A program made the position numbers and the translations under genes. Under the pieces are notes generated by a model, which saw only the letters and a list, made by a program, of their open reading frames with translations, was not told where the DNA came from and made no database searches. Below are positions 1 through 63,300 of a DNA stretch of 63,300 nt, piece by piece (position 1 is the stretch's first letter; each line of letters opens with the position of its first letter). Origin of the DNA: Chryseobacterium sp. ISL-6 (lineage in GTDB: Bacteria; Bacteroidota; Bacteroidia; Flavobacteriales; Weeksellaceae); the NCBI RefSeq assembly GCF_018613715.1, contig NZ_JAGGPT010000004.1, forward strand, positions 1 through 63,300. The letters are read 5' to 3'.

Positions 1-1
1 T

Positions 2-70
2 TTCAATAGGCCACATGGATCTTTTAAAGGAAAAACGCCTTATGAAATATTAAAAGCTAAACTAAAATAA
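2..70 (+). CDS. IS481-like transposase, C-terminal end only (runs off left edge)
   Basis: The first 69 bases read as an open frame ending in a TAA stop, with the tail NRPHGSFKGKTPYEIL. The RPH...G.TPYE pattern is the usual C-terminus of IS481-type DDE transposases. Only 22 residues lie inside the window, so whether the rest is intact is unknown. It shows that the window's left edge abuts an insertion sequence. Confidence 0.6.
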   Translation, partial: FNRPHGSFKGKTPYEILKAKLK

Positions 71-190
71 TTATCTTTAAGTCTACGAAGCCATGAAGTA
101 CGACAAAAGAACGAGAAATATAATAAGCAAAATAGACAGAAAAAAATGTCTTTATTCATCTTATTTCCTCTCACGCAGGCTGGCTGGTTA

Positions 191-751
191 TCATTGTATG
201 ACTGTTGAGAAATCATTAATTAAATTATTCTTAATTGTATTTAATGTAGATAATTTTTCATTTTCTTTGTCAAGCTCATTATTGATATCTGATTTTTTTC
301 TTTTCTTTTTTTCAGATTTCAATTTATGACCGAGTTCTTTTATTTTAGATTCTGAAGTTACTATCCTTTTCAATAAATTTTGATAATCATTTTTTGTATT
401 GGTCATCCCTTTGAAAATATCTTTAAAAACAATATTATTTACTTTGTAAATGATCTGTTTGTCTTTAATTTCAATATTAATTTCATATGAAGGGATAGTA
501 GTTTCAGACTCACTATAATGCTCTAAAGCTAAACTTTTAGTCACAGAAAGTATACCCGATTGCGGATCATCTTTATTGATTGTGTATTGAGTACTATTAC
601 TAAACTGTTTCTTTAGCATAGCATAAATTTCGCTTTTTGGTTTGTCAACATTACTTATTTTAGTATACGTATAATCTCCATTTATTAATTCTAATTCTTG
701 AGCATTCAAAAATGAGGAAAGAATAATAAATAATATAAATAGCTTTTTCAT
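191..751 (-). CDS. Small secreted protein of unknown function
   Basis: A 186-residue protein with a clear signal peptide (MKKLFILFIILSSFLNAQ) whose cleavage after Ala-Gln is typical of flavobacterial exported proteins. The mature part is charged. Its C-terminal third (about residues 120-186) is Lys/Glu/Asn-rich and likely forms a coiled coil (KLKSEKKKRKKSD, ELDKENEKLSTL). No catalytic motif is visible. It probably resides in the periplasm or on the surface. I do not recognise the family. Confidence 0.7.
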   Translation of the reverse strand: MKKLFILFIILSSFLNAQELELINGDYTYTKISNVDKPKSEIYAMLKKQFSNSTQYTINKDDPQSGILSVTKSLALEHYSESETTIPSYEINIEIKDKQIIYKVNNIVFKDIFKGMTNTKNDYQNLLKRIVTSESKIKELGHKLKSEKKKRKKSDINNELDKENEKLSTLNTIKNNLINDFSTVIQ

Positions 752-917
752 ACTTTATTTTTTAATCGTATCATAATTTAATTCCTATACTCTAAGCAAT
801 ATGTTGACTCAGTATAGGATTAAGTAGTAATTGACAAATGTATCACATTAAATGCTCCAGGATATATCGCAAAACATTGATGGGAATCCTGTGCTTCATT
901 ACTAAGAAATGAAATGG

Positions 918-1043
918 TTAGTCCTGTTTATAGGCTTCTAAAATACTTTCATTTCCACCTTTATCCAAAATGATGACTTTTTCAAATGGAACATCACTAA
1001 TAAAATTTTCATATTTTTCATAGATCAACTTGTTTTTGGTGAT
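918..1043 (-). pseudogene. C-terminal gene fragment, unknown family
   Basis: Read on the minus strand this stretch gives 41 codon-like residues containing EKYENFISDVPFEKVIILDKG and ending in YKQD-stop, preceded by an in-frame stop. The composition looks coding but there is no start, so it is probably the leftover 3' end of a deleted gene. The rest of the gap between 751 and 1126 shows nothing recognisable. Confidence 0.35.
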
Positions 1044-1125
1044 TTACACTTATGTAACATCCTTTACACATACATTATCAATAAATCCCCCGAAAAAAAA
1101 CATATGAAACAATTTTCATTGGTGA

Positions 1126-1617
1126 TTACTTCAGGACAATTTTAAATTTTCCTATCTGACTACCGGAGGCCATAAGGCTTTTTCCAATAATAATATTATA
1201 CCTACCATTTTCTTCCAGATCATAATCGAAATCTAACCCAAAGGGACCATCAATACTTTTACCATTTAATGCTATGTTATTAAAACGAATATTCATTTGC
1301 CCTGATTCAGGAATAATACGTCCTGATATTTTAGATTTTTTAACATTCATTAGCTGAAGGACTAATTTTTGATTTTCATTATATAATTCCTCATCAACTT
1401 CCATGGGTAGTTTAAGCAGATCTATTTCATGAGTAATAACAGAATCAGTAACTTCCCGTTCCGGTATCTGCTGAATTATACTTCTTTTAATAGTATCAGT
1501 TGTTGTCTGCACATTCTGATTAACCGAATCACTATTTTTTATTACTATTTTATCGGATCCCTTAGAACAAGAGGCCGTTATAGCCAATGAAAAAAGAAAA
1601 ATATTTGTCTTTTTCAT
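1126..1617 (-). CDS. Small lipoprotein of unknown function
   Basis: A 163-residue protein that starts MKKTNIFLFSLAITASCS. The hydrophobic stretch ends in a lipobox-like ITASC with the lipidation Cys near residue 17, so it is likely an anchored lipoprotein. A Ser/Thr/Val-rich linker follows. The C-terminal half (MNIRFNNIALNGKSIDGPFG, then YNIIIGKSLMASG) reads as beta-strand rich. It lies 40 bp downstream of the thioredoxin gene on the same strand and may be cotranscribed. Function unknown. Confidence 0.7.
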   Translation of the reverse strand: MKKTNIFLFSLAITASCSKGSDKIVIKNSDSVNQNVQTTTDTIKRSIIQQIPEREVTDSVITHEIDLLKLPMEVDEELYNENQKLVLQLMNVKKSKISGRIIPESGQMNIRFNNIALNGKSIDGPFGLDFDYDLEENGRYNIIIGKSLMASGSQIGKFKIVLK

Positions 1618-1657
1618 GATTATTTAATTTGGTTTTATGGTTATTAGTTTTAGTTTA

Positions 1658-2836
1658 TTAGCTATTCAAGTGGTCAATAAATTTTTTAAGCTCCGCTTCA
1701 AAGTCAGGATCCCTAACTTGTAATTTACAAGCTCCTTCGAGTGATTTCTCAGAGTATCCTTTGGCTTTACTTTTATCACCCATTTTATAATATAATTTAG
1801 CCAGAGTATATTCAATCATAGGATTTGAATTTTTATTCTCGGCTTCAGAAGCCCAACGAGCTGCTGTTTCCAAAGATGATTTTGTTTCAATATGATCAGC
1901 AAAATTCCCTGCTATCATAGCTAATTCCATGGGATCTTCTTTGGTATAATCACTTTGATACTTTTCAAGCATCATTTTTTCGTAGGTCGTATAATCCTTA
2001 TTTTCTAAAGCTGCATTGGCTTTTTCATCTAAAAACAGTTCTTGTGTCTTTTCTTTTCCAAAAAATTTTTCTCCTTCTTGTAAAAAAATGTTATCATTTA
2101 GCTGTTTTGTCGATTTATCATATGCTTTTTTTCTAATTCCTTTAAGAATAATCAACTGATTATACTCATCAAAATTTTCCTGTGAAATTAATTTAACGAT
2201 CTCAGCTTTTTTTGCCTGAATTAATTCATAACGAGGATCCTCATACCCATTTACTGACGTAAATAAAAGCATAACATCTTCATTACTTATATCGGGTTTT
2301 AGCTCGAAATAGCGTTTAACAACCTTGTAGTTAAATTCAGCATCATCACTTGTAAGGCGTGCTAATTTTTTTAGAGATTCAGGATTTTTTTCACCATTAT
2401 CAAAATTCTTTTTAAGCACCGATATTTGTTTACTGGGATCTTGCGCATTTTTCCCCAATTGAATAAATTCATTTTCTTCCATAAAACCTTTTCCTCTGTG
2501 CACTTCTTCCCCATCTCCGTTAATAAAAAGATAAGTAGGATATGAGCTTACTTTATATTTTTTAGCAATTGCTAAACCTTCACCTTTCTCCATATCAAAC
2601 TGCGCATCAATGAAATTAGAATTATAATATTCACTTACAGATTGGAGTGGGAAGACCTTTTTCCCCATAAGTTTACAAGGGGCACACCAGGAAGTATATG
2701 TATCTAAGAATATAAGTTTATTTTCTTTTTTTGCTTTTGCTAAAATTTCCGAGAATTTATTGTTTTCAAACTTTACACCTTGTGCAGATAAAAAGATACC
2801 CGATGTACAAACAACAAATAAAATTACTTTAATCAT
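1658..2836 (-). CDS. Secreted thioredoxin-fold protein with C-terminal helical repeats
   Basis: A 392-residue protein with a signal peptide ending in SAQG. A thioredoxin domain follows (about residues 25-130) with the active site WCAPCKLMG and the cis-proline region SSYPTYLFI. The WCAPC form with an early strand LIFLDTYTSWC resembles thioredoxin_7/DsbD-gamma-like proteins that act as periplasmic thiol reductases. The remaining 260 residues are helical, and near 330-380 a TPR-like stretch (ARWASEAENKNSN, YTLAKLYYKMGDKSKA) could bind partners. Upstream (3068-3144) lies a copy of the composite promoter motif, with a hairpin between promoter and gene. It is probably part of the same regulon as the ABC-TlpA fusion next door. 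Confidence 0.85.
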   Translation of the reverse strand: MIKVILFVVCTSGIFLSAQGVKFENNKFSEILAKAKKENKLIFLDTYTSWCAPCKLMGKKVFPLQSVSEYYNSNFIDAQFDMEKGEGLAIAKKYKVSSYPTYLFINGDGEEVHRGKGFMEENEFIQLGKNAQDPSKQISVLKKNFDNGEKNPESLKKLARLTSDDAEFNYKVVKRYFELKPDISNEDVMLLFTSVNGYEDPRYELIQAKKAEIVKLISQENFDEYNQLIILKGIRKKAYDKSTKQLNDNIFLQEGEKFFGKEKTQELFLDEKANAALENKDYTTYEKMMLEKYQSDYTKEDPMELAMIAGNFADHIETKSSLETAARWASEAENKNSNPMIEYTLAKLYYKMGDKSKAKGYSEKSLEGACKLQVRDPDFEAELKKFIDHLNS

Positions 2837-2937
2837 TTCTATAAATTTTTAATTATTAACTAGCAATCTATCTTTCCATAATTGCATTATTACACATTTA
2901 GTAATAAGAAAAGGCTTTCAAAAAAAAAACAAACAGT

Positions 2938-2974
2938 ACCCGGCAGATATTATCATATTATCTTACTACCGGAT
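2938..2974 (-). terminator. Conserved leader hairpin/terminator ahead of the thioredoxin gene
   Basis: On the minus strand ATCCGGTAG pairs with CTGCCGGGT through G-U wobbles that would be mismatches on the plus strand. A run of ten T follows. It sits about 100 nt after the -7 box of the promoter at 3068 and 100 nt before the gene start, so it acts either as an attenuator or as the end of a short RNA. Hairpins with the same ATCCGG core lie at 6591 and 32044. Confidence 0.6.
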
Positions 2975-3067
2975 ACTTGAAAACTAAAATTCTCAAAATG
3001 CCAAACTTTTTACTATTTAACCAAAAAAGTATATTTATAAAATAATAATTGTTTAAAAATTACTTTA

Positions 3068-3144
3068 CAAAAATAAAAAGATATTTACCATATCTCATTG
3101 AATACTAGTCGTATTATCATTAATCACCTATAGTTTTTCAACTA
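3068..3144 (-). promoter_or_regulatory. Composite promoter motif, copy A
   Basis: On the minus strand: palindrome TAGTTGAAAAACTA (3131-3144), 12 nt, the block GATAATACGACT (3107-3118), 31 nt, then the -7 box TATTTTTG (3068-3075). The distance from palindrome centre to -7 box is 66 bp. No TTG lies at the usual -33 spacing, which suggests that an activator bound at the palindrome and block replaces it. Probably drives the leader and the thioredoxin gene at 2836. Confidence 0.65.
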
Positions 3145-3239
3145 CCAACAAAGATGAAACTAATAAAAAATATTTAAAAATTTCCTACAAAATCAAGAGA
3201 AAAGAAACCATTTAGAATCATTTAATTCCGACACTGCTA

Positions 3240-5435
3240 CTATTTCTTTAACCTATCTAAAATCTCTACGAAGTTATCTTCATCAGGAAAAGGAACAAAA
3301 AAGTTAAAAATTTTGCCTTGCGGATCTATAATAATAAACCTGGGAATGCCGTCAATTTTATATTTATCCATCAGTATTCTACTATCAGCAAGCCAATATT
3401 GTGGAACCCGGGAGGGTCTTGTTTTTAAAAAATTCAACCATTTACTTTTATTCGTATCAAAACTGATGGATATAAACTGAATATTGTTATATTCTCTGTA
3501 TTGTACACTTCTAGCGTCAAATATGGGGCGAATTTTTTTACAAGGCCCACACCAGCTGGCCCAAAAATCAATGACTATATATTTTCCTTGAAACTCCGAC
3601 AGTTTTTTATTACCTCCTTTCTCATCTACAAGAAATAAATCAGGAAATAGAGCACCTTTTTTTGAAATATTAATTGCATTAAATTTTGATTCGGTCAACT
3701 TTTTATAATCCTTATTTATAATTTGTCTGCATTCGGTAGCAAAAAGTTTTTTTCTTACTATACTATCGTTTTCTAAGCTTATACTTTTAATCAATTGCTT
3801 ACTAATCAATCGGTCTTTTTCTATTCCATCCGGCATTGCATTCAGCCTTACAAAAAGAATACTGTCCGGATTAGAAGAAATCCTTTCCTTATTACTGAGT
3901 AACTGATTAAGCTTAAAATCAAGGTATTGATCATCCTTACTTAATAATAAAGTCGGTTTTCTGATATAGTTATTCAACTCATCTACAAACTCTTTGGGAG
4001 GAGTAAATGCAGGATCATTTAATAACGTTATTTTTCTATAATCATCGAATTGGTTTAAAAAGTATATTGCCAACAACTGTTTTCTATAAACTTTATACAC
4101 ATCGGAAAGTCCGTAATTTTCTGCATCGGTAAAGCGATCAATTTTATGCAGGCCTCCTTTCCATTCACTTTGGGCCAACCTGTAGAATTTTTCAGGGCTA
4201 TCTTGATAATCTTTCGATTCCAGAGCGTTTCTAAATCTATTATTAACCTCTATTTGATTCTTATACTGCTGGTCTGCCGCCCTATTGGACCTCAGATAAT
4301 ACTTTATAGAAACGTCATTGTATTTGATATTTAATTCAAACCGGTCTCCATAACCCATTAAAAGATCTAATTTTTTATTGTCAAATTCCAAAGTATAATA
4401 ATCAAACGGCAGTCTTTTTTTCGATTCCCAAATAAATTGATTATGATGAACAGCGGTTGAGCCTATTAGGTTATGAAAATCTTTAGAAAAAATTTTTATT
4501 GAATCGATGGCATGATCGGATTCCAGTAATCCTTTAATCTTAACTCCATTTTCGTTATTCTTAAAACTTCCCGGTCGTTGGAGTATATAAAAAAGCACAA
4601 TACTTGTTACAAAAAAGAGGCAAGAAAGGACTGCTGCTTTAAGATTCCTAAAAAAAGCACGTTTGAATCCTTTTTTACTATACCATTGGTATCCTATCAG
4701 TAAAAACAAAAACATCCAAAATATACTTACATACTCTGAAAATGATATAAAGCTATTGAGTTCATTAATATCAGAGGATTTCCGAAAAAGATACAATGAA
4801 TTATAAGGTATATAAGCTATGCTTTCCCCGGTTCCCCATGAATAGGTGTTTATAATAAGGCCCATAAATCCAAAAAGAAATGGCCAGACAAATCCTCTTA
4901 AAATAATCGAAACACAAAATTGAAAAGCGGCAACTCCCAGACCTGTTATAGATAAACGCAAGAAATTCTTTATGACCCAAACAATATCAATTTTCAGTAG
5001 CATGGCTGGATTATGATGAATATAAAAATTCACACAAGACAAAGTAATACTGCTGATAAAATAGCAAATAATACATAAAAAACTCAGAGCTAATACAATC
5101 GTATATTTTGAAAGATATAAAGTCAACTTCCTTACCGGCTGGGTTTCCATATGCTGCCATCCGTTATTTTTATGATCTATTTGTGTAATTCTGCTTGTAA
5201 CAATAACAAGATGCAATAACAAGATATAGAATGCAAAGGTTCCAATATCCTGGACGATACCAGATTCTATTACCGAGTATTTCAATTCTTCCCCTGTAAC
5301 AATATCATCATCAAAAAAAGATGAAATAAAAACAATTACCGGTATTAAAATTCCTAAAAATAATGCTAAGTAAACTAAAGCCAGCCCTTTTATTTTAAGC
5401 CACTCAACGTTGATGGCAATAATCAATTTTTCCAT
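3240..5435 (-). CDS. ABC-2-type permease fused to a TlpA-like thioredoxin domain
   Basis: A 731-residue protein. The first 280 residues hold about six membrane segments (e.g. LALVYLALFLGILIPVIVF, FAFYILLLHLVIV, LFLLIGYQW) as in ABC-2 permeases of bacteriocin-immunity or peptide exporters. A non-membrane region of about 300 residues follows. The C-terminus (about 590-731) is a TlpA/AhpC-type thioredoxin with WASWCGPCKK (Cys 629 and 632) and the cis-Pro region DGIPRFIII. The gene ends in the thioredoxin domain without frameshift, so the fusion is genuine. Its stop is 1 nt from the next upstream gene, the ATPase, forming a two-gene operon. The topology implies that the thioredoxin domain is delivered to the periplasm by its own transporter subunit. 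Substrate unknown. Confidence 0.85.
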   Translation of the reverse strand: MEKLIIAINVEWLKIKGLALVYLALFLGILIPVIVFISSFFDDDIVTGEELKYSVIESGIVQDIGTFAFYILLLHLVIVTSRITQIDHKNNGWQHMETQPVRKLTLYLSKYTIVLALSFLCIICYFISSITLSCVNFYIHHNPAMLLKIDIVWVIKNFLRLSITGLGVAAFQFCVSIILRGFVWPFLFGFMGLIINTYSWGTGESIAYIPYNSLYLFRKSSDINELNSFISFSEYVSIFWMFLFLLIGYQWYSKKGFKRAFFRNLKAAVLSCLFFVTSIVLFYILQRPGSFKNNENGVKIKGLLESDHAIDSIKIFSKDFHNLIGSTAVHHNQFIWESKKRLPFDYYTLEFDNKKLDLLMGYGDRFELNIKYNDVSIKYYLRSNRAADQQYKNQIEVNNRFRNALESKDYQDSPEKFYRLAQSEWKGGLHKIDRFTDAENYGLSDVYKVYRKQLLAIYFLNQFDDYRKITLLNDPAFTPPKEFVDELNNYIRKPTLLLSKDDQYLDFKLNQLLSNKERISSNPDSILFVRLNAMPDGIEKDRLISKQLIKSISLENDSIVRKKLFATECRQIINKDYKKLTESKFNAINISKKGALFPDLFLVDEKGGNKKLSEFQGKYIVIDFWASWCGPCKKIRPIFDARSVQYREYNNIQFISISFDTNKSKWLNFLKTRPSRVPQYWLADSRILMDKYKIDGIPRFIIIDPQGKIFNFFVPFPDEDNFVEILDRLKK

Positions 5436-5436
5436 T

Positions 5437-6342
5437 TCAGTGTTTATTTTTTGTTAGCTCCATAAACCACTCCTCTAATCCGAGGTTATTTCTGATCTCA
5501 AAAATTTCAGCATTCTTCATGACTAACTTCCGAATAAGTATAGCCAGCTCATTTTTGGATCCGATAGTAAGATCCAGTGTATCCTTATCAATCAACATAG
5601 CACAATACTCATCTGGAATCTGATTCATAAATTGAGAAGCGCCAAATACTCCCACTCTGACATGCTGTATTTGTTGTTCTCTCAGCTCCCTAATACTTCC
5701 AGAAAATTTTATTTCGCCCTTTGAGATCACTGCAAGATGGGTAATCATTTTTTCAATTTCCTGAAGCAGGTGACTGGAAATAAATATGGTCGTCTTATGC
5801 TTTTTATTTAAGTCCATAAGAAGCTCTCTCATTTCAATCATTCCGCTGGGATCTAATCCATTGACGGGTTCATCTAAAATCAACAATTCTGAGTTTCCTA
5901 ATAATGCCATTGCAATTCCCAACCTTTGTTTCATTCCGAGCGAATATTTTTTCGTCTTCATATTTCTATTCTCCCATAAATCAACAAGATGCAATACCCG
6001 CTCACATTCCATTTCGGGTAATTTTCTTAATTTGGAAAGAATGAGAAGGTTATCCCACCCTGACAAATGATCATAGAAAGAAGGTGCATCAATCAGGCTT
6101 CCAACTCTGTTAAACCCTTCCGGATAGAATTCAGCTATTTTTTGATTATCTATTGTAATAGAATTACTTTCATCAGGAATACTACCTACTAGCAGTTTCA
6201 TTGTTGTAGACTTGCCGGCACCATTTGCACCTAAAAATCCAAATATACTTCCTTTAGGAACAGAGAAATTAAGGTTTTTTAAAATGGGAGTATGCTTTGT
6301 AAACCCAAAGCTCAGGTTTTTAATATTAATTATATTTTCCAT
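5437..6342 (-). CDS. ABC transporter ATP-binding protein (BcrA-like)
   Basis: A 301-residue ATPase with Walker A GANGAGKST, signature YSLGMKQRLGIAMAL, Walker B LLILDEPVNGLDP and an H-loop (FISSHLLQEIEKM). The C-terminal 80 residues are the extra domain seen in BcrA/lantibiotic-protection ATPases. It precedes and almost abuts the permease-thioredoxin fusion, so it must be the energy-coupling subunit of that transporter. Upstream, at 6700-6777, is a strong copy of the composite promoter motif, and a hairpin in the long leader (6591-6614) may control read-through. Confidence 0.92.
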   Translation of the reverse strand: MENIINIKNLSFGFTKHTPILKNLNFSVPKGSIFGFLGANGAGKSTTMKLLVGSIPDESNSITIDNQKIAEFYPEGFNRVGSLIDAPSFYDHLSGWDNLLILSKLRKLPEMECERVLHLVDLWENRNMKTKKYSLGMKQRLGIAMALLGNSELLILDEPVNGLDPSGMIEMRELLMDLNKKHKTTIFISSHLLQEIEKMITHLAVISKGEIKFSGSIRELREQQIQHVRVGVFGASQFMNQIPDEYCAMLIDKDTLDLTIGSKNELAILIRKLVMKNAEIFEIRNNLGLEEWFMELTKNKH

Positions 6343-6590
6343 GCTATAGTATTTAGATTAAAAATTCTTCTCCAATCTTTATTAAGCCTCATGAAATATA
6401 CTTCTGGGCTTAAACAAACCTTTTTCACATCAAGTATATGATAATATCCATTGATGCTCACACTGATAGAAAACCTGCCTTTCACACCGCAAATACATTA
6501 TTATACCCATTTCAATTACTATTTAATATTCTATCATCTGGAAATTGTGTATTATATGAGAAATAAGATCGTATTCAAAATAATAAACAT

Positions 6591-6614
6591 ATCCGGCAGA
6601 AATTCCTACCGGAT
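6591..6614 (-). terminator. Conserved ATCCGG hairpin in the ABC-operon leader
   Basis: On the minus strand ATCCGGTAG, a short loop, then CTGCCGGAT, with one U-G pair that is a mismatch on the plus strand. A moderately T-rich tract follows. It lies about 100 nt beyond the -7 box at 6700, the same place as the hairpin at 2938. It is either an attenuator or the 3' end of a short RNA. The rest of the 6343-6886 gap has no gene. Confidence 0.5.
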
Positions 6615-6699
6615 AATTGTACATTAATCCAATGATTATCTGTTTACTGCTCCAACAAAAAATAGTTATAAAATGAATGTTCTGTCAAAGATTACCTGA

Positions 6700-6777
6700 C
6701 AAAATTAAAAAACACATATACTATATCTATCTGAATACCAGTCATATTATCATCCATAAACTATAGTTTTTTAACTA
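6700..6777 (-). promoter_or_regulatory. Composite promoter motif, copy B
   Basis: Minus strand: perfect palindrome TAGTTAAAAAACTA (6764-6777), 12 nt, GATAATATGACT (6740-6751), 32 nt, -7 box TAATTTTG (6700-6707). Centre-to-box distance is 67 bp. About 45 bp are close to copy A including flanks (TGAATAC.AGTC). Likely drives the ABC-TlpA operon. Confidence 0.7.
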
Positions 6778-6886
6778 CTTGAATAGAATAAACAATAATT
6801 TTTAACGATCAAATACAGCATGCAAGTAAGCGAAAGAGTTTACACGCAACAAGATAACATTGATATGCTGTTCATTTTCAAAAAGA

Positions 6887-6937
6887 AACAAAAGCTTGTA
6901 TGAGATATCAAAAAAAAATCTCATACAAGCTTTTGTT
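6887..6937 (-). terminator. Strong bidirectional terminator after hemF
   Basis: A perfect inverted repeat of about 20 bp per arm (core CAAAAGCTTGTATGAGAT) with an 11-nt A-rich loop, starting 27 bp past the hemF stop. On the minus strand the stem is followed by TTTCTTTTTG. Confidence 0.85.
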
Positions 6938-6963
6938 GAAACAGATTGCAGATCAAAAATTCA

Positions 6964-7878
6964 CTATATATTGATCCAATCCCGTGGTTTTAGCCATTCC
7001 ACTAATTGCGCTTCAGGACTTCCATATAGAGGATAGAAATCATATTCCCATCTTGCTACTGGCGGAAGTCTTATAAAAATAGGCTCTGTGTGTCCACTGG
7101 TTTCAAATCCTAGTAATGTTCCACGATCATGCATGAGACTAAATTCTACATAACGCCCTCTTCTATAGGCCTGCCAGTTCCGATGATGGTGTTCAGTATA
7201 TGGAATATCTTTATTCTTTAGTACCAAAGGAAGATAAGCCGGAATCAGGGCATTACCAATGGCTTTTGACAAGGCGAGAATTTCTTCTGCACTTTTAACT
7301 TTATTAGGTCGAAGAAATTCGTAAAAAATACCGCCAATTCCTCGCGCTTCATTTCTTTGCTTATCTATAAAGTTTTCATCACATTTTTTCTTAAATACAG
7401 GATAAAGCTCCACGCCAAATGGGTCACATGCATTTTTAAAAGTCCTGTGAAAATGACTACCATCCTTTTCTTCAAGATAAAAAGGAGTCAGATCGACTCC
7501 TCCATCAAACCAACTGTCTTTTAAATACCCGTTATGATCATATAATTCAAAATATCTGAAATTGGCATGTATGGTAGGAACAAAGGGATTAAAGGAATGT
7601 ATCACTAGCGAAATACCACATGCCATATACCTGCGTGTTCCCTCCCCAAACTGATGGGCTTTTATCTCGGGTAAATCACCTTGAACTTCGAATGTATTAA
7701 CAGCACCTTTTTCAAATACATTACCTTTGGAAATAACATAGGTTCGGCTATTTCCTCCCTGAGGGTATGTCCAAAAGTCATCCTTAAAAGTGAGGTTAGT
7801 ATCTATTTCTCCAAGTACAGAACATAATTCATTTTGGAGTTGCTGTATAAAGAAAATAAATTCGTTTTTAATATTCAT
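6964..7878 (-). CDS. hemF: Oxygen-dependent coproporphyrinogen-III oxidase
   Basis: A 304-residue protein matching aerobic HemF, which uses O2 to oxidatively decarboxylate two propionates of coproporphyrinogen III to give protoporphyrinogen IX in heme synthesis (cytoplasm, homodimer). Diagnostic stretches in order: VHSFNPFVPTIHANFRYFEL, WFDGGVDLTPFYL, RGIGGIFYEFL, HHHRNWQAYRRGRYVEFSL and the C-terminal PVARWEYDFYPLYGSPEAQL. Length is normal for the family. It stands alone with its own terminator, amid accessory genes. It is either a chromosomal landmark or a second copy carried by accessory DNA; this window cannot decide. Confidence 0.95.
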   Translation of the reverse strand: MNIKNEFIFFIQQLQNELCSVLGEIDTNLTFKDDFWTYPQGGNSRTYVISKGNVFEKGAVNTFEVQGDLPEIKAHQFGEGTRRYMACGISLVIHSFNPFVPTIHANFRYFELYDHNGYLKDSWFDGGVDLTPFYLEEKDGSHFHRTFKNACDPFGVELYPVFKKKCDENFIDKQRNEARGIGGIFYEFLRPNKVKSAEEILALSKAIGNALIPAYLPLVLKNKDIPYTEHHHRNWQAYRRGRYVEFSLMHDRGTLLGFETSGHTEPIFIRLPPVARWEYDFYPLYGSPEAQLVEWLKPRDWINI

Positions 7879-8091
7879 GGTTAAATTAATTAAAATGTAT
7901 GATAATTATGATTAGACATTATCACAAAAACTGAGGCTGTATTTACGATAGGATGATCTCGCTATTCAGATGCAAACATTCACGGAAGTTACCTTTATGA
8001 TAAATTTATTGTTATAAAATGAACTCAAGGCATCAATTGCGATCTATTGGAAAACTGGGTATTACAACAACCCATTTTGTATGATTTGAAA

Positions 8092-8727
8092 TTAAGGTTT
8101 ATGTTTTATAATATATCCTAATGTTACCATTACACTCCTGTTATAAAGATATTTTACATTGACAACGTTTTGCAAACCTAATTCATAACGTCCCTTGATA
8201 TATATGCCAAGAGGATTCTCGTAACCTATTCCAAAACATAACCCATAATCAAAACGTTTAACTTGATTTGCATTATTCCCAAATTCCATCTTTTTTGTTT
8301 CTTTTTGAATATCACCACCATAAATTAGTATGTTTTTATTGCTTTGTCCGCTAATTGGTGTTGCTACGTACATTCCTGTTGATAAAAATATTCCATCACC
8401 TTTTCTTAAAGAAAAGCGATATAAAGCATCTACAGGTAATTCTAAATAGTTTATAGTGCGGGTAATATTAATCTCCGCTGTTTCTGACAATACCGTTTTT
8501 TGCGCTCCTTTCTGTATAAAGAATAAACCAGGCACCAGATAAAAATTTTTCTTAATCTGGACATTTGCAACAACTCCTAGCATCAACCCTGATTTATTAG
8601 AAGTCCCTTTGGTTTCATTGGTATGTATGTTAGAAAGACTGACTCCTATTTCCGGTGCGAATGCCACCTTTTGCGCCATCATAATTGCCGAGATGATTAA
8701 TAGTAAAATGCATGATTTATTTTTCAT
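8092..8727 (-). CDS. Outer-membrane beta-barrel protein (PorT/OMP_b-brl family type)
   Basis: A 211-residue protein with a signal peptide (CILLLIISAIMMAQK). Alternating amphipathic strands follow that are typical of eight-stranded barrels: FAPEIGVSLSNIH, SGLMLGVVANVQIKKNFYLVPGLFFIQKGAQ, YLELPVDALYRFSL, FDYGLCFGIGYEN, IYIKGRYELGL, and a closing VMVTLGYIIKH. It is presumably inserted in the outer membrane. No enzyme motif. Family assignment rests on strand pattern and length. Confidence 0.75.
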   Translation of the reverse strand: MKNKSCILLLIISAIMMAQKVAFAPEIGVSLSNIHTNETKGTSNKSGLMLGVVANVQIKKNFYLVPGLFFIQKGAQKTVLSETAEINITRTINYLELPVDALYRFSLRKGDGIFLSTGMYVATPISGQSNKNILIYGGDIQKETKKMEFGNNANQVKRFDYGLCFGIGYENPLGIYIKGRYELGLQNVVNVKYLYNRSVMVTLGYIIKHKP

Positions 8728-8824
8728 ATCATTTTGTATTTTTTTGTTAGACTTATTTAAACTTTTAATTTTTTATTCCCAGAAGATTAACACGGTCCTT
8801 ACCATTGAAATCTTTTATTAAATC

Positions 8825-8856
8825 AATACGCCAGCTACATTTAGAGCCGGCGTATT
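8825..8856. terminator. Stem-loop, terminator-like
   Basis: A 12-bp stem with a single wobble (AATACGCCAGCT with AGCCGGCGTATT) around an 8-nt loop, followed by TTAT on the plus strand. It lies upstream of the barrel gene. No gene reads into it closely, so its transcript is unclear. Confidence 0.5.
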
Positions 8857-9052
8857 TTATATAATTGAGGATTTCACTCCTCTCAAAAAACCTTCAGTTT
8901 ATTTTTAACATTAAGTAGGGACTCATATTAAACAAATCACCAAATAATATGAGCCATTACCTACTTATCATCAAAAAACTTATACACTCTGTAATTATAT
9001 TTTCAATATAATTTACCTAATCATGAAATTTAAATTATTTAAAAAAAATCCA

Positions 9053-9075
9053 GGACTTCAATTTCATTAAAGTCC
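9053..9075 (-). terminator. Terminator, minus strand
   Basis: GGACTT and AAGTCC arms; on the minus strand the stem is followed by TGGATTTTTTTT. It is the first terminator downstream of the gene at 9380-10033, about 300 nt beyond its stop. The interval holds no ORF with convincing composition. Confidence 0.6.
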
Positions 9076-9379
9076 CAGACGGGGAAATTGAATGTTTTTC
9101 TCTCATCATTCGTTTGATAATTTAAAAATCATCTTTAAATGTTCTTTGCAAAATTACATACAAAATTTGTGTTCACCACACCAAAACCTATAGTAGTATA
9201 ACGATTTTTTTATAGATTATTCACTACAAAAACACCTACATCATGTTTTCTAAATCTGTCAAGAGATCAATGTTTTTTGAGTTAAAACATTTTGTATTTT
9301 TTATTACAATGCATTCTACACTCACAAAATCAGGAGCTGTATCAGGTGGTAATAGCTGCTATAAAGCTTTAAGACATCA

Positions 9380-10033
9380 TTATTTCCTGATGTCTATATA
9401 CATTTTCTCCTGGCTAATGTAGGCGTCTAACTGAGCATTAGCGTCCTTACCATCAAGACCATCCGCATCTACTGTTCCATACAGGTATCCGGTATTAGTA
9501 TCAATTAAAGTAGTTATATAAGCGTATGAAGCCTGATAAGTTACCTCTCCTTGAAAGGAAGACTGGCTAAAATTCAAATCATCACTAGCCCATCCATTAT
9601 TGAGATCTATTTGCTTTAATTTACATCCTTTATAAGCAAAACCATCTGCGGTATATTCAACAATAAAACTTTCTCCTGCTTCTAGGGGAAAAGTCGTATA
9701 TCCGCAACCTTCAGTCTTTATTATGATATTATGTAAAGTTGGATAATTAATATTTCTTATTATTAATTGAGTAGGTCTATGTGTATCAAAAGAATGTAAT
9801 TTTCCATCAGTGAAAGCATTTGAATTCCAACTTTTTAAATAAATATAATCAGAATAATCATCTTTTTTTATGCTTTCGATGATCGCTTTTTTACCGCCTC
9901 CATCGATACCTTCTCTATTTGTGAAATAGTAATACGCCCCAGTTGCCGGATGGCTATAATCCTTGATAAGTATGTTGGTAGTCCCTTCATTAAGACCGTT
10001 ATCTTCACCATTACTAGATATATTATCACTCAT
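9380..10033 (-). CDS. Hypothetical protein, no signal peptide
   Basis: A 217-residue protein beginning MSDNISSNGEDN. There is no signal peptide or membrane segment. The centre is rich in beta-strand-like alternation (THRPTQLIIRNINYPTLHN, GESFIVEYTADGFAYKG). The C-terminus (TGYLYGTVDADGLDGKDANA, then MYIDIRK) resembles the repetitive tails of phage-fibre-like proteins, but that is impression only. An isolated gene with a promoter-poor 740-bp upstream gap. Function unknown. Confidence 0.6.
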   Translation of the reverse strand: MSDNISSNGEDNGLNEGTTNILIKDYSHPATGAYYYFTNREGIDGGGKKAIIESIKKDDYSDYIYLKSWNSNAFTDGKLHSFDTHRPTQLIIRNINYPTLHNIIIKTEGCGYTTFPLEAGESFIVEYTADGFAYKGCKLKQIDLNNGWASDDLNFSQSSFQGEVTYQASYAYITTLIDTNTGYLYGTVDADGLDGKDANAQLDAYISQEKMYIDIRK

Positions 10034-10542
10034 GAAATAGGTTATATTATTAGAATTATTAAAATTGATGACTTCATATTATTATGTTTTAAAATTTGAA
10101 ATGAATTATTTTATTAGCTTATTAGTTTTGAAATACGAATTTGTGTTTAACACCAGAACTATTAACACACTGACTAAATTGAATAGAAATTCTAATTAAA
10201 TTACAAATCTTCCTAAAAGAAAAAGCTCTGTAAGGAAATCATTTGTATTTATCAATTAAAAAAAATAAATTGAATGTAACCAAAACAAAAGTTTCAATTT
10301 ATAAGACTCAACATGTAGCATTATCAAGAATTCTTTACAAATTCAATAAGAAATAATGAAATTCTCGTACAATTCTGCTATTGGATTAATTATAGACAGT
10401 AACTTTCAATGTATGAATAACATTAAGTGTTTAAGCCTTTCTTAACGAAGAAAGAAAAGCCAATTCAAAAATTTCTTTATTTAATCCAGTAATCTTACAC
10501 AGTGTTATGAAGATGTATTACAATATGTATATGTAAAATAAA
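10034..10542. other. Gene-free AT-rich gap
   Basis: No convincing coding frame, tRNA or repeat. It separates the unknown gene at 9380 from the short terminator-bounded transcription unit at 10543-10706. Confidence 0.5.
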
Positions 10543-10572
10543 AACAGAGCTTTAATCAATTAAAACTCTGTT
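10543..10572 (-). terminator. Strong terminator of an ORF-less minus-strand transcript
   Basis: AACAGAG pairs with CTCTGTT, then after one mismatch TTTAA pairs with TTAAA. On the minus strand TTTTATTTTAC follows. It lies about 60-90 nt downstream of the composite promoter at 10629-10706 with no ORF between, so the pair would define an RNA of about 80 nt. Confidence 0.7.
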
Positions 10573-10628
10573 GGTTGGGAACATATCCCTTTTCATCTTT
10601 TGTAAGAAATATTCTAAAGTGTTTGATA

Positions 10629-10706
10629 CAAATTTAATAACTAAATTTCTAAATCACTCCTCACAGAGCATAGTATTATCACTACTAAGTTATAGTTTTT
10701 CAATTA
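10629..10706 (-). promoter_or_regulatory. Composite promoter motif, copy C (orphan)
   Basis: Minus strand: TAATTGAAAAACTA (10693-10706; one palindrome position altered), 12 nt, a GATAATACTATG block, then the -7 box TAAATTTG (10629-10636). Palindrome-to-box distance is 67 bp. No gene follows, only the terminator at 10543. Confidence 0.55.
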
Positions 10707-10778
10707 CAAACTCTTCTGAACTTGCAATTATTTTTGAGACAAAATTTATATACTCTTTATGCTACATTTTTAGATTGA

Positions 10779-11606
10779 TTAGACATTAAATTTTGATACT
10801 CTACTTATGGTTAAATTTCCTAAAGCTGAATGCCTTCTCTGGGTGTTGTAAAATGTTTCTATATATTCAAACACAGAGTTTTTGGCATGGCCTCTAGTTT
10901 CATATTTATTTTGATAGACAAGTTCGGTTTTCAGGGTCTTGAAAAAACTCTCCGCTACAGCATTATCATAACAATTTCCTTTTCCGCTCATACTTCGGAT
11001 AATGTTTTTTCCGACTATTGACGTAAATTCTGTGCAGGCATATTGTATCCCTCTGTCCGAATGGAAAATTAAACTATCATGATCCTGTAAAGGACGGTGA
11101 AGCCGTGCCATTTTCAAGGCAGCAATACTGGTGTCCTGAGCCTTCATCGTCTCACTTAATGACCATCCGATAACCTTTCTGTCAAACAAATCAATGACCA
11201 TTGTGAGATACAACCAGCCCTGACCTGTTCGGATATAGGTAATATCAGACACCCAGACCTCTTTACTGCTTTTAACCTGAAAATTCTGATTCAGATAATT
11301 CTCTACAACAGGGTATCGATGAGAAGAGTTGGTGGTTTTCTTAAATTTCTTTACAATACTTCTCAAACCTCTTTCTCTCATCAGCTTTGCTACAAAAGGG
11401 CGAGAAGCTCTTATCCCTTTTGATTCCAGTTCCCTGACAATCCCAGGGCTCCCATATCTGCCACGGCTCCAATGATAGATACTGAAGATCTCCGCAGATA
11501 AAATGGCTCTTCTTTCTGATTGCTTACTCGGTTTTCTTTTCTTCCAATGATAAAAACTGCTCCTGCTTACCTTTAATACTTCGCACATCTTCCCGACAGG
11601 AAACAC
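10779..11606 (-). CDS. IS3-family transposase OrfB (DDE integrase core)
   Basis: A 275-residue protein with an N-terminal HTH_21 region (MCEVLKVSRSSFYHWKKRKP) and an rve integrase core. The DDE triad is at VSDITYIR (first Asp), FHSDRGIQY (second Asp) and NAVAESFFKTLK (Glu). The frame opens upstream (RYKFIKEHAVVFPVGKM), as expected for an OrfAB fusion made by ribosomal frameshifting, and the first available codon in this frame is GTG. The catalytic domain is complete. Confidence 0.9.
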   Translation of the reverse strand: MFPVGKMCEVLKVSRSSFYHWKKRKPSKQSERRAILSAEIFSIYHWSRGRYGSPGIVRELESKGIRASRPFVAKLMRERGLRSIVKKFKKTTNSSHRYPVVENYLNQNFQVKSSKEVWVSDITYIRTGQGWLYLTMVIDLFDRKVIGWSLSETMKAQDTSIAALKMARLHRPLQDHDSLIFHSDRGIQYACTEFTSIVGKNIIRSMSGKGNCYDNAVAESFFKTLKTELVYQNKYETRGHAKNSVFEYIETFYNTQRRHSALGNLTISRVSKFNV

Positions 11607-11635
11607 AACAGCGTGTTCTTTGATAAATTTATATC

Positions 11636-11948
11636 TTACCCGTCTCTCCCTAAGAAGATACCTACCGCCTTTTTTAAGATATCACGTTCAAGCTTGTTTC
11701 TTCTAGTTCTTTGCGAAGTCTCAGTAGCTCTTCTCTTAATAGGATCGGAGGAAATTTGTTTTTCCTTTGTAAGCTTACCTTCTTTGTGAAGCTTTCTCCA
11801 ATTGACTAAACTTTCTTTGCAGATCCACAATTCTTGAGCTACCGAAGATATATTGCCCCGTTGTTCACTTAAAGATACTGCTTGGATCTTAAATTGACTC
11901 TGTCGAATCTTCGATTTCTAGACTGTAATTTTTTCTGATCTTTTTCAT
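11636..11948 (-). pseudogene. IS3-family OrfA, frameshifted
   Basis: Translation starts MKKIRKNYS and continues only if frame is changed at least three times: through SLSEQRGNISSVAQELW, then LLREELLRLRKELEE, then KLERDILKKAVGIF. These are the HTH and leucine-zipper/ERDILKKA landmarks of IS3 OrfA. The multiple shifts indicate decay. Confidence 0.75.
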
Positions 11949-12117
11949 ACTCTTAAAGTTAAAGAGTATAAGAATTGTGTCCTAACAAAGTTAGCAACTC
12001 CAATTATTTTCCTTTTAAATATGGCAGTTCTTTATCTACCATACTATGTTGAATTTTGGAACCCCTAATAGTTGAAAAAATTAAAATTAGTTACTTAAGT
12101 ATCTTTTATTTTGGTAA

Positions 12118-12906
12118 TTATTCAACTTTTTGTAAAATAAGGCTTTTTAATTTGAATCCAAGCGGGGTTCCTGATGTTCCGTATGTTAGTCCCTTTACAG
12201 TTATAACATCTCCTTCATTAAGGATAAGAGGTTCACTAGATGTTACATTAAAATAATTATCAGCAGAATAAGAAAAGCCACTTCCTCCAGCTACTGTACC
12301 ACAAGAAGAGATAGCTGTTGTTCCATTAACCAACAAATTACCTCTAAGTAAATAAGATGCCGAAATAGCACCATTAACATTCAAACCTAAAGAATAAGTA
12401 GCAATATAGGTTCCAGATTGTCCAACAGGTACAGTGAGCGTATAATTGTCGGTTCTCCAGGCTGTTAATGCTCCAGTGCCTAAGCTGATATCAATAGATG
12501 TTGAAGTATTATTTCCTGGCCATGGTACTTGACTACCTGTTAATAGAGCAGAATATCCTATTACTATTCCTGGTTCAGTCCCGCCAGATGCTATTTTTTG
12601 CCACACGGAGCCATCAAAATAATAATATCCAACAGAATCTATTTTTACTCTAGGACCAGAAATATCACCACTAGTTATATCAGTAATATAAATCAAAGCT
12701 CCTTTTTGATCCACTCCATATAAAGTATTTCCTTTAATAGTAAGTTCGCCTCTTGTCAATCGCGGTGCTTGTAAACCATCAGTGTCTCCCGCTCCCCCCT
12801 TAGCTTTTACATCTAAAGTTGTTTTAGGGTCTATATTGTTTACTCCTACTTGCGCTGAGACGATTGTACCCATTAGGGCAATAGGTAAATAAAATAACTT
12901 TTTCAT
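12118..12906 (-). CDS. Secreted protein with VGV-x-P-LDV N-terminus and C1q/TNF-like C-terminus
   Basis: A 262-residue protein with a signal peptide (MKKLFYLPIALMGTIVSAQ). The motif VGVNNIDPKTTLDVKA follows, shared with the genes at 13135, 29530, 33307 and 36867. The centre contains GYYYFDGSVWQKIASGG, which matches YYFD...W.K in the FISUMP proteins. The last 130 residues (SGTYIATYSLGLNVNG, LVNGTTAISSC, LNEGDVITVKGL) look like a jelly-roll resembling C1q/TNF domains. Likely a surface or matrix protein; role unknown. Confidence 0.75.
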   Translation of the reverse strand: MKKLFYLPIALMGTIVSAQVGVNNIDPKTTLDVKAKGGAGDTDGLQAPRLTRGELTIKGNTLYGVDQKGALIYITDITSGDISGPRVKIDSVGYYYFDGSVWQKIASGGTEPGIVIGYSALLTGSQVPWPGNNTSTSIDISLGTGALTAWRTDNYTLTVPVGQSGTYIATYSLGLNVNGAISASYLLRGNLLVNGTTAISSCGTVAGGSGFSYSADNYFNVTSSEPLILNEGDVITVKGLTYGTSGTPLGFKLKSLILQKVE

Positions 12907-13134
12907 AGGTTTATATTTTAAAAATTTATTTTAAACAGTTGTTTATCGAGAATCTAATATTTTATAAATTTAATTATATACTATTGGATAATAGTCAGAT
13001 ATACTGTAGCATTACTACTAATGAATAGTAGTTTTATTACGAATGTGTAAGTTGAAAAATGAGGCTTGAATTATTTTAATTTGAGTCTATTTTCGGAAGT
13101 AGGTGCAATAAATCCTTTTAAGTAATTAATATAA

Positions 13135-14405
13135 TCAATTTGAAATACAATGTACTGAAAATCCATTATGGCGAACACTAGCATCTGCTGCGGTTTCAGT
13201 AATAAGAAAATCGTAAGCATCTCGGGATCCATTCTCCGTACTGCTCCAATAAGCTCCCCAGCGAGCACGGTTAGTAAGAGAACCATCATTATAAAGACGA
13301 CGTCCAGCAGAAGGAAATGTTAAAGTATTTCCATTATTCACGAATATTTTGGCAACATCGAATTTAGTAGTACCATCCCCTGTACCAGTGGCCCATGGAG
13401 ACAAAATATTAGAGCTTGTACTTTCTGAAATAGATCCTAGCCATTCAGTTTTCGTAGGCACTCTATAACTTAATGGACATGGATCATTTTCAGTTTTAAC
13501 GGGAGCATCATCTGTTCCGCTGTTCCATGATTTATTAGCGGAATTACTTGTGATCCATCTGGAAACAGAACCAGCAGAGGTATAGGCTGTAGCTACAGGA
13601 GTAATTTTACCCCATTGATAATAATCCCCCCATAATAGCCTGATTAGGAACGTCTGGATCTCTGGTATAGTCAGCACCAAGGTTATGGGTCATCATGTGG
13701 TGGGATTTTCCATTGATAGTAACAATAACATCTCCAGAAAGCTTGGCTCAGGCTGTACCGGAACAGTAAACTTACAATCCTTTCCGCCAAGCGAAAGATC
13801 AAACTGAGCCGTACCGGAAGAAGAGGAAGTTCCCATTATAGCAAAAGTAAGAATACCATTACCTTTATTAAGTGTCCCGGAAGGAAGAATAACTGTAAGT
13901 CATGTTACCCCACTAGAAGGAATAACAAGTCCAGAAAGGTATTACCATTACCTGCATTATATGGAATAGTAACATTTACTCCTGAAGCAGACTTCATAGT
14001 TTCTAAAATACCCGTGTTTGTTGCAGAAGAACACAGGAGCTGACCGATTTGAGCAGTACTCGTACCACCACTCATCAATTTTACCCAGCGATTAGTCACG
14101 GCATCAAAATAATAGAAACCTGCAGTTTCCATTCCTTCCACCTGTCCAGTACGGTTGCCAGGATCCGGCGCTGCCGTTACAAAAACCAGCATTGCATTTT
14201 GATCAGCCCCATATATGCCAGCCGTTTCCGCATTATGAAGTATATTTCCTGTTAATCGTGGAATAAGAAAACCATCTGAAGTGCTTGAATAAGATGTATT
14301 ACTGGTTACATCTAAGGTTCTTTTAGGGGTTACACTGTTTACTCCTACTTGTGCGAAGGACCAAGTACCCATGAAGGTAATTTGTAATAAATATAACTTT
14401 TTCAT
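13135..14405 (-). pseudogene. FISUMP surface protein, copy 1, frameshifted
   Basis: The 5' part (13905-14405) encodes signal peptide MKKLYLLQITFMGTWSFAQ, the VGVNSVTPKRTLDV motif and the YYFDAVTNRWVKLMSGG linker. The 3' part (13135-13680) encodes the FISUMP core (DPCPLSYRVPTKTEW, then YWSSTENGSRDAYDF and FSVHCI). Between them the homologous sequence continues in shifted frames (SGLVIPSSGV, FAIMGTSSSSGTAQF, HHMMTHNLGADY), with shifts near 13945 and 13740 and an extra G near 13626. It is clearly a paralogue of 29530-30803, now broken. Confidence 0.8.
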
Positions 14406-15267
14406 TTATTTTTGTTAAAGATTATTATTAAATAAAATGTATGGAAGCTTAGTATTTTATTCCCTGTCACTGAACTTAGGAATTAAAAATCTAAGTATTA
14501 ATTTTGGCTATGATGAGTAATTATTATTTTACTGTTTTTTATCATTATAATGGTTATGCTATAAGTTCTTGATTACTAATTTAATTATATCTCATTGAAT
14601 ATATGGTGACTGTGTTACATAGTCTTGATTAAAAAATAATCCTCGCAAAACTATAAACAGAAATTCCAAATGCTGAAATGATAAAAGCATGAATTTGTTA
14701 TCGATGAAAATCAATAGCTGTACATTTGAATCTAAAAATCAGCACATTAAAAACATGTTATAATACGAAATTTAACAAGAAGTCGTTAAATAATTAAGTT
14801 TGTGTTGCAGTTATATTTTAAACCCAAATTTTATAATGTGGAACCAGGAAATCATTAAACTTGGTTTTCTAAACCTCATCATCAGAATGGTTTGTTACAA
14901 AATATGAAGTTTGAGATTCGCGGTTACATCATTAATTTGCACATAATCATAAGTGATATATGTTATTGATATAAATGATCGTAAAATATCTATCTTAACT
15001 GAGATGTCGTGCCGATTACTGTATTATCTATTAAAAATGCGGATGTAACAATTTCTGATTTAGAAGCAACAACTGAAAATAATCAGCCAGTACCATTATC
15101 AAATAGCAGCTCGTATAAATCGGTCGTTCTCCAGTTGTTCATAATGTAAAGACGAAGCATAAATCTCTATTTTCACTACCATAAATAAAAAATAAGGTTA
15201 ACCAAAGGTGAAACCAATTCTACCAGAAACAATATACCTATTAAGAAATTCTCTCAAGAAAATTTCC
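14406..15267. other. 862-bp gap with a possible short gene remnant
   Basis: AT-rich. A 46-codon plus-strand frame at 15009-15146 (SIKNADVTISDLEA, then NNQPVPLSNSSSYKS) follows directly after a stop and has protein-like composition, but no start or family is recognisable. Around 14585-14600 the sequence ATATCTCATTGAATA repeats the flank of promoter copy A, without the palindrome. Otherwise I see nothing. Confidence 0.35.
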
Positions 15268-15693
15268 TCATAGTTGATTGTTAAGGCTTATCTGGACTTT
15301 CCGCAAAAACTGATACGCTTCGACAGATGTTTTCGTTTCAAGCGAAAAAGCTAAAATATTTTCTTTTAACCCTCTATAACAAACACTCTCTTTCCAATTC
15401 ACAAACCCCCGTTGACTGACTTTTTTACTGAGAATTACCTGAATGCGATCCTTCTCCTGGTTAACTTTTCCATAAACAGATAGTTTATTAATGATATCAT
15501 CTAAAATCATATTATGGAAGTGGATACTCAGAATATTTCTTCTAAGGTATTTCATCTGTTTTATTAACGGTACGAATTCTCCTATTTGCCACAAACAGTA
15601 TGCACTTTGTTCATAAGCTATCCACCAGGACCCATTTTTATAAAATGTAATAATTTTACCATTTTCTTTTGACAATATATCTTTAATAGCCAT
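15268..15693 (-). CDS. Hypothetical protein, 141 aa
   Basis: A cytoplasmic-looking protein with an aromatic N-terminal strand pair (KIITFYKNGSWWIAYEQSAY) and a basic middle (QMKYLRRNILSIHF, VILSKKVSQRGFVNW). The opening F-Y-K-x-G-x-x-x-x-AYEQSA vaguely recalls the small MutS-domain-I-like proteins of Bacteroidota, but I am not confident. No neighbour supports a role. It lies 800 bp upstream of, and divergent from, the histidine kinase gene. Confidence 0.6.
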   Translation of the reverse strand: MAIKDILSKENGKIITFYKNGSWWIAYEQSAYCLWQIGEFVPLIKQMKYLRRNILSIHFHNMILDDIINKLSVYGKVNQEKDRIQVILSKKVSQRGFVNWKESVCYRGLKENILAFSLETKTSVEAYQFLRKVQISLNNQL

Positions 15694-16211
15694 AATCTTT
15701 CAATTTAATTTTTGTGTGTAATCAAATATTCAGAAAGTGATCAAATTACCTTACATATAGCCAACAAGCCCTATAAGTTTCATTTATTTCCCACCTTATT
15801 TCAATCCTTAAATTACATCTAAAAAAAATACCAGAGCCGTATCTTAATGTAGATTTTTAACTATAAATAAGTAAAATTACATCGACAGGTTATTAAAAAT
15901 ACGATCTGCATAAATATGAACAAAACTTCCATCAAAACTGCCTCATGATTACCAATATCACTCTTTTCACAAAGAACATATAATATATAATCCTTCTCGA
16001 TCAAAAATTAAACAACAGAATGTAACTTAAAAACTACACATCGTTAAACCTAATACTACAAAATAAAATGACTTCAGGCATCACATTTGCCTAATTAAGA
16101 CAAGATGAAAAAAAAATTTACAATAACCTACCCAATGGGCCAGGGGTTTTCCCATCTCATAATTAATCATAATTCTTATCTACCTTTTAGTATTATAGAT
16201 AAACAAGCCCT

Positions 16212-16230
16212 CTTTGATTAACAATCAAAG
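16212..16230. repeat. 8-bp perfect inverted repeat
   Basis: CTTTGATT-AAC-AATCAAAG followed by TTATTTT on the plus strand. It could be a small terminator or a protein-binding site. Confidence 0.4.
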
Positions 16231-16429
16231 TTATTTTAACTAAAAGCTAATAATTTCATATAAATATTTATAAAATAAAAAAATTATTTATTAAACAACA
16301 ATTCTATTATAATTATAATTTACGTAAATATCATTAATTCTTATTAAGAATAAATAATTAATGATACTAAATTAACAATTATTTAAAAAAAATGTTAAAT
16401 TAGCATTAATTACAAAAGAATCAATAACA

Positions 16430-16464
16430 GTGAATTATTTTCTTAATTTAAAAAAATAATTCAC
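16430..16464. promoter_or_regulatory. 12-bp inverted repeat just upstream of the histidine kinase
   Basis: GTGAATTATTTT and its perfect complement AAAATAATTCAC flank an 11-nt spacer, ending 36 bp before the kinase start. The position fits an operator or a 5'-UTR hairpin controlling the two-component operon. Confidence 0.5.
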
Positions 16465-16500
16465 TCTATCACACACCTATAAAGATCAAATATATAAAGG

Positions 16501-19473
16501 ATGAAAAAAAGAATTTTATTTATTTTACTTTTTGCTATGTATAAGCTTTATGCTCAATCTGAATTCATATGGCAAAATTATAATATTGATAATGGTCTTC
16601 CTCAGAATAGCGTGAAAGATATTATAAAAGATAAATATGGTTTTATATGGATTTCTACAGAAAATGGAATCACCCGTTTTGATGGACAACAATTTTTAAC
16701 GACGGATCAAGCATTTAATAAAAAGAGATATCGAAATTTTTTTGGAAATATTGAAAAGGACTCCATTTTCATCGCCGACGATGGAACTACACTTTCTCTT
16801 ATTACGAAACGAAAACTAATAAAGGCAAAAGGTATTTCAAAATACCACCACTCTTTCATTCTCTATAACGACAATCAATACTATCCTTTTGATAAAAATG
16901 CTATTCCACTTAAAATGTTAAATGATGCTCATTTATTTATCAATTTGAATAAGGATGTGTATTTTTTTGATAATAATCTTATTACCTATTATAATTCCGC
17001 AAGTGGTCTTAGCAAAAAAATAAATATTAAATTCAACATGCATGAGATGAGGAATGTTTTCATTCACGAAAACAACATTTTTATTGCTAATCCCCGTGGA
17101 CATCAAACCCTTAAAATTACCAACGGCCAACTTTCTACTATAGAAGGACATTCTTTGTATAATGATCCACAAAGCAATTTGTACTGGAGTCAGTCCACTG
17201 GCCATGTTTACGTAAGCTATAGAGATACACTTTATATTAGTAAATATTCCGATAACAAACTTCATCTGGAAAAGATTAACCATATCCCTAATTTCAATAA
17301 ACTACTCAGATCCCTATACATTAATGCTATTGTTTATGATAAGGAAAATCGTAATTTATTCTTAGGAAGTCTTACAAAAGGACTTTATGTATTAACTATC
17401 CCTCAGTTTAGCACTGCAAAGAAAAAACTACCATTTGCAGATAATGTTTTTTATGCAACACTTCCTTTTGATGACCATAGTGTAATAACTCCACAAGGAG
17501 ATATCTTTGATAGCATATCTGAAATCAATTCGACAAAGAAAGACGCTGATGAAGATCTTTATTTCGACTACAATAAGTATTCTATGGGCGAAGGCACTCA
17601 TAAAGATATATACTTTACAAAAAACCATATACTTTATAAACGTCTTAAAGCTCCACATAATCACACCTATGTCGAAATACCCATAAAGGAACAAATTGAC
17701 GAAGTATTCAGCAAAGATGGAATCATTTTTCTTGAAATTTTTATAAATCACAGGTATCATGTTTCACAGTATAATGAAACAACAAAAAAAGCAACTTCAT
17801 TATTTTCTTTTAAATATCCGGTATACGATGTAAAAAAGTACAGCGAACAACAACTCCTTATTGGCAGCCAGAAGGGACTCTACATTGGTAATATATCAAA
17901 AAAAGAAATTATAAAACTAGCCAACTTCCCTATTAAAAAAATTATACAAACTTCAGATCAAAATACATGGATTATCACAAAAGGTTTTGGATTTTATATG
18001 CTCAGAAATAATAAACTGATCAGAATGCCTTTAGATGAAAATAATTACTTACTTGATTCTCATACTATATTGGAAGATCGTCAAAAAAATTTCTGGATAT
18101 CAACAAACAATGGCCTTTTTAAAGTAAGAAAAGAAAAACTTTTACAATTCTCTCTTGATAGCAGTGTACCTATTTCTTATTACAGATACACTATTGATGA
18201 CGGACTACTTATTAATGAATTTAACGGCTCAGGAAACCCCGCCGGAAATATGTTATCCAATGGGCAAATGGTACTTCCTTCACTTGAGGGGCTTGTATTT
18301 TTCAGACCTGATAAAATAAAATCTTTTTACCCCAAACCCTCCAATTTTTTCATTGAACGATCTAAATTAGACAATCGGGAAATACCTGTTATAAATGACA
18401 CCTTACACGTACCCAATAATCATTTCACCAGCCTTGAGATCTTTTTGGATTTCCCTTATTTCAGAAACCTGAATAATATTGACATTGATGCTTCATTGGA
18501 TAACGATAAAAATTGGGAAGATTTAGGCTTACAAAGAAAATATGTATTAAAAAAACTTGAGCCCGGATATCATCATATTAAATTTCGCTATTTGCAACCT
18601 GATAACAATTACACCTATAAAACAATCACCATTAAAGTACATTTTCTTTTTTATCAGAGTCAATATTTTAAGGTAGCCATTATCCTCCTTTCACTTTTGA
18701 CCATATTCTTAATTATTAGATTCACTACCAAAGCACTTAAATCCAAAGATGATCTTATAGTAAAAGCTAATATAGAAATAAATGCTCAAAAAGAAGAGAT
18801 CAATAACAGCACCATTATTCGTGAAAAACTCATTGAAGCCATTTCACATGATATTTCAACTCCTATAAAACACCTTTCACATCTTTCTAAGAAGCTTGAT
18901 GAAACGGACAATTTAGAAATCCAAAAAAAATACTTCCACAGTATACACAAATCATCGGAACTGCTTTATCATTTTACTCTGGAGTTGGGTAATTACGCAT
19001 ATCTTTTCGGTACCACCGTAGAAGAAACAGAACCCTATCTTCTAAATGAGGTCTTGGACGAAAAGATGATCTTTTTTGGAAATATAGCACTTGATAATAA
19101 CACTATAATTGAATATGACCAAAAAGATTTACTTTACACGCTTGCCAACAAGGCTGTCCTGTCAGCAATCGTACATAACATCATAGATAACGCAGTAAAA
19201 AACACCCGCAATGGAAAGATCACACTTGATTCATTTAGTGATGACAAATTCCTTTATGTAAGAATTTCCGATAGTGGCACCGGAATGCCTAAAGACCTTA
19301 TAGATCATTATAATAATATTTATAAGATTCCTATTGAAGAAGTGCAGCTCCAAAAGGGTTCAGGCTATGGGCTTAAATTCGTTTTGTTGCTCATTGACAA
19401 AATTAATTCACAAATAAATTTTAAAAATAACGTTCCTAATGGAACAATCGTAGAAATAAAAATCCCCAAATAA
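16501..19473 (+). CDS. Periplasmic-propeller sensor histidine kinase
   Basis: A 990-residue protein. Signal peptide (LFILLFAMYKLYAQ). About 600 residues of two-component-regulator propeller repeats follow (NGLPQNSVKDIIKDKYGFIW, LEDRQKNFWISTNNGLFKVR are the typical blades), then a Y_Y_Y-like domain (LEPGYHHIKFRYLQPD). One membrane helix lies near 723-745, then a HisKA dimerisation helix with SHDISTPIKHL (phosphoacceptor His783). The HATPase domain has an N box HNIIDNAVKN (about 892-901), G1 DSGTGMP (from Asp924) and G2 GSGYGLKF. All catalytic motifs are present. It lies 12 bp upstream of its response regulator. Such kinases often sense polysaccharides or surface cues; the ligand is unknown. 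Confidence 0.92.
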   Translation: MKKRILFILLFAMYKLYAQSEFIWQNYNIDNGLPQNSVKDIIKDKYGFIWISTENGITRFDGQQFLTTDQAFNKKRYRNFFGNIEKDSIFIADDGTTLSLITKRKLIKAKGISKYHHSFILYNDNQYYPFDKNAIPLKMLNDAHLFINLNKDVYFFDNNLITYYNSASGLSKKINIKFNMHEMRNVFIHENNIFIANPRGHQTLKITNGQLSTIEGHSLYNDPQSNLYWSQSTGHVYVSYRDTLYISKYSDNKLHLEKINHIPNFNKLLRSLYINAIVYDKENRNLFLGSLTKGLYVLTIPQFSTAKKKLPFADNVFYATLPFDDHSVITPQGDIFDSISEINSTKKDADEDLYFDYNKYSMGEGTHKDIYFTKNHILYKRLKAPHNHTYVEIPIKEQIDEVFSKDGIIFLEIFINHRYHVSQYNETTKKATSLFSFKYPVYDVKKYSEQQLLIGSQKGLYIGNISKKEIIKLANFPIKKIIQTSDQNTWIITKGFGFYMLRNNKLIRMPLDENNYLLDSHTILEDRQKNFWISTNNGLFKVRKEKLLQFSLDSSVPISYYRYTIDDGLLINEFNGSGNPAGNMLSNGQMVLPSLEGLVFFRPDKIKSFYPKPSNFFIERSKLDNREIPVINDTLHVPNNHFTSLEIFLDFPYFRNLNNIDIDASLDNDKNWEDLGLQRKYVLKKLEPGYHHIKFRYLQPDNNYTYKTITIKVHFLFYQSQYFKVAIILLSLLTIFLIIRFTTKALKSKDDLIVKANIEINAQKEEINNSTIIREKLIEAISHDISTPIKHLSHLSKKLDETDNLEIQKKYFHSIHKSSELLYHFTLELGNYAYLFGTTVEETEPYLLNEVLDEKMIFFGNIALDNNTIIEYDQKDLLYTLANKAVLSAIVHNIIDNAVKNTRNGKITLDSFSDDKFLYVRISDSGTGMPKDLIDHYNNIYKIPIEEVQLQKGSGYGLKFVLLLIDKINSQINFKNNVPNGTIVEIKIPK

Positions 19474-19485
19474 ATATAAACAATT

Positions 19486-20118
19486 ATGGAAAAAAACATA
19501 TTAATAGCAGATGACCATTATGTAGTTAGAATGGCTACTTCTATCATTTTAGAAGAATATGATCCGACATTTCAGATCGATTATGCTGAAACATATCCTG
19601 AAGTTCTTGAAAAAATCACCGAAAAAGAATACGAGTTACTAATTTTAGACATAGAAATGCCCGGAAGTACATTCGAACATATGATCAAGGATATAAAAAA
19701 AATACGCAGTGAGATCAAAATATTAGTTTTCACCAGTCATAAGGAAAGCCAGGCGGTTTCTTATCTTTCGGCAGGTGCTCAGGGTTATCTTAATAAATCA
19801 TGTGAAGAGGCAAAAATTGCAGAGGCCGTACATTCGATTTTTACAGCAGGATACTATTACCCTCAGGCATTACTGCATGAATTCCTGAACAATAATGAAG
19901 ATTCCGGAAACAAAATAATAAGACCCTTAGATCTACTTTCTGAAAGAGAGATAGAAATATATCAAAGCCTTGTTGAAGGAAATGGCATTCTGGAAATCTC
20001 CAATAGCCTTAATATTCACATGTCAACAGTGAGCACCCATAAGCTTAGAATTTTCAAGAAATTACAAGTTAATTCTATTGCTGAACTTGTTCACCTTCAC
20101 AATAAATATTATTCTTAA
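19486..20118 (+). CDS. NarL/LuxR-family response regulator
   Basis: A 210-residue protein. Receiver domain: acidic pair Asp9-Asp10, phosphoacceptor Asp55 in LLILDIEMPG, Thr83 in LVFTSH, Lys104 in GYLNKS. Linker, then a LuxR-type HTH (about 150-205): LSEREIEIYQSLVEGNG..EISNSLNIHMSTVSTHKLRIFKKL. It is cotranscribed with the kinase at 16501. LuxR-type regulators bind short palindromes as dimers, so the TAGTT-N4-AACTA promoters in this window are candidate targets, but that link is inference. Confidence 0.93.
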   Translation: MEKNILIADDHYVVRMATSIILEEYDPTFQIDYAETYPEVLEKITEKEYELLILDIEMPGSTFEHMIKDIKKIRSEIKILVFTSHKESQAVSYLSAGAQGYLNKSCEEAKIAEAVHSIFTAGYYYPQALLHEFLNNNEDSGNKIIRPLDLLSEREIEIYQSLVEGNGILEISNSLNIHMSTVSTHKLRIFKKLQVNSIAELVHLHNKYYS

Positions 20119-20132
20119 CACATTTACTGATA

Positions 20133-20156
20133 AAGCCGGCCTAGCAAGACCGGCTT
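20133..20156. terminator. Terminator between response regulator and glycosyltransferases
   Basis: AAGCCGG and CCGGCTT arms with a 10-nt loop in the convergent space between 20118 and 20230. It can serve both strands. Confidence 0.6.
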
Positions 20157-20229
20157 ATTCAAGAATTATCAGGATAAGGGGATTAGACAATTTATAACAT
20201 GAACATATGTCCGTAAAAACATATAATCT

Positions 20230-21102
20230 CTAGAAAATATTTTTCAACTCAATACATAGTAATTTGAATTTCACTTTTGCTCTGTAAAAAATCCCTATTT
20301 GATAATTAAGAAGAGAGTTAATCTCTTCAGCTTTTCCATATACATCAGGAACCTTTTTAAAATTTATACTTTTAATACCTCTTCGCTTCATAGCTTCATA
20401 AATAACCATTGAAAATGATTCTTTCGCATTTTGCTTTGCACTTTGTTGGGATATCCCTCCGGAATGACGTCTATATTTATATAAAATAGCATTAATAAAT
20501 TTAACCTTTCCTAATTCTAAGATTTTCAGATATAGATCTTGGTCTACAGCACTTTTCAAAGCACTATTAATTCCAGATGTCTTTTTGTAAGCATCCATTT
20601 TAAATGTGAAAAAATGAGCAATTTGCACAGGACAATTAAAAAAATATTTATTGTTAAATATTTTTTTTGTTGGACCAAATACTTCCTCTTCGACTAGTTT
20701 CTCATCACATAACATCATTTTAGAATAGGTAGCTACAATATCTTTGTTCCGAACATACTCCATAAATGATGCTTCTAGAGCTGTTGGATAAAGTGTATCA
20801 TCAGGATCTAGAAAAGCAAGAATTTCTCCAGTTGCATACTCTACACATTTTCGTTTTGTAAATCCACAACCTTCATTCTTAATATTTTCATACAAAACAA
20901 ACCTTTCATCATATTTAATAGCATCCCTAATTATTTGCAGTGAATTATCAGTAGATGCATCGTCAACAATGATTGCTTCCCAGTTTCTGTAAGTTTGTCC
21001 TCTTAATGAAGTATAACATTCTTTAAAAAATTCACCATTATTATATTGCGCAATAAGAATAGAAATTTTTGGCATTTCTGAAAAATCATTTTTCGATATC
21101 AT
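20230..21102 (-). CDS. Family 2 glycosyltransferase
   Basis: A 290-residue GT-A fold protein: ISILIAQYNNGEFFKECY at the N-terminus, IIVDDASTDNSLQI for nucleotide-sugar binding, and a DxD-type metal motif in ILAFLDPDDTLYP. It transfers a sugar from an activated donor, probably to a surface polysaccharide or protein glycan at the cytoplasmic face. First of three same-strand glycosyltransferase genes here, but more distant from the other two. A TAACTAT/ATAGTTA inverted repeat lies at 21191-21211 upstream. Confidence 0.88.
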   Translation of the reverse strand: MISKNDFSEMPKISILIAQYNNGEFFKECYTSLRGQTYRNWEAIIVDDASTDNSLQIIRDAIKYDERFVLYENIKNEGCGFTKRKCVEYATGEILAFLDPDDTLYPTALEASFMEYVRNKDIVATYSKMMLCDEKLVEEEVFGPTKKIFNNKYFFNCPVQIAHFFTFKMDAYKKTSGINSALKSAVDQDLYLKILELGKVKFINAILYKYRRHSGGISQQSAKQNAKESFSMVIYEAMKRRGIKSINFKKVPDVYGKAEEINSLLNYQIGIFYRAKVKFKLLCIELKNIF

Positions 21103-21190
21103 TATTATTATTTTAAAAATATTTAGTTGAAGTAGATCACCATTAAAAATATTTAATAGACACTATGCTGACAATTATGTTAAATCTACT

Positions 21191-21211
21191 TAACTATAAA
21201 ATAGATAGTTA
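21191..21211. repeat. 7-bp inverted repeat upstream of glycosyltransferase
   Basis: TAACTAT, 7 nt, ATAGTTA, about 90 bp ahead of the gene starting at 21102. The half-sites resemble those of the composite promoter palindrome in opposite order, but no -7 box lies at the characteristic distance. Confidence 0.3.
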
Positions 21212-21306
21212 CTACACTACTTGTGACTGTTCGTGCATCATCACGGTATGGTATTTATTGTAAACAAAATATTTGTAATATTTTTCTGAACTTTAAAACA
21301 AGTAAA

Positions 21307-22239
21307 TCAAAGTGAATCTATAAAATTAACATTATAAACATCTGAATGGATGCATGGATAATCAACCATTATATATTTAATAACCATAGCCCATTTTTTG
21401 AAAAACGAAGCGTTAGCAATTCTAAAACTATTGTACATTCTTCTTGTATGCATTTTTATTTCCGTAGAAATTGAATCTTCATGATCTGTCCAATCATGAA
21501 GTTCTTTCCATAATATTAGTTTTGAAATTAGACCTATTTTTTCAGGAGCAATCCCGTAAATCCTGCTATTTTCAGAGATTCCCCTCATTGCTACCGGTTT
21601 GTTTAATATACCGGAATATAAGTTTAAATAGTAAGAAAGACGAAGTAAAAATTCAGTGTCTCCATGAAATTGAATAGGTTTAAAAAAAACCGACATTTTT
21701 TTTAATAAGCGATCTTTTCGTACAGTTACTGCATTAATACTAAAGTCACCAAAAAGACTTCCAAGTTTCATTAATCCAGGAAAAACTAATTCAGGAGGGC
21801 ATTTTTGGTGGATAGTAGTAAGGTGATCCTCATAAATGGAATAATATAATCCCCGTGCTTTTTCTGAATAATAATGAACGCCTAAAGCTCCATAAACACC
21901 ATCTACTTCAGGGTTATGGAACAGTTTTTTTTCCGCATCAAAACGATTTGAAAGGTAGTGATCACCTGCATTGAGAAAAGCTATAAAATCTCCTGATGCT
22001 TTTTCGATTCCTAGATTCATACTTGATCCGGCACCCTGATTCTTCTCATCAAAATAGTGAAAAAGTTTAACTTTCTCATATTTATCTGTAAGTTCCTGAC
22101 ATATTTTTAATGAATTATCGTAAGACTCCTCTTCAATGAGTATCACTTCATGAACCTCTTCTAATTGTACAGCAGACTCTACAGCATTTGAAATGCTTTT
22201 TTCAGCATTACGAACAGGAATAATAACAGATATTTTCAT
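21307..22239 (-). CDS. Family 2 glycosyltransferase paralogue with altered DxD motif
   Basis: A 310-residue protein that aligns along its whole length with the gene at 22379 (ISVIIPVRNAEKSI, EVILIEEESYDNSLKICQEL, GAGSSMNLGIEKASGDFIAFL). Where the paralogue has FLDADDYFL this protein has FLNAGDHYL, so two acidic residues of the metal-binding motif are lost. The IEDKSPDN segment is also changed to IEEESYDN. It may be inactive, altered in donor, or regulatory. Tandem duplication is the likely origin. Confidence 0.85.
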   Translation of the reverse strand: MKISVIIPVRNAEKSISNAVESAVQLEEVHEVILIEEESYDNSLKICQELTDKYEKVKLFHYFDEKNQGAGSSMNLGIEKASGDFIAFLNAGDHYLSNRFDAEKKLFHNPEVDGVYGALGVHYYSEKARGLYYSIYEDHLTTIHQKCPPELVFPGLMKLGSLFGDFSINAVTVRKDRLLKKMSVFFKPIQFHGDTEFLLRLSYYLNLYSGILNKPVAMRGISENSRIYGIAPEKIGLISKLILWKELHDWTDHEDSISTEIKMHTRRMYNSFRIANASFFKKWAMVIKYIMVDYPCIHSDVYNVNFIDSL

Positions 22240-22378
22240 ATTTGATAACTTTTAAAATTCTTTTAATCTTATTTTCTGAAAAATTATCTCTTCCTTAAGC
22301 TCACGTGCTCACAAGAAATCTCATGTTAACTTTATGATTACAAATACAGCTATGTAGATGTAAATACAATCAGAAATT

Positions 22379-23317
22379 TTAAAGCAAAGCTCTCCTGAAA
22401 TTGATATTATAAAGGCCAGAACATATATTTTTATAATCTGTAAAAAGATGCTTAATGATCATTTTCCATTTTTTGAGCTTTGGGGCTCTCGCAATTTCAT
22501 AACTATAATGCATTCTTCTGATATGGGTTTTAGCATCCTCACTCATACCATCTTCAGTTTGTGACCAGCGGTTAACTTCTTTCCAAAGTATTGCCCTTGA
22601 CACCGCAGGGTTTACTTTGCCGCTATCGACCTCCGTTATTCTGTTATTCTCATGTACACCTCTCATTGCAATAGCTTCGTCAATGATTCCTGGATAAAGA
22701 TCTAGGTAGTATGACAAGCGGAAGAAAAATTCACTATCTTCGTGGAGTTTTAAAGGCTTAAAAAAGATATCCATTTTTTTTATGAGAGGCTCCTTACGAA
22801 TTGTTAAACAATCAATACTGAACAATCCAAAAGATCCCAACATACGAATAAGCCCCGGAAAAACATCTTTTGGATCATGCCATTTATAAACGGTTGTGAG
22901 TCGATCTCCAAATAGATGATAATATTGTTGTTTTGCTTCTAAAGAATAATAATGCACACCCAGACCACCATAAACTGCCTCTACCTTCTTATCAATGAAA
23001 AGTTCCCTTTCAGCATCAAATCTATTGGGAAGAAAATAATCATCAGCATCCAGGAAGGCAACAAAATCTCCGGTTGATTTTTCTATTCCGAGATTCCGGC
23101 TTGCTCCTGCTCCATGATTTTTCTTATCAGGATGTTGATAAAGTTTTACCTTGTCATATTTCTTAACAATCTCCTGGCAAATCTGTAAAGCATTATCGGG
23201 GGATTTGTCTTCAATAAGAATAACTTCGTACACCTCTTCAAATAATAAAGCAGAACGTACGGCTTTTAAAACGTATTTTTCAGCATTATAAACGGGTATA
23301 ATCACGGAAATCTTCAT
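22379..23317 (-). CDS. Family 2 glycosyltransferase
   Basis: 312 residues from the chosen start MKISVIIPVYN, picked because the paralogue at 21307 begins identically; an in-frame ATG 9 bp upstream is also possible. Typical GT2 features: VIIPVYNAEKYV, ILIEDKSPDNALQI, GASRNLGIEKSTGDF and intact FLDADDYFLPNRF (DxD). The C-terminal half conserves RGVHENNRI and RRMHYSYEIARAPKLKKW with its neighbour. Probable surface glycan synthesis. Confidence 0.9.
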   Translation of the reverse strand: MKISVIIPVYNAEKYVLKAVRSALLFEEVYEVILIEDKSPDNALQICQEIVKKYDKVKLYQHPDKKNHGAGASRNLGIEKSTGDFVAFLDADDYFLPNRFDAERELFIDKKVEAVYGGLGVHYYSLEAKQQYYHLFGDRLTTVYKWHDPKDVFPGLIRMLGSFGLFSIDCLTIRKEPLIKKMDIFFKPLKLHEDSEFFFRLSYYLDLYPGIIDEAIAMRGVHENNRITEVDSGKVNPAVSRAILWKEVNRWSQTEDGMSEDAKTHIRRMHYSYEIARAPKLKKWKMIIKHLFTDYKNICSGLYNINFRRALL

Positions 23318-23453
23318 ATTACTCATTCTTTCAATTTTTAAATTATTTTATCCTTATGTGTAATCATTTAAATACTTATTAAATGTCATGAACTTTTGTA
23401 TTCTCCGGTCTTAAAAAAGTCTATAATCCTTCTTGATTCTCTCTAAGAACTTG

Positions 23454-24305
23454 TTACTGCTTTATCACTTCATAATCAAAAACCAGTACTCCTCCCGAGG
23501 GATCAAGGTAAGGACCAACAAAATTTTTAAAATCATCGTGAATCGGATCAAAGGTTCCAGGTTCAGTTTGGAAAGGTTTTCCTACATAATAATCACGATC
23601 AGCTAATGATGAAAAGCCTACCCGAAAGGCTACATCAAAACCTTGATTTTTCTTTGTCTTACCATTCTCATACCCATACTCTATAAAAGGAATATAAGCA
23701 GTACCTTTTTTCAATGAATTCTTCAAAGCCAAAAAACGGTCAATCACCATTTGCTTCTCACTAAATGTTATGTTATTTCTGAATTTAAATAACACCCAGT
23801 GGTCTAATTTATTTCCAATAGAAGGAAGATGCTCTCCTTTTCCGTTGCTGGTATAATCAAAAATCAGCATCCCATTATCCGGTTCAAGATAAGGAGTGAT
23901 GAAGCTTTTTAAATCATCATACATTTGATCGAAATTCCCAGGTTCAGTCTGAAAAGGTTTTCCTTCAAAATAGTCCCTATCTTCTATAGACCTAAAGTGG
24001 ACCCTAAAGCCAATCTCAAATCCGGCATCCAGACCTTCCTTGCTGTTTTGAAAACCATATTCTACTTTTAAATAATGTTTAGCGTTTTTCAAAGAATGAT
24101 TTAAAGCCATAAACCTATTGATTATCTCTTGTCTTTTTTCTTTAGTAACACCTTTACGAAGTTTAACCAATACCAGATGTTCTACGCCTCCTTGTAAAAC
24201 ATCATCAGAATACTGATCACATGAAAGAACACATAATATCAAAACCGCCAGAATTCCAGTATAGCGTAAACATAAATCAAACTTCTTCCTATTTAATTTT
24301 ATCAT
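23454..24305 (-). CDS. Lipoprotein with two tandem Dabb-like domains
   Basis: A 283-residue protein with a lipobox (ILCVLSC, Cys 29). It then carries two copies of a roughly 110-residue module: EHLVLVKLRKGVTKEKRQEI..GFEIGFRVHFRSIEDRDYFEGKPFQTEPGNFD and DHWVLFKFRNNITFSEKQMV..GFDVAFRVGFSSLADRDYYVGKPFQTEPGTFD. Opening H-x-V-L-x-K-x-(K/R) and the later F-x-S/D-R-D-Y fit the stress-responsive A/B-barrel (Dabb) fold. Two barrels in one chain would mimic the usual dimer. Cell-envelope location is unusual for the family. Function unknown. Confidence 0.8.
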   Translation of the reverse strand: MIKLNRKKFDLCLRYTGILAVLILCVLSCDQYSDDVLQGGVEHLVLVKLRKGVTKEKRQEIINRFMALNHSLKNAKHYLKVEYGFQNSKEGLDAGFEIGFRVHFRSIEDRDYFEGKPFQTEPGNFDQMYDDLKSFITPYLEPDNGMLIFDYTSNGKGEHLPSIGNKLDHWVLFKFRNNITFSEKQMVIDRFLALKNSLKKGTAYIPFIEYGYENGKTKKNQGFDVAFRVGFSSLADRDYYVGKPFQTEPGTFDPIHDDFKNFVGPYLDPSGGVLVFDYEVIKQ

Positions 24306-24441
24306 TAATTAAAATTCATTTTTAAACATTCATAAACTACTTTTGTAACTAGCAGCTCACTCTACAATTTCTTTTTTATCTCCATTTGTTTTCAGTATTT
24401 GATACATACCTAGCAACCTTTCAACATCATTCCAAGTATTA

Positions 24442-25041
24442 CTACAGTTGATTAAGGGTTAAGCAGATGCCTCTGTTAAGGTCTTTTATCTGCTCATATT
24501 GAGAACCGCAAATAGTTCCTGTAATGGTGTATTTACCTTTTTGAAGAACAATAAAATTTTCTCCTTTTGCAGGAACAGCCAAATTATAATTTTGCTTATT
24601 CATAATATGTAAAATCATATTGCACCCGCTTTGATTTTTCACCAACAACACACTATTAGGCGAATGCTTAGTATCATTAAATATTTCGTTAAGGAGGTCA
24701 GTTGTTTTTTTTCTGTGTGTTTCATCATCTTCCTGTAAGAGTTTATTAAATTCTTCACGATCAATTTCTGAAACGAGAGTCTGCTCCATTGTCACAGGTC
24801 TTGATTGCATAGGTTTTGCATCCGCCGCCCCTTTAACCCATTCCTTATTTTTCAACTCTATAATCCTTTTTTTTAACACAATAACTTTTGGGTCATCTTC
24901 CCGGGCATTATCAAGATAATTTTGAACCTCCCGTACATCAGTACTCTTAAGTATATTGTGTATGTTTTTTTCTTCACAGCAACCAATGCATACAAAAGCA
25001 AAGAGGACTAGAAATATCGTTCTCCATTTTTTTTTAATCAT
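24442..25041 (-). CDS. Lipoprotein of unknown function (DUF6759-like)
   Basis: A 199-residue protein with a lipobox (FVCIGC, Cys near residue 21) and a charged helical middle. The C-terminal domain (SVLLVKNQSGCNMILHIMN, GKYTITGTICGSQYEQIKDL) matches my memory of a Chryseobacterium-specific family annotated DUF6759; that label needs checking. Probably periplasmic and anchored. Confidence 0.65.
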   Translation of the reverse strand: MIKKKWRTIFLVLFAFVCIGCCEEKNIHNILKSTDVREVQNYLDNAREDDPKVIVLKKRIIELKNKEWVKGAADAKPMQSRPVTMEQTLVSEIDREEFNKLLQEDDETHRKKTTDLLNEIFNDTKHSPNSVLLVKNQSGCNMILHIMNKQNYNLAVPAKGENFIVLQKGKYTITGTICGSQYEQIKDLNRGICLTLNQL

Positions 25042-25132
25042 TTTTTGTTTAGTTTAAATATTTACATCTTCATTTAGTCATTATTACTGCCTTATAAAGA
25101 ATATTTTATATCAATTTTCTAATATTAATTAT

Positions 25133-25576
25133 TTACTTGTTAGGAGTGTTATTAATTTCATTTTTACCATATTTTTTACACCATTTATTAATTGTAGTTT
25201 TGGGAATATTATATTCCCTGGTGATATCCGCTTCGCTTTTTTGTCTTGTATGTACGAGCTCCACAATAAAATCTATAATTTCTTTTGTATACAGGTTCTT
25301 TCTGAATGTGGGTAATACATGACTTTTACCAACACCATCCAATGAACCTCTTGCGGGTGCGTACAAAATAAGATGTTGCGAATACAAACGGAAAAAATCA
25401 TACTCTAGAAGTTTACTCCACATCAGCATGTACATTGAATCCATATCTTTTTTTTTATACATATCGTCAATTTCTTCAGAGGATAATGAAAAAAAGGCAC
25501 AAATCCTTGATTCATCAATATTAAGCTCCTCAACTCTTTTCTTTATTAACTCACCTACATGTATTTCTTTAAACAT
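25133..25576 (-). CDS. Small HTH protein, transposase-like
   Basis: A 147-residue protein. The N-terminal half resembles an XRE-type helix-turn-helix (VGELIKKRVEELNIDESRICAFF). The C-terminal end is a Tn3/IS3-type HTH (SEADITREYNIPKTTINKWCKKYG). Such proteins are often labelled transposase in flavobacteria but lack any catalytic domain. It lies next to another small HTH gene (25636). More likely a regulator or a domesticated fragment than an active transposase. Confidence 0.65.
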   Translation of the reverse strand: MFKEIHVGELIKKRVEELNIDESRICAFFSLSSEEIDDMYKKKDMDSMYMLMWSKLLEYDFFRLYSQHLILYAPARGSLDGVGKSHVLPTFRKNLYTKEIIDFIVELVHTRQKSEADITREYNIPKTTINKWCKKYGKNEINNTPNK

Positions 25577-25635
25577 AAAACATCATTTTATTGATAGTAT
25601 TAAATCTCAAATGTTAGTGCATTAGCAATGGCACT

Positions 25636-25986
25636 TTATTTATTGAACATTTTTTTCCATTTTGCTATTGTATTTCTGCTCGTGCCAAAACGAATAGCCA
25701 ATTGTACATTGGTGCAATGACTTTCTTTCTGAAAATGAAGGATCTTTGAAATTGTCCAAACATCATAAGACTTATGTTTTCCATTAAAAAGAGCAGTCTC
25801 TTTATCTACCTTCCCAGTTACTATTTCGCTAAGCTGCATGACATCATAAGCCAATAAACTCTCTTTCTCTAAAAAAGACTTACATCGGTCAATCAAATCA
25901 GGATATTTCAAGGTAATAAGATCTGTATATATCTTTTTATAGTCAGGTTGATTGATGGTCTGTCGTGTTATTATTCTATCTTTCAT
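25636..25986 (-). CDS. Small HTH protein, transposase-like
   Basis: 116 residues; the C-terminal 45 form a helix-turn-helix (ILHFQKESHCTNVQLAIRFGTSRNTIAKWKKMF) like those of IS3 OrfA. The N-terminal part (YKKIYTDLITLKYPDLIDRC) is helical and is not transposase-like. The start lies 9 bp after the stop of the TlpA gene, so the three genes 25133-27407 probably form an operon. Confidence 0.65.
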   Translation of the reverse strand: MKDRIITRQTINQPDYKKIYTDLITLKYPDLIDRCKSFLEKESLLAYDVMQLSEIVTGKVDKETALFNGKHKSYDVWTISKILHFQKESHCTNVQLAIRFGTSRNTIAKWKKMFNK

Positions 25987-25994
25987 AAGTATGT

Positions 25995-27407
25995 TTATTT
26001 TTCAGGTACATAGGGTCTGGGAGGCTTACGGATCTTTCTCCAGAGTTCTTTCGAAGGACCTAAAAGGTCATTCAGGATTGGAGACGTAGCACTTCCGCGG
26101 GTTAAAATATTTCCTTTCTCATCAATAGTAAATAAAGTAGGAGTGGCCTGTACTCCATAATTCATAAAATTAGATACTTTCATTCCTTGCAGATCACAAG
26201 ATATTATACCTTTCCATTGCAGTTTCGTGGACGTTTCTTCGAATATCTTTTTGTCTGTATCAGCAGATACTGCTATTAACCTAATATTATTTTTAATCAA
26301 CTCATCCTGTTTAGCAATAATATCTTTCATTATCATATCACAATGTCCGCATCCTGATTGATAGAATACCAGGAGAGTTTTTTGATTTCCATCACTGAGG
26401 TCCACTTTCCCGGATGATGCTGGTGAATTCTTATTTGGGGTTATGATCAGATCTGGTGCTTTACTTCCAATAATTGCTTTTTGATATACAGAGAGAACAC
26501 CATCATAGGAAGTTATTTTTCCTGAGCTGCGGATAATGGGAGCCAGCTGCGTCATAACATCATCACGGCCAGCTTTGGTCAGGTAATAGGTAACACGTTC
26601 TGCAAAAGAAGTATAAAGCATCTTATCTGAAATTCTTGCCCCAATATTTTTAAAATCTTTAGCAAAACTAATCCCACCATCGGCCTTATCCTCAAGTTCC
26701 GTAAACATACCGATCACTCCATCCCAATTCCCGGAAGTATAAAGAGCATCCCAGCGGATATCTTCTGTTATTGTCCTTATGAGTTCTTTTTTGTTTTCGT
26801 CTTCTGTATCCTTAAGGGCAGAGCCCATGCCATTTGTGATATTTACTAATGGGATATAGCTGGAAGGATAATCTTGCTTTTTTTGTAATTGCTTCTGAAA
26901 CTGAGCATACTGATCTTTCTGCTTGTTAAGTTCACCCTGATAGAGCGCAAAATTTTTATCCTCTTTTGTGTATGAATTTGTTACCATTTTCATCGCCATA
27001 TATTTGTCAATAATAGATTTCTGATCTCTGTAGAGTGAGTCTAAAAGGTCATTCTCATTATTATTCTTGTAGATAATATTCTTATTATCCGGAACAGCTG
27101 ATATACATTCTATGGAAAAGTCATGACCGGGAATAATCATATCTAGCCCACCACCTTCCTGTGTACCTGTAATGAGCCATCGGGACATTCCTTTATAAGG
27201 GGAAATTTCTTTTGGAATTTCTAATACAAATTTTCCATCTGAGGGTATGGTTCCTTTCTGAACCTTAGTATCGTGCCCTTGAAAAAGGATAAAGTCATAG
27301 GTTTTTCCAGCAAACTTAGGAAAATACATACTCACCGATTGGCTATGGCTTCTGATTACCACTGATAAAAACAGGAATATCAAAAAGATTTGTTTTGTAT
27401 AAATCAT
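25995..27407 (-). CDS. TlpA-family thiol-disulfide protein
   Basis: A 470-residue protein with a signal peptide (FLFLSVVIRSHSQS). An N-terminal DUF4369-like beta domain (about 25-130) and a helical linker follow. The C-terminal thioredoxin domain has active site YQSGCGHCDMI and cis-Pro segment GVQATPTLFTID. CGHC is the DsbA/PDI-like spacer pair rather than TlpA's usual CxPC. It probably acts in periplasmic thiol exchange. A truncated duplicate of its first 75 codons lies at 29091-29320. Confidence 0.87.
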   Translation of the reverse strand: MIYTKQIFLIFLFLSVVIRSHSQSVSMYFPKFAGKTYDFILFQGHDTKVQKGTIPSDGKFVLEIPKEISPYKGMSRWLITGTQEGGGLDMIIPGHDFSIECISAVPDNKNIIYKNNNENDLLDSLYRDQKSIIDKYMAMKMVTNSYTKEDKNFALYQGELNKQKDQYAQFQKQLQKKQDYPSSYIPLVNITNGMGSALKDTEDENKKELIRTITEDIRWDALYTSGNWDGVIGMFTELEDKADGGISFAKDFKNIGARISDKMLYTSFAERVTYYLTKAGRDDVMTQLAPIIRSSGKITSYDGVLSVYQKAIIGSKAPDLIITPNKNSPASSGKVDLSDGNQKTLLVFYQSGCGHCDMIMKDIIAKQDELIKNNIRLIAVSADTDKKIFEETSTKLQWKGIISCDLQGMKVSNFMNYGVQATPTLFTIDEKGNILTRGSATSPILNDLLGPSKELWRKIRKPPRPYVPEK

Positions 27408-27511
27408 AAATAATCTTTAAATATTGGAATTAATTCTTAAAGTATCAGCGCTACTATTTTCTATTCACTGAACTCTTACAACCACCAGTAATTTTCAAAA
27501 CTGATTTAAAA

Positions 27512-27536
27512 GTGCGGCAAAAGCTTTTTGCCGCAC
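27512..27536 (-). terminator. GTGCGGCAAA hairpin, copy 1
   Basis: GTGCGGCAAAA and TTTTGCCGCAC arms (11 bp perfect), 80 bp past the end of FISUMP copy 2. The same hairpin follows FISUMP copy 3 (29431) and recurs at 28784, 31415 and 31806. Confidence 0.75.
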
Positions 27537-27615
27537 AGAGCCTACATCACTTTAAGTAATATGTATAGCAGTTATTTTATTTAATGTCTCATTTACGTAA
27601 AATTAATTACTAAAT

Positions 27616-28272
27616 TTATTGATTAATACAGCGCACTGGGAATCCGTACGTGCGGACGCTATAGTCTGCCGGAAGGACGCTAATATTACCGAATTCGAGG
27701 TTGTAAGCCCGTGTAGAGTTCTCCGTACTGCTCCAACAGTAGCCGTTGTTGGCGCGACTGACCAACGCTCCCGTAGAGTAGAGGCGGCTCCCTGCGGCAG
27801 GGATGGTTAAAGTGCTCCCATTACTATTAACAAATTTTCTGGCAGCATTAAAATTGGTAGAACTATCATTCCATGTACCTATAATAGTTGATGTACTTGC
27901 CGTATTAAAGCCTGCCCATTCATTCTGGGTCGGAACCCTAAAACCAGAAGGACAAGGATCATTAGCCGTCTTTACAGGCACTGCTACAGTACCACTGTTC
28001 CAGGCTCCATCTGCAGCAGAAGCAGTGCTCCATCCTGAAATAGCATTGGCATTGGTATAGGCCGTAGCCACGGGATTCAGTTTTCCCCATTGGTAATAAT
28101 TTCCCATAATTGCTTGATTAGGAACGTTAGGATCCTGTGACGTATCAGCGCCCAGATTATGCGTCATCATTTGACGGGTTTGTCCATTAATAACTACAGG
28201 AACCACATCAGGAAATGAACCACCGGGTTGCACAGTACGGGTAAATCCACAAGTCTCGCCTTTACTATACAA
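27616..28272 (-). pseudogene. FISUMP surface protein, copy 2, 5'-truncated
   Basis: 218 codons encode the FISUMP core without signal peptide or N-terminal motif: ETCGFTRTVQPGGSFPDVVPV, MGNYYQWGKLNPVATAY, NDPCPSGFRVPTQNEW, YCWSSTENSTRAYNLEF, FPVRCINQ. The only start is a TTG inside the -7 box of promoter copy D, so a deletion has fused the promoter directly to the middle of the gene. Homologous to residues about 190-410 of copy 3 (29530). Confidence 0.8.
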
Positions 28273-28347
28273 ATGTAAATATCAATTTTTTCTTACTTGC
28301 TTAAACCAAAGTCATTTTATCGCTAATTAACTGTAGTTTTTTAACTA
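28270..28347 (-). promoter_or_regulatory. Composite promoter motif, copy D
   Basis: Minus strand: perfect palindrome TAGTTAAAAAACTA (28334-28347), 12 nt, GATAAAATGACT, then the -7 box TACATTTG (28270-28277). Centre-to-box distance is 67 bp. It directly abuts the truncated FISUMP copy 2. Confidence 0.68.
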
Positions 28348-29090
28348 ATCAGAGTTGCTTGTGTTTTTTTACTTCAATATTAAAAATTAGCTCAGAAACG
28401 ATCTATCTTCCATTCTTTCTCATACTATAAACCTGTGATAATCAAAGTGATACCTCTAAAATAAATGTATATATAAACTTTTATGAACTACAATATTTCA
28501 TAGATAACTTAATGAAATTGTGATGCACCTTTTACGGATCATCATGCTACCAAATTTAGAAATTTACCTTACGAATGTCTCTGCTGCACATAACTTTTAA
28601 TATCCCATATCGTTGTTACAATTTTCATAAAACAAAAAAGTAATTACATTTTAAAGTGATTATTATTTTTGAAACAATGACTTTTATACTGTATTATATC
28701 TAAAATTATACTTAATGTTTCTGGTGTCATGACATATATATTTTATTTTACTATCACCCGTAAAATAAAATATAATTTAAAAAGTGCGGAAAAACACCAT
28801 TGTCGCATAAAGGACGGAAATAACCAAACTAAGGACAACAAATTATTTTTTAAATCTATCCATTTTCCATTATTAAGAATAAAAAAAGAATTATTATTAC
28901 ATATACTCAAATCAAAAATCCTTTGTTGTTCTTATTAACATGTGCAACTTATTGAAATTAAAAACAAGAAAACCCCATTTTCTATACTGTCTTCATAATA
29001 GTTATTTTTCAATTATTATCAGTTGTAAAGACGTTTAATTCATTCTTATTGTTACCGTTTACCAATTGACAAATCAGTACACATAATCAG
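28348..29090. repeat. Degenerate duplicate of the 31.1-31.45 kb segment
   Basis: Gene-free. Stretches such as CCATATCGTTGTTACAATTTTC (first 20 bases match CCGTATCGTTGTTATGATTT near 31233), TGTTTCTGGTGTCAT and the decayed hairpin at 28784-28807 (GTGCGG...GTCGCA) recur in the same order at 31190-31440. They are the remains of a duplicated unit. Confidence 0.55.
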
Positions 29091-29320
29091 CCATCGGGAC
29101 ATCCCCTTATAAGGAGAAAGTTCTTTTGGAACTTCCAATACAACCTTCCATCGGAAGGAATACTTCCTTTTTGAACCTCGGTATCGTGTCCTTAAAAAAG
29201 GATAAAGTCATAGGTTTTTCCAGCGAACTTTGGAAAATACATATTCACTGATTGTCCATAACTTCTTACTGCCACTGCTAAAAACAGGAATATCAAGATT
29301 ATTTGTATTTTATTACTCAT
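29091..29320 (-). pseudogene. TlpA-family gene remnant (N-terminal duplicate)
   Basis: Starts ATG with signal peptide (ILIFLFLAVAVRSYGQSV) and NMYFPKFAGKTYDFILF, then an in-frame TAA where the intact gene at 25995 has a Gln codon. A frameshift and loss of everything after codon about 75 follow. It is clearly a copy of the 5' end of 25995-27407, in the same orientation and position relative to FISUMP copy 3 as the intact gene has to copy 2. Confidence 0.85.
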
Positions 29321-29430
29321 AATAGTCTTTAAATATTGGAGTTAATTTAAAATCACATGACTACAGAAATATTATTTTTTTTCTTACGACCTCTTATAAC
29401 CTTTCCTAATCACTACAAACTGATTTAAAA

Positions 29431-29455
29431 GTGCGGCAAAAAGATTTTGCCGCAC
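29431..29455 (-). terminator. GTGCGGCAAA hairpin, copy 3
   Basis: GTGCGGCAAAA/TTTTGCCGCAC (11 bp), 75 bp past the stop of FISUMP copy 3. The flanking CTGATTTAAAA is identical to that of the copy at 27512. Confidence 0.75.
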
Positions 29456-29529
29456 AGATCTTCACTTTAAATGGTATATAACTGTTATTCTATTCAATGT
29501 AATCTTTAAGTCAATTAATTACTAAAAAT

Positions 29530-30803
29530 TTATTGATTAATACAACGCACTGAAAAACCATATTTGCGGATCATAGAGGTCGCAGTATTAATGCTACCAA
29601 AAAGAATGTACATGCTGTAAGCATCTGCATCTTTCTCCGTGTTGCTCCAATAGTAACTGTTATAGGCACGATAGTTTAATCCTCCGAAATCCTTCTCACG
29701 GAATCCTGCGGTAGGGAATGTTAAGGTACTTCCATTATTCACAAATACCTTTGCAGCACCAAAATTGCTACTACCGCCTGAAATATTTACAGCCCACGTT
29801 CCTATATTGCTCGAAGTACTTGAAGCATTAAACGCAGTCCATTCATTTCTGGTAGGGACTCTAAAACCAGCAGGACAGGGATCATTAGCCGTTTTTACCG
29901 GAACCGCTTCCGTACCACTGTTCCAAGCTTTATCTGCAGCTGCACTTGTATTCCATCCAGAAATATTACCACTGGAGACATAAGCAGTAGCTGCAGGGGT
30001 AGATCTCCCCCATTGATAATAGTTCCCCATGATCGCCTGGACAGGAACATTAGGATCTAGCGAGGTATCGGCACCCAGGTTATAAGTTCTCATTTGACGG
30101 GTCTGACCATTAATAACTACAGGAAGTATGTCTGGAAAAGAACTACTCGCAGCCACTGTACGAGTAAATCCGCAAGTCTCTCCTGCTAAAGTAATAGTGA
30201 AGACCGCAGTACCAGCAGCCGAAGGAGTACCAGTAATCGCAAAGTCCAGATTACCGTTACCGTTGTTTAGCGTACCGGAGGAAAGCGTAGCAGTAAGTCC
30301 AGTTACCCCACTAGAAGGGACACTAATGCCGGAATAAACACCACCATTACCTCCAGTATAGGGGATTATGGTATTAATCCCTGCAGCAGCCTCTCCAGAT
30401 TCAAGTACCCCGATATTGCTAGCACCAGAACAACTCAGCTGGGTAACACCAGCTGTAACGGTACCACCTGAGCTTATCTTTACCCAACGGTTAGTACCAG
30501 AATCAAAGTAATAAAACCCTCGGCTGTCCATTCCCTCCACCTGACCGGTACGGTTAGCAGGATCTGGCGGAGCAGTCACAAAGGCCAGTGTAGCATCCTG
30601 ATCTGCACCATATACCCCAGCAGTCTCTGCTGTGTGTAGAGCATTTCCAGTTACACGCGGAATAATAAGTCCTTCCGAAGTACTTCCGTCTATTGTTTTA
30701 CTTTGTATATCCATAGTGGATTTGGGAGTAACATTATTGATACCCACCTGTCCATAGGACAAAGCCCTATGAAAACTATTGGTAATAAGTACATTTTTCT
30801 CAT
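29530..30803 (-). pseudogene. FISUMP surface protein, copy 3, frameshift in signal peptide
   Basis: A 410-codon frame (29530-30762) covers the VGINNVTPKSTMDI motif, YYFDSGTNRWVKISSGG linker, an Ig-like segment (GISVPSSGVTGLTATLSSG) and the FISUMP core (NDPCPAGFRVPTRNEW, YWSNTEKDADAYSMY, FSVRCINQ). It lacks a leader in frame. The leader is present at 30803 (MRKMYLLPIVFIG) in the next frame. Restoring one G in a GGG run would give FIGALSYGQVGINN. As written the protein would stay in the cytoplasm. Either a recent mutation or a base-call error. Confidence 0.75.
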
Positions 30804-31001
30804 CGTAATAAATATTTTAAATTATTTGTTATTTTATTAATGTGATCATTATGATGCATGAGAGAATTATTACAAGAAAAGACACATAAAATATAGTATT
30901 CTTTATAATGTAATGTAATTTTTTACATCCCTACTTTCCCTTCAGTTTTATTAATATTACCTTATTCTGTACAATAATTTTGATAATGAAATTTTGTAAT
31001 A

Positions 31002-31080
31002 CAAATGTAAAATTCTACTATTAAAAATACAATTGGCGACAAGTCGTATTATCGCTAATGCGCTGTAGTTTTTTTCACTA
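31002..31080 (-). promoter_or_regulatory. Composite promoter motif, copy E
   Basis: Minus strand: TAGTGAAAAAAACTA (31066-31080), 12 nt, GATAATACGACT (31042-31053), 32 nt, -7 box TACATTTG (31002-31009). This copy also has a TTG 20 nt before the box. Drives FISUMP copy 3 with a leader of about 195 nt. Confidence 0.7.
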
Positions 31081-31414
31081 AACAAATTTGATTCTATCAA
31101 TCTATGTCACCTATGAGATATAACATTTTGATATATCGAAAATCTGATAGAGTCCTTTGACGGGTCGCCGTGCCGCTACTGAAATAAAAATTAGCTTTGT
31201 ATAGATTTCAGTTGCAGACACAGCTATTAACGTCCCGTATCGTTGTTATGATTTTCACAAAGGAAAAGTAATATATTTTAAAAGTGTGATCTTTGTTTTT
31301 ACAATTATTTCCTCTATACTATACTAAAACACTTATGAATGTTTCTGGTGTCATTATAATTACAAAATTTGCGAACTATTCTCTCACCATCACTATGGAA
31401 TACAATTCTTAAAA

Positions 31415-31439
31415 GTGCGGCAAAACACCATTGCCGCAC
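31415..31439 (-). repeat. GTGCGGCAAA hairpin, copy 4 (no adjacent gene)
   Basis: GTGCGGCAA and TTGCCGCAC arms followed by AAGGTTCAAA. No gene ends here. It is probably the terminator of a lost FISUMP-type gene. Confidence 0.6.
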
Positions 31440-31805
31440 AAGGTTCAAATAACCAAAAACTAAGGATGAAAAATTAGTCTTATTTTTAAATCTGTACTAT
31501 TCATTAATGGTTTAAACAAACAACACATAATATTTAAAATATTCAAATTAAAAAAGCAATTCTTATGTTTATTAACGAGTGCGTTGTGTTGCAATTAATA
31601 AGAAAAACCAACAATATATACTGTCTCCAAATAGTTTATTTATCAATTAATCTTAATTGCAAACACGTTTCATGCACTCGTATTTCTGTTATTTTTCTAA
31701 AGGAACTAACAATAATTATAATAATATCCTTTATTAGCTATCAATACTCTTATCTACAATTCTTATCTTTTTACTTATCATAATAATACTTAAATTTGTG
31801 TTAAA
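31440..31805. other. Gene-free decayed repeat region
   Basis: The flank AAGGTTCAAAtAACC...AAACTAAGGATGAAAAATTA after the hairpin at 31415 recurs after the hairpins at 28784 and 31806. This suggests successive duplication followed by loss of the genes between. No convincing ORF. Confidence 0.45.
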
Positions 31806-31829
31806 GTGCGACAAATATCTTTGCCGCAC
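31806..31829 (-). repeat. GTGCGGCAAA hairpin, copy 5 (no adjacent gene)
   Basis: GTGCGACAA and TTGCCGCAC (one mismatch) followed by AAGGTTCAAA as at 31415. A relic of the same repeated 3' unit. Confidence 0.5.
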
Positions 31830-32043
31830 AAGGTTCAAAGAACCTAAAACACAAAGTATAATGAAAAATTATAATTAGATGTTTTCTATTTCAATGTTGT
31901 CGTAAAAAATATCTTTGTTTAATAGGATGTAACCACTGATCCATAAATTATTGATTCAATTCTTTATATCATAGGCACTTTCACTTCACATTTGTTCTAA
32001 CTTTCTAACAGTAAATGCGCCCTTTTATTAAGTAAGAATAAAA

Positions 32044-32178
32044 ATCCAGCAAAGACATTATAGCAATGCCGGATAATTAAACTTAATATAACAATATAAT
32101 TAGATCTTCTGGATAATTGCTTAAATCTGATATGAATAATCGCAATAATAATATATTTATTTCTATCCAGACCTTAAT
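32044..32178 (-). ncRNA. Predicted short ORF-less transcript
   Basis: Bounded upstream by promoter copy F (-7 box 32183-32190) and downstream by a hairpin whose minus-strand arms ATCCGGCA/TGCTGGAT pair only with a G-U wobble, followed by TTTTTATT. That gives about 135 nt with no ORF. The layout (box, about 110 nt, ATCCGG hairpin) matches the leaders at 2938-3068 and 6591-6700, so it could be either a small RNA or a leader that lost its gene. Confidence 0.4.
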
Positions 32179-32182
32179 ACAA

Positions 32183-32260
32183 CAAATTTAAAAAGTTAAG
32201 TAACAATATCCCTCATATCCGCAGTCATATTACCACTAATAAATTGTAGTTTTTTAACTA
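32183..32260 (-). promoter_or_regulatory. Composite promoter motif, copy F (orphan)
   Basis: Minus strand: perfect palindrome TAGTTAAAAAACTA (32247-32260), 12 nt, GGTAATATGACT, -7 box TAAATTTG (32183-32190). Centre-to-box distance is 67 bp. No protein gene follows. Confidence 0.65.
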
Positions 32261-32347
32261 ATCCGCCATTGTAGTAAAGACAAGAAAGAAAAATGATTAA
32301 AGAAATAATAGATTACTCAACATCCCAAACTACATTCTTATAGAAAA

Positions 32348-32369
32348 AGCCAAGAAATAATCCTTGGCT
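32348..32369 (-). terminator. Terminator of the small lipoprotein gene
   Basis: AGCCAAG/CTTGGCT arms, about 33 bp past the stop at 32402, with TTTTTC following on the minus strand. Confidence 0.7.
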
Positions 32370-32401
32370 AACTAATCACATGAAAATTATTTAAATGAAA
32401 A

Positions 32402-32812
32402 CTATTTATCTTTAGTATAGGTTTCATCATTTTCCCCATTACTTCTGCCTTGAGAAACTATTAAGTTTGTATCATCAAGCTTTTTAATAAGAAGCGTATC
32501 GACACTATTTGAGAGTACTTTCACACCTTCAGTATGATACCATAACAATAAGGTATCACCAGACTTTTCCCATTTATCATACAATAAGGTATGAATATTC
32601 AAAGAACTTGCCGACCCGTCTTTATGTAGCTCAAAGCCCTGTTTCTCAGCTTCCATACCAGGAATAGGTTGTAGCCATTTTCCGACAAGCTTATCTTTAC
32701 TAAAAGAAGAACTTGAACCTTTTGACGAATTCGTTTCTTCTTGCGACTTTGACGGCGAATTACACGCCATTAATGACCCGAGAATAATGATTAAAATAGA
32801 TTTTTTTTTCAT
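32402..32812 (-). CDS. Lipocalin-like small lipoprotein
   Basis: 136 residues from the chosen start MKKKSILIIILGSLMACN, preferred over an ATG 60 bp upstream because it puts the lipobox (SLMAC) at the N-terminus. A Ser-rich linker is followed by a compact beta domain: LVGKWLQPIPGMEAEKQGFELHKDG, LLYDKWEKSGDTLLLWYHTEG. The opening GKW and closing strand pattern resemble small lipocalin-like proteins of Bacteroidota. A weak copy of the palindrome motif lies at 32964. Confidence 0.75.
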   Translation of the reverse strand: MKKKSILIIILGSLMACNSPSKSQEETNSSKGSSSSFSKDKLVGKWLQPIPGMEAEKQGFELHKDGSASSLNIHTLLYDKWEKSGDTLLLWYHTEGVKVLSNSVDTLLIKKLDDTNLIVSQGRSNGENDETYTKDK

Positions 32813-33306
32813 AACATGTAAAATTTGAGTTTTCATTATCATTTTTGGTATTAGTTTATTATTTAATATCAATTACTGTTGTCAACACACACTGTATCAA
32901 TGCTTATGTTTTTAACTATTACAAATTTAAAGTATATATTCCCTTATCAACACAAACTTATTGTAGTTTTATAACTATTTATATATAAAACAATAACTAC
33001 ATATATATTTAAAATTATTTACACCTGCTTGAAAACTGCCACCAAATTTCTGTGTTTTTATTTTATTCACAAATCTAAAAAATCACTAAATCCATACCTC
33101 AAGTTATTGTTTAAGCCATTCTTTAATGTAAACAACAAACTACATTAGAATAAAAATAATACTACATATCAGTATTCCAAAATACATTCATTTTGTTTAT
33201 ACTTTTATAGTAGTTTATTAATCTTTGTCTGAGAAGAAAAAAGATTGAAAAAATCAGTCATCTCGTATTCTTTTATAATAAAAACAACCATGAAATATTC
33301 AAAAAA
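32813..33306. other. Divergent promoter region
   Basis: AT-rich, with no gene. It contains TAGTTTTATAACTA at 32964-32977 with a TAAATTTG box at 32922 on the minus strand, but at 45 rather than 67 bp. On the plus side GTAGTTTATTAATCTTTG near 33205 is a near match to a -7 box for the gene at 33307. Confidence 0.4.
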
Positions 33307-35463
33307 ATGAAAAAAACAGTCTTATGTTGGCTTATCTTAATTTGCTCAACATGTTATTCACAGAGTAGAATTACTACATCAAATTCTAGTAAAACACAAT
33401 CGATTGATAAAGCTAAAGACAAATCTGGAATAACCATTCGTAAGGTTACTCAAAAAACAGATGATGTCATTTTTAAAACAGGAAATTTTGGAATAGGAAC
33501 AATTATTCCTGTAGGCAAGTTTGAAGTTGTATCTGATAATATTGGAAATGATTATGGAAATAAATACTTTTTTAGAGGCTTTGGAACTTCTAAAGAACCT
33601 TCAATCATCCTGACTTCTGCCAATGGTACAGCAACAGACCCATTGAATCTTGCTAATAATGACTTTATAGGTTCCATTTATTTTAGTCCGATGGTAGCAG
33701 GAGCTGTAAATATTCCCGGTGGTTCATCAATAAATTCTTATTATCGCGGAGACGGCACCACGTTATTTAGTGATTTAATCTTCAGAACTTCAAATGGGGA
33801 ACAAATGCGTATTGATCCTAATGGAAACATTGGTATAGGAACATCTACACCAAACAGTATATTAGACTTGGGTCCAAGTCACGGTACTAGCCCCACTGAT
33901 GTCCTTGGAAAAAAATTAACCGTTTATAATAATGAATCTGGAACTAGTTTTTATGGATTAGGCAGTAGTACGGGAATACTTCAGTTTCATGCGGCTTCAA
34001 CTCCAGCAAAAGCACCTGAAATGGTACTAAGTTCTATAGGATATGTAGGTATTGGTACTACTGCCCCAAGCACCATATTAGACTTAGGATCAACTATCGG
34101 AAGTAACCCTACTCATTTACTTGGAAAAAAACTGGCAGTATATAATGATGCATCTGGAAATGATTTTTATGGACTGGGAACCAGCAAAGACATTTTACAG
34201 TTTCATGCGGCCTCCACTCCTGCAGAAGCTCCTGGAATGGTATTAAGTGCTGCCGGAAAAGTGGGAATTGGAACAACTACACCAAGTAGTATATTAGATT
34301 TAGGAACCACCATTGGAAATGATCCGAATGATGTATCAGGAAAGAAATTTGCTGTTTACAATGACGCAACGGGAACTAATTTTTACGGACTAGGAAGTAG
34401 TAACGGTATTCTTCAGTTTCACGCAGGCTCTACTTCAACTAAGGCACCGGGTATGGTACTAAATACTGCAGGAAATTTAGGTATTGGTACTAATACTCCA
34501 AACACGGTATTAGACTTAGGATCAACTATTGGAAGTAATCCTACTCATTTACTTGGAAAAAAACTGGCAGTATATAATGATGCATCTGGAAATGATTTTT
34601 ATGGATTGGGAACTAGCAAAGACATTTTACAGTTTCATGCTGCTTCTACTCCTACAGAAGCCCCAGGAATGGTGTTAAATTCTTCCGGAAAAGTTGGTAT
34701 TGGAACAACTACACCAACTAATGTATTAGACCTTGGTCCTAACGTTGGAATTGATCCCAATGATGCACTTGGGAAAAAATTGGCAGTTTATAATAACGTA
34801 GCGGGAACTAATTTTTACGGATTAGGAAGTAGTAATGGTATCCTTCAGTTTCATGCAGGCTCTACTCCAACTAAGGCACCCGGTATGGTACTAAATTCAG
34901 CCGGAAATGTAGGTATAGGTACCTTAACACCCTTAAAAAAACTGGATATTGAAGGATCTGTAAGAATTAGTCAGACTCAAACAGACAATACTCCTAAAAA
35001 TTTAGTGAGTGGTACTAGCAAACCTCTTTATGTTAACAATACAGATGGTACAGTGCGATATGCTCCAGATGGTTATACCAGAGTTTCTGGTGGATTTCGA
35101 CCAGGAGGGAATACTCTCATTGCCACTTTTCCTAACTCAAATACTCTTGCAAGAGTTCGATTTGTTAACTATGTGAGCAAAAGCGATAATAATAACAATG
35201 GTACTAAAGCAGCATATAGTTACGGTGATTTCACCATAATAGGCACTGACTTTAGTAATCCTATAACTTTTATTGATGTTGTTGTGAAGGGTTATGATGG
35301 AAAGCCAAGAGCATTTACAAGTACAAATACAAGTATAAGCTGGACAAATGCTAATCTTGGGACAACGACAATACTTCTTGATCAAACAACTGGGGAATTA
35401 CGAGTAACAAACACAAACACTCTTGTTTATAGTTATTTCTTTGAAATACTAGGTGGTATTTGA
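33307..35463 (+). CDS. Secreted tail-fibre-like repeat protein
   Basis: A 718-residue protein with a signal peptide (LCWLILICSTCYSQS). The N-terminal domain ends in NIGIGTSTP. Five tandem 72-residue repeats (216 bp each; the LDLG codons start at 33862, 34078, 34294, 34510 and 34726) read ILDLG...GKKLAVYN...FYGLG.S..ILQFHA.STP..APGMVL...GKVGIGT. A closing KKLDIEGSVRI motif and a 130-residue C-terminal domain follow. Repeats 2 and 4 are nearly identical, as are the ends of 3 and 5. The VGIGT-P-LD pattern is that of trimeric fibre shafts. Likely an exported surface fibre. Confidence 0.85.
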   Translation: MKKTVLCWLILICSTCYSQSRITTSNSSKTQSIDKAKDKSGITIRKVTQKTDDVIFKTGNFGIGTIIPVGKFEVVSDNIGNDYGNKYFFRGFGTSKEPSIILTSANGTATDPLNLANNDFIGSIYFSPMVAGAVNIPGGSSINSYYRGDGTTLFSDLIFRTSNGEQMRIDPNGNIGIGTSTPNSILDLGPSHGTSPTDVLGKKLTVYNNESGTSFYGLGSSTGILQFHAASTPAKAPEMVLSSIGYVGIGTTAPSTILDLGSTIGSNPTHLLGKKLAVYNDASGNDFYGLGTSKDILQFHAASTPAEAPGMVLSAAGKVGIGTTTPSSILDLGTTIGNDPNDVSGKKFAVYNDATGTNFYGLGSSNGILQFHAGSTSTKAPGMVLNTAGNLGIGTNTPNTVLDLGSTIGSNPTHLLGKKLAVYNDASGNDFYGLGTSKDILQFHAASTPTEAPGMVLNSSGKVGIGTTTPTNVLDLGPNVGIDPNDALGKKLAVYNNVAGTNFYGLGSSNGILQFHAGSTPTKAPGMVLNSAGNVGIGTLTPLKKLDIEGSVRISQTQTDNTPKNLVSGTSKPLYVNNTDGTVRYAPDGYTRVSGGFRPGGNTLIATFPNSNTLARVRFVNYVSKSDNNNNGTKAAYSYGDFTIIGTDFSNPITFIDVVVKGYDGKPRAFTSTNTSISWTNANLGTTTILLDQTTGELRVTNTNTLVYSYFFEILGGI

Positions 35464-35516
35464 TTCGCTAATGTTGCCACTCTATTTAATTACAAGCATT
35501 CCATTAATAAATCGCT

Positions 35517-35548
35517 AAACCGTGATATAGAATTTTATACCACGGTTT
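35517..35548 (+). terminator. Terminator of the repeat-protein gene
   Basis: AAACCGTG/CACGGTTT outer stem with an additional inner TATA.AATT pairing, 54 bp past the stop, followed by ATTATTT. Confidence 0.75.
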
Positions 35549-35665
35549 ATTATTTACTTTTATTATTATAATCAGTTAAATAAAAAAATAGAATGATTAA
35601 TAATTACAATGTGATTTCTTTAATCCCGTTATAGAAATAGTTCGCACGTAATTTAAGAAAAGTTA

Positions 35666-36095
35666 TTATTTCTTTTGAGAAACGATAAAGCTAACCAGAG
35701 TTCTTCTACTATTTCATCAAGACGATTCTAATCAGTCGTTATGAATCCATGAACACCGTTTTCAACCACTATAAAGTAATTTTGAATATTGAGTTTATCA
35801 AGATTTTTATGAAGATTTTTTGATTGTTTAAGAGGAACAATTTTATCACGGCTCCCCTGTTAAATTAAGGTTGGAACAGCATTGTCTATATAATTGAGAG
35901 GTGATATTGTTTTGAAATATAATACAATTTTTTTTTATCTTTATTGATATTAGATCCTGAAAACCCATTAATAAGTTTTTCTCTCAAATTAACCATTTGT
36001 TTTGAAAATACACCCATTACCCCTATTGGAAATTTCCCAATTCCTGTTAGTAAAAGTTTGTTGATATCTGTTGGGCCATACTGGTCAAAGAACAC
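35666..36095 (-). pseudogene. Esterase gene remnant (C-terminal duplicate)
   Basis: About 430 bp that match the 3' third of the esterase gene at 37893, from its stop codon back to the codons for QFGPTDINKLLLT, with nonsense changes and small indels. The identity extends beyond the stop through 35519 (compare 37748 onward), so the whole 3' end and downstream region was duplicated. Confidence 0.85.
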
Positions 36096-36101
36096 ATGAT
36101 T

Positions 36102-36302
36102 TGTTTATAAAATAGGAAATTTTAGAATAAGAACTACTATTTCTCTATGCAAATTTGAAGTTGTTTCTGACAATATTGGAAATGATTATGGAAGTAAGTA
36201 CTTTTAGGCGAATCGGAAATTCTAAAGAACAATCAATCATTCTGACTTCTATCAATAATACAGCAAAGATCCATTGATCTCCCTAATAATAACTTTATTA
36301 AG
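36102..36302 (+). pseudogene. Remnant of the tail-fibre-like gene (N-terminal segment)
   Basis: Matches the plus-strand codons for FKTGNFGIG..., KFEVVSDNIGNDYGNKYFFRG and the following PSIILTS region of the gene at 33307 (its positions 33472-33670), with several frameshifts. It begins a few bases after the end of the oppositely oriented esterase remnant, marking a recombination junction near 36100. Confidence 0.8.
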
Positions 36303-36866
36303 ATTCTTCAATTATGTGATAAGCTTCCCAATTGTTTAATAACCGCTTATCTAATTAGTTATTTTCTATGAAGATTTTTTCAAAAACCGGTCCTCCCACT
36401 CTGATCTTATTAATTCAGGTGAAAATCATAATCATTGTGTTGTTTAATGTTCTTTATAGTACAACATATAAGTTTGAATGAGCTTCCAAAAATAAGACCC
36501 TGCCCGGCAATTGTTGTTATGATCTGCCCTTGAAAATATTGAGCGTCGCTTGGGCAAAAAAGTCCATAATTGTGCATAGGATTAATGCGCCCATGAATAC
36601 CTTATTTATATAAGCATTCACACTTTTCAGAATGATTCAATAAATGAGAATGCAGCACGCACATTTGCTGCATTACGTAAGAAATTCTTAGTCTCACTTA
36701 AATATTTACAGGTTGCGAAAGCTTACTAGAAGCATATACTGAAACTTCATAAAAAAAATGAAATAATCACAGTAAAATGTATTCTGTGAAGTTGAAAATA
36801 TGCTAAAAATCTTCTGCTGATGATTATATTGATCAACTATAAATATAAATAGGTCAATTACATTTT
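36303..36866. other. Gene-free gap
   Basis: No credible ORF or repeat beyond the remnants to its left. Confidence 0.4.
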
Positions 36867-37418
36867 TTATCTATTATCAACATACCAAGATGCTCCATCG
36901 CAAATCAGATCTATAAATTTGAATCTATTGTTATTGTTTCCAGAAATTGTAAGAGTAGAACCACTGTAAACCCAGTTTAAAGGCACAGTCGTTCCACTAT
37001 TAGCGGCAGCAACACCATTTACAACAAAATTACTACCTGTCCCCCCATATAAATAAAATCGTATCAATCTACCTCTGAATACTGCTGCTGGAGGAGGAAG
37101 GGTTACTGTATGTACTCTATCTACAAAATAAAAATCTAGTAACTGCGTAGGAGAATATCCAGACATATTTGTTGTACCATTTTGTGAAAGAGAAGCTACT
37201 CTTAATATATTACTTGTCCTAGAAAAAATATTTCCATCAACGTCTGCTACAAGAAAGGTGTCATTAGTAGAAGTAGAAGCCGGAATTGTTCGTATTCTTG
37301 CATCCCCATTGACATCAAGGTTTTTTGTTGGCGTTTGAGTGTTAATACCCACATTTCCAGTTTGACACAATACTATGTTAGAAGCTACTATTGCAAAAGA
37401 AATTAAAAATGTTTTCAT
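36867..37418 (-). CDS. Secreted protein with VGINTQTPTKNLDV motif
   Basis: A 183-residue protein: signal peptide (ISFAIVASNIVLCQ), then NVGINTQTPTKNLDVNGDARIRTIP, the fibre/adhesin entry motif shared by five genes here. A beta-rich C-terminal domain follows (DFYFVDRVHTVTLPPP, RGRLIRFYLYGGTG, ICDGASWYVDNR). It appears intact. Probably a small surface protein; specific role unknown. Confidence 0.75.
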   Translation of the reverse strand: MKTFLISFAIVASNIVLCQTGNVGINTQTPTKNLDVNGDARIRTIPASTSTNDTFLVADVDGNIFSRTSNILRVASLSQNGTTNMSGYSPTQLLDFYFVDRVHTVTLPPPAAVFRGRLIRFYLYGGTGSNFVVNGVAAANSGTTVPLNWVYSGSTLTISGNNNNRFKFIDLICDGASWYVDNR

Positions 37419-37892
37419 GGTTTTATGTATTTAATTAATATTATAAATGTAAATAGTTAAACTTAACCAAAAAATAAAACACCCGTAGTTTTATATAGAT
37501 TAGATTGTAGTAATAAAACTAAATTCAACTCGATATTATATCTCGTATGTAAAAGCAAATTTTCACTCATATGCATTTCACTTGAGATATTAATTTAAGG
37601 AAAATGAGGCATTTAATTATTATAATAGTATTATTAATCAAATAACTGTGAGAGGTTTTAATCTTCACAATATTGACCAATTTATATTTCAAAATACTAT
37701 TTCCAGAACAAAAACTTATTTTCCGAAATAAAGTTGGTTTCTTAACCATGATATAGAATTCTATACCACACCCTTCGTTATTATTTTATCATTATAATCA
37801 GTTAAATAAAAAAAATAGAATGATTAATAATTACAATGTGATTTCTTTAATCCCGTTGTGGAAATAGTTCGCACGTAATTTAAGAAAAGTTA
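37419..37892. other. Gap containing the duplicated esterase downstream region
   Basis: 37746-37892 is nearly identical to 35519-35665. Near 37478, AATAAAACACCCGTAGTTTTATATAG resembles 40118-40142 in its first 20 bases, a further short repeat. No gene. Confidence 0.5.
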
Positions 37893-38999
37893 TTATTTCT
37901 TTTGAGAAACGATAAAGTTAACCAGTTCTTCTACTATTTCATCAAGACGATTCTGATCTGTAGTTTTGAATCCATGAACTCCGTTTTCAACTATTGTAAA
38001 ATAATTTTGAATCTTAAGTTTATTGAGTTTTCTATGAAGTTTCTTGGATTGTTTAAAAGGAACAATTTTATCACTGTTTCCCTGTTGAATTAAGGTAGGA
38101 ACAGCATTATCTATATAATTGATAGGAGATATTGTTTTAAAATATGATACAATTTTTCTTTTATCTTTATTGATATTAAATCCTGAAATCCCATTAATAA
38201 GCTTTTCTCTTAAATTAACTGTTTGTTTTGAAAATACATCCATTATCCCTATTGGAAATTCCCCAATTCGTGTCAGTAATAATTTATTGATATCTGTTGG
38301 GCCAAATTGATCAACTACATAATTAACTTTTGCCGAATATCGTGCAAGCTCAAGGCTCCCTACAAAATCATTGTCATTGGTATAAGCTGACAAAAGTGCA
38401 AGGTGTGCTCCTGCTGAGGTTCCAAAAAGGCCAATATTATTAATATCAAAATGATATTTAACGGCATTTTTTCTTACCCAGCGAATTACATCCTTACAGT
38501 CTTCGATCGGTTTTGGAAAATGTACCGTTTCACTCACAAGTCTATAATCAATGCTGATAACAGCATATTTTTTCTCAACAAGCTTCAAAATTGCATTTTC
38601 AATGTAAGAATTTGCTTGTATCGCTTTATCTCCTTCAACCCAGCCTCCACCGTGAATGTAAACAACTACCGGTAATTTCTCACTTAAACTATTATGGGGC
38701 CTGTAAAGATCCAACGCAATAGATTTCCCATTAATCTCAGTTTTATATATGATGTTCTCTAATGCTAATGTCTTTTTTGGTAAAAGAATACTTTTAGAAA
38801 CTTTTGTCTGCTCTATGTTTTGTGCAAAGGATAAACTGAATAAAAATAAACACAGAACGAAAAAAAGGTTTTTAAAAACAATTATTTCCCGGTACTCTTG
38901 TACTTGCTGGTGACTTTTTTGTTCAATTTTGTCTATTTCAATTCCTGCTTTTTTTTCAGACAAAATTTGATCACTTATTTTAAGTAGATAATTTCTCAT
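37893..38999 (-). CDS. Alpha/beta hydrolase (esterase/lipase, BD-FAE-like)
   Basis: 368 residues from ATG at 38999; an ATG at 39056 would add 19 residues. Hydrolase signatures: oxyanion-hole YIHGGGWVEGDKA, nucleophile elbow FGTSAGAHLALLS, a late Asp in QGNSDKIVPF and His in NGVHGFK. A signal-peptide-like stretch (NLFFVLCLFLFSLSFAQN) begins only about 40 residues in, preceded by a charged helix (ISDQILSEKKAGIEIDKIEQ), so the N-terminus may be a fusion or the true start is non-canonical. Likely a periplasmic carboxylesterase. Promoter copy G is upstream. Confidence 0.85.
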   Translation of the reverse strand: MRNYLLKISDQILSEKKAGIEIDKIEQKSHQQVQEYREIIVFKNLFFVLCLFLFSLSFAQNIEQTKVSKSILLPKKTLALENIIYKTEINGKSIALDLYRPHNSLSEKLPVVVYIHGGGWVEGDKAIQANSYIENAILKLVEKKYAVISIDYRLVSETVHFPKPIEDCKDVIRWVRKNAVKYHFDINNIGLFGTSAGAHLALLSAYTNDNDFVGSLELARYSAKVNYVVDQFGPTDINKLLLTRIGEFPIGIMDVFSKQTVNLREKLINGISGFNINKDKRKIVSYFKTISPINYIDNAVPTLIQQGNSDKIVPFKQSKKLHRKLNKLKIQNYFTIVENGVHGFKTTDQNRLDEIVEELVNFIVSQKK

Positions 39000-39069
39000 G
39001 GTTTTCGGAAGTTTTATAAAATGGTAAATGATATATGAGGAAATCATATTTGACAATGACGATATTTCT

Positions 39070-39088
39070 GTACAATATAATATTGTAC
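39070..39088 (-). repeat. Perfect hairpin in the esterase leader
   Basis: GTACAATAT-T-ATATTGTAC, about 120 nt after the -7 box of copy G, the same relative place as the ATCCGG hairpins of the other leaders though the sequence differs. Confidence 0.4.
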
Positions 39089-39200
39089 TGATGACGAATT
39101 ACAATACCAACTATTAATACCTTACTATTCTTCTTTTCTACACTATTTCTTGTGACATAAAATAATCTATTATACTGTGCAGAAGCATGCATTGATATCA

Positions 39201-39279
39201 CAAATCTAAATAGACATTTCACAATACACCACCAATCTAACGGTCATAATATCACTAACTTATAGTAGTTTTTAAACTA
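39201..39279 (-). promoter_or_regulatory. Composite promoter motif, copy G
   Basis: Minus strand: TAGTTTAAAAACTA (39266-39279), 12 nt, GATATTATGACC, -7 box TAGATTTG (39201-39208). Centre-to-box distance is 68 bp. Drives the esterase gene. Confidence 0.65.
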
Positions 39280-39354
39280 CTTTCTATTTAAAATAAACAA
39301 CAAATGATCGAAAATAAGCTAAATTTGTTATAGATAAGATAAGATAAATTAAAG

Positions 39355-39377
39355 AGGCTGACCATCAAGGCCAGCCC
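39355..39377 (-). terminator. Terminator downstream of the 78-aa gene
   Basis: GGCTG.CC and GG.CAGCC arms around ATCAA; on the minus strand TTTAATTTATC follows. It lies about 150 bp beyond the stop at 39528. Confidence 0.55.
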
Positions 39378-39527
39378 CAGGTTGATCACATCATCAACAC
39401 CACTTAATGTTCAAATCACATTATTATTCACTTTAAAATCTATATCTTAAAAATAATTATTTTCAATTCTTATGCACTGCTGTGCTTCATATTATGGATT
39501 TTAGATATCAGAACAGCTTCAAGATAG

Positions 39528-39764
39528 CTAGATAAAATACATTTTCGTATGCATCACTTTTCCATATGTCTTTTTTACTCTAATTTTAAAAACAACATCA
39601 TTTTTAAAAAAAATATACAAGATTGTCTTTTTTCCTAACCAATTTGTGTTGATATGCCATCTCCACATATTTGATAAGTAGTAATTTGAATAATCATTCA
39701 TTTCTACTATCATTTGTTCTCTAGTTTTACCAACATAGTTTTCGTATTCATTTGCTTTTTTCAT
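39528..39764 (-). CDS. Small hypothetical protein, 78 aa
   Basis: Starts MKKANEYENYVGKTREQM; it is basic and aromatic (NYYLSNMWRWHINTNWLGKK) and ends in a beta strand-like VVFKIRVKKTYG. No signal peptide. It has a plausible terminator at 39355. It may be a small immunity- or PepSY-like protein, but I do not recognise it. Confidence 0.5.
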   Translation of the reverse strand: MKKANEYENYVGKTREQMIVEMNDYSNYYLSNMWRWHINTNWLGKKTILYIFFKNDVVFKIRVKKTYGKVMHTKMYFI

Positions 39765-39837
39765 ATTTGGTTTATACTTATTTAACGTAATTTTATTTAT
39801 TATGTCATTTCATTAATCCATTCTCCCGACATCATTT

Positions 39838-40070
39838 ATTCAAAAATACAACGTATTGAAAATCCGTAAAGACAAATGAGAAAACACTTTACAGAAGCTA
39901 TATCTTTAAAAAGGAAGAAAATAGACACCAGTAATAAGTCCCATTCTCAATACCACTCAATAGCTCCATTTATTAGCACGGTCCCCTAGCCATCCTATGA
40001 AATAAAAACGTTTTCAGCCAGCAGGAAAGGTTAAAGTATCTCCATTATTATAGAATACATATTGTCTCAA
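39838..40070 (-). pseudogene. FISUMP remnant, copy 4
   Basis: The minus strand resembles the last 75 codons of the FISUMP genes at DNA level (matches to the CIN/RIQRC end, the YW-S-TE-Y segment and the NGDTLTFPAG motif) but is broken by stops and indels. Only the 3' part remains. Confidence 0.65.
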
Positions 40071-40332
40071 AACGATCTTTAGTATTTGCAAATTTAAATT
40101 ATAGCATTAATACAGAAAATAAAACACATGTAGTTTTATATGGCAACACCTGTGTAATTATTACTACAATTTTTAAAGATTAGTAAATCTACTATACAGA
40201 AGTAAAATCTTCATTGTCTATATATCGAATACAAACAATGTTTGACTAAACGTTATTTAATTTATCATTTAACTGATTTTAGGAAAGAAACTTTTAAGAG
40301 ATTAAGACAGCGAAAATAATTGTCCTGTGATA

Positions 40333-40647
40333 TTATTGACCCTTCAATAATTGATCATAGTCCGTCCTAGTTTTCCGACGACCATCCATTATCCAGTCAA
40401 GTAATTCCTTTTTTGAAAAATATAGTTGTTTTCCTTTTTTACAAACGGGAATTTCCCGTCTACTCACTTTACTGTATATGGTAGAAACTGTTAAATTAAT
40501 TAATTGTGATGCCTCTCGGATATTCAAAAAATCTTTGCTATCCTTTAATTGATGTTCACTTTCCAAAAAAAAAATTCTAAGAGACTCTAGCTGATCTTCT
40601 ATCCTTTCCAGTACAAAAGGAATTTGTTCAAAGGTGTACTTATTCAT
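40333..40647 (-). CDS. Excisionase-type HTH protein
   Basis: 104 residues from the ATG at 40647, chosen over an ATG 72 bp upstream because residues before it look non-coding. A coiled N-terminus is followed by a MerR/HTH_17 winged helix: FLNIREASQLINLTVSTIYSKVSRREIPVCKKGKQLYFSKKELLDWI. This is typical of excisionases accompanying Bacteroidota tyrosine integrases. It lies 190 bp downstream of the integrase gene on the same strand. Confidence 0.8.
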   Translation of the reverse strand: MNKYTFEQIPFVLERIEDQLESLRIFFLESEHQLKDSKDFLNIREASQLINLTVSTIYSKVSRREIPVCKKGKQLYFSKKELLDWIMDGRRKTRTDYDQLLKGQ

Positions 40648-40837
40648 ATCTTTTTTATAATAGTAAGTAGTTCTTTGACAGACCCTAAAAAAATGGCCAG
40701 TGATGGTATAAATAGGCACTTCATGGAACTTTAAGCAATCTATATAAAATCTTCCTGATTCGATCTATAAAACGGCAAAGCACGACAACGACAGAGTTTT
40801 ATAAGTTATTTTTAAAGCTAAATCGGTTTCAAATCAC

Positions 40838-41965
40838 TCAAATTATTAATCGAGTAGTTCGTAAGAGAATTCTACCAGAAGCATCTTTCTTAAGATTATC
40901 TACGATCTTAGCATAGATCTCTGTTGTTTTTACACTTTTATGACCAAGCATTTTCGAAACGGTGTAAATTGATGTTCCTGAAGCAATTTGTAAGGTAGCA
41001 AAAGTATGTCGAAAGCAATGAAAGGTAAAATGCCTTTTAATACTGGCATTTAATAACCAATCAGAAAGAAGATTATCAACGTCCGTATACTTAAGACCTT
41101 CAAACACTAAATCCTCTTCATTCCCAAATTCTCCTAATAACTCTATAGCCTGATCTGAAGCAGGATAATATTCTACTGTTTCTGTTTTTTTCTGATCATA
41201 AAATATATAATAATCTCCTTTCTTACCACGTATTTCATTCCATCTTAGTTTTTTGACATCACAAAATCTAAAACCCGTTAGCGCTGAAAATAAGCCGGCA
41301 CGCTTTACTAAAAGTGATTTACATGGGCTATCTGCCAAATTTTGCAGTTCATCCATAGATAAAAATTCTCTACGGGTATCTTTCGGTGTTATACCATCAA
41401 CTATGTGACCCAGATCCTTAGTAAGATATCCTAATTTATAAGCTCTTTTCAACGTTGCTTTAAATTTAGCAAAATAACTTACCGCTGTATTATGTTTGAT
41501 TTTTCTTTTAGCTCGACCCACTGCAGGAGAGGATAAAAGATACTCAGAAAATTTTTCACAAAATCGTTCATTTAAAGATGAAAAAGGAAATATTACCCCA
41601 GCAAACTCTTTAAAATATACTAAAGACATTCGCCAATTATGATAGTTCGTGCCATCTTTTTTTTTAACCATTTCATCATAAAAATCCACAAAATTACTTT
41701 CATAGATTGAGTCAGATAAAAATTCATATTTTCTGTTTTGAATATCCAACTGTCTTTTTGCCCTAATATGCTCCGCTAATGCCAAGGTTTCTCTATTGTG
41801 TTCTTTTTCAAGTTCATTCTTAGCCTTAGAATAAATATAAATTTTCAAATAAAATCTTCTTTTCAACTTACCAGTATCAATAGCTATAATAGGTGGGTAA
41901 ATATCTAGATACAACGTCTGTCTACCTTTACTGATCGTTTTTTTCCTCAATGTAACTTTACCCAT
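40838..41965 (-). CDS. Tyrosine recombinase (site-specific integrase)
   Basis: A 375-residue Bacteroides-CTn-type integrase. An arm-binding N-terminus (LRKKTISKGRQTLYLDIYP) and a SAM-like core-binding domain precede the catalytic domain. Catalytic residues: Arg in LTGFRFCDVKKL, HCFRHTFAT (His-x-x-Arg), the GHK of LGHKSVKTTEIYAKI and its nucleophile Tyr. All are present, so it is probably functional. It overlaps the translation signals of the upstream HTH gene (1 bp apart). Confidence 0.93.
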   Translation of the reverse strand: MGKVTLRKKTISKGRQTLYLDIYPPIIAIDTGKLKRRFYLKIYIYSKAKNELEKEHNRETLALAEHIRAKRQLDIQNRKYEFLSDSIYESNFVDFYDEMVKKKDGTNYHNWRMSLVYFKEFAGVIFPFSSLNERFCEKFSEYLLSSPAVGRAKRKIKHNTAVSYFAKFKATLKRAYKLGYLTKDLGHIVDGITPKDTRREFLSMDELQNLADSPCKSLLVKRAGLFSALTGFRFCDVKKLRWNEIRGKKGDYYIFYDQKKTETVEYYPASDQAIELLGEFGNEEDLVFEGLKYTDVDNLLSDWLLNASIKRHFTFHCFRHTFATLQIASGTSIYTVSKMLGHKSVKTTEIYAKIVDNLKKDASGRILLRTTRLII

Positions 41966-41966
41966 C

Positions 41967-42554
41967 TTAATATTTTAATATATTAAAACTTTCTAATAAT
42001 CTATCCACTTCTTTTTTTGAAACATATACAAATTTCCCTTTACTGATTTTATGTATATTATTTTTTTTCAATAAGTTATATAGTGTTGTAATAGAAATTC
42101 TGTAAATAGAACTGATATCACCCATATTATAATAATCTTCTAATTTAAATTTCTTTGTTTTTGTAAGATCGTTATTTTTTGGAGGAACCATAAAAACAGG
42201 ATCTCTGAAAATATTTTCTATTTCTTTCCTATGTATTCTGATCTTTCTTTCTGAAAGATTTACAGCATATAACCTACCTGTATCAATCATTGAATAGACT
42301 GTTCTTGGTGAACTCTCCAATAATTCCGCAGCTTCTTTGACAGTCAAATAATTTTTTTTGTCAACATCAACTTTAGGTTCACCTTTTACTTTTTGAACCA
42401 TTAAATTGTTGAATTGAATTTGGTCACTCTTTAATTTTTGCTTGTAAGCCAACCTATTACAAGGATGACTACAATATTTTGTAACGGTAGTTTTTGCAAC
42501 AAACTCCTCTCCACAGTGTTGACAAATTCTTTTAATAATCATATTAGAACTCAT
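41967..42554 (-). CDS. Zinc-finger plus double-HTH regulator of the integrase module
   Basis: A 195-residue protein. The N-terminus is a four-Cys zinc knuckle ([15 protein letters not shown]). Then come two excisionase-type helix-turn-helix domains: [27 protein letters not shown].. at about 70-115 and [27 protein letters not shown].. at about 140-190. It is translationally linked to the integrase. It probably controls excision and could bind the phased repeats at 42611-42680 immediately upstream. Confidence 0.8.
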
Positions 42555-42610
42555 TGATCTTATATTTAAAGTTAATTACAAATCACATTTTCTTGAATCT
42601 GGCGACTATA

Positions 42611-42680
42611 AGTGTCGTTAGATGTCATTTGATGTCGTTAAGTGTAATTAAGTGTAAATAGGTGTCGTTAAGCGCAATAA
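42611..42680. repeat. Seven 10-bp phased tandem repeats
   Basis: Consecutive 10-bp units AGTGTCGTTA, GATGTCATTT, GATGTCGTTA, AGTGTAATTA, AGTGTAAATA, GGTGTCGTTA, AGCGCAATAA, all on one face of the helix. They begin 57 bp before the HTH gene start. Probably binding sites for the HTH/excisionase or integrase arm sites. Confidence 0.75.
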
Positions 42681-43312
42681 ATTCCCCTTGAATTTTGGAC
42701 AGGCCAATTTATCTTATTTGAGGAACAAATAGGGAACAAAAATAAACATAAAAAAGAATATTAAATCCAAACATGTCAAAACACACCACATAATAAACAC
42801 TTAATTATTAAGGTTTTATACATGATTTCTTTGTTTTAGTTTGCGTATTTATTTACCGATACAGTATCTATAGAAGTCTTTATTGATGGTAGTTTACGTA
42901 GCGCAAGGTGTACAAAAGTGGTACAAGATTAAGGTGCTGTAACATCTTTTTCAAAAAGATCCCCTCTCAATTTTCGTCTTCGTAAAGCAGCATGAATAAA
43001 GGATTTTTAATTTTTTATTAAATTTAACATTGATAATTTCTAAACTTTTGTACGACGTAAGTACACCTTATTAGACATATCTTAATACTAATCAATTAAA
43101 TACAAGATGTTAGCGGATTTTAATTATGTGTAAATATAAAAATATCAACATAATATTTCGCTATGTGATTTTTGTGCTTCATTGATAACACACTGATAAG
43201 CCTTAAAAAATTTTATACTAACTATAACTAAATTGCGATTACAATGTATTCGCAATTGGAAAATGTAGTAAAATTGGCGAATAATTCAATCTGCATTTTG
43301 GAAAAATCGCCA
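42681..43312. other. Gene-free gap next to the integrase module
   Basis: AT-rich. It holds one perfect palindrome ATCTTTTT-C-AAAAAGAT at 42944-42960 and a GGCGA/TCGCC pair near 43276-43311. No ORF of note. Confidence 0.45.
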
Positions 43313-43344
43313 CCGTACTCCGGTTCTAATTCCTCCAACTCCAC
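43313..43344 (+). other. Possible attachment site: tmRNA/tRNA 3'-end-like fragment
   Basis: CCGGTTCTAATTCC then TCCAACTCCAC resembles the T-arm plus acceptor end of a tmRNA or tRNA, and an intrinsic terminator follows immediately. No complementary 5' half lies upstream, so it cannot be a full RNA gene. Integrases often leave such displaced 3' ends. The T-stem pairing is poor, so the identification is tentative. Confidence 0.3.
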
Positions 43345-43346
43345 AC

Positions 43347-43383
43347 AAACCCCTGTAAATTATTGATTTACAGGGGTTTTTAA
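43347..43383 (+). terminator. Very strong intrinsic terminator
   Basis: A perfect 14-bp stem (AAACCCCTGTAAAT/ATTTACAGGGGTTT) with a 5-nt loop and trailing T run, directly after the RNA-like fragment at 43313. Confidence 0.85.
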
Positions 43384-43523
43384 TTTCGGGTACTAATTTA
43401 GGCGCCATTTTGGCTAACGATTAAAATGCTCATTACTTTATCAAATAAACATCATTTTTTAGAAATACTTATTTCTTAAAAAATAGAGGCTGTCCAAGAG
43501 GGTAGCCTCCTATTATAAAAAAA

Positions 43524-43958
43524 TCAATCCCTCATCACCTTCCTCACCAGCTCCTCAATCACCCTACTCTTCTCCCGCTCCGTTTCCAACAATCGCTCAT
43601 ACAGCTTTCTGTTCTCCTCATAGGATTCCAACAGTTTGTCCAGTGGATTGAACGTAGGCTGATAATTCAATGAACTGGCGATCAACGTTGAATTATCGTT
43701 ACTGGTATTGTTATAAGTATTAGCGATGATATTAAAGAGAGCATCCTCCGAAAAGTTCTTCAATGCTTCCAATGGAATTTCCAGAGCTTTGGCGATGGAC
43801 TCCAGTTTGTGGTCTTCGAGTTCTTCGGCATTTTCCAGCAGGGATACTTTCTGCTGGCTGACACCTAGAAGGTCGGCCAGAGTTTCCTGTTTCATGCCGC
43901 GCATTTCCCTGATTCTTGCAATATTTCTCCCGATATGTTTCTGTACTGTAGCTGCCAT
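43524..43958 (-). CDS. XRE-family transcriptional regulator
   Basis: A 144-residue protein. HTH_3 domain at the N-terminus (IGRNIARIREMRGMKQETLADLLGVSQQKVSLLEN), a variable middle, then a C-terminal coiled coil (LLESYEENRKLYERLLETEREKSRVIEELV). It is divergent from the sigma-factor gene across a 297-bp gap. A degraded relative lies on the other side of the dead-nuclease gene at 46280. It could repress the sigma/nuclease operon. Confidence 0.88.
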   Translation of the reverse strand: MAATVQKHIGRNIARIREMRGMKQETLADLLGVSQQKVSLLENAEELEDHKLESIAKALEIPLEALKNFSEDALFNIIANTYNNTSNDNSTLIASSLNYQPTFNPLDKLLESYEENRKLYERLLETEREKSRVIEELVRKVMRD

Positions 43959-44104
43959 GTGTTAATGATTTAAAACAAAGATATAAAATTATAAGATATT
44001 CTGCCAGTCCGGTTTTTCACATTTTCCGTTTTGTAATATACACCTGTCAGTGGTTCGCTACCCAGATTTCTATAGTCAACTTGCTGAAAAATTTCACCAC
44101 CACA

Positions 44105-44241
44105 TCACCAGAAACTGACGGATATGATGAACTCTTTTGCCGTAGGTACATTGTAATGCGTGTCTTCCTGAGCTAATTGCAAGCTGCTCAGGAGCACCTT
44201 ATGATCATCAACCTCAGCAATTTCTTTCAGCAATAATTTAG
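44105..44241 (-). pseudogene. Coding-like remnant between the XRE and sigma genes
   Basis: The minus strand reads LAKLLLKEIAEVDDHKVLL then SSLQLAQEDTHYNVPTAKEF, ending in a TGA at 44105, with no start codon upstream within the gap. Composition is protein-like. Part of the same bases forms the perfect stem TCCTGAGC/GCTCAGGA (44166-44193). The family is unknown. Confidence 0.35.
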
Positions 44242-44255
44242 CTAATACACTGCTT

Positions 44256-45071
44256 ATGAAAAGAACAGACTCTTTGCCCCGAATATTGAACGATCATCAG
44301 CTTTATGAACTGCTGAAAAAAGGCAATCCGACATCTTTAGAACATATTCATTTACGCTACAAAAGACTTCTTTTCTGGCTCGGAAAGCAAATGCTTGAGG
44401 ATGATTTTGTAGTGGAAACGCTTGTTCAGGATACCTTCCTCAAACTTTGGCTACACCGTGATTCCATTGAAACTCCCAATCATATTCTTGGCTTTTTACG
44501 GTTTGTTTTGAAGAGGGATTGTATATCGTATTTCAATGCTCCAAAAAATAAATTCACTCGATTAATTGCTTCCCTTGAACGTTTTGAGAATTATCAGGAT
44601 TATCTTGCAGGTTACGATCCTCTGCATGATAAAGAGCATCTACTTAGCCAGGAATCCGATCAAAAAGATTTTGACGAAGTTAAAAAGGTTTTAAGCGTAC
44701 TGAACCCCAAAAGAAAACACCTGATTGAACTTTGCCTTGAATATGGCTTTCAGTACAAAGCAATCGCAGAGGCAATGGGAAGCAGCGTGACAGGAATAAG
44801 CAATGAGGTGAGCAGAGCCATAGATGATCTTCGGAAAATTCTTAATAGAAGTTCTTTTGAAAAGCTAAAGGAGAGAACTTCAGATAAGGAAGAGCTGGCA
44901 GAAAAACTCAGCAGTCAACAACTCGAGATTATGAAAAGAAGGTTTGAACAGAAATCTTCTTTTTCGGTAATTGCCCGAGAACTCAAATTACCTGAAAAGG
45001 AAGTACATCGGGAATTTCTGTATGCCTATCAATATCTACAAAATCAAAACACTTCTGAAATACCTCTTTGA
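44256..45071 (+). CDS. Sigma-70/ECF-family sigma factor with an apparent second region-4-like domain
   Basis: 271 residues. Region 2 (about 12-95): LYELLKKGNPTSLEHIHLRYKRLLFWL, then VVETLVQDTFLKLW and LGFLRFVLKRDCISYF. Region 4 (about 148-195): VLSVLNPKRKHLIELCLEYGFQYKAIAEAMGSSVTGISNEVSRAIDDLRKI. Then an unusual 65-residue extension with a second region-4-like HTH: LSSQQLEIMKRRFEQKSSFSVIARELKLPEKEVHREFLYAYQYL. It ends 1 nt before the dead-nuclease ORF, implying translational coupling. I infer that it is recruited to DNA by the downstream RNA-binding protein. Confidence 0.85.
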   Translation: MKRTDSLPRILNDHQLYELLKKGNPTSLEHIHLRYKRLLFWLGKQMLEDDFVVETLVQDTFLKLWLHRDSIETPNHILGFLRFVLKRDCISYFNAPKNKFTRLIASLERFENYQDYLAGYDPLHDKEHLLSQESDQKDFDEVKKVLSVLNPKRKHLIELCLEYGFQYKAIAEAMGSSVTGISNEVSRAIDDLRKILNRSSFEKLKERTSDKEELAEKLSSQQLEIMKRRFEQKSSFSVIARELKLPEKEVHREFLYAYQYLQNQNTSEIPL

Positions 45072-45072
45072 A

Positions 45073-46167
45073 ATGGAAAAATCCACCATTACACTTACCC
45101 GAAAAATTCAGCTGCTGATCGATCTCCCTGCAAATGAAAAAAACGAGATGTGGGAAAAACTCTACCGGTATCAGAATCGCTGTTTCCGGGCGGCTAATTT
45201 AATTGCTTCCCATCTGTATGTCCAGGAAATGATCAAGGATTTCTTTTACCTCACAGAAGAAATCCAATACAAGCTGGCCGATGCAAGCAAAGATGAAATG
45301 GGAATGTTCACACGTTCGAAAACAAACACAACTGCTCGAATGGTATTTGACCGTTTCAAAGGAGAGATCCCCACCGATATTCTGGGAAGCTTGAACAATA
45401 CGATTCAATCAACCTTTTCTAAAAATAAAGCCGACTACTGGCAGGGATCAAAATCACTACGAAACTTTAAAAAAGACATCCCAATTCCACTTCCGGTCAA
45501 ATGCATCAGCAAAATGAAGTATGATTCTCAAAAAAAAGCGTTTTGCTTCAACATGTTTGCTATTCCTGTTAAAACGTATTTAGGTAAAGACTTCTCTGAT
45601 AAGCGGCTAATAATGGAACGCCTCTTAAGAGAAGAGATAAAACTTTGCACATCGCAAATACAACTAAAAGCCGGGAAAATCTATTGGCTTGCAGTATTTG
45701 AATTTGAAAAGGAAGAGCACCTTTTAAAACCCGAAATAATCGCCGAAGCTTCCCTGTCTCTGGAACATCCTATAGTAGTAAAAGCCAACAATGTGCGAAT
45801 CAATATTGGCTCGAAGGAGGAGTTTTTATACCGAAGGCTTGCGATCCAGGCAAGTCAAAAAAGGATTCAAACCGGCATCGCCTATGCCCGTTCCGGAAAA
45901 GGAGCCAAACGCAAACAAAAGGCACTTTATAAAACAGAAAATTTGGAGAGCCGGTATGTAAGCCATCGGCTTCATGTGTACAGTAGGAAGCTTATCGATT
46001 TCTGCATCCAGCAACAGGCAGGTACACTTATTCTTAAAAATCAGGAAGACAAGATAGGAATTGCAAAAGAACAGGAATTTGTGCTTCGTAACTGGAGTTA
46101 TTATGAATTGCAGACCAAAATAAAATACAAGGCAGAAAAAGCTGGTATCGAATTGATCATTGGATAG
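45073..46167 (+). CDS. Nuclease-dead TnpB/Cas12f-like protein, coupled to a sigma factor
   Basis: 364 residues from the ATG directly after the sigma stop. The C-terminal 130 residues match the TnpB/Cas12f RuvC frame: a basic helix (YARSGKGAKRKQKALYK), SRYVSHRLHVYSRKLIDF, then the strand GTLILKNQEDKIG (316-329) and NWSYYELQTKIKYKAEKAGI. The RuvC-I Asp (usual GVDLGI) is absent from the equivalent strand IVVKANNVRINIG. The RuvC-II Glu (usual IVLEDL) is Lys in LILKN. The protein stops at AGIELIIG, before the zinc finger and RuvC-III Asp. It should bind guide RNA and DNA but not cut. A structured RNA follows at once. Confidence 0.82.
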   Translation: MEKSTITLTRKIQLLIDLPANEKNEMWEKLYRYQNRCFRAANLIASHLYVQEMIKDFFYLTEEIQYKLADASKDEMGMFTRSKTNTTARMVFDRFKGEIPTDILGSLNNTIQSTFSKNKADYWQGSKSLRNFKKDIPIPLPVKCISKMKYDSQKKAFCFNMFAIPVKTYLGKDFSDKRLIMERLLREEIKLCTSQIQLKAGKIYWLAVFEFEKEEHLLKPEIIAEASLSLEHPIVVKANNVRINIGSKEEFLYRRLAIQASQKRIQTGIAYARSGKGAKRKQKALYKTENLESRYVSHRLHVYSRKLIDFCIQQQAGTLILKNQEDKIGIAKEQEFVLRNWSYYELQTKIKYKAEKAGIELIIG

Positions 46168-46179
46168 CTGAAAAAAAAT

Positions 46180-46270
46180 TACGAGGGTGCTTGTACACCC
46201 GTAGGGTGAGGTCATCAGCACTCACTAAATACTCTAGTAGTATATACAACGGCGTGGGTTCCTTTTTTTT
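46180..46270 (+). ncRNA. Candidate guide RNA (omega-RNA-like) of the dead nuclease
   Basis: Starts 12 nt after the stop of the dead-nuclease gene. Three successive hairpins: TAC..GGGTG/CACCC GTA (46180-46203, 2-nt bulge), GTGAG/CTCAC (46206-46225), ATACT/AGTAT (46229-46243). The scaffold ends TATACAAC, like the ..CAAC handle of Cas12f crRNAs and TnpB omega-RNAs. The next 12 bases, GGCGTGGGTTCC (46251-46262), would be the guide, and T8 would terminate transcription. No CRISPR repeats are nearby. Confidence 0.65.
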
Positions 46271-46279
46271 GACTATTAT

Positions 46280-46618
46280 ATGGAACAGAAAATAAATCAG
46301 GGAAGAAACATAAAACGTTTTAGAGAAATGTTGGGGATAAAGCAGGAAGCTTTAGCTTTTGATCTAGGAGAGGATTGGAATCTGAAGAAAATTTCTTTAC
46401 TGGAACAAAAGGAAGTGATTGAAAATCCCTTGCTACAAAGAATTTATGAGTATTAAGATTAAGAATTCCTGTAGAAGCTTTTCAGAATTTTGATAAAGAA
46501 CAGGCGATTAATATTATTTCTAATACTTTTCATGATACTCAAGGATTGATAAATTATAGTCAACTTTCAACAATAATCCTATCGACAAATTGATTCAGTT
46601 ACATGAAGAAAAAATAGC
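46280..46618 (+). pseudogene. Broken XRE-family regulator
   Basis: Opens with an intact HTH (INQGRNIKRFREMLGIKQEAL), then hits stops. Sequence in shifted frames continues as RIPVEAFQNFDKEQAINIIS and NPIDKLIQLHEEKIASYD. This parallels the gene at 43524 (IPLEALKNFSEDALFNIIAN, NPLDKLLESYEEN). At least two frameshifts. Its ATG follows the T run of the guide RNA by 9 bp. Confidence 0.8.
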
Positions 46619-46768
46619 ATCATATGATTATTATTTTCTGTATTTTCTACAACTGTCTTCTGATTGTTGTTGTTCTCTGCAACCTGTTCAGTCATTTCAG
46701 TACTTTGAGTATTTTCCTGATTACGGGATTTTCATTCGATTTTTCTAACTGTTCATTTATATAATCGG
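46619..46768 (-). pseudogene. Frameshifted fragment of an unknown mobile-element gene
   Basis: The minus strand reads INEQLEKSNENPVIRKIL then, after a shift, NTQSTEMTEQVAENNNNQ and TVVENTENNNHMM, low-complexity Asn/Gln-rich tails typical of conjugative-element accessory proteins. It follows the ArdA gene on the same strand. Confidence 0.35.
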
Positions 46769-47134
46769 TTAAATAACATCGCCATAAACACTTTGAAAAT
46801 CCATTTTCCCAACACAATCAACATAAGCCTCAAAAACTTCTAAATCATAGCCAGAAGAGCTTATTTGATCCATTATTTCGAATATCTCTTTAGATAGATA
46901 ACATTCACTAATTAATCCAAGCTTTTCAAATAATTCGCAATGCTCATAATCTTGAAACATCAACTCTGGATCATCTTCATCATTATGAAGGTTATGCATT
47001 GCTTCTAATAGTTCATCATAATCTGAATAATCCGATAGATTGAGCCATTTACCATAGAGGCTTCCGTTATTGTACTTGTGATAAGTTCCTACATAGATAC
47101 AAGCAGTATCAAGACAATTTGTTAAATTTGCCAT
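46769..47134 (-). CDS. ardA: ArdA-like antirestriction protein, short
   Basis: 121 residues. N-terminal ArdA signatures: ACIYVGTYHKYNNGSLYGKWLNLSDYSDYDELLEAM and DDPELMFQDYEHCE. ArdA proteins mimic bent B-DNA to block type I restriction enzymes during conjugation and are usually about 165-180 aa. This one stops after YVDCVGKMDFQSVYGDVI, lacking the C-terminal third. It may be truncated or a short natural variant. It indicates a conjugative-element background. Confidence 0.8.
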   Translation of the reverse strand: MANLTNCLDTACIYVGTYHKYNNGSLYGKWLNLSDYSDYDELLEAMHNLHNDEDDPELMFQDYEHCELFEKLGLISECYLSKEIFEIMDQISSSGYDLEVFEAYVDCVGKMDFQSVYGDVI

Positions 47135-47517
47135 GTTGATAAGTTTTAAGATGGTTTTAAAATTTATTGATATTGCCTATCGTGTTCGTAGCACTTTAGG
47201 CATTTTTATGTTGTACTGTAAAAATTTATATAGAAAAAAAAGAACATGAAACAGTTCTTTGACACATTAACAAACTCAATATTCATGCTAATTGACAGAG
47301 ATTTTAACTTTAAAATTAAAGTTTTTAAAATATTTTTAAGCACAAACCGCAACAAACAAAAACTGTTATAAAAGCTAATAATAAAACATACAGTTTGAAG
47401 TCTGTCACTGGTAAAAAAGTGTAGGTGGAAAATAAAACTACATCAGCAAAAACTAATAATAACAAAACAACTGTACTAGAAAATGTTTGACAGTTGACAG
47501 GGGGCATACAAAAAAGT
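47135..47517. other. Gene-poor gap
   Basis: AT-rich. An AGAAC/GTTCT stem lies near 47243. No credible gene. Confidence 0.4.
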
Positions 47518-47715
47518 TCATCTGACACCACTCCACTTAACCTCAGTACCTTCTGCCTTTACACTCATAATAAATTTTGGTATAAAATTGTCACAAAGTC
47601 TTCTATAAGGAGATTTGATTTTTCTGAGATATTTTGGTGGGGTATTTTTGTAGACGGGGTTTACCGTTGTCTTTTTGCCCACACAATAATATACATTTGT
47701 TGTTCTTTCGACTAT
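47518..47715 (-). pseudogene. C-terminal gene fragment, unknown
   Basis: An open 65-codon minus-strand frame without a start, containing NPVYKNTPPKYLRKIKSPYR and FIPKFIMSVKAEGTEVKW and ending in TGA at 47518. Amino-acid usage is strongly protein-like. It abuts the 3' end of the lanthipeptide ABC gene, so insertion of the cluster may have cut an older gene here. Confidence 0.4.
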
Positions 47716-48363
47716 CTATTTTTTTAAATATTTAAAAAACTTCAAATCTTCCTGATTTTTCACTTCTTTAATTGAGCCATTATATAATAAAACCGTGCGT
47801 GTAGCAATATCTAAAATTTCTGTATAATTATGATCGGTTATTATTATCCCTTTATTTTTGGATTCTTTTACGATACAGTCTTTAAGCTCATTTATATGGA
47901 TGGGATCAATATTTTTAAATGGCTCATCAAGCAATATATATTCTGCACTAGAATATATAATCAGTAATATTTCTATAATTCTTTTTTGTCCACCAGATAA
48001 TTGATTTGGTTTACTATTTAGAAATGGCTTTAACAAGGGGTGATTTATCAAGAAAGCTAAATTTTCTTTATTACAAAAGCTGTGAATAATAGATTTGATT
48101 TTAATATGAGAAGGAAGAAAATTAAATTGAGGAAGATATTTTATAACACCATTATTGTCAAAGGTATTTTTGATAAGTTTTTCATTAACCTTAATATATT
48201 TTTGATCAGCAGAAACTGAGCCAAAAATGATTTTTAATAATGTAGATTTTCCCATACCATTAGAACCTAACAACCCTATAATTTCACCCTTGCTACATGA
48301 TAGAAAAATATCATGCAATATGGTTTTGTTACCGAAAGTTTTTATTATACTATCTATTTTCAT
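47716..48363 (-). CDS. ABC transporter ATPase of the lanthipeptide cluster
   Basis: A 215-residue ATPase: Walker A GSNGMGKST, signature QLSGGQKRIIEI, Walker B YILLDEPFKNIDP, H-loop ITDHNYTEILDI. Compact, with a single domain. It forms a divergent operon with the small membrane protein at 48375 and faces the precursor gene, so it is most likely an immunity (LanF-like) or export component for the lanthipeptide. Confidence 0.88.
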   Translation of the reverse strand: MKIDSIIKTFGNKTILHDIFLSCSKGEIIGLLGSNGMGKSTLLKIIFGSVSADQKYIKVNEKLIKNTFDNNGVIKYLPQFNFLPSHIKIKSIIHSFCNKENLAFLINHPLLKPFLNSKPNQLSGGQKRIIEILLIIYSSAEYILLDEPFKNIDPIHINELKDCIVKESKNKGIIITDHNYTEILDIATRTVLLYNGSIKEVKNQEDLKFFKYLKK

Positions 48364-48374
48364 AAGAATGAATA

Positions 48375-48650
48375 TTAAGTCAAAAATAGAATAGCCAGTA
48401 GACTGTTAATTCCTAAAGTAATTGTCCAAAGAAATATTTTGTTAAATCCTAAATTATAATAAAAATAATATTCATTGGGATAGATCAATTCATAAATAAT
48501 ATAGTGAATTAATATTGAAAATAGGGAGTAAGAAAGAGCAATGTTTTTAAAGGAAAATCCAAATATAAAACTTACTGCAATGGAAATGCAAAAAGTTGGG
48601 ATTAGAATTTTACAATAAAAAACTAAATAGCAATTGATCTTATTTAACAT
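48375..48650 (-). CDS. Small membrane protein, probable partner of the ABC ATPase
   Basis: 91 residues with three hydrophobic segments (YLVFYCKILIPTFCISIAVSF, IALSYSLFSILIHYIIYELI, FLWTITLGINSLLAILFL). It lies 11 bp upstream of the ATPase gene. It could be a minimal immunity permease or anchor. The family is not recognised. Confidence 0.65.
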   Translation of the reverse strand: MLNKINCYLVFYCKILIPTFCISIAVSFIFGFSFKNIALSYSLFSILIHYIIYELIYPNEYYFYYNLGFNKIFLWTITLGINSLLAILFLT

Positions 48651-48689
48651 ACCTTTTAGTCATTATCTTTACAAAATAACAAAATATAT

Positions 48690-48719
48690 TTGGTCAATAA
48701 AGAAAAAGTTATATTTTTG
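48690..48719 (+). promoter_or_regulatory. Promoter of the lanthipeptide operon
   Basis: TTG at 48690-48692 and, 19 nt later, TATTTTTG (48712-48719). This fits the Bacteroidota -33/-7 consensus (TTG...TAnnTTTG) and ends 28 bp before the precursor start codon. Confidence 0.6.
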
Positions 48720-48747
48720 TTATATATAAGACAAAATTTTATAATTT

Positions 48748-48993
48748 ATGAAAAAGAAGAAAGTTTTAAAGTTTTCAAAAGAAACAGTAACAAAATTAGA
48801 CAAAAATTCTCAAAAACTTATTAATGGGGGTAAGTTAATTATGACTGGCGGATGTACAGATGGATGTGGTCCACTTACAAAAACTCATTGGAATTGTACA
48901 GAAGCTACTTGTACTGATGATTGCGATTCTGCAATTAATTGTGCTCCTACATCTAAATCATTAGATGGGCTTACTTGTACTTATTATGGATAA
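48748..48993 (+). CDS. Class I lanthipeptide precursor (LanA)
   Basis: 81 residues. Leader MKKKKVLKFSKETVTKLDKN then SQKLINGG (Gly-Gly at 27-28) is the form seen in flavobacterial class I lanthipeptides. The core holds 7 Cys (GGCTDGCGPL, WNCTEATCTDDC, INC, LTCTYYG) and many Thr/Ser for dehydration and ring closure. A second Gly-Gly directly before the first Cys offers an alternative cleavage point. It is followed by LanC and split-LanB genes. Ring pattern cannot be inferred. Confidence 0.9.
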   Translation: MKKKKVLKFSKETVTKLDKNSQKLINGGKLIMTGGCTDGCGPLTKTHWNCTEATCTDDCDSAINCAPTSKSLDGLTCTYYG

Positions 48994-49041
48994 AATAAGT
49001 TATTTAAAATAACAAGTTATTACTAAACAAAAAATTATTAG

Positions 49042-49062
49042 GAGGCTGCTTTTATCAGCCTC
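49042..49062 (+). terminator. Partial terminator between precursor and modification genes
   Basis: GAGGCTG/CAGCCTC stem with T5 after it, 49 bp past the precursor stop. Placed to let a highly transcribed precursor mRNA end while some read-through feeds the enzyme genes. Confidence 0.8.
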
Positions 49063-49089
49063 TTTTTAATTGAATAAATTTTTTAGAGC

Positions 49090-50283
49090 ATGTCATTAAT
49101 TATTTCGAATAATAAGCAGAAAGAAATAGAAAATTTATTATCATTCATAGCCGAAGGAATAGTAAGTAAAAATAACAATCCAAATCTGGGCTTACTATCA
49201 GGAGCAATGGGAGAGACATTATTTTTATATGAATACTCACAAATAAACATTCACTATAAAAAATATGTTTCTAAAAATATTGATTACATATTTGAATCTA
49301 TTGAAAACGGGAATGTTCATCACACATATTGTAATGGATTACCAGGCATTTGTTTAGGGATTGATTATATTGAATCAAAAAGAGATAAGGATTATAAAAA
49401 TTTTGATTTTGTAGATGATCAGATTGATGAATGGCTTATTGAACAATTCAATGTTTGTATTGAAGACGGTAATTACGACTTCCTACACGGAGCAATTGGA
49501 ATAGGAATTTATTTTTTACAAAAATTTAAAAAAGGAGATATCAAATCGAAAAAAATCTTAAATATTTTACTAAAATTCCTATACGATTCTGCAATAAAAG
49601 AAAATGGTATTATAAAGTGGAAAAATCATAATAATATTGTGAATATATCTTTATCTCATGGCATGACAAGCATAGTACTTTTTTTATTAGAGCTATCTAA
49701 GCTAAATATTAAATTTGATTATGATATTGAGCAACTTGTCAAAGGGGCAATAAGTTTTATTTTAGCACAAGAAATTGATCTAAAAACATATAATTCCTTT
49801 TATCCTTTTACATCTATTGAACAGCAAAAAGATAAAATACACGGAAGTAGACTATCTTGGTGCTATGGTGATCTTGGTATTGCAATAATGCTCAGAAAAT
49901 CTTCAGAAATTTTTAATCAAACTGCATGGGAAGAAAAATCCAGAGAAATATTAGAATTTTCAACAACAAGAAAGAATAGCAAAGAAACTACAATTGTAGA
50001 TGCAGGAATATGTCATGGCAGTTCTGGAGTGGCATTAATTTTTTACAACGAGTATTTAAAAACCAATAACGAGCATTATGCAAAAACTGCTCAATTTTGG
50101 CTTGATAGAACGCTAGAATATTACAAAGAAGATCCTGAGCATTTTTCAAAAGTTTGTTACGATACCATCACAGGAAATTATATGGCTAATCCAAGTATTC
50201 TTGACGGTACTTCTGGAGTGGGATTAGTTTTGTTATCATTTATAACGAACCAGCTTGATTGGTCAAAATTTTTAACTATTTAA
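49090..50283 (+). CDS. Lanthionine synthetase C-like cyclase (LanC)
   Basis: A 397-residue alpha/alpha-toroid. GLLSGAMGETLFLYEY and LPGICLGIDYIE repeats, then the zinc ligands in SWCYGDLGIA (Cys) and GICHGSSGVALIF (Cys-His), and ILDGTSGVGLVL. It catalyses addition of Cys thiols to dehydroalanine/dehydrobutyrine to form (methyl)lanthionine rings. Its stop is 3 bp from the dehydratase start, so the genes are translationally coupled. Confidence 0.93.
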   Translation: MSLIISNNKQKEIENLLSFIAEGIVSKNNNPNLGLLSGAMGETLFLYEYSQINIHYKKYVSKNIDYIFESIENGNVHHTYCNGLPGICLGIDYIESKRDKDYKNFDFVDDQIDEWLIEQFNVCIEDGNYDFLHGAIGIGIYFLQKFKKGDIKSKKILNILLKFLYDSAIKENGIIKWKNHNNIVNISLSHGMTSIVLFLLELSKLNIKFDYDIEQLVKGAISFILAQEIDLKTYNSFYPFTSIEQQKDKIHGSRLSWCYGDLGIAIMLRKSSEIFNQTAWEEKSREILEFSTTRKNSKETTIVDAGICHGSSGVALIFYNEYLKTNNEHYAKTAQFWLDRTLEYYKEDPEHFSKVCYDTITGNYMANPSILDGTSGVGLVLLSFITNQLDWSKFLTI

Positions 50284-50285
50284 AC

Positions 50286-52487
50286 ATGAAAAAAAAATAT
50301 TCTGTATCGGATAATTTTATAATAAGATACCCTTTTTTTTCTTTCACATACAACAATGGGTGGGAGCTTGATGATATTTATAATTGTAATGAATTTCATT
50401 CTCCTTTATATATAGCCTCTCCTGTACTTTTAGATGAATTTAAAAAGCTTAAAGGCGGAAAGATCAAAGATGTAAAATCAATAGATAAAATAAACATTTC
50501 CTTATATAAATACTGGAGCAGAATAAAGTCCAGACCTACTCCTTTTGGTTTATTTTCGGGGGTTTCTTTAGGTGAAATTAATGACCATAATGATCTTATT
50601 TTCAGTGAAAATTCTATCTCAAAAATTAGAATGGATATGAAATATTTATTTGATGCTTTTACACATCTTAAAGAAATTCCTGAAATAAAAAGAAAAACAC
50701 TTTTTTATCCTAATGACAGTATTTATTCATTTGATGGTAAATATCGTTTTGTAGAAAAAAAATATTTTAAAGATTCTATTAAATATGAAATATCTGCTAC
50801 TGATAAAACCTCATCTTTAAAAAAGATTTTATCAGTAGCTAAAAATGGTGTAAACTTCAAGGAAATTATTGATCTTCTTGTGTCAGAAGGATATGATGAG
50901 GATGAAGATTTATATGAATATATTCATAATATAATTGATTCTCAAGTCTTAATTAGTGAGCTTGAACCTGCATTAATTGGGGAAGATTATTTGGAAAAAA
51001 TTATTAAAACTTTTGAAAAAAGAAATATAGATCATGATATTTTTATTAAGCTACAAAATTTAAAAAATAAATTAGATCACTTGAATAAACGAAATACTGT
51101 TATAGAAATTGAGGATCTTTTACAAATAAATGAGATTGTTAAAAATATCGATATTCCTTTTGACAGTAAATATCTCATTCAAATCGATTCTACAAAGCAG
51201 CTACAATCCTCATATATAAATAAAGAATATACGGATGAGCTAATAAATGCTATATCTTTTTTATCAAAAATAGGATTAATAAAGAATGAAAATGAAGATT
51301 TGGAAAGCTTTAAATCTACTTATCAGGAAAAGTATGAAAGTGAAGAAATATCTTTACTACAAGCACTTGATCCAGAAATTGGAATTGGTTATCCTGTTAG
51401 TAAGAATGTAGGAAAGGAATATAGCAATTCATTAATAAAGAATTTCCGCCTTGTTAATAACAGTATTAAAAAAGGGCAAAAAAAATGGGATCAGGTACAA
51501 GATATTTTATTGGAAAAAATTATTGAGTCAAAGGAAAATAAAAATGATGAAGTCGTAATTTCCGAAAAGGACTTCCCATTCTTTGACATGATTACAACAA
51601 ATATGCCTTCCGTCATTTACTCTATATTTGAAGTGATAAATGACCAACAAAAGAACGCATCAATTTATGTAAAATTTGTAGGCAATGGATCAGGTGCAAA
51701 ATTAATGAGCCGATTTTCAAGGCTTGATAAAAACATTGAAGAGTTTGTAAAAAAATTAATCAAAATAGAACAAAGTAAAAGCAATTTTGAACTTGTAGAA
51801 TTATCACATTTATCGGAATCCCCGAGAGTTGGAAACATTTCGATAAGACCAAAGCTTACTGAATATGAGATCACATGCCTGTCTAGGTCTAATTTAGATC
51901 AAAAATTTGTTATTCCTTTATCTGATATTATGGTATCAATTAAAAGAAATAAAATCATTCTAAAATCTAAGAAATTAAAAAAAGAAATTTTTCCAATTCT
52001 TACTACAGCTCATAATTTTAGAGATTCTCCTTTTCCTGTATATAGATTTTTATGTGATATACAGTATCAAAACCTTCTTTTTAATGGATTAATGTTAAAC
52101 CTTAACTTTAATCTGAATTATATACCGAGAATAAGATATAAAAATACAATCTTGCGATTAGCAAGTTGGGAAGCTGCAAAAAATGAGCTTACAAACATAT
52201 TTGAAAATGAGTTAGATGATATTTCAAAAATGGAAAACATTTCAACATGGATTGGAAATAGAAAAATACCACAATATGTTTTGATTTCAGAAGATGATAA
52301 TGAAATGTTTATTGACTTTAACAATATAAATAGTGTTAATGTATTTTTATCTCTATTAAAGAAGAAAAACAAACTTAAATTAGTCGAATTTTTATTTAAT
52401 GAAAAAACAGCTATTATAAAAGATAGTTTTGGAAATTCCTACCGAAATCAAATAATTATACCTTTGTTTAAAAATGATGAAGAATAG
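50286..52487 (+). CDS. Lanthipeptide dehydratase, glutamylation domain (split LanB, large subunit)
   Basis: 733 residues from ATG at 50286, chosen over one at 50259 that would overlap LanC by 25 bp. LanB N-terminal features: YRYPFF-like start (IIRYPFFSFTYNNGW), ISLYKYWSRIKSRPTPFGLFSGVSLG, later SPRVGNISIRPKLTEYEI and PRIRYKNTILRLASWE. It transfers Glu from Glu-tRNA to Ser/Thr of the precursor. The elimination domain is a separate gene that overlaps by 14 bp. Confidence 0.92.
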   Translation: MKKKYSVSDNFIIRYPFFSFTYNNGWELDDIYNCNEFHSPLYIASPVLLDEFKKLKGGKIKDVKSIDKINISLYKYWSRIKSRPTPFGLFSGVSLGEINDHNDLIFSENSISKIRMDMKYLFDAFTHLKEIPEIKRKTLFYPNDSIYSFDGKYRFVEKKYFKDSIKYEISATDKTSSLKKILSVAKNGVNFKEIIDLLVSEGYDEDEDLYEYIHNIIDSQVLISELEPALIGEDYLEKIIKTFEKRNIDHDIFIKLQNLKNKLDHLNKRNTVIEIEDLLQINEIVKNIDIPFDSKYLIQIDSTKQLQSSYINKEYTDELINAISFLSKIGLIKNENEDLESFKSTYQEKYESEEISLLQALDPEIGIGYPVSKNVGKEYSNSLIKNFRLVNNSIKKGQKKWDQVQDILLEKIIESKENKNDEVVISEKDFPFFDMITTNMPSVIYSIFEVINDQQKNASIYVKFVGNGSGAKLMSRFSRLDKNIEEFVKKLIKIEQSKSNFELVELSHLSESPRVGNISIRPKLTEYEITCLSRSNLDQKFVIPLSDIMVSIKRNKIILKSKKLKKEIFPILTTAHNFRDSPFPVYRFLCDIQYQNLLFNGLMLNLNFNLNYIPRIRYKNTILRLASWEAAKNELTNIFENELDDISKMENISTWIGNRKIPQYVLISEDDNEMFIDFNNINSVNVFLSLLKKKNKLKLVEFLFNEKTAIIKDSFGNSYRNQIIIPLFKNDEE

Positions 52488-53376
52488 AAAATATGCACCT
52501 GGATCAGAATGGCTTTATTTTAAAATTTATACGGGTTTTAAAACAGCAGACAAACTATTATTGAACAAAATTTATCCTTTAATTACAGATTTAAAACGAA
52601 GAGAATATATCAAGCAATTCTTTTTTATAAGATATTCAGATCCTCACTATCATTTAAGAGTTAGATTACACATTGCTGATCAAAAATTTTTGGGAGAAAT
52701 AATGGTATTATTTAATAAAACATTCTCTAATTTGCTAAATAACAACATTATATGGAAAATTCAAATTGATACATATAATCAGGAAATTGAAAGATATAAT
52801 ATTCATTTAATTGATCACATTGAGAATTTTTTCCATATAGATAGTGAATATATTATAAAAATTTTAAAAACTGTACATACTAAATATAATAATGACGAGG
52901 ATGTAAAATGGGTTATTTGTTTAAAGCTCATAGACAGCACTTTAGATTTATTTTGCTCGGAGGAGGAAAATAAGCTAACTATAATCAGTGCCATGAGCGA
53001 TTCTTTTAAAGATGAGTTTGGGTTTAATATGTATAATTCTAAACAATTTAATGAAAAATACCGAACAAATAAAGCCAAAATAGAAGCCATAGTATCTGGT
53101 GTAGATATTATTGAAGAATATAGTTATGAGAGTTTGTATAATATTTGCAAAAAAAGGTATAGAGATTTAACATTGACTACATCATCAATTAAGGAGATAC
53201 AATTAAAAAAACAACTATCTCAGGATATTGTAATTGATCTTATTCACATGATGATCAATAGATTGATTCCTGCCGAGAATAGACTGCATGAGTTGATATT
53301 ATACGATTTTGTAAAAAGATACTACAGTAGCATTATAGCAAGAAAGAATAACAAGAAACAGATAAAAAAAGCATAA
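52474..53376 (+). CDS. Lanthipeptide dehydratase, elimination domain (split LanB, small subunit)
   Basis: A 300-residue SpaB_C/thiopeptide-type domain: GSEWLYFKIYTGFKTADKLL, FFFIRYSDPHYHLRVRLH (the R-x-x-D-P-x-x-H-L-R-x-R hallmark), and a long helical C-terminus. It removes glutamate from glutamylated Ser/Thr to make dehydro residues. The ATG lies inside the last codons of the large subunit gene, so the two are made as a pair. Confidence 0.9.
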   Translation: MMKNRKYAPGSEWLYFKIYTGFKTADKLLLNKIYPLITDLKRREYIKQFFFIRYSDPHYHLRVRLHIADQKFLGEIMVLFNKTFSNLLNNNIIWKIQIDTYNQEIERYNIHLIDHIENFFHIDSEYIIKILKTVHTKYNNDEDVKWVICLKLIDSTLDLFCSEEENKLTIISAMSDSFKDEFGFNMYNSKQFNEKYRTNKAKIEAIVSGVDIIEEYSYESLYNICKKRYRDLTLTTSSIKEIQLKKQLSQDIVIDLIHMMINRLIPAENRLHELILYDFVKRYYSSIIARKNNKKQIKKA

Positions 53377-53380
53377 ATTG

Positions 53381-54001
53381 ATGATTTCAAAAAAACATGT
53401 ATTTTGGGATTATTTTATTCTTAGCGCACGATTTTTAATAGGTTTTATATTTATTAGTTACGGATATAGTAAATTAATAAATAATCAATTCGGTCTAAGT
53501 GCAATAGAAATGTCAAAACCCCTTAAAGAAACGAGCCTCTTTAGACTGTCTTGGTATTTATTTGATCAACAGCCATTCAAGGGCTTTATAGGCATTTCTC
53601 AAATGGTCTGTGGTTTATTGATTATATATAATAGAACTTTAATTTTAGGAGCTTTTATATTCTTACCTATAGCTATAAATATTCTTGTTATTGATCTTAC
53701 TATTATGCCTTCTCCTATGTCAAGGATCTTTGCATTCAGGTTTTCTTTTTATATTATTTTGGATTTATTAATTCTGTACCACTATAAGGAGAAAATATTG
53801 ATTATCTGCCAGGCAATGATGGATAAAGTGAATACAAGATATAAATTTTCTGTGTGGTGGTACCTTTTGTTACCTATATCAGCAATTATTTTGGAAATAA
53901 TAGGGGCATTACCAAGTGGTATAATAAATGTAATTAAAGACCCTAATTCTATAAAAGAGACATTTGTTATAATAAATAAATTAGTAAAAAGTATATTTTA
54001 A
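53381..54001 (+). CDS. DoxX/MauE-like membrane protein in the lanthipeptide operon
   Basis: 206 residues with an N-terminal DoxX-like bundle (FILSARFLIGFIFISYGYSKL, FIGISQMVCGLLIIYNRTLILGAFIF) and more helices at 120-190 (SVWWYLLLPISAIILEIIG). It starts 4 bp after the dehydratase stop. DoxX/MauE proteins take part in membrane redox or quinone-linked thiol chemistry. Here it might keep precursor cysteines reduced or protect the producer. Role inferred from context only. Confidence 0.75.
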   Translation: MISKKHVFWDYFILSARFLIGFIFISYGYSKLINNQFGLSAIEMSKPLKETSLFRLSWYLFDQQPFKGFIGISQMVCGLLIIYNRTLILGAFIFLPIAINILVIDLTIMPSPMSRIFAFRFSFYIILDLLILYHYKEKILIICQAMMDKVNTRYKFSVWWYLLLPISAIILEIIGALPSGIINVIKDPNSIKETFVIINKLVKSIF

Positions 54002-54009
54002 CTTTTAAT

Positions 54010-54346
54010 GAACTAAAAATCTTTTCCTTTTTATAAAGAAACAGGTGCTTGACAAAATTATAGATGGTCTTGCTATGGACTGCGGGAAGATCCGGATAAC
54101 GCTCCATAAGACGATCTTCGATCTGGGTGGCAGATAGATAAGGTTGATGTTCTAGACTCTCTTTTACGTAATTGTAATAAACGGAAAGTTTCTCGGGTTG
54201 ATTTCTAGGCCGTGAGATCCAGTCATGAAACCTTTTTCTGAAAGCGAAAGGTACTTACGCACTGTAGCACGATCTAAACCCGTTTCAACATGAATCTGAC
54301 TAATGTTTAGGCCTGATCCTTTTAATTCTTTAACTTTGTACCACAT
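54010..54346 (-). pseudogene. IS21-family IstA remnant
   Basis: Starts MWYKVKELKGSGLNISQIHVE then TGLDRATVRKYLSLSE, the IstA HTH. After a frameshift it continues RNQPEKLSVYYNYVKESLEH and LSATQIEDRLMERYPDLPAV before ending near 54010. The catalytic domain and istB are absent. It marks the right end of the lanthipeptide cluster. Confidence 0.8.
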
Positions 54347-54774
54347 AAAAAACTCTGTTTTTATTATTAGGTCGTATTTGATTTTGTTTCACACCAAAAG
54401 ATCCGGCCTTTTTTTTATTCTAGCTAATTCTGTGATGATTTACTTTTGCTAAAATTTGTTGATACAAAGTTGCTGATTACAATACAATTAATTCATCTCA
54501 AAGAGATGTTTTTTATTATGTTAAGTGGCTTATTTAGTGTGGGAAGTCTTCACTTCTTTTTTCAGATTATCAGTTTTATTTTACAGTTCTGTAATCTGCT
54601 TTGTTTTTGCTTCCAGTTCTGCTTTATTCTTCAAAATCTGGTTGTTTTTGTTGTTGTCCTCTGTTGGAATGTGGGAAAATCAGATGTTTTGGTGTGGCTG
54701 ATTTTTCCACATTTCAATAGAGCGGTCTATGAAAAGGGCATGTTATTTAATTCGTTGAAAAATAGAACTGATTA
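54347..54774. other. Gap at the left end of the mobilisable element
   Basis: The minus strand contains a 25-codon tail (NNQILKNKAELEAKTKQITEL-stop) with coiled-coil composition, probably a remnant. CATCTC-AAA-GAGATG followed by T6 at 54494-54514 is a small plus-strand terminator. Nothing else stands out. Confidence 0.4.
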
Positions 54775-55410
54775 TTATTCGTTCTTTTTTGCTTCAAACC
54801 CATCCTTAAACCTCAAAAAATCCTCTGCTTTTTTAGGATTATTTTTAATCCAAATTTGCATTACTTTGGTATTTTCTTGCAGTATTTTTATCTCATCTTC
54901 ATCGTAGATTTTTTTTCCTTCATCAGCAATTTCATTTAAAATATCTTGGCGCAGTTCACTTTTGGCTTTGATACTTTCTTTGTACCATTTGGTTGCAAAG
55001 TTGATGGAAATAATCAGAATTAAAGTGGCCAAAATAAATATCGCAATTCCTGCCTTAATGAACTTTACTGTTGTTTTTAATTGTCTTTTAAAATCCTCTA
55101 AATGACCTAGCGTTTCTTGTGAAAAAAAGGTCTCAAATTTAGTTGGAATCATCATTGCAAACTCCTCTCTTTTTAATTGTTCTGTCTTAGAAAATTCTTT
55201 TATTTCGTCATAAATTTTGTTTTCGTTTTTGATGTAAAATTGTACTCTATCAATGATTGTATATAAATATTCAACAACGCCTTTAATTTCAGCATTAGAT
55301 TTCATATTCTTCTCATTTGAAGTAATATTTCTTTCATTTGATTTTATTACATTTTCTAAAAGTTCCATTCCGCTAATTTTAGATTCATCGTTTTGTTTTT
55401 GATTTTCCAT
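54775..55410 (-). CDS. Mobilisation-operon protein with membrane helix and coiled coils
   Basis: 211 residues. A charged, Asn/Lys-rich helical N-terminus (LENVIKSNERNITSNEKN), a single membrane segment (IKAGIAIFILATLILIISINF, about 118-138) and a charged C-terminus (IKNNPKKAEDFLRFKDG). It lies 27 bp downstream of the relaxase gene. Proteins of this type commonly follow MobB in Bacteroidota elements, possibly linking the relaxosome to the envelope. No enzymatic motif. Confidence 0.7.
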   Translation of the reverse strand: MENQKQNDESKISGMELLENVIKSNERNITSNEKNMKSNAEIKGVVEYLYTIIDRVQFYIKNENKIYDEIKEFSKTEQLKREEFAMMIPTKFETFFSQETLGHLEDFKRQLKTTVKFIKAGIAIFILATLILIISINFATKWYKESIKAKSELRQDILNEIADEGKKIYDEDEIKILQENTKVMQIWIKNNPKKAEDFLRFKDGFEAKKNE

Positions 55411-55437
55411 TTTCTTTGATTTTTAAATTGTTACTAT

Positions 55438-56601
55438 TTATCTTGATTTTCTTTTCTTTTTCCAGATTTCATCATCGTTTTGAGCCACATAGCTTGGCTT
55501 TAATAAGCCTTCTAATAGTTCACCTGCTATTTCTATTACGCTTTCATTTTTTGCAGATTTTGAAGGAATAGCGTTGTTGTTAATATTTTTCGTTACTTCA
55601 TTTCCTATCATTAATTTTACTAGATCTTCAAAATCAGAATCGATTGCCGAAAGAGAAAAACCAACATTTTTCTGGAAAAAGAAGCCGTTTTTTTGTTGAT
55701 TTAATGGTGTTCTATCAACTTTATTAATCCAAACATCTTGAATTTCATTTTTTTGATTGGCTTTAAATTCTCCATCATATTGAATCTTTACAGAATATCC
55801 TTTCTGTTCAATATAATCCCGAAATCCTTTCAAATTTGCGGAGGTTCTTTTGGCTTCACGAACTGCATTTTTTACTTCAAACAGAGATTTTATTTCAGAA
55901 GTTTTTAATTGATTGGAGATTTCAGATAATTTGTAACCTGCTTTATAAATCCTTTCTGTTTGATGATTTTTGTCCTTTTCCATCACAATTCGCATCCCCG
56001 AAATACCCTCCCTGACATTTGAAGACAATTGAACTTCAAAACCTCTTTCTTTCATTTTTAAAATAAGAGAATCAAAATTATCTACGGCTTTCAGGGCTTC
56101 TGTAAGGTTTTTCAGCATTTCTTCCTTTTTTCGAATTCCTATTTCAACATCGGTTAATAAGCCTTTTTCTTTACAGACTTCTCGAACGGCTTCTCCAAAT
56201 CTTCTTCCGATGTCGTGTGATTTTACTGTACATTTCCCCGAAATATCAATCCTGTTCACGATAAAATGAATGTGTTTTTGTTTGGTGCTATTATGAATAT
56301 CCAATCGAAATTGGTTGTTTGCTGTTACGCCAATTTTATCTAAAGCTTTGATTGCAATTTCTGTAAATTCTTCATCCTTTAAATTTATGCCGATTTCGTC
56401 CGGTTGAGAAATGTAGCCTGTTAAAGCCCATTTTTTCACTTTAGGATTTCGGTCGGCTACGATTTTCATTTCCTGAAATTGACCTTCCGCAGTGTAACTC
56501 AAAAGATAATTTGAAGACACCATTTCTGCTGTTCCTTTATCATTTCCATTATATTCCAAAGCGATTTTTGTAATGGTTCTTGTGGTGGCAGAATTATTCA
56601 T
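55438..56601 (-). CDS. Relaxase (MobP/MobB-type, Bacteroidota)
   Basis: 387 residues with the relaxase fold: NYLLSYTAEGQFQEMK, the metal-binding three-His motif in FRLDIHNSTKQKHIHFIVNRID, and GRRFGEAVREVCKEKG. It nicks oriT and pilots single-stranded DNA into a conjugation channel encoded elsewhere. Overlaps the MobC gene by 8 bp. Confidence 0.9.
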   Translation of the reverse strand: MNNSATTRTITKIALEYNGNDKGTAEMVSSNYLLSYTAEGQFQEMKIVADRNPKVKKWALTGYISQPDEIGINLKDEEFTEIAIKALDKIGVTANNQFRLDIHNSTKQKHIHFIVNRIDISGKCTVKSHDIGRRFGEAVREVCKEKGLLTDVEIGIRKKEEMLKNLTEALKAVDNFDSLILKMKERGFEVQLSSNVREGISGMRIVMEKDKNHQTERIYKAGYKLSEISNQLKTSEIKSLFEVKNAVREAKRTSANLKGFRDYIEQKGYSVKIQYDGEFKANQKNEIQDVWINKVDRTPLNQQKNGFFFQKNVGFSLSAIDSDFEDLVKLMIGNEVTKNINNNAIPSKSAKNESVIEIAGELLEGLLKPSYVAQNDDEIWKKKRKSR

Positions 56602-57043
56602 CTTTCCGAGTTTTTGAATATAAATATTGATGAATTAATTCGATTAGATTTTCAATTCTCATTAAAATTTCTTTCTTATTTTCAAAAACATTCCATTCCC
56701 GATTTCGCAAAAGATTGGTTATTTTTTTGAAGTGAGTTCCATATTGAAGTAAGATTTCATCGGTTTGGAATTCATTGATTTTGAGTTCTTTTTCAAACAG
56801 AATATTCCGAATATAAGTTGATAGTTTTAACGGGTGTTTTTCCTGTTTTTGAATCAGAATTTCATATTCAGAATTGGTCATTCTTATTGAAATCACTTTA
56901 TCTAGTTTTTTATTTTCCTTGGTCTTCAAGCCACCTTTCCGACCTAATTCCTGAAAATATTTTTTTCTCTTTTCCTGAGCAATCTTTGCTTCATTTTCTT
57001 TAGTGGCTTGGTGTATGAATTCTTGTAAAAAGTCTTTTTCCAT
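56594..57043 (-). CDS. Relaxosome accessory protein MobC
   Basis: 149 residues from ATG at 57043. Basic N-terminus with GRKGGLKTKENKK, then a ribbon-helix-helix region (VISIRMTNSEYEILIQKQEK, LSTYIRNILFEKE) and the MobC helix (LLQYGTHFKKITNLLRN). It helps open oriT for the relaxase encoded just downstream. oriT itself is likely in the 57044-57157 gap but I cannot place the nick site. Confidence 0.85.
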   Translation of the reverse strand: MEKDFLQEFIHQATKENEAKIAQEKRKKYFQELGRKGGLKTKENKKLDKVISIRMTNSEYEILIQKQEKHPLKLSTYIRNILFEKELKINEFQTDEILLQYGTHFKKITNLLRNREWNVFENKKEILMRIENLIELIHQYLYSKTRKDE

Positions 57044-57157
57044 TGTGTTTATTTTAGTGTATTTCAAAACATTTCTGACGATAGGAAGAAATCAAAAATC
57101 CCAATTTTATAATCAGCGGACACGCTTATTGTAAACTTTGGGTACTTTTTGCACTAA

Positions 57158-58069
57158 CTACCCACCATACTTTACCTGTGTATATTTTACTCGCCTTCGC
57201 CTGTATCTAACTTGTCTTTCATTGGATGGACTTTTGTGAATCATCCAATCATTTAAGTCTTTGAAATCTGAATACAAAATCCTGCAATCTTCTGCGTTTT
57301 TATTTTCATTTCTAATCATTTCAACGGTACGGTTTCCAGCATCGTCATTGTCAAAATACAGCTCAATATTTTTATAGTTTTCGAGTGTACTTTTTATGCT
57401 GGAAATCATCGCAACCGAATTCATAATGATATAATCGGTAGGTCTTTTTTCTAAAAAGCTTTCTACATTTTTAAAGGAAAGAAAATCGAAAAAACCCTCG
57501 AAAATCCGAAGCGAATCAGAACCGTTTTTGATGGTTGATATATCCTTTTTACCAAGGCAGATTTTTGAATATTTGTTGCGAATTTCATAACCGCTTGAAT
57601 CATTTTTAAAACCAATTCCGAAATAGTTTTTATCATTCATTCGGTAATGAATTTCTTTTAAAAATTGAGTTTGATTTTCAACTTTTCTTTCATTCAAATA
57701 TTGCAAAAGAGCAGGGTGCTGAACATTTCTTATTTCAATTATCTCATAAGTTTTTGGAAGATTCTCAAATTTCTGATAGGAAATATTTTGATTTTGAAAA
57801 GAAGAAAAACTCTGCTTCTCTGCCCATTCCAAAACTTCACTTACTGAAGCATTCAGATATTTCTTTATAAAGTCGGTATTGTTTCCGCCAATACCTTCTG
57901 AATGAAGATACCAAGCGTTTAGTCTTTTATCCAATTTAAAAGAGGCTTGGGATTCGTTGGCAAAGGGACTCAGATACCAAGCTTCTTTTTCATTTTGTTT
58001 CGTGGGAAGGTGTCCGAGAGAAAGGAGGACTTCTTCCAGAGGTATACTGTTAAATTGTTTGCAGTTCAT
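57158..58069 (-). CDS. CHC2/Toprim primase-like protein of the mobilisable element
   Basis: 303 residues from MNCKQFNSIPLEEVLLSLGH. The zinc-finger region of classical primases is altered (WYLSPFANESQASFKLDKRLNAWYLHSEGIGG, no Cys cluster). The Toprim domain is recognisable: RIFEGFFDFLSF (Glu), YIIMNSVAMI and LYFDNDDAGNRT (DxD). It makes primers for lagging-strand or element replication. Confidence 0.83.
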   Translation of the reverse strand: MNCKQFNSIPLEEVLLSLGHLPTKQNEKEAWYLSPFANESQASFKLDKRLNAWYLHSEGIGGNNTDFIKKYLNASVSEVLEWAEKQSFSSFQNQNISYQKFENLPKTYEIIEIRNVQHPALLQYLNERKVENQTQFLKEIHYRMNDKNYFGIGFKNDSSGYEIRNKYSKICLGKKDISTIKNGSDSLRIFEGFFDFLSFKNVESFLEKRPTDYIIMNSVAMISSIKSTLENYKNIELYFDNDDAGNRTVEMIRNENKNAEDCRILYSDFKDLNDWMIHKSPSNERQVRYRRRRVKYTQVKYGG

Positions 58070-58226
58070 ATTGATATAATTATGTGATTGTTGATTTATA
58101 CTTTTATACAATTATGTGTTTTGATTTTTTATAACCTTATATTATAATTTCTTGGTTACATTGATTTTGTCATACATATAATGGTTTGTGTGTACGGGTT
58201 TTCAATCTGGAAAATTTTTGATGAAT

Positions 58227-58370
58227 TGATGAGAGAATAATATATCTTTTTGTAATACAGAAAGTTACTTCCTCATCAAACCCTCATCATCTCATCAAAG
58301 TTGTTTTTTTTTGCTCATCAGTTCCTCATCAAAATTCAGGGTTTTAAAATTTGATGAGGCTTTTGATGAG
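58227..58370. repeat. Iteron-like CTCATCA repeats, possible replication origin
   Basis: CCTCATCAAA at 58271, CCTCATCATC, TCTCATCAAA, GCTCATCAG and CCTCATCAAA on one strand, and ATTGATGAG (58227), TTTGATGAG (58350) and TTTGATGAG (58362) inverted. At least eight copies lie within 145 bp between the primase and helicase genes. Such clusters bind replication initiators. Confidence 0.65.
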
Positions 58371-58402
58371 ATATAATCCATTGATTTTCTTTTCATTATC
58401 AA

Positions 58403-59641
58403 TTAATTCATCATTTCATCAAATTTTTGGAGAATAAAATTCTTTTCTACTATAAAATACCTTCCGGTTTTATTCTGCTGGTAGAAGCTTCCACTATAAT
58501 CAATATCATATTTGATATAGGCTAATGAATTACTTTGTGGTTCTAATTTCCAGTTTTCTTTCAGAAGCTTTCTGATATCGTTAACCGTCCAGTACAGGTT
58601 CCTGAACATTTTACCCAGCATATTGAAAATATCCTGTGGAATGAATTGTATTTCTTTATCTTCCGTACTCTCAAAAAATTCGTACAGAAGTTCAATGATT
58701 TTGGATTCCAGCTTGTTGTTATTTTTCCAGACGAGTTTTTCAAGGGCTTTGGTTCTGATCTGAGAATCTGTAAACCACATTCTTGTTTTATTATGGCTGT
58801 GAAATGGGCGTTCAATCAGATAGCGCAGGAAGTAGGAAATTTCTTTGTTTAGATTTTGTAGGAACTCGATATTTTCACTCTGAATGGATTTTACTTTGAT
58901 GATCCAGAAACGGATTTCGTTTTCATCAATCTGAATGAAATTGTCTTCATTATTGGAACATAAAATGAATTTTCCAAAGAATTCTATTTCTTCCCTGTCT
59001 TTTCCTTTGGCTTCTTTCTTATCTTTATTGGTGGTGGAAAGATATTTTAGTCGTTCGGTAATTTCCTTTTTATCAAAGAATACTTCATCAATAGCAACAA
59101 GGAGCATGGAAGCCCAGTCTGAATTAAATTGACTGCTGAAGGAATCTCCTTTAATATAGGTCATATTAAGCCCGAAAATTGCTTTGAGCCATTTAATGAA
59201 TGTGGACTTTCCGGTGGCTCTTTCTTTACTGACGAGACAGAGGATCGGAAGCATTTGCACAGGATATTGAAGCAGGATTTTGATATAGTCTAACCCTAAT
59301 TCCAACTGTTCACCAAAAATATGTTCCATAAACATAAGGGAAAACGGAATTTTCTCTTTAAGTGAAACAGAATTGATATTTTCTTTAATAGGTTGGAAAG
59401 GAATTTCATTATAAACATTGTAAAAACCTGCAATAATCTGTTGATACTCCAAATGGGACGGTATACAGCAGAATCCGTCATATTTTGGGACTTTTGAAAC
59501 GTAGATTTTTCCGTAATCGCTGATAATCGTTTCACGATTCCAGCGTACCAATATTGAAATCTTATCTCCAGAGATAAGTGGTTTTTCAATCGTTTTATAA
59601 TACGTTGTTCCTACTCTTAGATAAGGAATTTTTTCGCTCAT
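58403..59641 (-). CDS. DUF5906/VirE-like helicase-primase ATPase
   Basis: 412 residues from MSEKIPYLRVGTTYYK. A superfamily-3-like ATPase core: Walker A-like SKERATGKSTFIKWL, Walker B LLVAIDEVFFDKKE, sensor FILCSNNEDNF. This is the replication helicase usually paired with the CHC2/Toprim primase in Bacteroidota mobilisable elements. Its N-terminus may bind the origin repeats downstream. Confidence 0.83.
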   Translation of the reverse strand: MSEKIPYLRVGTTYYKTIEKPLISGDKISILVRWNRETIISDYGKIYVSKVPKYDGFCCIPSHLEYQQIIAGFYNVYNEIPFQPIKENINSVSLKEKIPFSLMFMEHIFGEQLELGLDYIKILLQYPVQMLPILCLVSKERATGKSTFIKWLKAIFGLNMTYIKGDSFSSQFNSDWASMLLVAIDEVFFDKKEITERLKYLSTTNKDKKEAKGKDREEIEFFGKFILCSNNEDNFIQIDENEIRFWIIKVKSIQSENIEFLQNLNKEISYFLRYLIERPFHSHNKTRMWFTDSQIRTKALEKLVWKNNNKLESKIIELLYEFFESTEDKEIQFIPQDIFNMLGKMFRNLYWTVNDIRKLLKENWKLEPQSNSLAYIKYDIDYSGSFYQQNKTGRYFIVEKNFILQKFDEMMN

Positions 59642-59715
59642 TTTTAAAGGTTTAAATCCGTACAGGAAATACGGAACGTTAAACAATAGGGTTTCAGATA
59701 AACAATTGGAACTGT

Positions 59716-59994
59716 TTACCTTTTGTATTTAAGTGATTTCACCTCATGTAAAGCGTTCATCAAGTCTAAATGATTGACTCGGTAGAACCGCCCTATTTGT
59801 TCAGCTTTGATATTGCCTTTTAAAATGTGGGAGCGTACGGTCTGGTAATCAAGCTTTAGAATTTCTGAGCATTCCTTGATAGAATAAAATTTCTTTTTTA
59901 GCTCAATTTCAGGTTCTTTTTTTAGGGAATGAACTAAGTCTTTTATTTCTCCTAGTTCGTCAAGAATGGTTTGAAATGGGTTGGTTGTCTGCAT
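59716..59994 (-). CDS. Excisionase-like HTH protein
   Basis: 92 residues; coiled N-terminus (LDELGEIKDLVHSLKK) and an HTH_17 domain (FYSIKECSEILKLDYQTVRSHILKGNIKAEQIGRFYRVNHLDLM). Located directly upstream of the helicase gene. It probably regulates replication or excision of the element. Confidence 0.82.
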   Translation of the reverse strand: MQTTNPFQTILDELGEIKDLVHSLKKEPEIELKKKFYSIKECSEILKLDYQTVRSHILKGNIKAEQIGRFYRVNHLDLMNALHEVKSLKYKR

Positions 59995-60074
59995 AATTTG
60001 TAGTATTTAAATTTGCAGGCAAAAGTGTGTGATTGGAATGATTAATAGTGCAATTTTACTCAATTGCGTAAAGT

Positions 60075-60812
60075 TTAATGCTTGATACTAAATAGGTTAG
60101 ATAATTCTTGATAGATACTTTCTTCAAAATCAGTGGTTTTAACAAGAATAGCTCTTGAAAATGTTCCTTTGTCAAAATTGGTATTATATTCATTTTCCAT
60201 TGCTTCAATAATTGTAGTGTCTTGAAAATCGGGATTAATGATAAGGTTGTCTTTCAAGAATCGGTGGATTCTGATGAAGGAAGATTTTTGATCTACGAGT
60301 AAATTGTGATTTTCATCGATGAATTTTTTGTCTTTCAAGAAAGCAATAAATATTTTTGAGCTGTCATTGCCGATCATAATATCAGATAATCGAATCTCCC
60401 TTTTTGTTTTGCTTTCTAAAGCAAAATATAGAAAAAGGGTAGTTTCAGCACCAGTGAGAAAATTCCCCTGTAACTTCATCAGGTTGCTTGAGTTAAAGTG
60501 TTTTGTCGATTCTTTCCTGTATTGATCTAAACAATACTGAATCTTCTCCTCAAAATTATGATTTCTGGAAGCATCGATGTCTTTGAAGTGAAAACTGAAA
60601 AAATTATCCAATTTTTCGTATCGGATCAGAAATTCATTTTTCATCTTTTCGGTAAGAATGATTTTGCCAGCTTTCTGTTGAGCTCGTTCAATTCTTTTAG
60701 ACAGCATCTTTTGAATTCTTTCTCGTTTGACAGCCCAATAATAGATCATCATAGGATAGCCTATAATCTCTTCCCAGAAATTCCAACGTCCATAAAGTTT
60801 CTGTTTATCCAT
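60075..60812 (-). CDS. Hypothetical protein of the mobilisable element
   Basis: 245 residues, helical and basic at the start (AVKRERIQKMLSKRIERAQQKAG), with no signal peptide or motif I can name. It sits between the Fic gene and the excisionase on the same strand, 27 bp after Fic's stop, so it is cotranscribed. It could be a Fic partner (antitoxin) or an element-specific regulator. Confidence 0.6.
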   Translation of the reverse strand: MDKQKLYGRWNFWEEIIGYPMMIYYWAVKRERIQKMLSKRIERAQQKAGKIILTEKMKNEFLIRYEKLDNFFSFHFKDIDASRNHNFEEKIQYCLDQYRKESTKHFNSSNLMKLQGNFLTGAETTLFLYFALESKTKREIRLSDIMIGNDSSKIFIAFLKDKKFIDENHNLLVDQKSSFIRIHRFLKDNLIINPDFQDTTIIEAMENEYNTNFDKGTFSRAILVKTTDFEESIYQELSNLFSIKH

Positions 60813-60839
60813 AATTTCAATGATTATTGATTCAATATG

Positions 60840-62204
60840 CTATTTTCTCAAAGCATTAATTTCCCAATTATCTTTCCATTTTTTGAATTCTGACGGTCTA
60901 ATTCTGTATCTGGCAAAATTTCCCTCGTGTAATCCCATTAATTCGGTTTCAACAGTTTCTATAAATTTTAATTGATCGTCTTGGGGAATATTTTCCGCAT
61001 CTGTTTTGATTATAAGAATAGCTTGGTCTTTCTGTAGAGCTTGTGATACTACTTTTACAATTGTATCTCTCATTTCTTCTCTATATTTAAGACGGAAGGT
61101 ATCTGGTTCGCCTAATGACTGACGGATGGCTGAATAACGCAAAGAGGATCTTTCATATGCCCAGATAAAAACATCTTTGAGTAGATCTATGCGATTCAGC
61201 TCATATATCCCCAACATACCCTTTATATAATAATCTTCCGGCACATCGATAAACGAAAGGGGAGATAGATTTTTTTGATTAAATGGGATGTTTGCCGCAA
61301 GACGTGAAACTCTTTTATTTACGTCATCAAATGGTTGCAAATACGGAAAATGTACTAATACAAAAAAGGCTTGCTCGAAAGTATTTTCAATTTGATTTGC
61401 TTTGTCAAGAATTAAATCGAAATATTCAGAGATCAATTGAGGAATTCCTAATGGAGTAAAAACGGAATTTGTGATACCAACCCCGAACGTTCTCAACCTA
61501 CCTGATGCCGAAGGATCAGGTAGCAAGTTATTAGATAGAAGTGCGTGTAAATTTAGAATAGTGTATCTGTTAAACCCTATTTCATCGGACATATCAACAA
61601 GAAACTCAATAGCATCTTTGTGATTCAATATCATTTGAGTTTCCTTAGCAGATTTGTCATCAGCAGGTTTACCATCGTGAATTAATAATTCTGTATCTAA
61701 AAGTGAATAGGTATTTCCTTCCAATCGACTAGAATTCCAAGACAGATCAATCATCAATCTATTCAAGATCTGCCTTGCATAAGTGCCCGCTGGCTGATCA
61801 TCCCCTTGAGTCGTTCCAATTATAGCAAGTTTATCTTTTTCTTCTGCTGATAAATAGCTATCAATATTAGGGCGGTAGTTATCTAAAAATTCCCTGTTGT
61901 ATCCAACTGGAATTCTTTGATTTTCAGGACGGGAAACAAGATATAAAATCTGCTTTCCTTCTAAAGATAAGGGAATCAAATCTACAGAAGCACTTTTCTT
62001 ATCAGCCTTTTCTATAGAGAAATATCGTATTGAACGGGCATCACCTTTTGTAAGCAAAAGATGATTTTCTTTCAACTCCTTAAGTCGTCGTTGAAGTGTA
62101 CGTCTTTCAATAGGAAAATTTAGATGGTCTTCAATTTGTTCAATAGAAAGCCCTTCCTGCGTTAATATTTGTAAAATTGCGTCAATTTGCTGGTGTCTTG
62201 TCAT
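60840..62204 (-). CDS. Fic-family protein with N-terminal winged helix and altered active site
   Basis: 454 residues from ATG at 62204; an earlier ATG at 62267 would run through the operator repeats. N-terminal wHTH (IDAILQILTQEGLSIEQIEDHLNF). The Fic core includes the flap-side segment LSWNSSRLEGNTYSLLDTE (the S-x-x-E-G-N motif) and the active-site loop YLQPFDDVNKRVSRLAAN. The canonical H-P-F-x-D-G-N-G-R has Gln for the catalytic His and Val/Lys for the Gly residues, so classical AMP transfer is doubtful. It likely acts as an autoregulator or a divergent nucleotidyl transferase. Confidence 0.85.
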   Translation of the reverse strand: MTRHQQIDAILQILTQEGLSIEQIEDHLNFPIERRTLQRRLKELKENHLLLTKGDARSIRYFSIEKADKKSASVDLIPLSLEGKQILYLVSRPENQRIPVGYNREFLDNYRPNIDSYLSAEEKDKLAIIGTTQGDDQPAGTYARQILNRLMIDLSWNSSRLEGNTYSLLDTELLIHDGKPADDKSAKETQMILNHKDAIEFLVDMSDEIGFNRYTILNLHALLSNNLLPDPSASGRLRTFGVGITNSVFTPLGIPQLISEYFDLILDKANQIENTFEQAFFVLVHFPYLQPFDDVNKRVSRLAANIPFNQKNLSPLSFIDVPEDYYIKGMLGIYELNRIDLLKDVFIWAYERSSLRYSAIRQSLGEPDTFRLKYREEMRDTIVKVVSQALQKDQAILIIKTDAENIPQDDQLKFIETVETELMGLHEGNFARYRIRPSEFKKWKDNWEINALRK

Positions 62205-62240
62205 ACTGGTCAAACTTATGCGTATAAAATTACTATAAAA

Positions 62241-62310
62241 TTGTCGCAATAACAAAAATTGCGACAAAAAATGTCGCTAAAACACTATTGCGACAAAATC
62301 ATGTCGCAAT
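62241..62310. promoter_or_regulatory. Palindromic operator array upstream of the Fic gene
   Basis: TTGTCGCAAT-N7-ATTGCGACAA (62241-62267, perfect 10-bp arms), then TGTCGCTAA, then ATTGCGACA-N6-TGTCGCAAT (62287-62310, 9-bp arms). Five half-sites of one sequence. They lie between the integrase stop and the Fic start and are probably bound by Fic's own wHTH. Confidence 0.75.
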
Positions 62311-62327
62311 ATAAAAGTTTATAGCTT

Positions 62328-63300
62328 CTACTTAAAGACCTCATTCATATAATTTACCTTGTCCTCCTCACTTGGTCTATAATAAGCATTAAATACTTCT
62401 AAACTTGTATGCCCTGTGTAGCTCATAATTATTTTGTCAGGAACTCTTTTGTTCTTCATTATTGTAATAAAACTTCTTCTTGCGGTATGGGATGAAATTC
62501 TTTCCCAAAATTCAGACTTTACGTCTACTAATTCATCACCGTATTTCATAGTCTTCTTTATCTCATCAGTAAATTTCAGTTCTTTAAATACTTCTTTAAT
62601 GTATTCGTTCATTTTCTGATTCGTAATACTTGGTAAATTATAGTCATACTTCTCAAGAATCGATCTAGAAATACTGTTTAAAGGAATTGCTAAGTTTTTG
62701 GACTTACTTTTCATATCAATCACACGAATAAAATCTCCCTCGATATCACTCTTTGAGATTGTACTATAATTACCGAATCTCATTCCGGTAGTACAACCAA
62801 AAACAAACAAGTCACGAACTTTTTCCAATCTCTTATTTTTTTCGAAATCGTGATTGTAGATAATTTCCACCTGCTCATAATTCAAAGCAATTTCATCAGT
62901 TCTAAATTTTGGCGGTTTTTTAAAACCTATAAAATCATTATTGTAACTGTATTTTTTGTTTAATGACCAAAGCAAAAATGTTTTTAAAAGACCTACATTT
63001 CTATGAACAGTATTTGCGGAATGACCTCTATCTTCAATACAAAATTTTAAAAATTTATTGAATGTATTATCATTGAATTTACCAAGTGCTAATTTAATAC
63101 TTGCTTTAGATGCAAAATCTTCCAACAATGTTTTATTGCATTTATAGCGTTTAAGTGTTGAATTAGATATTGAATTCCCAGAATAATCATTTTCTTTCTC
63201 CTCAATAAATTCATCATAGATCCTGAAGAAATCATTTTTTGATTTTGCTTTTTTAAATTCTTCATCAAATCTCTGACGTATGTATGTCTTCAAAATAAAA
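62328..63300 (-). CDS. Tyrosine recombinase, N-terminus beyond right edge
   Basis: The frame stays open to the window's end (FILKTYIRQRF...), so the start lies outside. Core-binding domain (TLKRYKCNKTLLEDFASK), then catalytic Arg in TTGMRFGNYSTI, HTARRSFITIM (His-x-x-Arg) and SYTGHTSLEVFNAYYRPS with the nucleophile Tyr. Together with MobC/relaxase/primase/Fic it defines an integrative mobilisable element. Confidence 0.9.
   Translation of the reverse strand, partial: FILKTYIRQRFDEEFKKAKSKNDFFRIYDEFIEEKENDYSGNSISNSTLKRYKCNKTLLEDFASKASIKLALGKFNDNTFNKFLKFCIEDRGHSANTVHRNVGLLKTFLLWSLNKKYSYNNDFIGFKKPPKFRTDEIALNYEQVEIIYNHDFEKNKRLEKVRDLFVFGCTTGMRFGNYSTISKSDIEGDFIRVIDMKSKSKNLAIPLNSISRSILEKYDYNLPSITNQKMNEYIKEVFKELKFTDEIKKTMKYGDELVDVKSEFWERISSHTARRSFITIMKNKRVPDKIIMSYTGHTSLEVFNAYYRPSEEDKVNYMNEVFK

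Follow-up and report, generated by a model that had tools for sequence, protein, structure and literature searches.

How might a sigma factor be put to use when its gene stands directly before that of a nuclease-dead relative of the Cas12f and TnpB proteins and a guide-like RNA, and where in the genome would such a unit act? The question is raised by a locus in Chryseobacterium sp. ISL-6 (contig NZ_JAGGPT010000004.1), of which the first 63,300 nucleotides were analysed (hereafter 'the window'). An initial annotation, made from the sequence without database searches, had proposed a three-part unit, and all three parts are found at the places it gave, each on the plus strand. First comes a sigma factor of 271 amino acids (44256..45071), a homologue of the RpoE chain of PDB entry 9n9q with the Pfam domains Sigma70_r2 and r4; a single nucleotide separates its stop codon from the start of a nuclease-dead Cas12f/TnpB-like protein of 364 amino acids (45073..46167; hereafter dCas12f), homologous to PDB 9n9c. 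The scaffold of a guide RNA begins 14 nt past the stop of this second reading frame and ends 3' in ACAAC (46182..46250); it is matched by our covariance model R2 with an E-value of 7e-20, the window row being one of the 24 from which that model was built. Directly after ACAAC stands the guide, GGCGTGGGTTCC (46251..46262), and after it a run of eight T (46263..46270). At the other end, the DNA that the window shares with the copies labelled C18 and C19 begins at 44213 (44213..44255, plus strand), such that only some 40 nt 5' of the sigma gene are held in common, and the leader RNA carried by the C15, C18 and C19 copies is absent here. Upstream of the unit, a divergent XRE-type HTH gene occupies 43524..43958 on the minus strand (HTH_3, E 2.5e-9); in other copies its place is taken by other small genes, mostly of HTH type.

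The dCas12f protein is colinear from end to end (residues 1-364 against 1-365) with chain A of 9n9c, 'Nuclease-deactivated Cas12f' (E 7.9e-164), and also matches PDB 9n9m, 9n9o and 9n9q, whilst the sigma factor matches chain C of 9n9q, 'RpoE', over residues 17-263 (E 4.5e-82); this one solved entry contains both the dead Cas12f homologue and the RpoE homologue. Judged by these matches, the pair is of a known kind (9n9c/9n9q), and the statement in the initial annotation that dead Cas12f proteins had been linked to sigma factors is borne out. Its companion suggestion, that the compact, zinc-finger-less form might be a new variant, was dropped, because the solved 365-residue protein of 9n9c has the same length and the same C-terminal end. 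Loss of the nuclease can be followed in an alignment with two PDB chains, 9nzo (named 'Cas12f Effector') and 9nzr ('Cas12f Nuclease'), in which Ser227 stands at the position of the RuvC-I Asp (VDLG) and Lys322 at that of the RuvC-II Glu, both of them catalytic positions; the alignment stops at residue 414 of 506, such that the C-terminal zinc-finger/RuvC-III part is absent. The window protein thus does not have the intact RuvC active site of a CRISPR-Cas12f nuclease, in agreement with the nuclease-dead state first proposed for it. To the NCBIfam family guided_TnpB it scores 59 bits (E 5e-16), under the curated cut-off of 100 for that family.

Four copies of the unit are present in this genome, with protein identities of 88-100% to the window copy, and 60 further loci were found in other genomes, most of them belonging to Chryseobacterium or to genera close to it; the loci of Leeuwenhoekiella and Mesonia are distant ones. 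In 53 of the 64 loci the frame is intact and exactly 364 codons long; some of the other 11 are cut or frameshifted, and others differ only at the matched ends. Both proteins are under purifying selection: measured against the window copy, the median dN/dS is 0.054 for dCas12f (51 comparisons, range 0.03-0.62) and 0.16 for the sigma factor (53 comparisons, range 0.11-0.23), which supports the earlier argument for selection rather than decay. The linkage expected between the two genes is likewise conserved, a sigma gene lying directly upstream in 59 of the 61 other loci that have upstream DNA (63 other loci less L063 and L071, which come without upstream sequence); the 59 include L059, where the sigma frame is broken, and L073 and L074 have no sigma gene within 1.5 kb upstream. 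Among 59 genomes surveyed, dCas12f (E <= 1e-20) and the guide RNA co-occur in the same nine, including this one. The right-hand edge of the shared DNA is the T run in most copies, and when the C19 copy's right flank was used as a query, no clean empty site stood among the matches listed. Since no transposase or terminal repeats could be assigned, the word 'mobile', as used below, rests on copy number and patchiness.

The segment that follows the scaffold is where the initial annotation needs revision. The layout that it described (ACAAC, a short segment, a T run) stands, being kept across 61 distinct scaffold sequences, the window's included (24 of the 61 were taken into guide RNA alignment A3), whereas its 'variable' segment does not: GGCGTGGG follows the scaffold in 60 of the 64 loci (59 found by script, together with L020, whose scaffold the script had missed and whose guide was read from the scaffold alignment), and we dropped the idea of a guide specific to each locus. 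At L034 the guide segment is lost, and L063, L066 and L068, from distant genera, have guides of their own instead. Within the nine dCas12f-bearing genomes, GGCGTGGG is kept by 14 of 15 guide RNAs. Past the eighth base the guide does vary, mostly between C and T; that of the C15 copy reads GGCGTGGGTTTC. Two loci carry three scaffolds in tandem, with the guides TGAGCGGTTTTC, GGGGCGGTTTTC and GGCGTGGGCTC in L026 and AGAGCGCCTTTC, GGGGCGGTTTTC and GGCGTGGGCTC in L046, and in both it is the third guide that represents GGCGTGGG. Because these tandem scaffolds end differently, the segment is exchangeable, as would be expected of a guide.

If the guide is nearly fixed, what does it match? In the 5.2 Mb of this genome the pattern GGCGTGGGYTC occurs six times, against none for the reversed pattern, and these six are the guides of C18, C19 and C20 and sites in the leaders of the C15, C18 and C19 copies. 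The leader sites lie about 170 nt upstream of the sigma gene, in a conserved region located after the divergent small gene (of HTH type in the C19 and C15 copies) and after a palindrome and a promoter-like TAnnTTTG box, the latter two seen by eye. Covariance model R1 of this leader finds five examples in the genome: three 5' of units, one degenerate, and one (C22:45248) 5' of an operon of susC, susD and an S9 peptidase. The last, GGCATGAGCCC, shares 8 of 11 positions with GGCGTGGGCTC, and the three differences are all compatible with G-T/U-G wobble. At the leader sites GCGTGRG is preceded by a G, and in most copies this same G is the first guide base; the base ahead of GGCG is not constant, and a target-adjacent motif could therefore not be defined. 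A search for many dispersed targets was unrewarding, GGCGTGRG giving 36 sites against 26 for the reversed pattern, with little excess once units and leaders were removed.

The matched leader is found upstream of the sigma-dCas12f operon in 44 of the 64 loci (43 by a narrower pattern, together with L048, where it lies about 380 nt from the sigma gene). Counting also the susCD leaders of Mesonia and Leeuwenhoekiella there are 46 leaders, 39 of them distinct, and 24 of the 39 were aligned (alignment A2), leaving out the degenerate leaders of L025 and L067 and 13 near-duplicates. From this alignment we predict a structured RNA that can adopt either of two folds, each with covariation and each excluding the other: a 'rod', and a terminator, one arm of which is matched by the guide. 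The rod comprises 28 pairs, with 99.4% of cells paired and 12 pairs changed on both sides, where slid versions reach at most 43%; in the terminator, the segment matched by the guide pairs with the 3' tail before a T run, with 95.6% of cells paired and five double-changed pairs, where slid versions reach at most 54%. The guide would thus correspond to the 5' side of the predicted terminator, the fold with which the rod competes. None of 500 shuffles reached the paired-cell and double-change counts of either fold; on a third measure, the number of further pair types, 3 of 500 shuffles did as well as the rod and 486 of 500 as well as the terminator, which therefore gains no support from it. Saying this, related sequences may exceed shuffles without any structure, and the slid controls guard better against that. 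Not every leader fits the guide: five loci, L021 and a single lineage of four (L027, L029, L030 and L036), have a true mismatch between the apex of the leader and the first 8 nt of the guide, besides the two degenerate leaders. Rfam returned no leader match at its gathering cut-off for the window and three other copies, nor at E-values up to 1 for five further leaders (L171, L172, L242, L248 and L133), where the sole match, DUF805b, is unrelated. A 5' segment of the leader, GCTTAGA, and a downstream TCTAAGC element are also conserved, with one case (L134) of change in both partners; as shuffles reached the score of this pairing in more than 5% of trials for 63 of the 80 leaders, we record it as an observation only.

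The leader is far more widespread than the unit. At a cut-off of E <= 0.01, R1 gives 99 matches in 38 of the 59 genomes, this one included; all nine dCas12f-bearing genomes are among the 38, and the other 29 are without dCas12f, so the leader is maintained for a different function and not on account of dCas12f. We classified 78 of the 99 matches, leaving out the weakest and with the examined stretches unequal in length: eight are followed by sigma-dCas12f, 22 by SusC, 29 by a small open reading frame only (without a Pfam family in the one that was scanned) and 19 by something else or by the end of the sequence. A divergent small gene, mostly of XRE/HTH type, usually precedes both the leader-susCD and the leader-sigma-dCas12f orders. 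An XRE gene before every leader, as we had considered, is not universal: a divergent open reading frame of at least 55 amino acids stands in front of 63 of the 78, and of eight divergent proteins scanned five are above the Pfam cut-offs for HTH families (L006, L008, L133, L134 and L218), with weak matches for L132 and L171 and none for L176.

These further leaders supply candidate targets. Seven of the nine dCas12f-bearing genomes have a further leader reading GGCGTGGGCTC, the same as their own guides over at least the first 8 nt and differing past the matched start mostly by C/T, and in six of the nine SusC lies downstream of the further leader; genome G016 has no leader besides that of its own unit. 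In Mesonia the guide of the dCas12f locus, GCGTGGGTTCTCTTAT, has a near copy, GCGTGGGCTCTCTTAT, in a leader on another contig with an HTH gene before it and susCD after it, and in one Leeuwenhoekiella genome the guide GCGTGAGTAAACTTAT is mirrored by GCGTGGGCTTACTTAT at a separate HTH-leader-susCD locus; the reversed control pattern gave one match in Mesonia, and two other genomes gave none. The guide of L066 finds no second site in the genome that carries it, and a 16-nt match to it lies 85 nt before the start of susC in the other Leeuwenhoekiella genome. A candidate target upstream of susCD is thus represented by sequence matches in Mesonia, one Leeuwenhoekiella genome and six of the nine dCas12f-bearing genomes, and in this genome by a wobble match only.

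The tandem arrays provide one further pair. The second guide of the L046 array, GGGGCGGTTTTC, matches at 12 of 12 positions a site (L094/L132) beside an HTH-like gene (under the Pfam cut-offs, best E 1.8e-4), where it forms part of the 5' side of the stem that closes a predicted hairpin (-41.4 kcal/mol, z -2.4), with a T run after it. This hairpin is leader-like but differs from the leader described above, and the match is one that is not itself a guide gene; degenerate patterns of the array guides gave 22 matches against 24 reversed in two genomes, which is near chance, and for three of the four extra array guides we found no leader with a 12-nt site.

Synthesising these observations, we propose that the unit is an RNA-guided transcription activator whose guide matches the terminator arm of a conserved leader, before three of the units here and, in relatives, before susCD operons; we give this a probability of roughly 0.7. 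The evidence, all of it at the level of sequence, comprises family membership, the layout of the guide, the matching leader sites, the two covarying leader folds, and the leader-susCD and leader-sigma-dCas12f orders, and recruitment of RNA polymerase, guided by RNA through a dedicated sigma factor, is its best reading. Weighing against it are the leaders of the 29 genomes that have no dCas12f, the leaders that mismatch the guide or are degenerate, the wobble-only fit of the susCD leader here, the leaderless window copy, the lack of a second leader in G016, the array and L066 guides for which no site was found, the variable base ahead of GGCG, and the one match of the reversed control in Mesonia. 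In such a scheme the guide would invade the leader DNA inside the terminator arm to form an R-loop, and dCas12f with its guide would bring the sigma factor and RNA polymerase to the leader; the sigma factor may then initiate transcription downstream of the leader terminator, with activation of the susCD genes and of the sigma-dCas12f unit itself, whilst the XRE-type protein would repress the leader's own promoter. Being leaderless, the window copy would work in trans, with the leaders of C15, C18 and C19 as its targets and potentially also, by wobble-compatible pairing, the susCD leader at C22:45248. We speculate further, tentatively and at somewhat below even odds, that this is a mobile RNA-guided sigma factor whose single fixed guide is directed at the terminator arm in a widespread, undescribed Bacteroidota leader, and that it starts transcription beyond the attenuator, such that the leader-susCD set and the unit itself, by way of a 'captured' leader, are switched on together.

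Were this correct, an RNA-guided sigma factor would serve more than one private promoter: tied to a conserved regulatory leader, it would control its own gene together with a group of operons for outer-membrane uptake. It would also show how RNA-guided sigma systems find their natural targets, with guide-target pairs at hand across many genomes; it would reveal a leader RNA family with two competing folds before susCD operons, and offer a directly testable switch for how Bacteroidota choose among their many uptake systems.

How does this compare with systems already described? Hoffmann, Sternberg and others are said to have reported, in 2025, that dCas12f and sigma-E carry out RNA-guided transcription in Bacteroidota, the targets being susCD and the target-adjacent motif a 5'-G. 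As far as we have searched, the leader RNA family, the fixed guide against a terminator arm, the self-targeting layout and the tandem guide genes are new, although the 2025 report may cover part of this. With the dCas12f-RpoE complex (PDB 9n9c, 9n9m, 9n9o and 9n9q) the unit shares both proteins, colinear over nearly their whole length, and the same short C-terminus; as far as is known, it differs in having a near-invariant guide directed at a leader RNA family, a leader before the unit itself, several copies per genome and, at two loci, tandem guide RNA genes. To the Cas12f/TnpB chains in the PDB (9nzo, 9nzr, 8hr5, 9nzp and others) there is a sequence relation over the RuvC part, but here the catalytic Asp and Glu positions are replaced and the C-terminal part is absent. 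The leader itself, with a terminator and a competing fold, is reminiscent of the transcription attenuators and riboswitches of Rfam, but unlike these it is without a matching Rfam family.

The foremost alternative places the action of the guide at the level of RNA. In this case the guide, GGCGUGGGCU, would base-pair, as the leader is being transcribed, with the 3' side of its terminator (..GAGUUCCACGCC) and so prevent termination and allow read-through from the leader promoter, with the protein as chaperone or carrier. Since the guide reads in the same direction as the terminator's 5' arm, its complement is the 3' arm; judged by eye, wobble pairs would preserve this for leaders with GTGAG and CATGAG, and the second leader type (L132) stands in the same relation to its own guide. 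We nonetheless consider this unlikely, as such a mechanism would have no need of a dedicated sigma factor, and the homologous dead Cas12f and RpoE are found together in 9n9q.

Alternatively, dCas12f and its guide might sit inside the leader as a roadblock in the manner of TldR, blocking leader transcription, with the sigma factor serving some other promoter. TldR is not known to have a sigma partner, whereas a sigma gene is adjacent in the window and in the 59 other loci counted above. One account (PMC13418256) describes TldR as a nuclease-dead descendant of TnpB that uses a guide RNA and represses; dCas12f resembles it in descent, loss of the nuclease and use of a guide RNA, and the promoter-like TAnnTTTG box (seen by eye) stands about 140 nt upstream of the matched site, both of which lend the roadblock some support. 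Set against the repressor described there, the sigma factor is a constant partner here, and this conserved adjacent gene, together with the solved RpoE partner, leads us to regard repression as quite unlikely and to retain RNA-guided activation as the preferred reading. That the guide was copied just once from the leader, and that the unit spreads as a passenger without a regulatory role, would suit its multi-copy, patchy occurrence (9 of 59 genomes) and the 11 of 64 loci lacking the exact 364-codon frame, but is very unlikely in view of the purifying selection and of GGCGTGGG being kept in all but one of the guide RNAs of the nine genomes.

The longer guides of Mesonia and Leeuwenhoekiella, we also observe, track the top strand of their leaders through CTTAT, a feature compatible with DNA-level and RNA-level models alike.

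A short element, TCTAAGC, is conserved downstream of the leader, the structured RNA that precedes many of the sigma factor-dCas12f units and susCD operons, mostly 15-55 nt past its predicted terminator (at loci L171, L172 and L006, amongst others), and is the complement of GCTTAGA on the leader's 5' side. At another locus, L134, both partners are altered jointly, to GCTTTGA and TCAAAGC; for individual leaders, shuffles gave weak support to the GCTTAGA/TCTAAGC pairing.

Divergent relatives of the leader (L242-L259) were also observed, several of which, among those read, carry GGCGTGGGC and CCACGC-T runs; the genes downstream of them are different ones, which by eye look like conjugative-element-like operons and large RHS-like proteins. 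At L132, the site of a second leader-like hairpin, some 2.7 kb (+1 to +2748 from the site) holds no ORF of at least 60 aa after overlap filtering, and is flanked by that hairpin and by a thioredoxin-like and SusC-like pair.

In one dCas12f-bearing genome (G016), a guide RNA gene (L196, G016:C22:504406-504486) lies away from the single dCas12f locus, its guide, GGCGTGGC, being shorter by one G.

Immediately 3' of the window's guide RNA lies the remnant of a second XRE-like gene (46280-46454), similar by eye to the gene that precedes the unit at L039. The unit has an integrative-element setting (40333-47134 and 54775-57067), comprising a phage-type integrase (40838-41965), HTH-like ORFs, an ArdA antirestriction protein (46769-47134) and a MobA/VirD2-type relaxase (55438-56601).

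The window also contains a lanthipeptide-type gene cluster (48748-53376), with a precursor-like peptide (48748-48993; no Pfam match), a LanC-like protein (49090-50283; LANC_like, E 1e-41) and a LanB-type dehydratase divided between two ORFs, of which 50259-52487 matches Lant_dehydr_N (E 1e-108) and 52474-53376 matches Lant_dehydr_C (E 8e-63), together with a minus-strand ABC ATPase (47716-48363). Finally, direct repeats of several hundred bases occur within 33450-38314, one in tandem (33823-34922) and one as a pair (35515-36088 versus 37741-38314; 89%).
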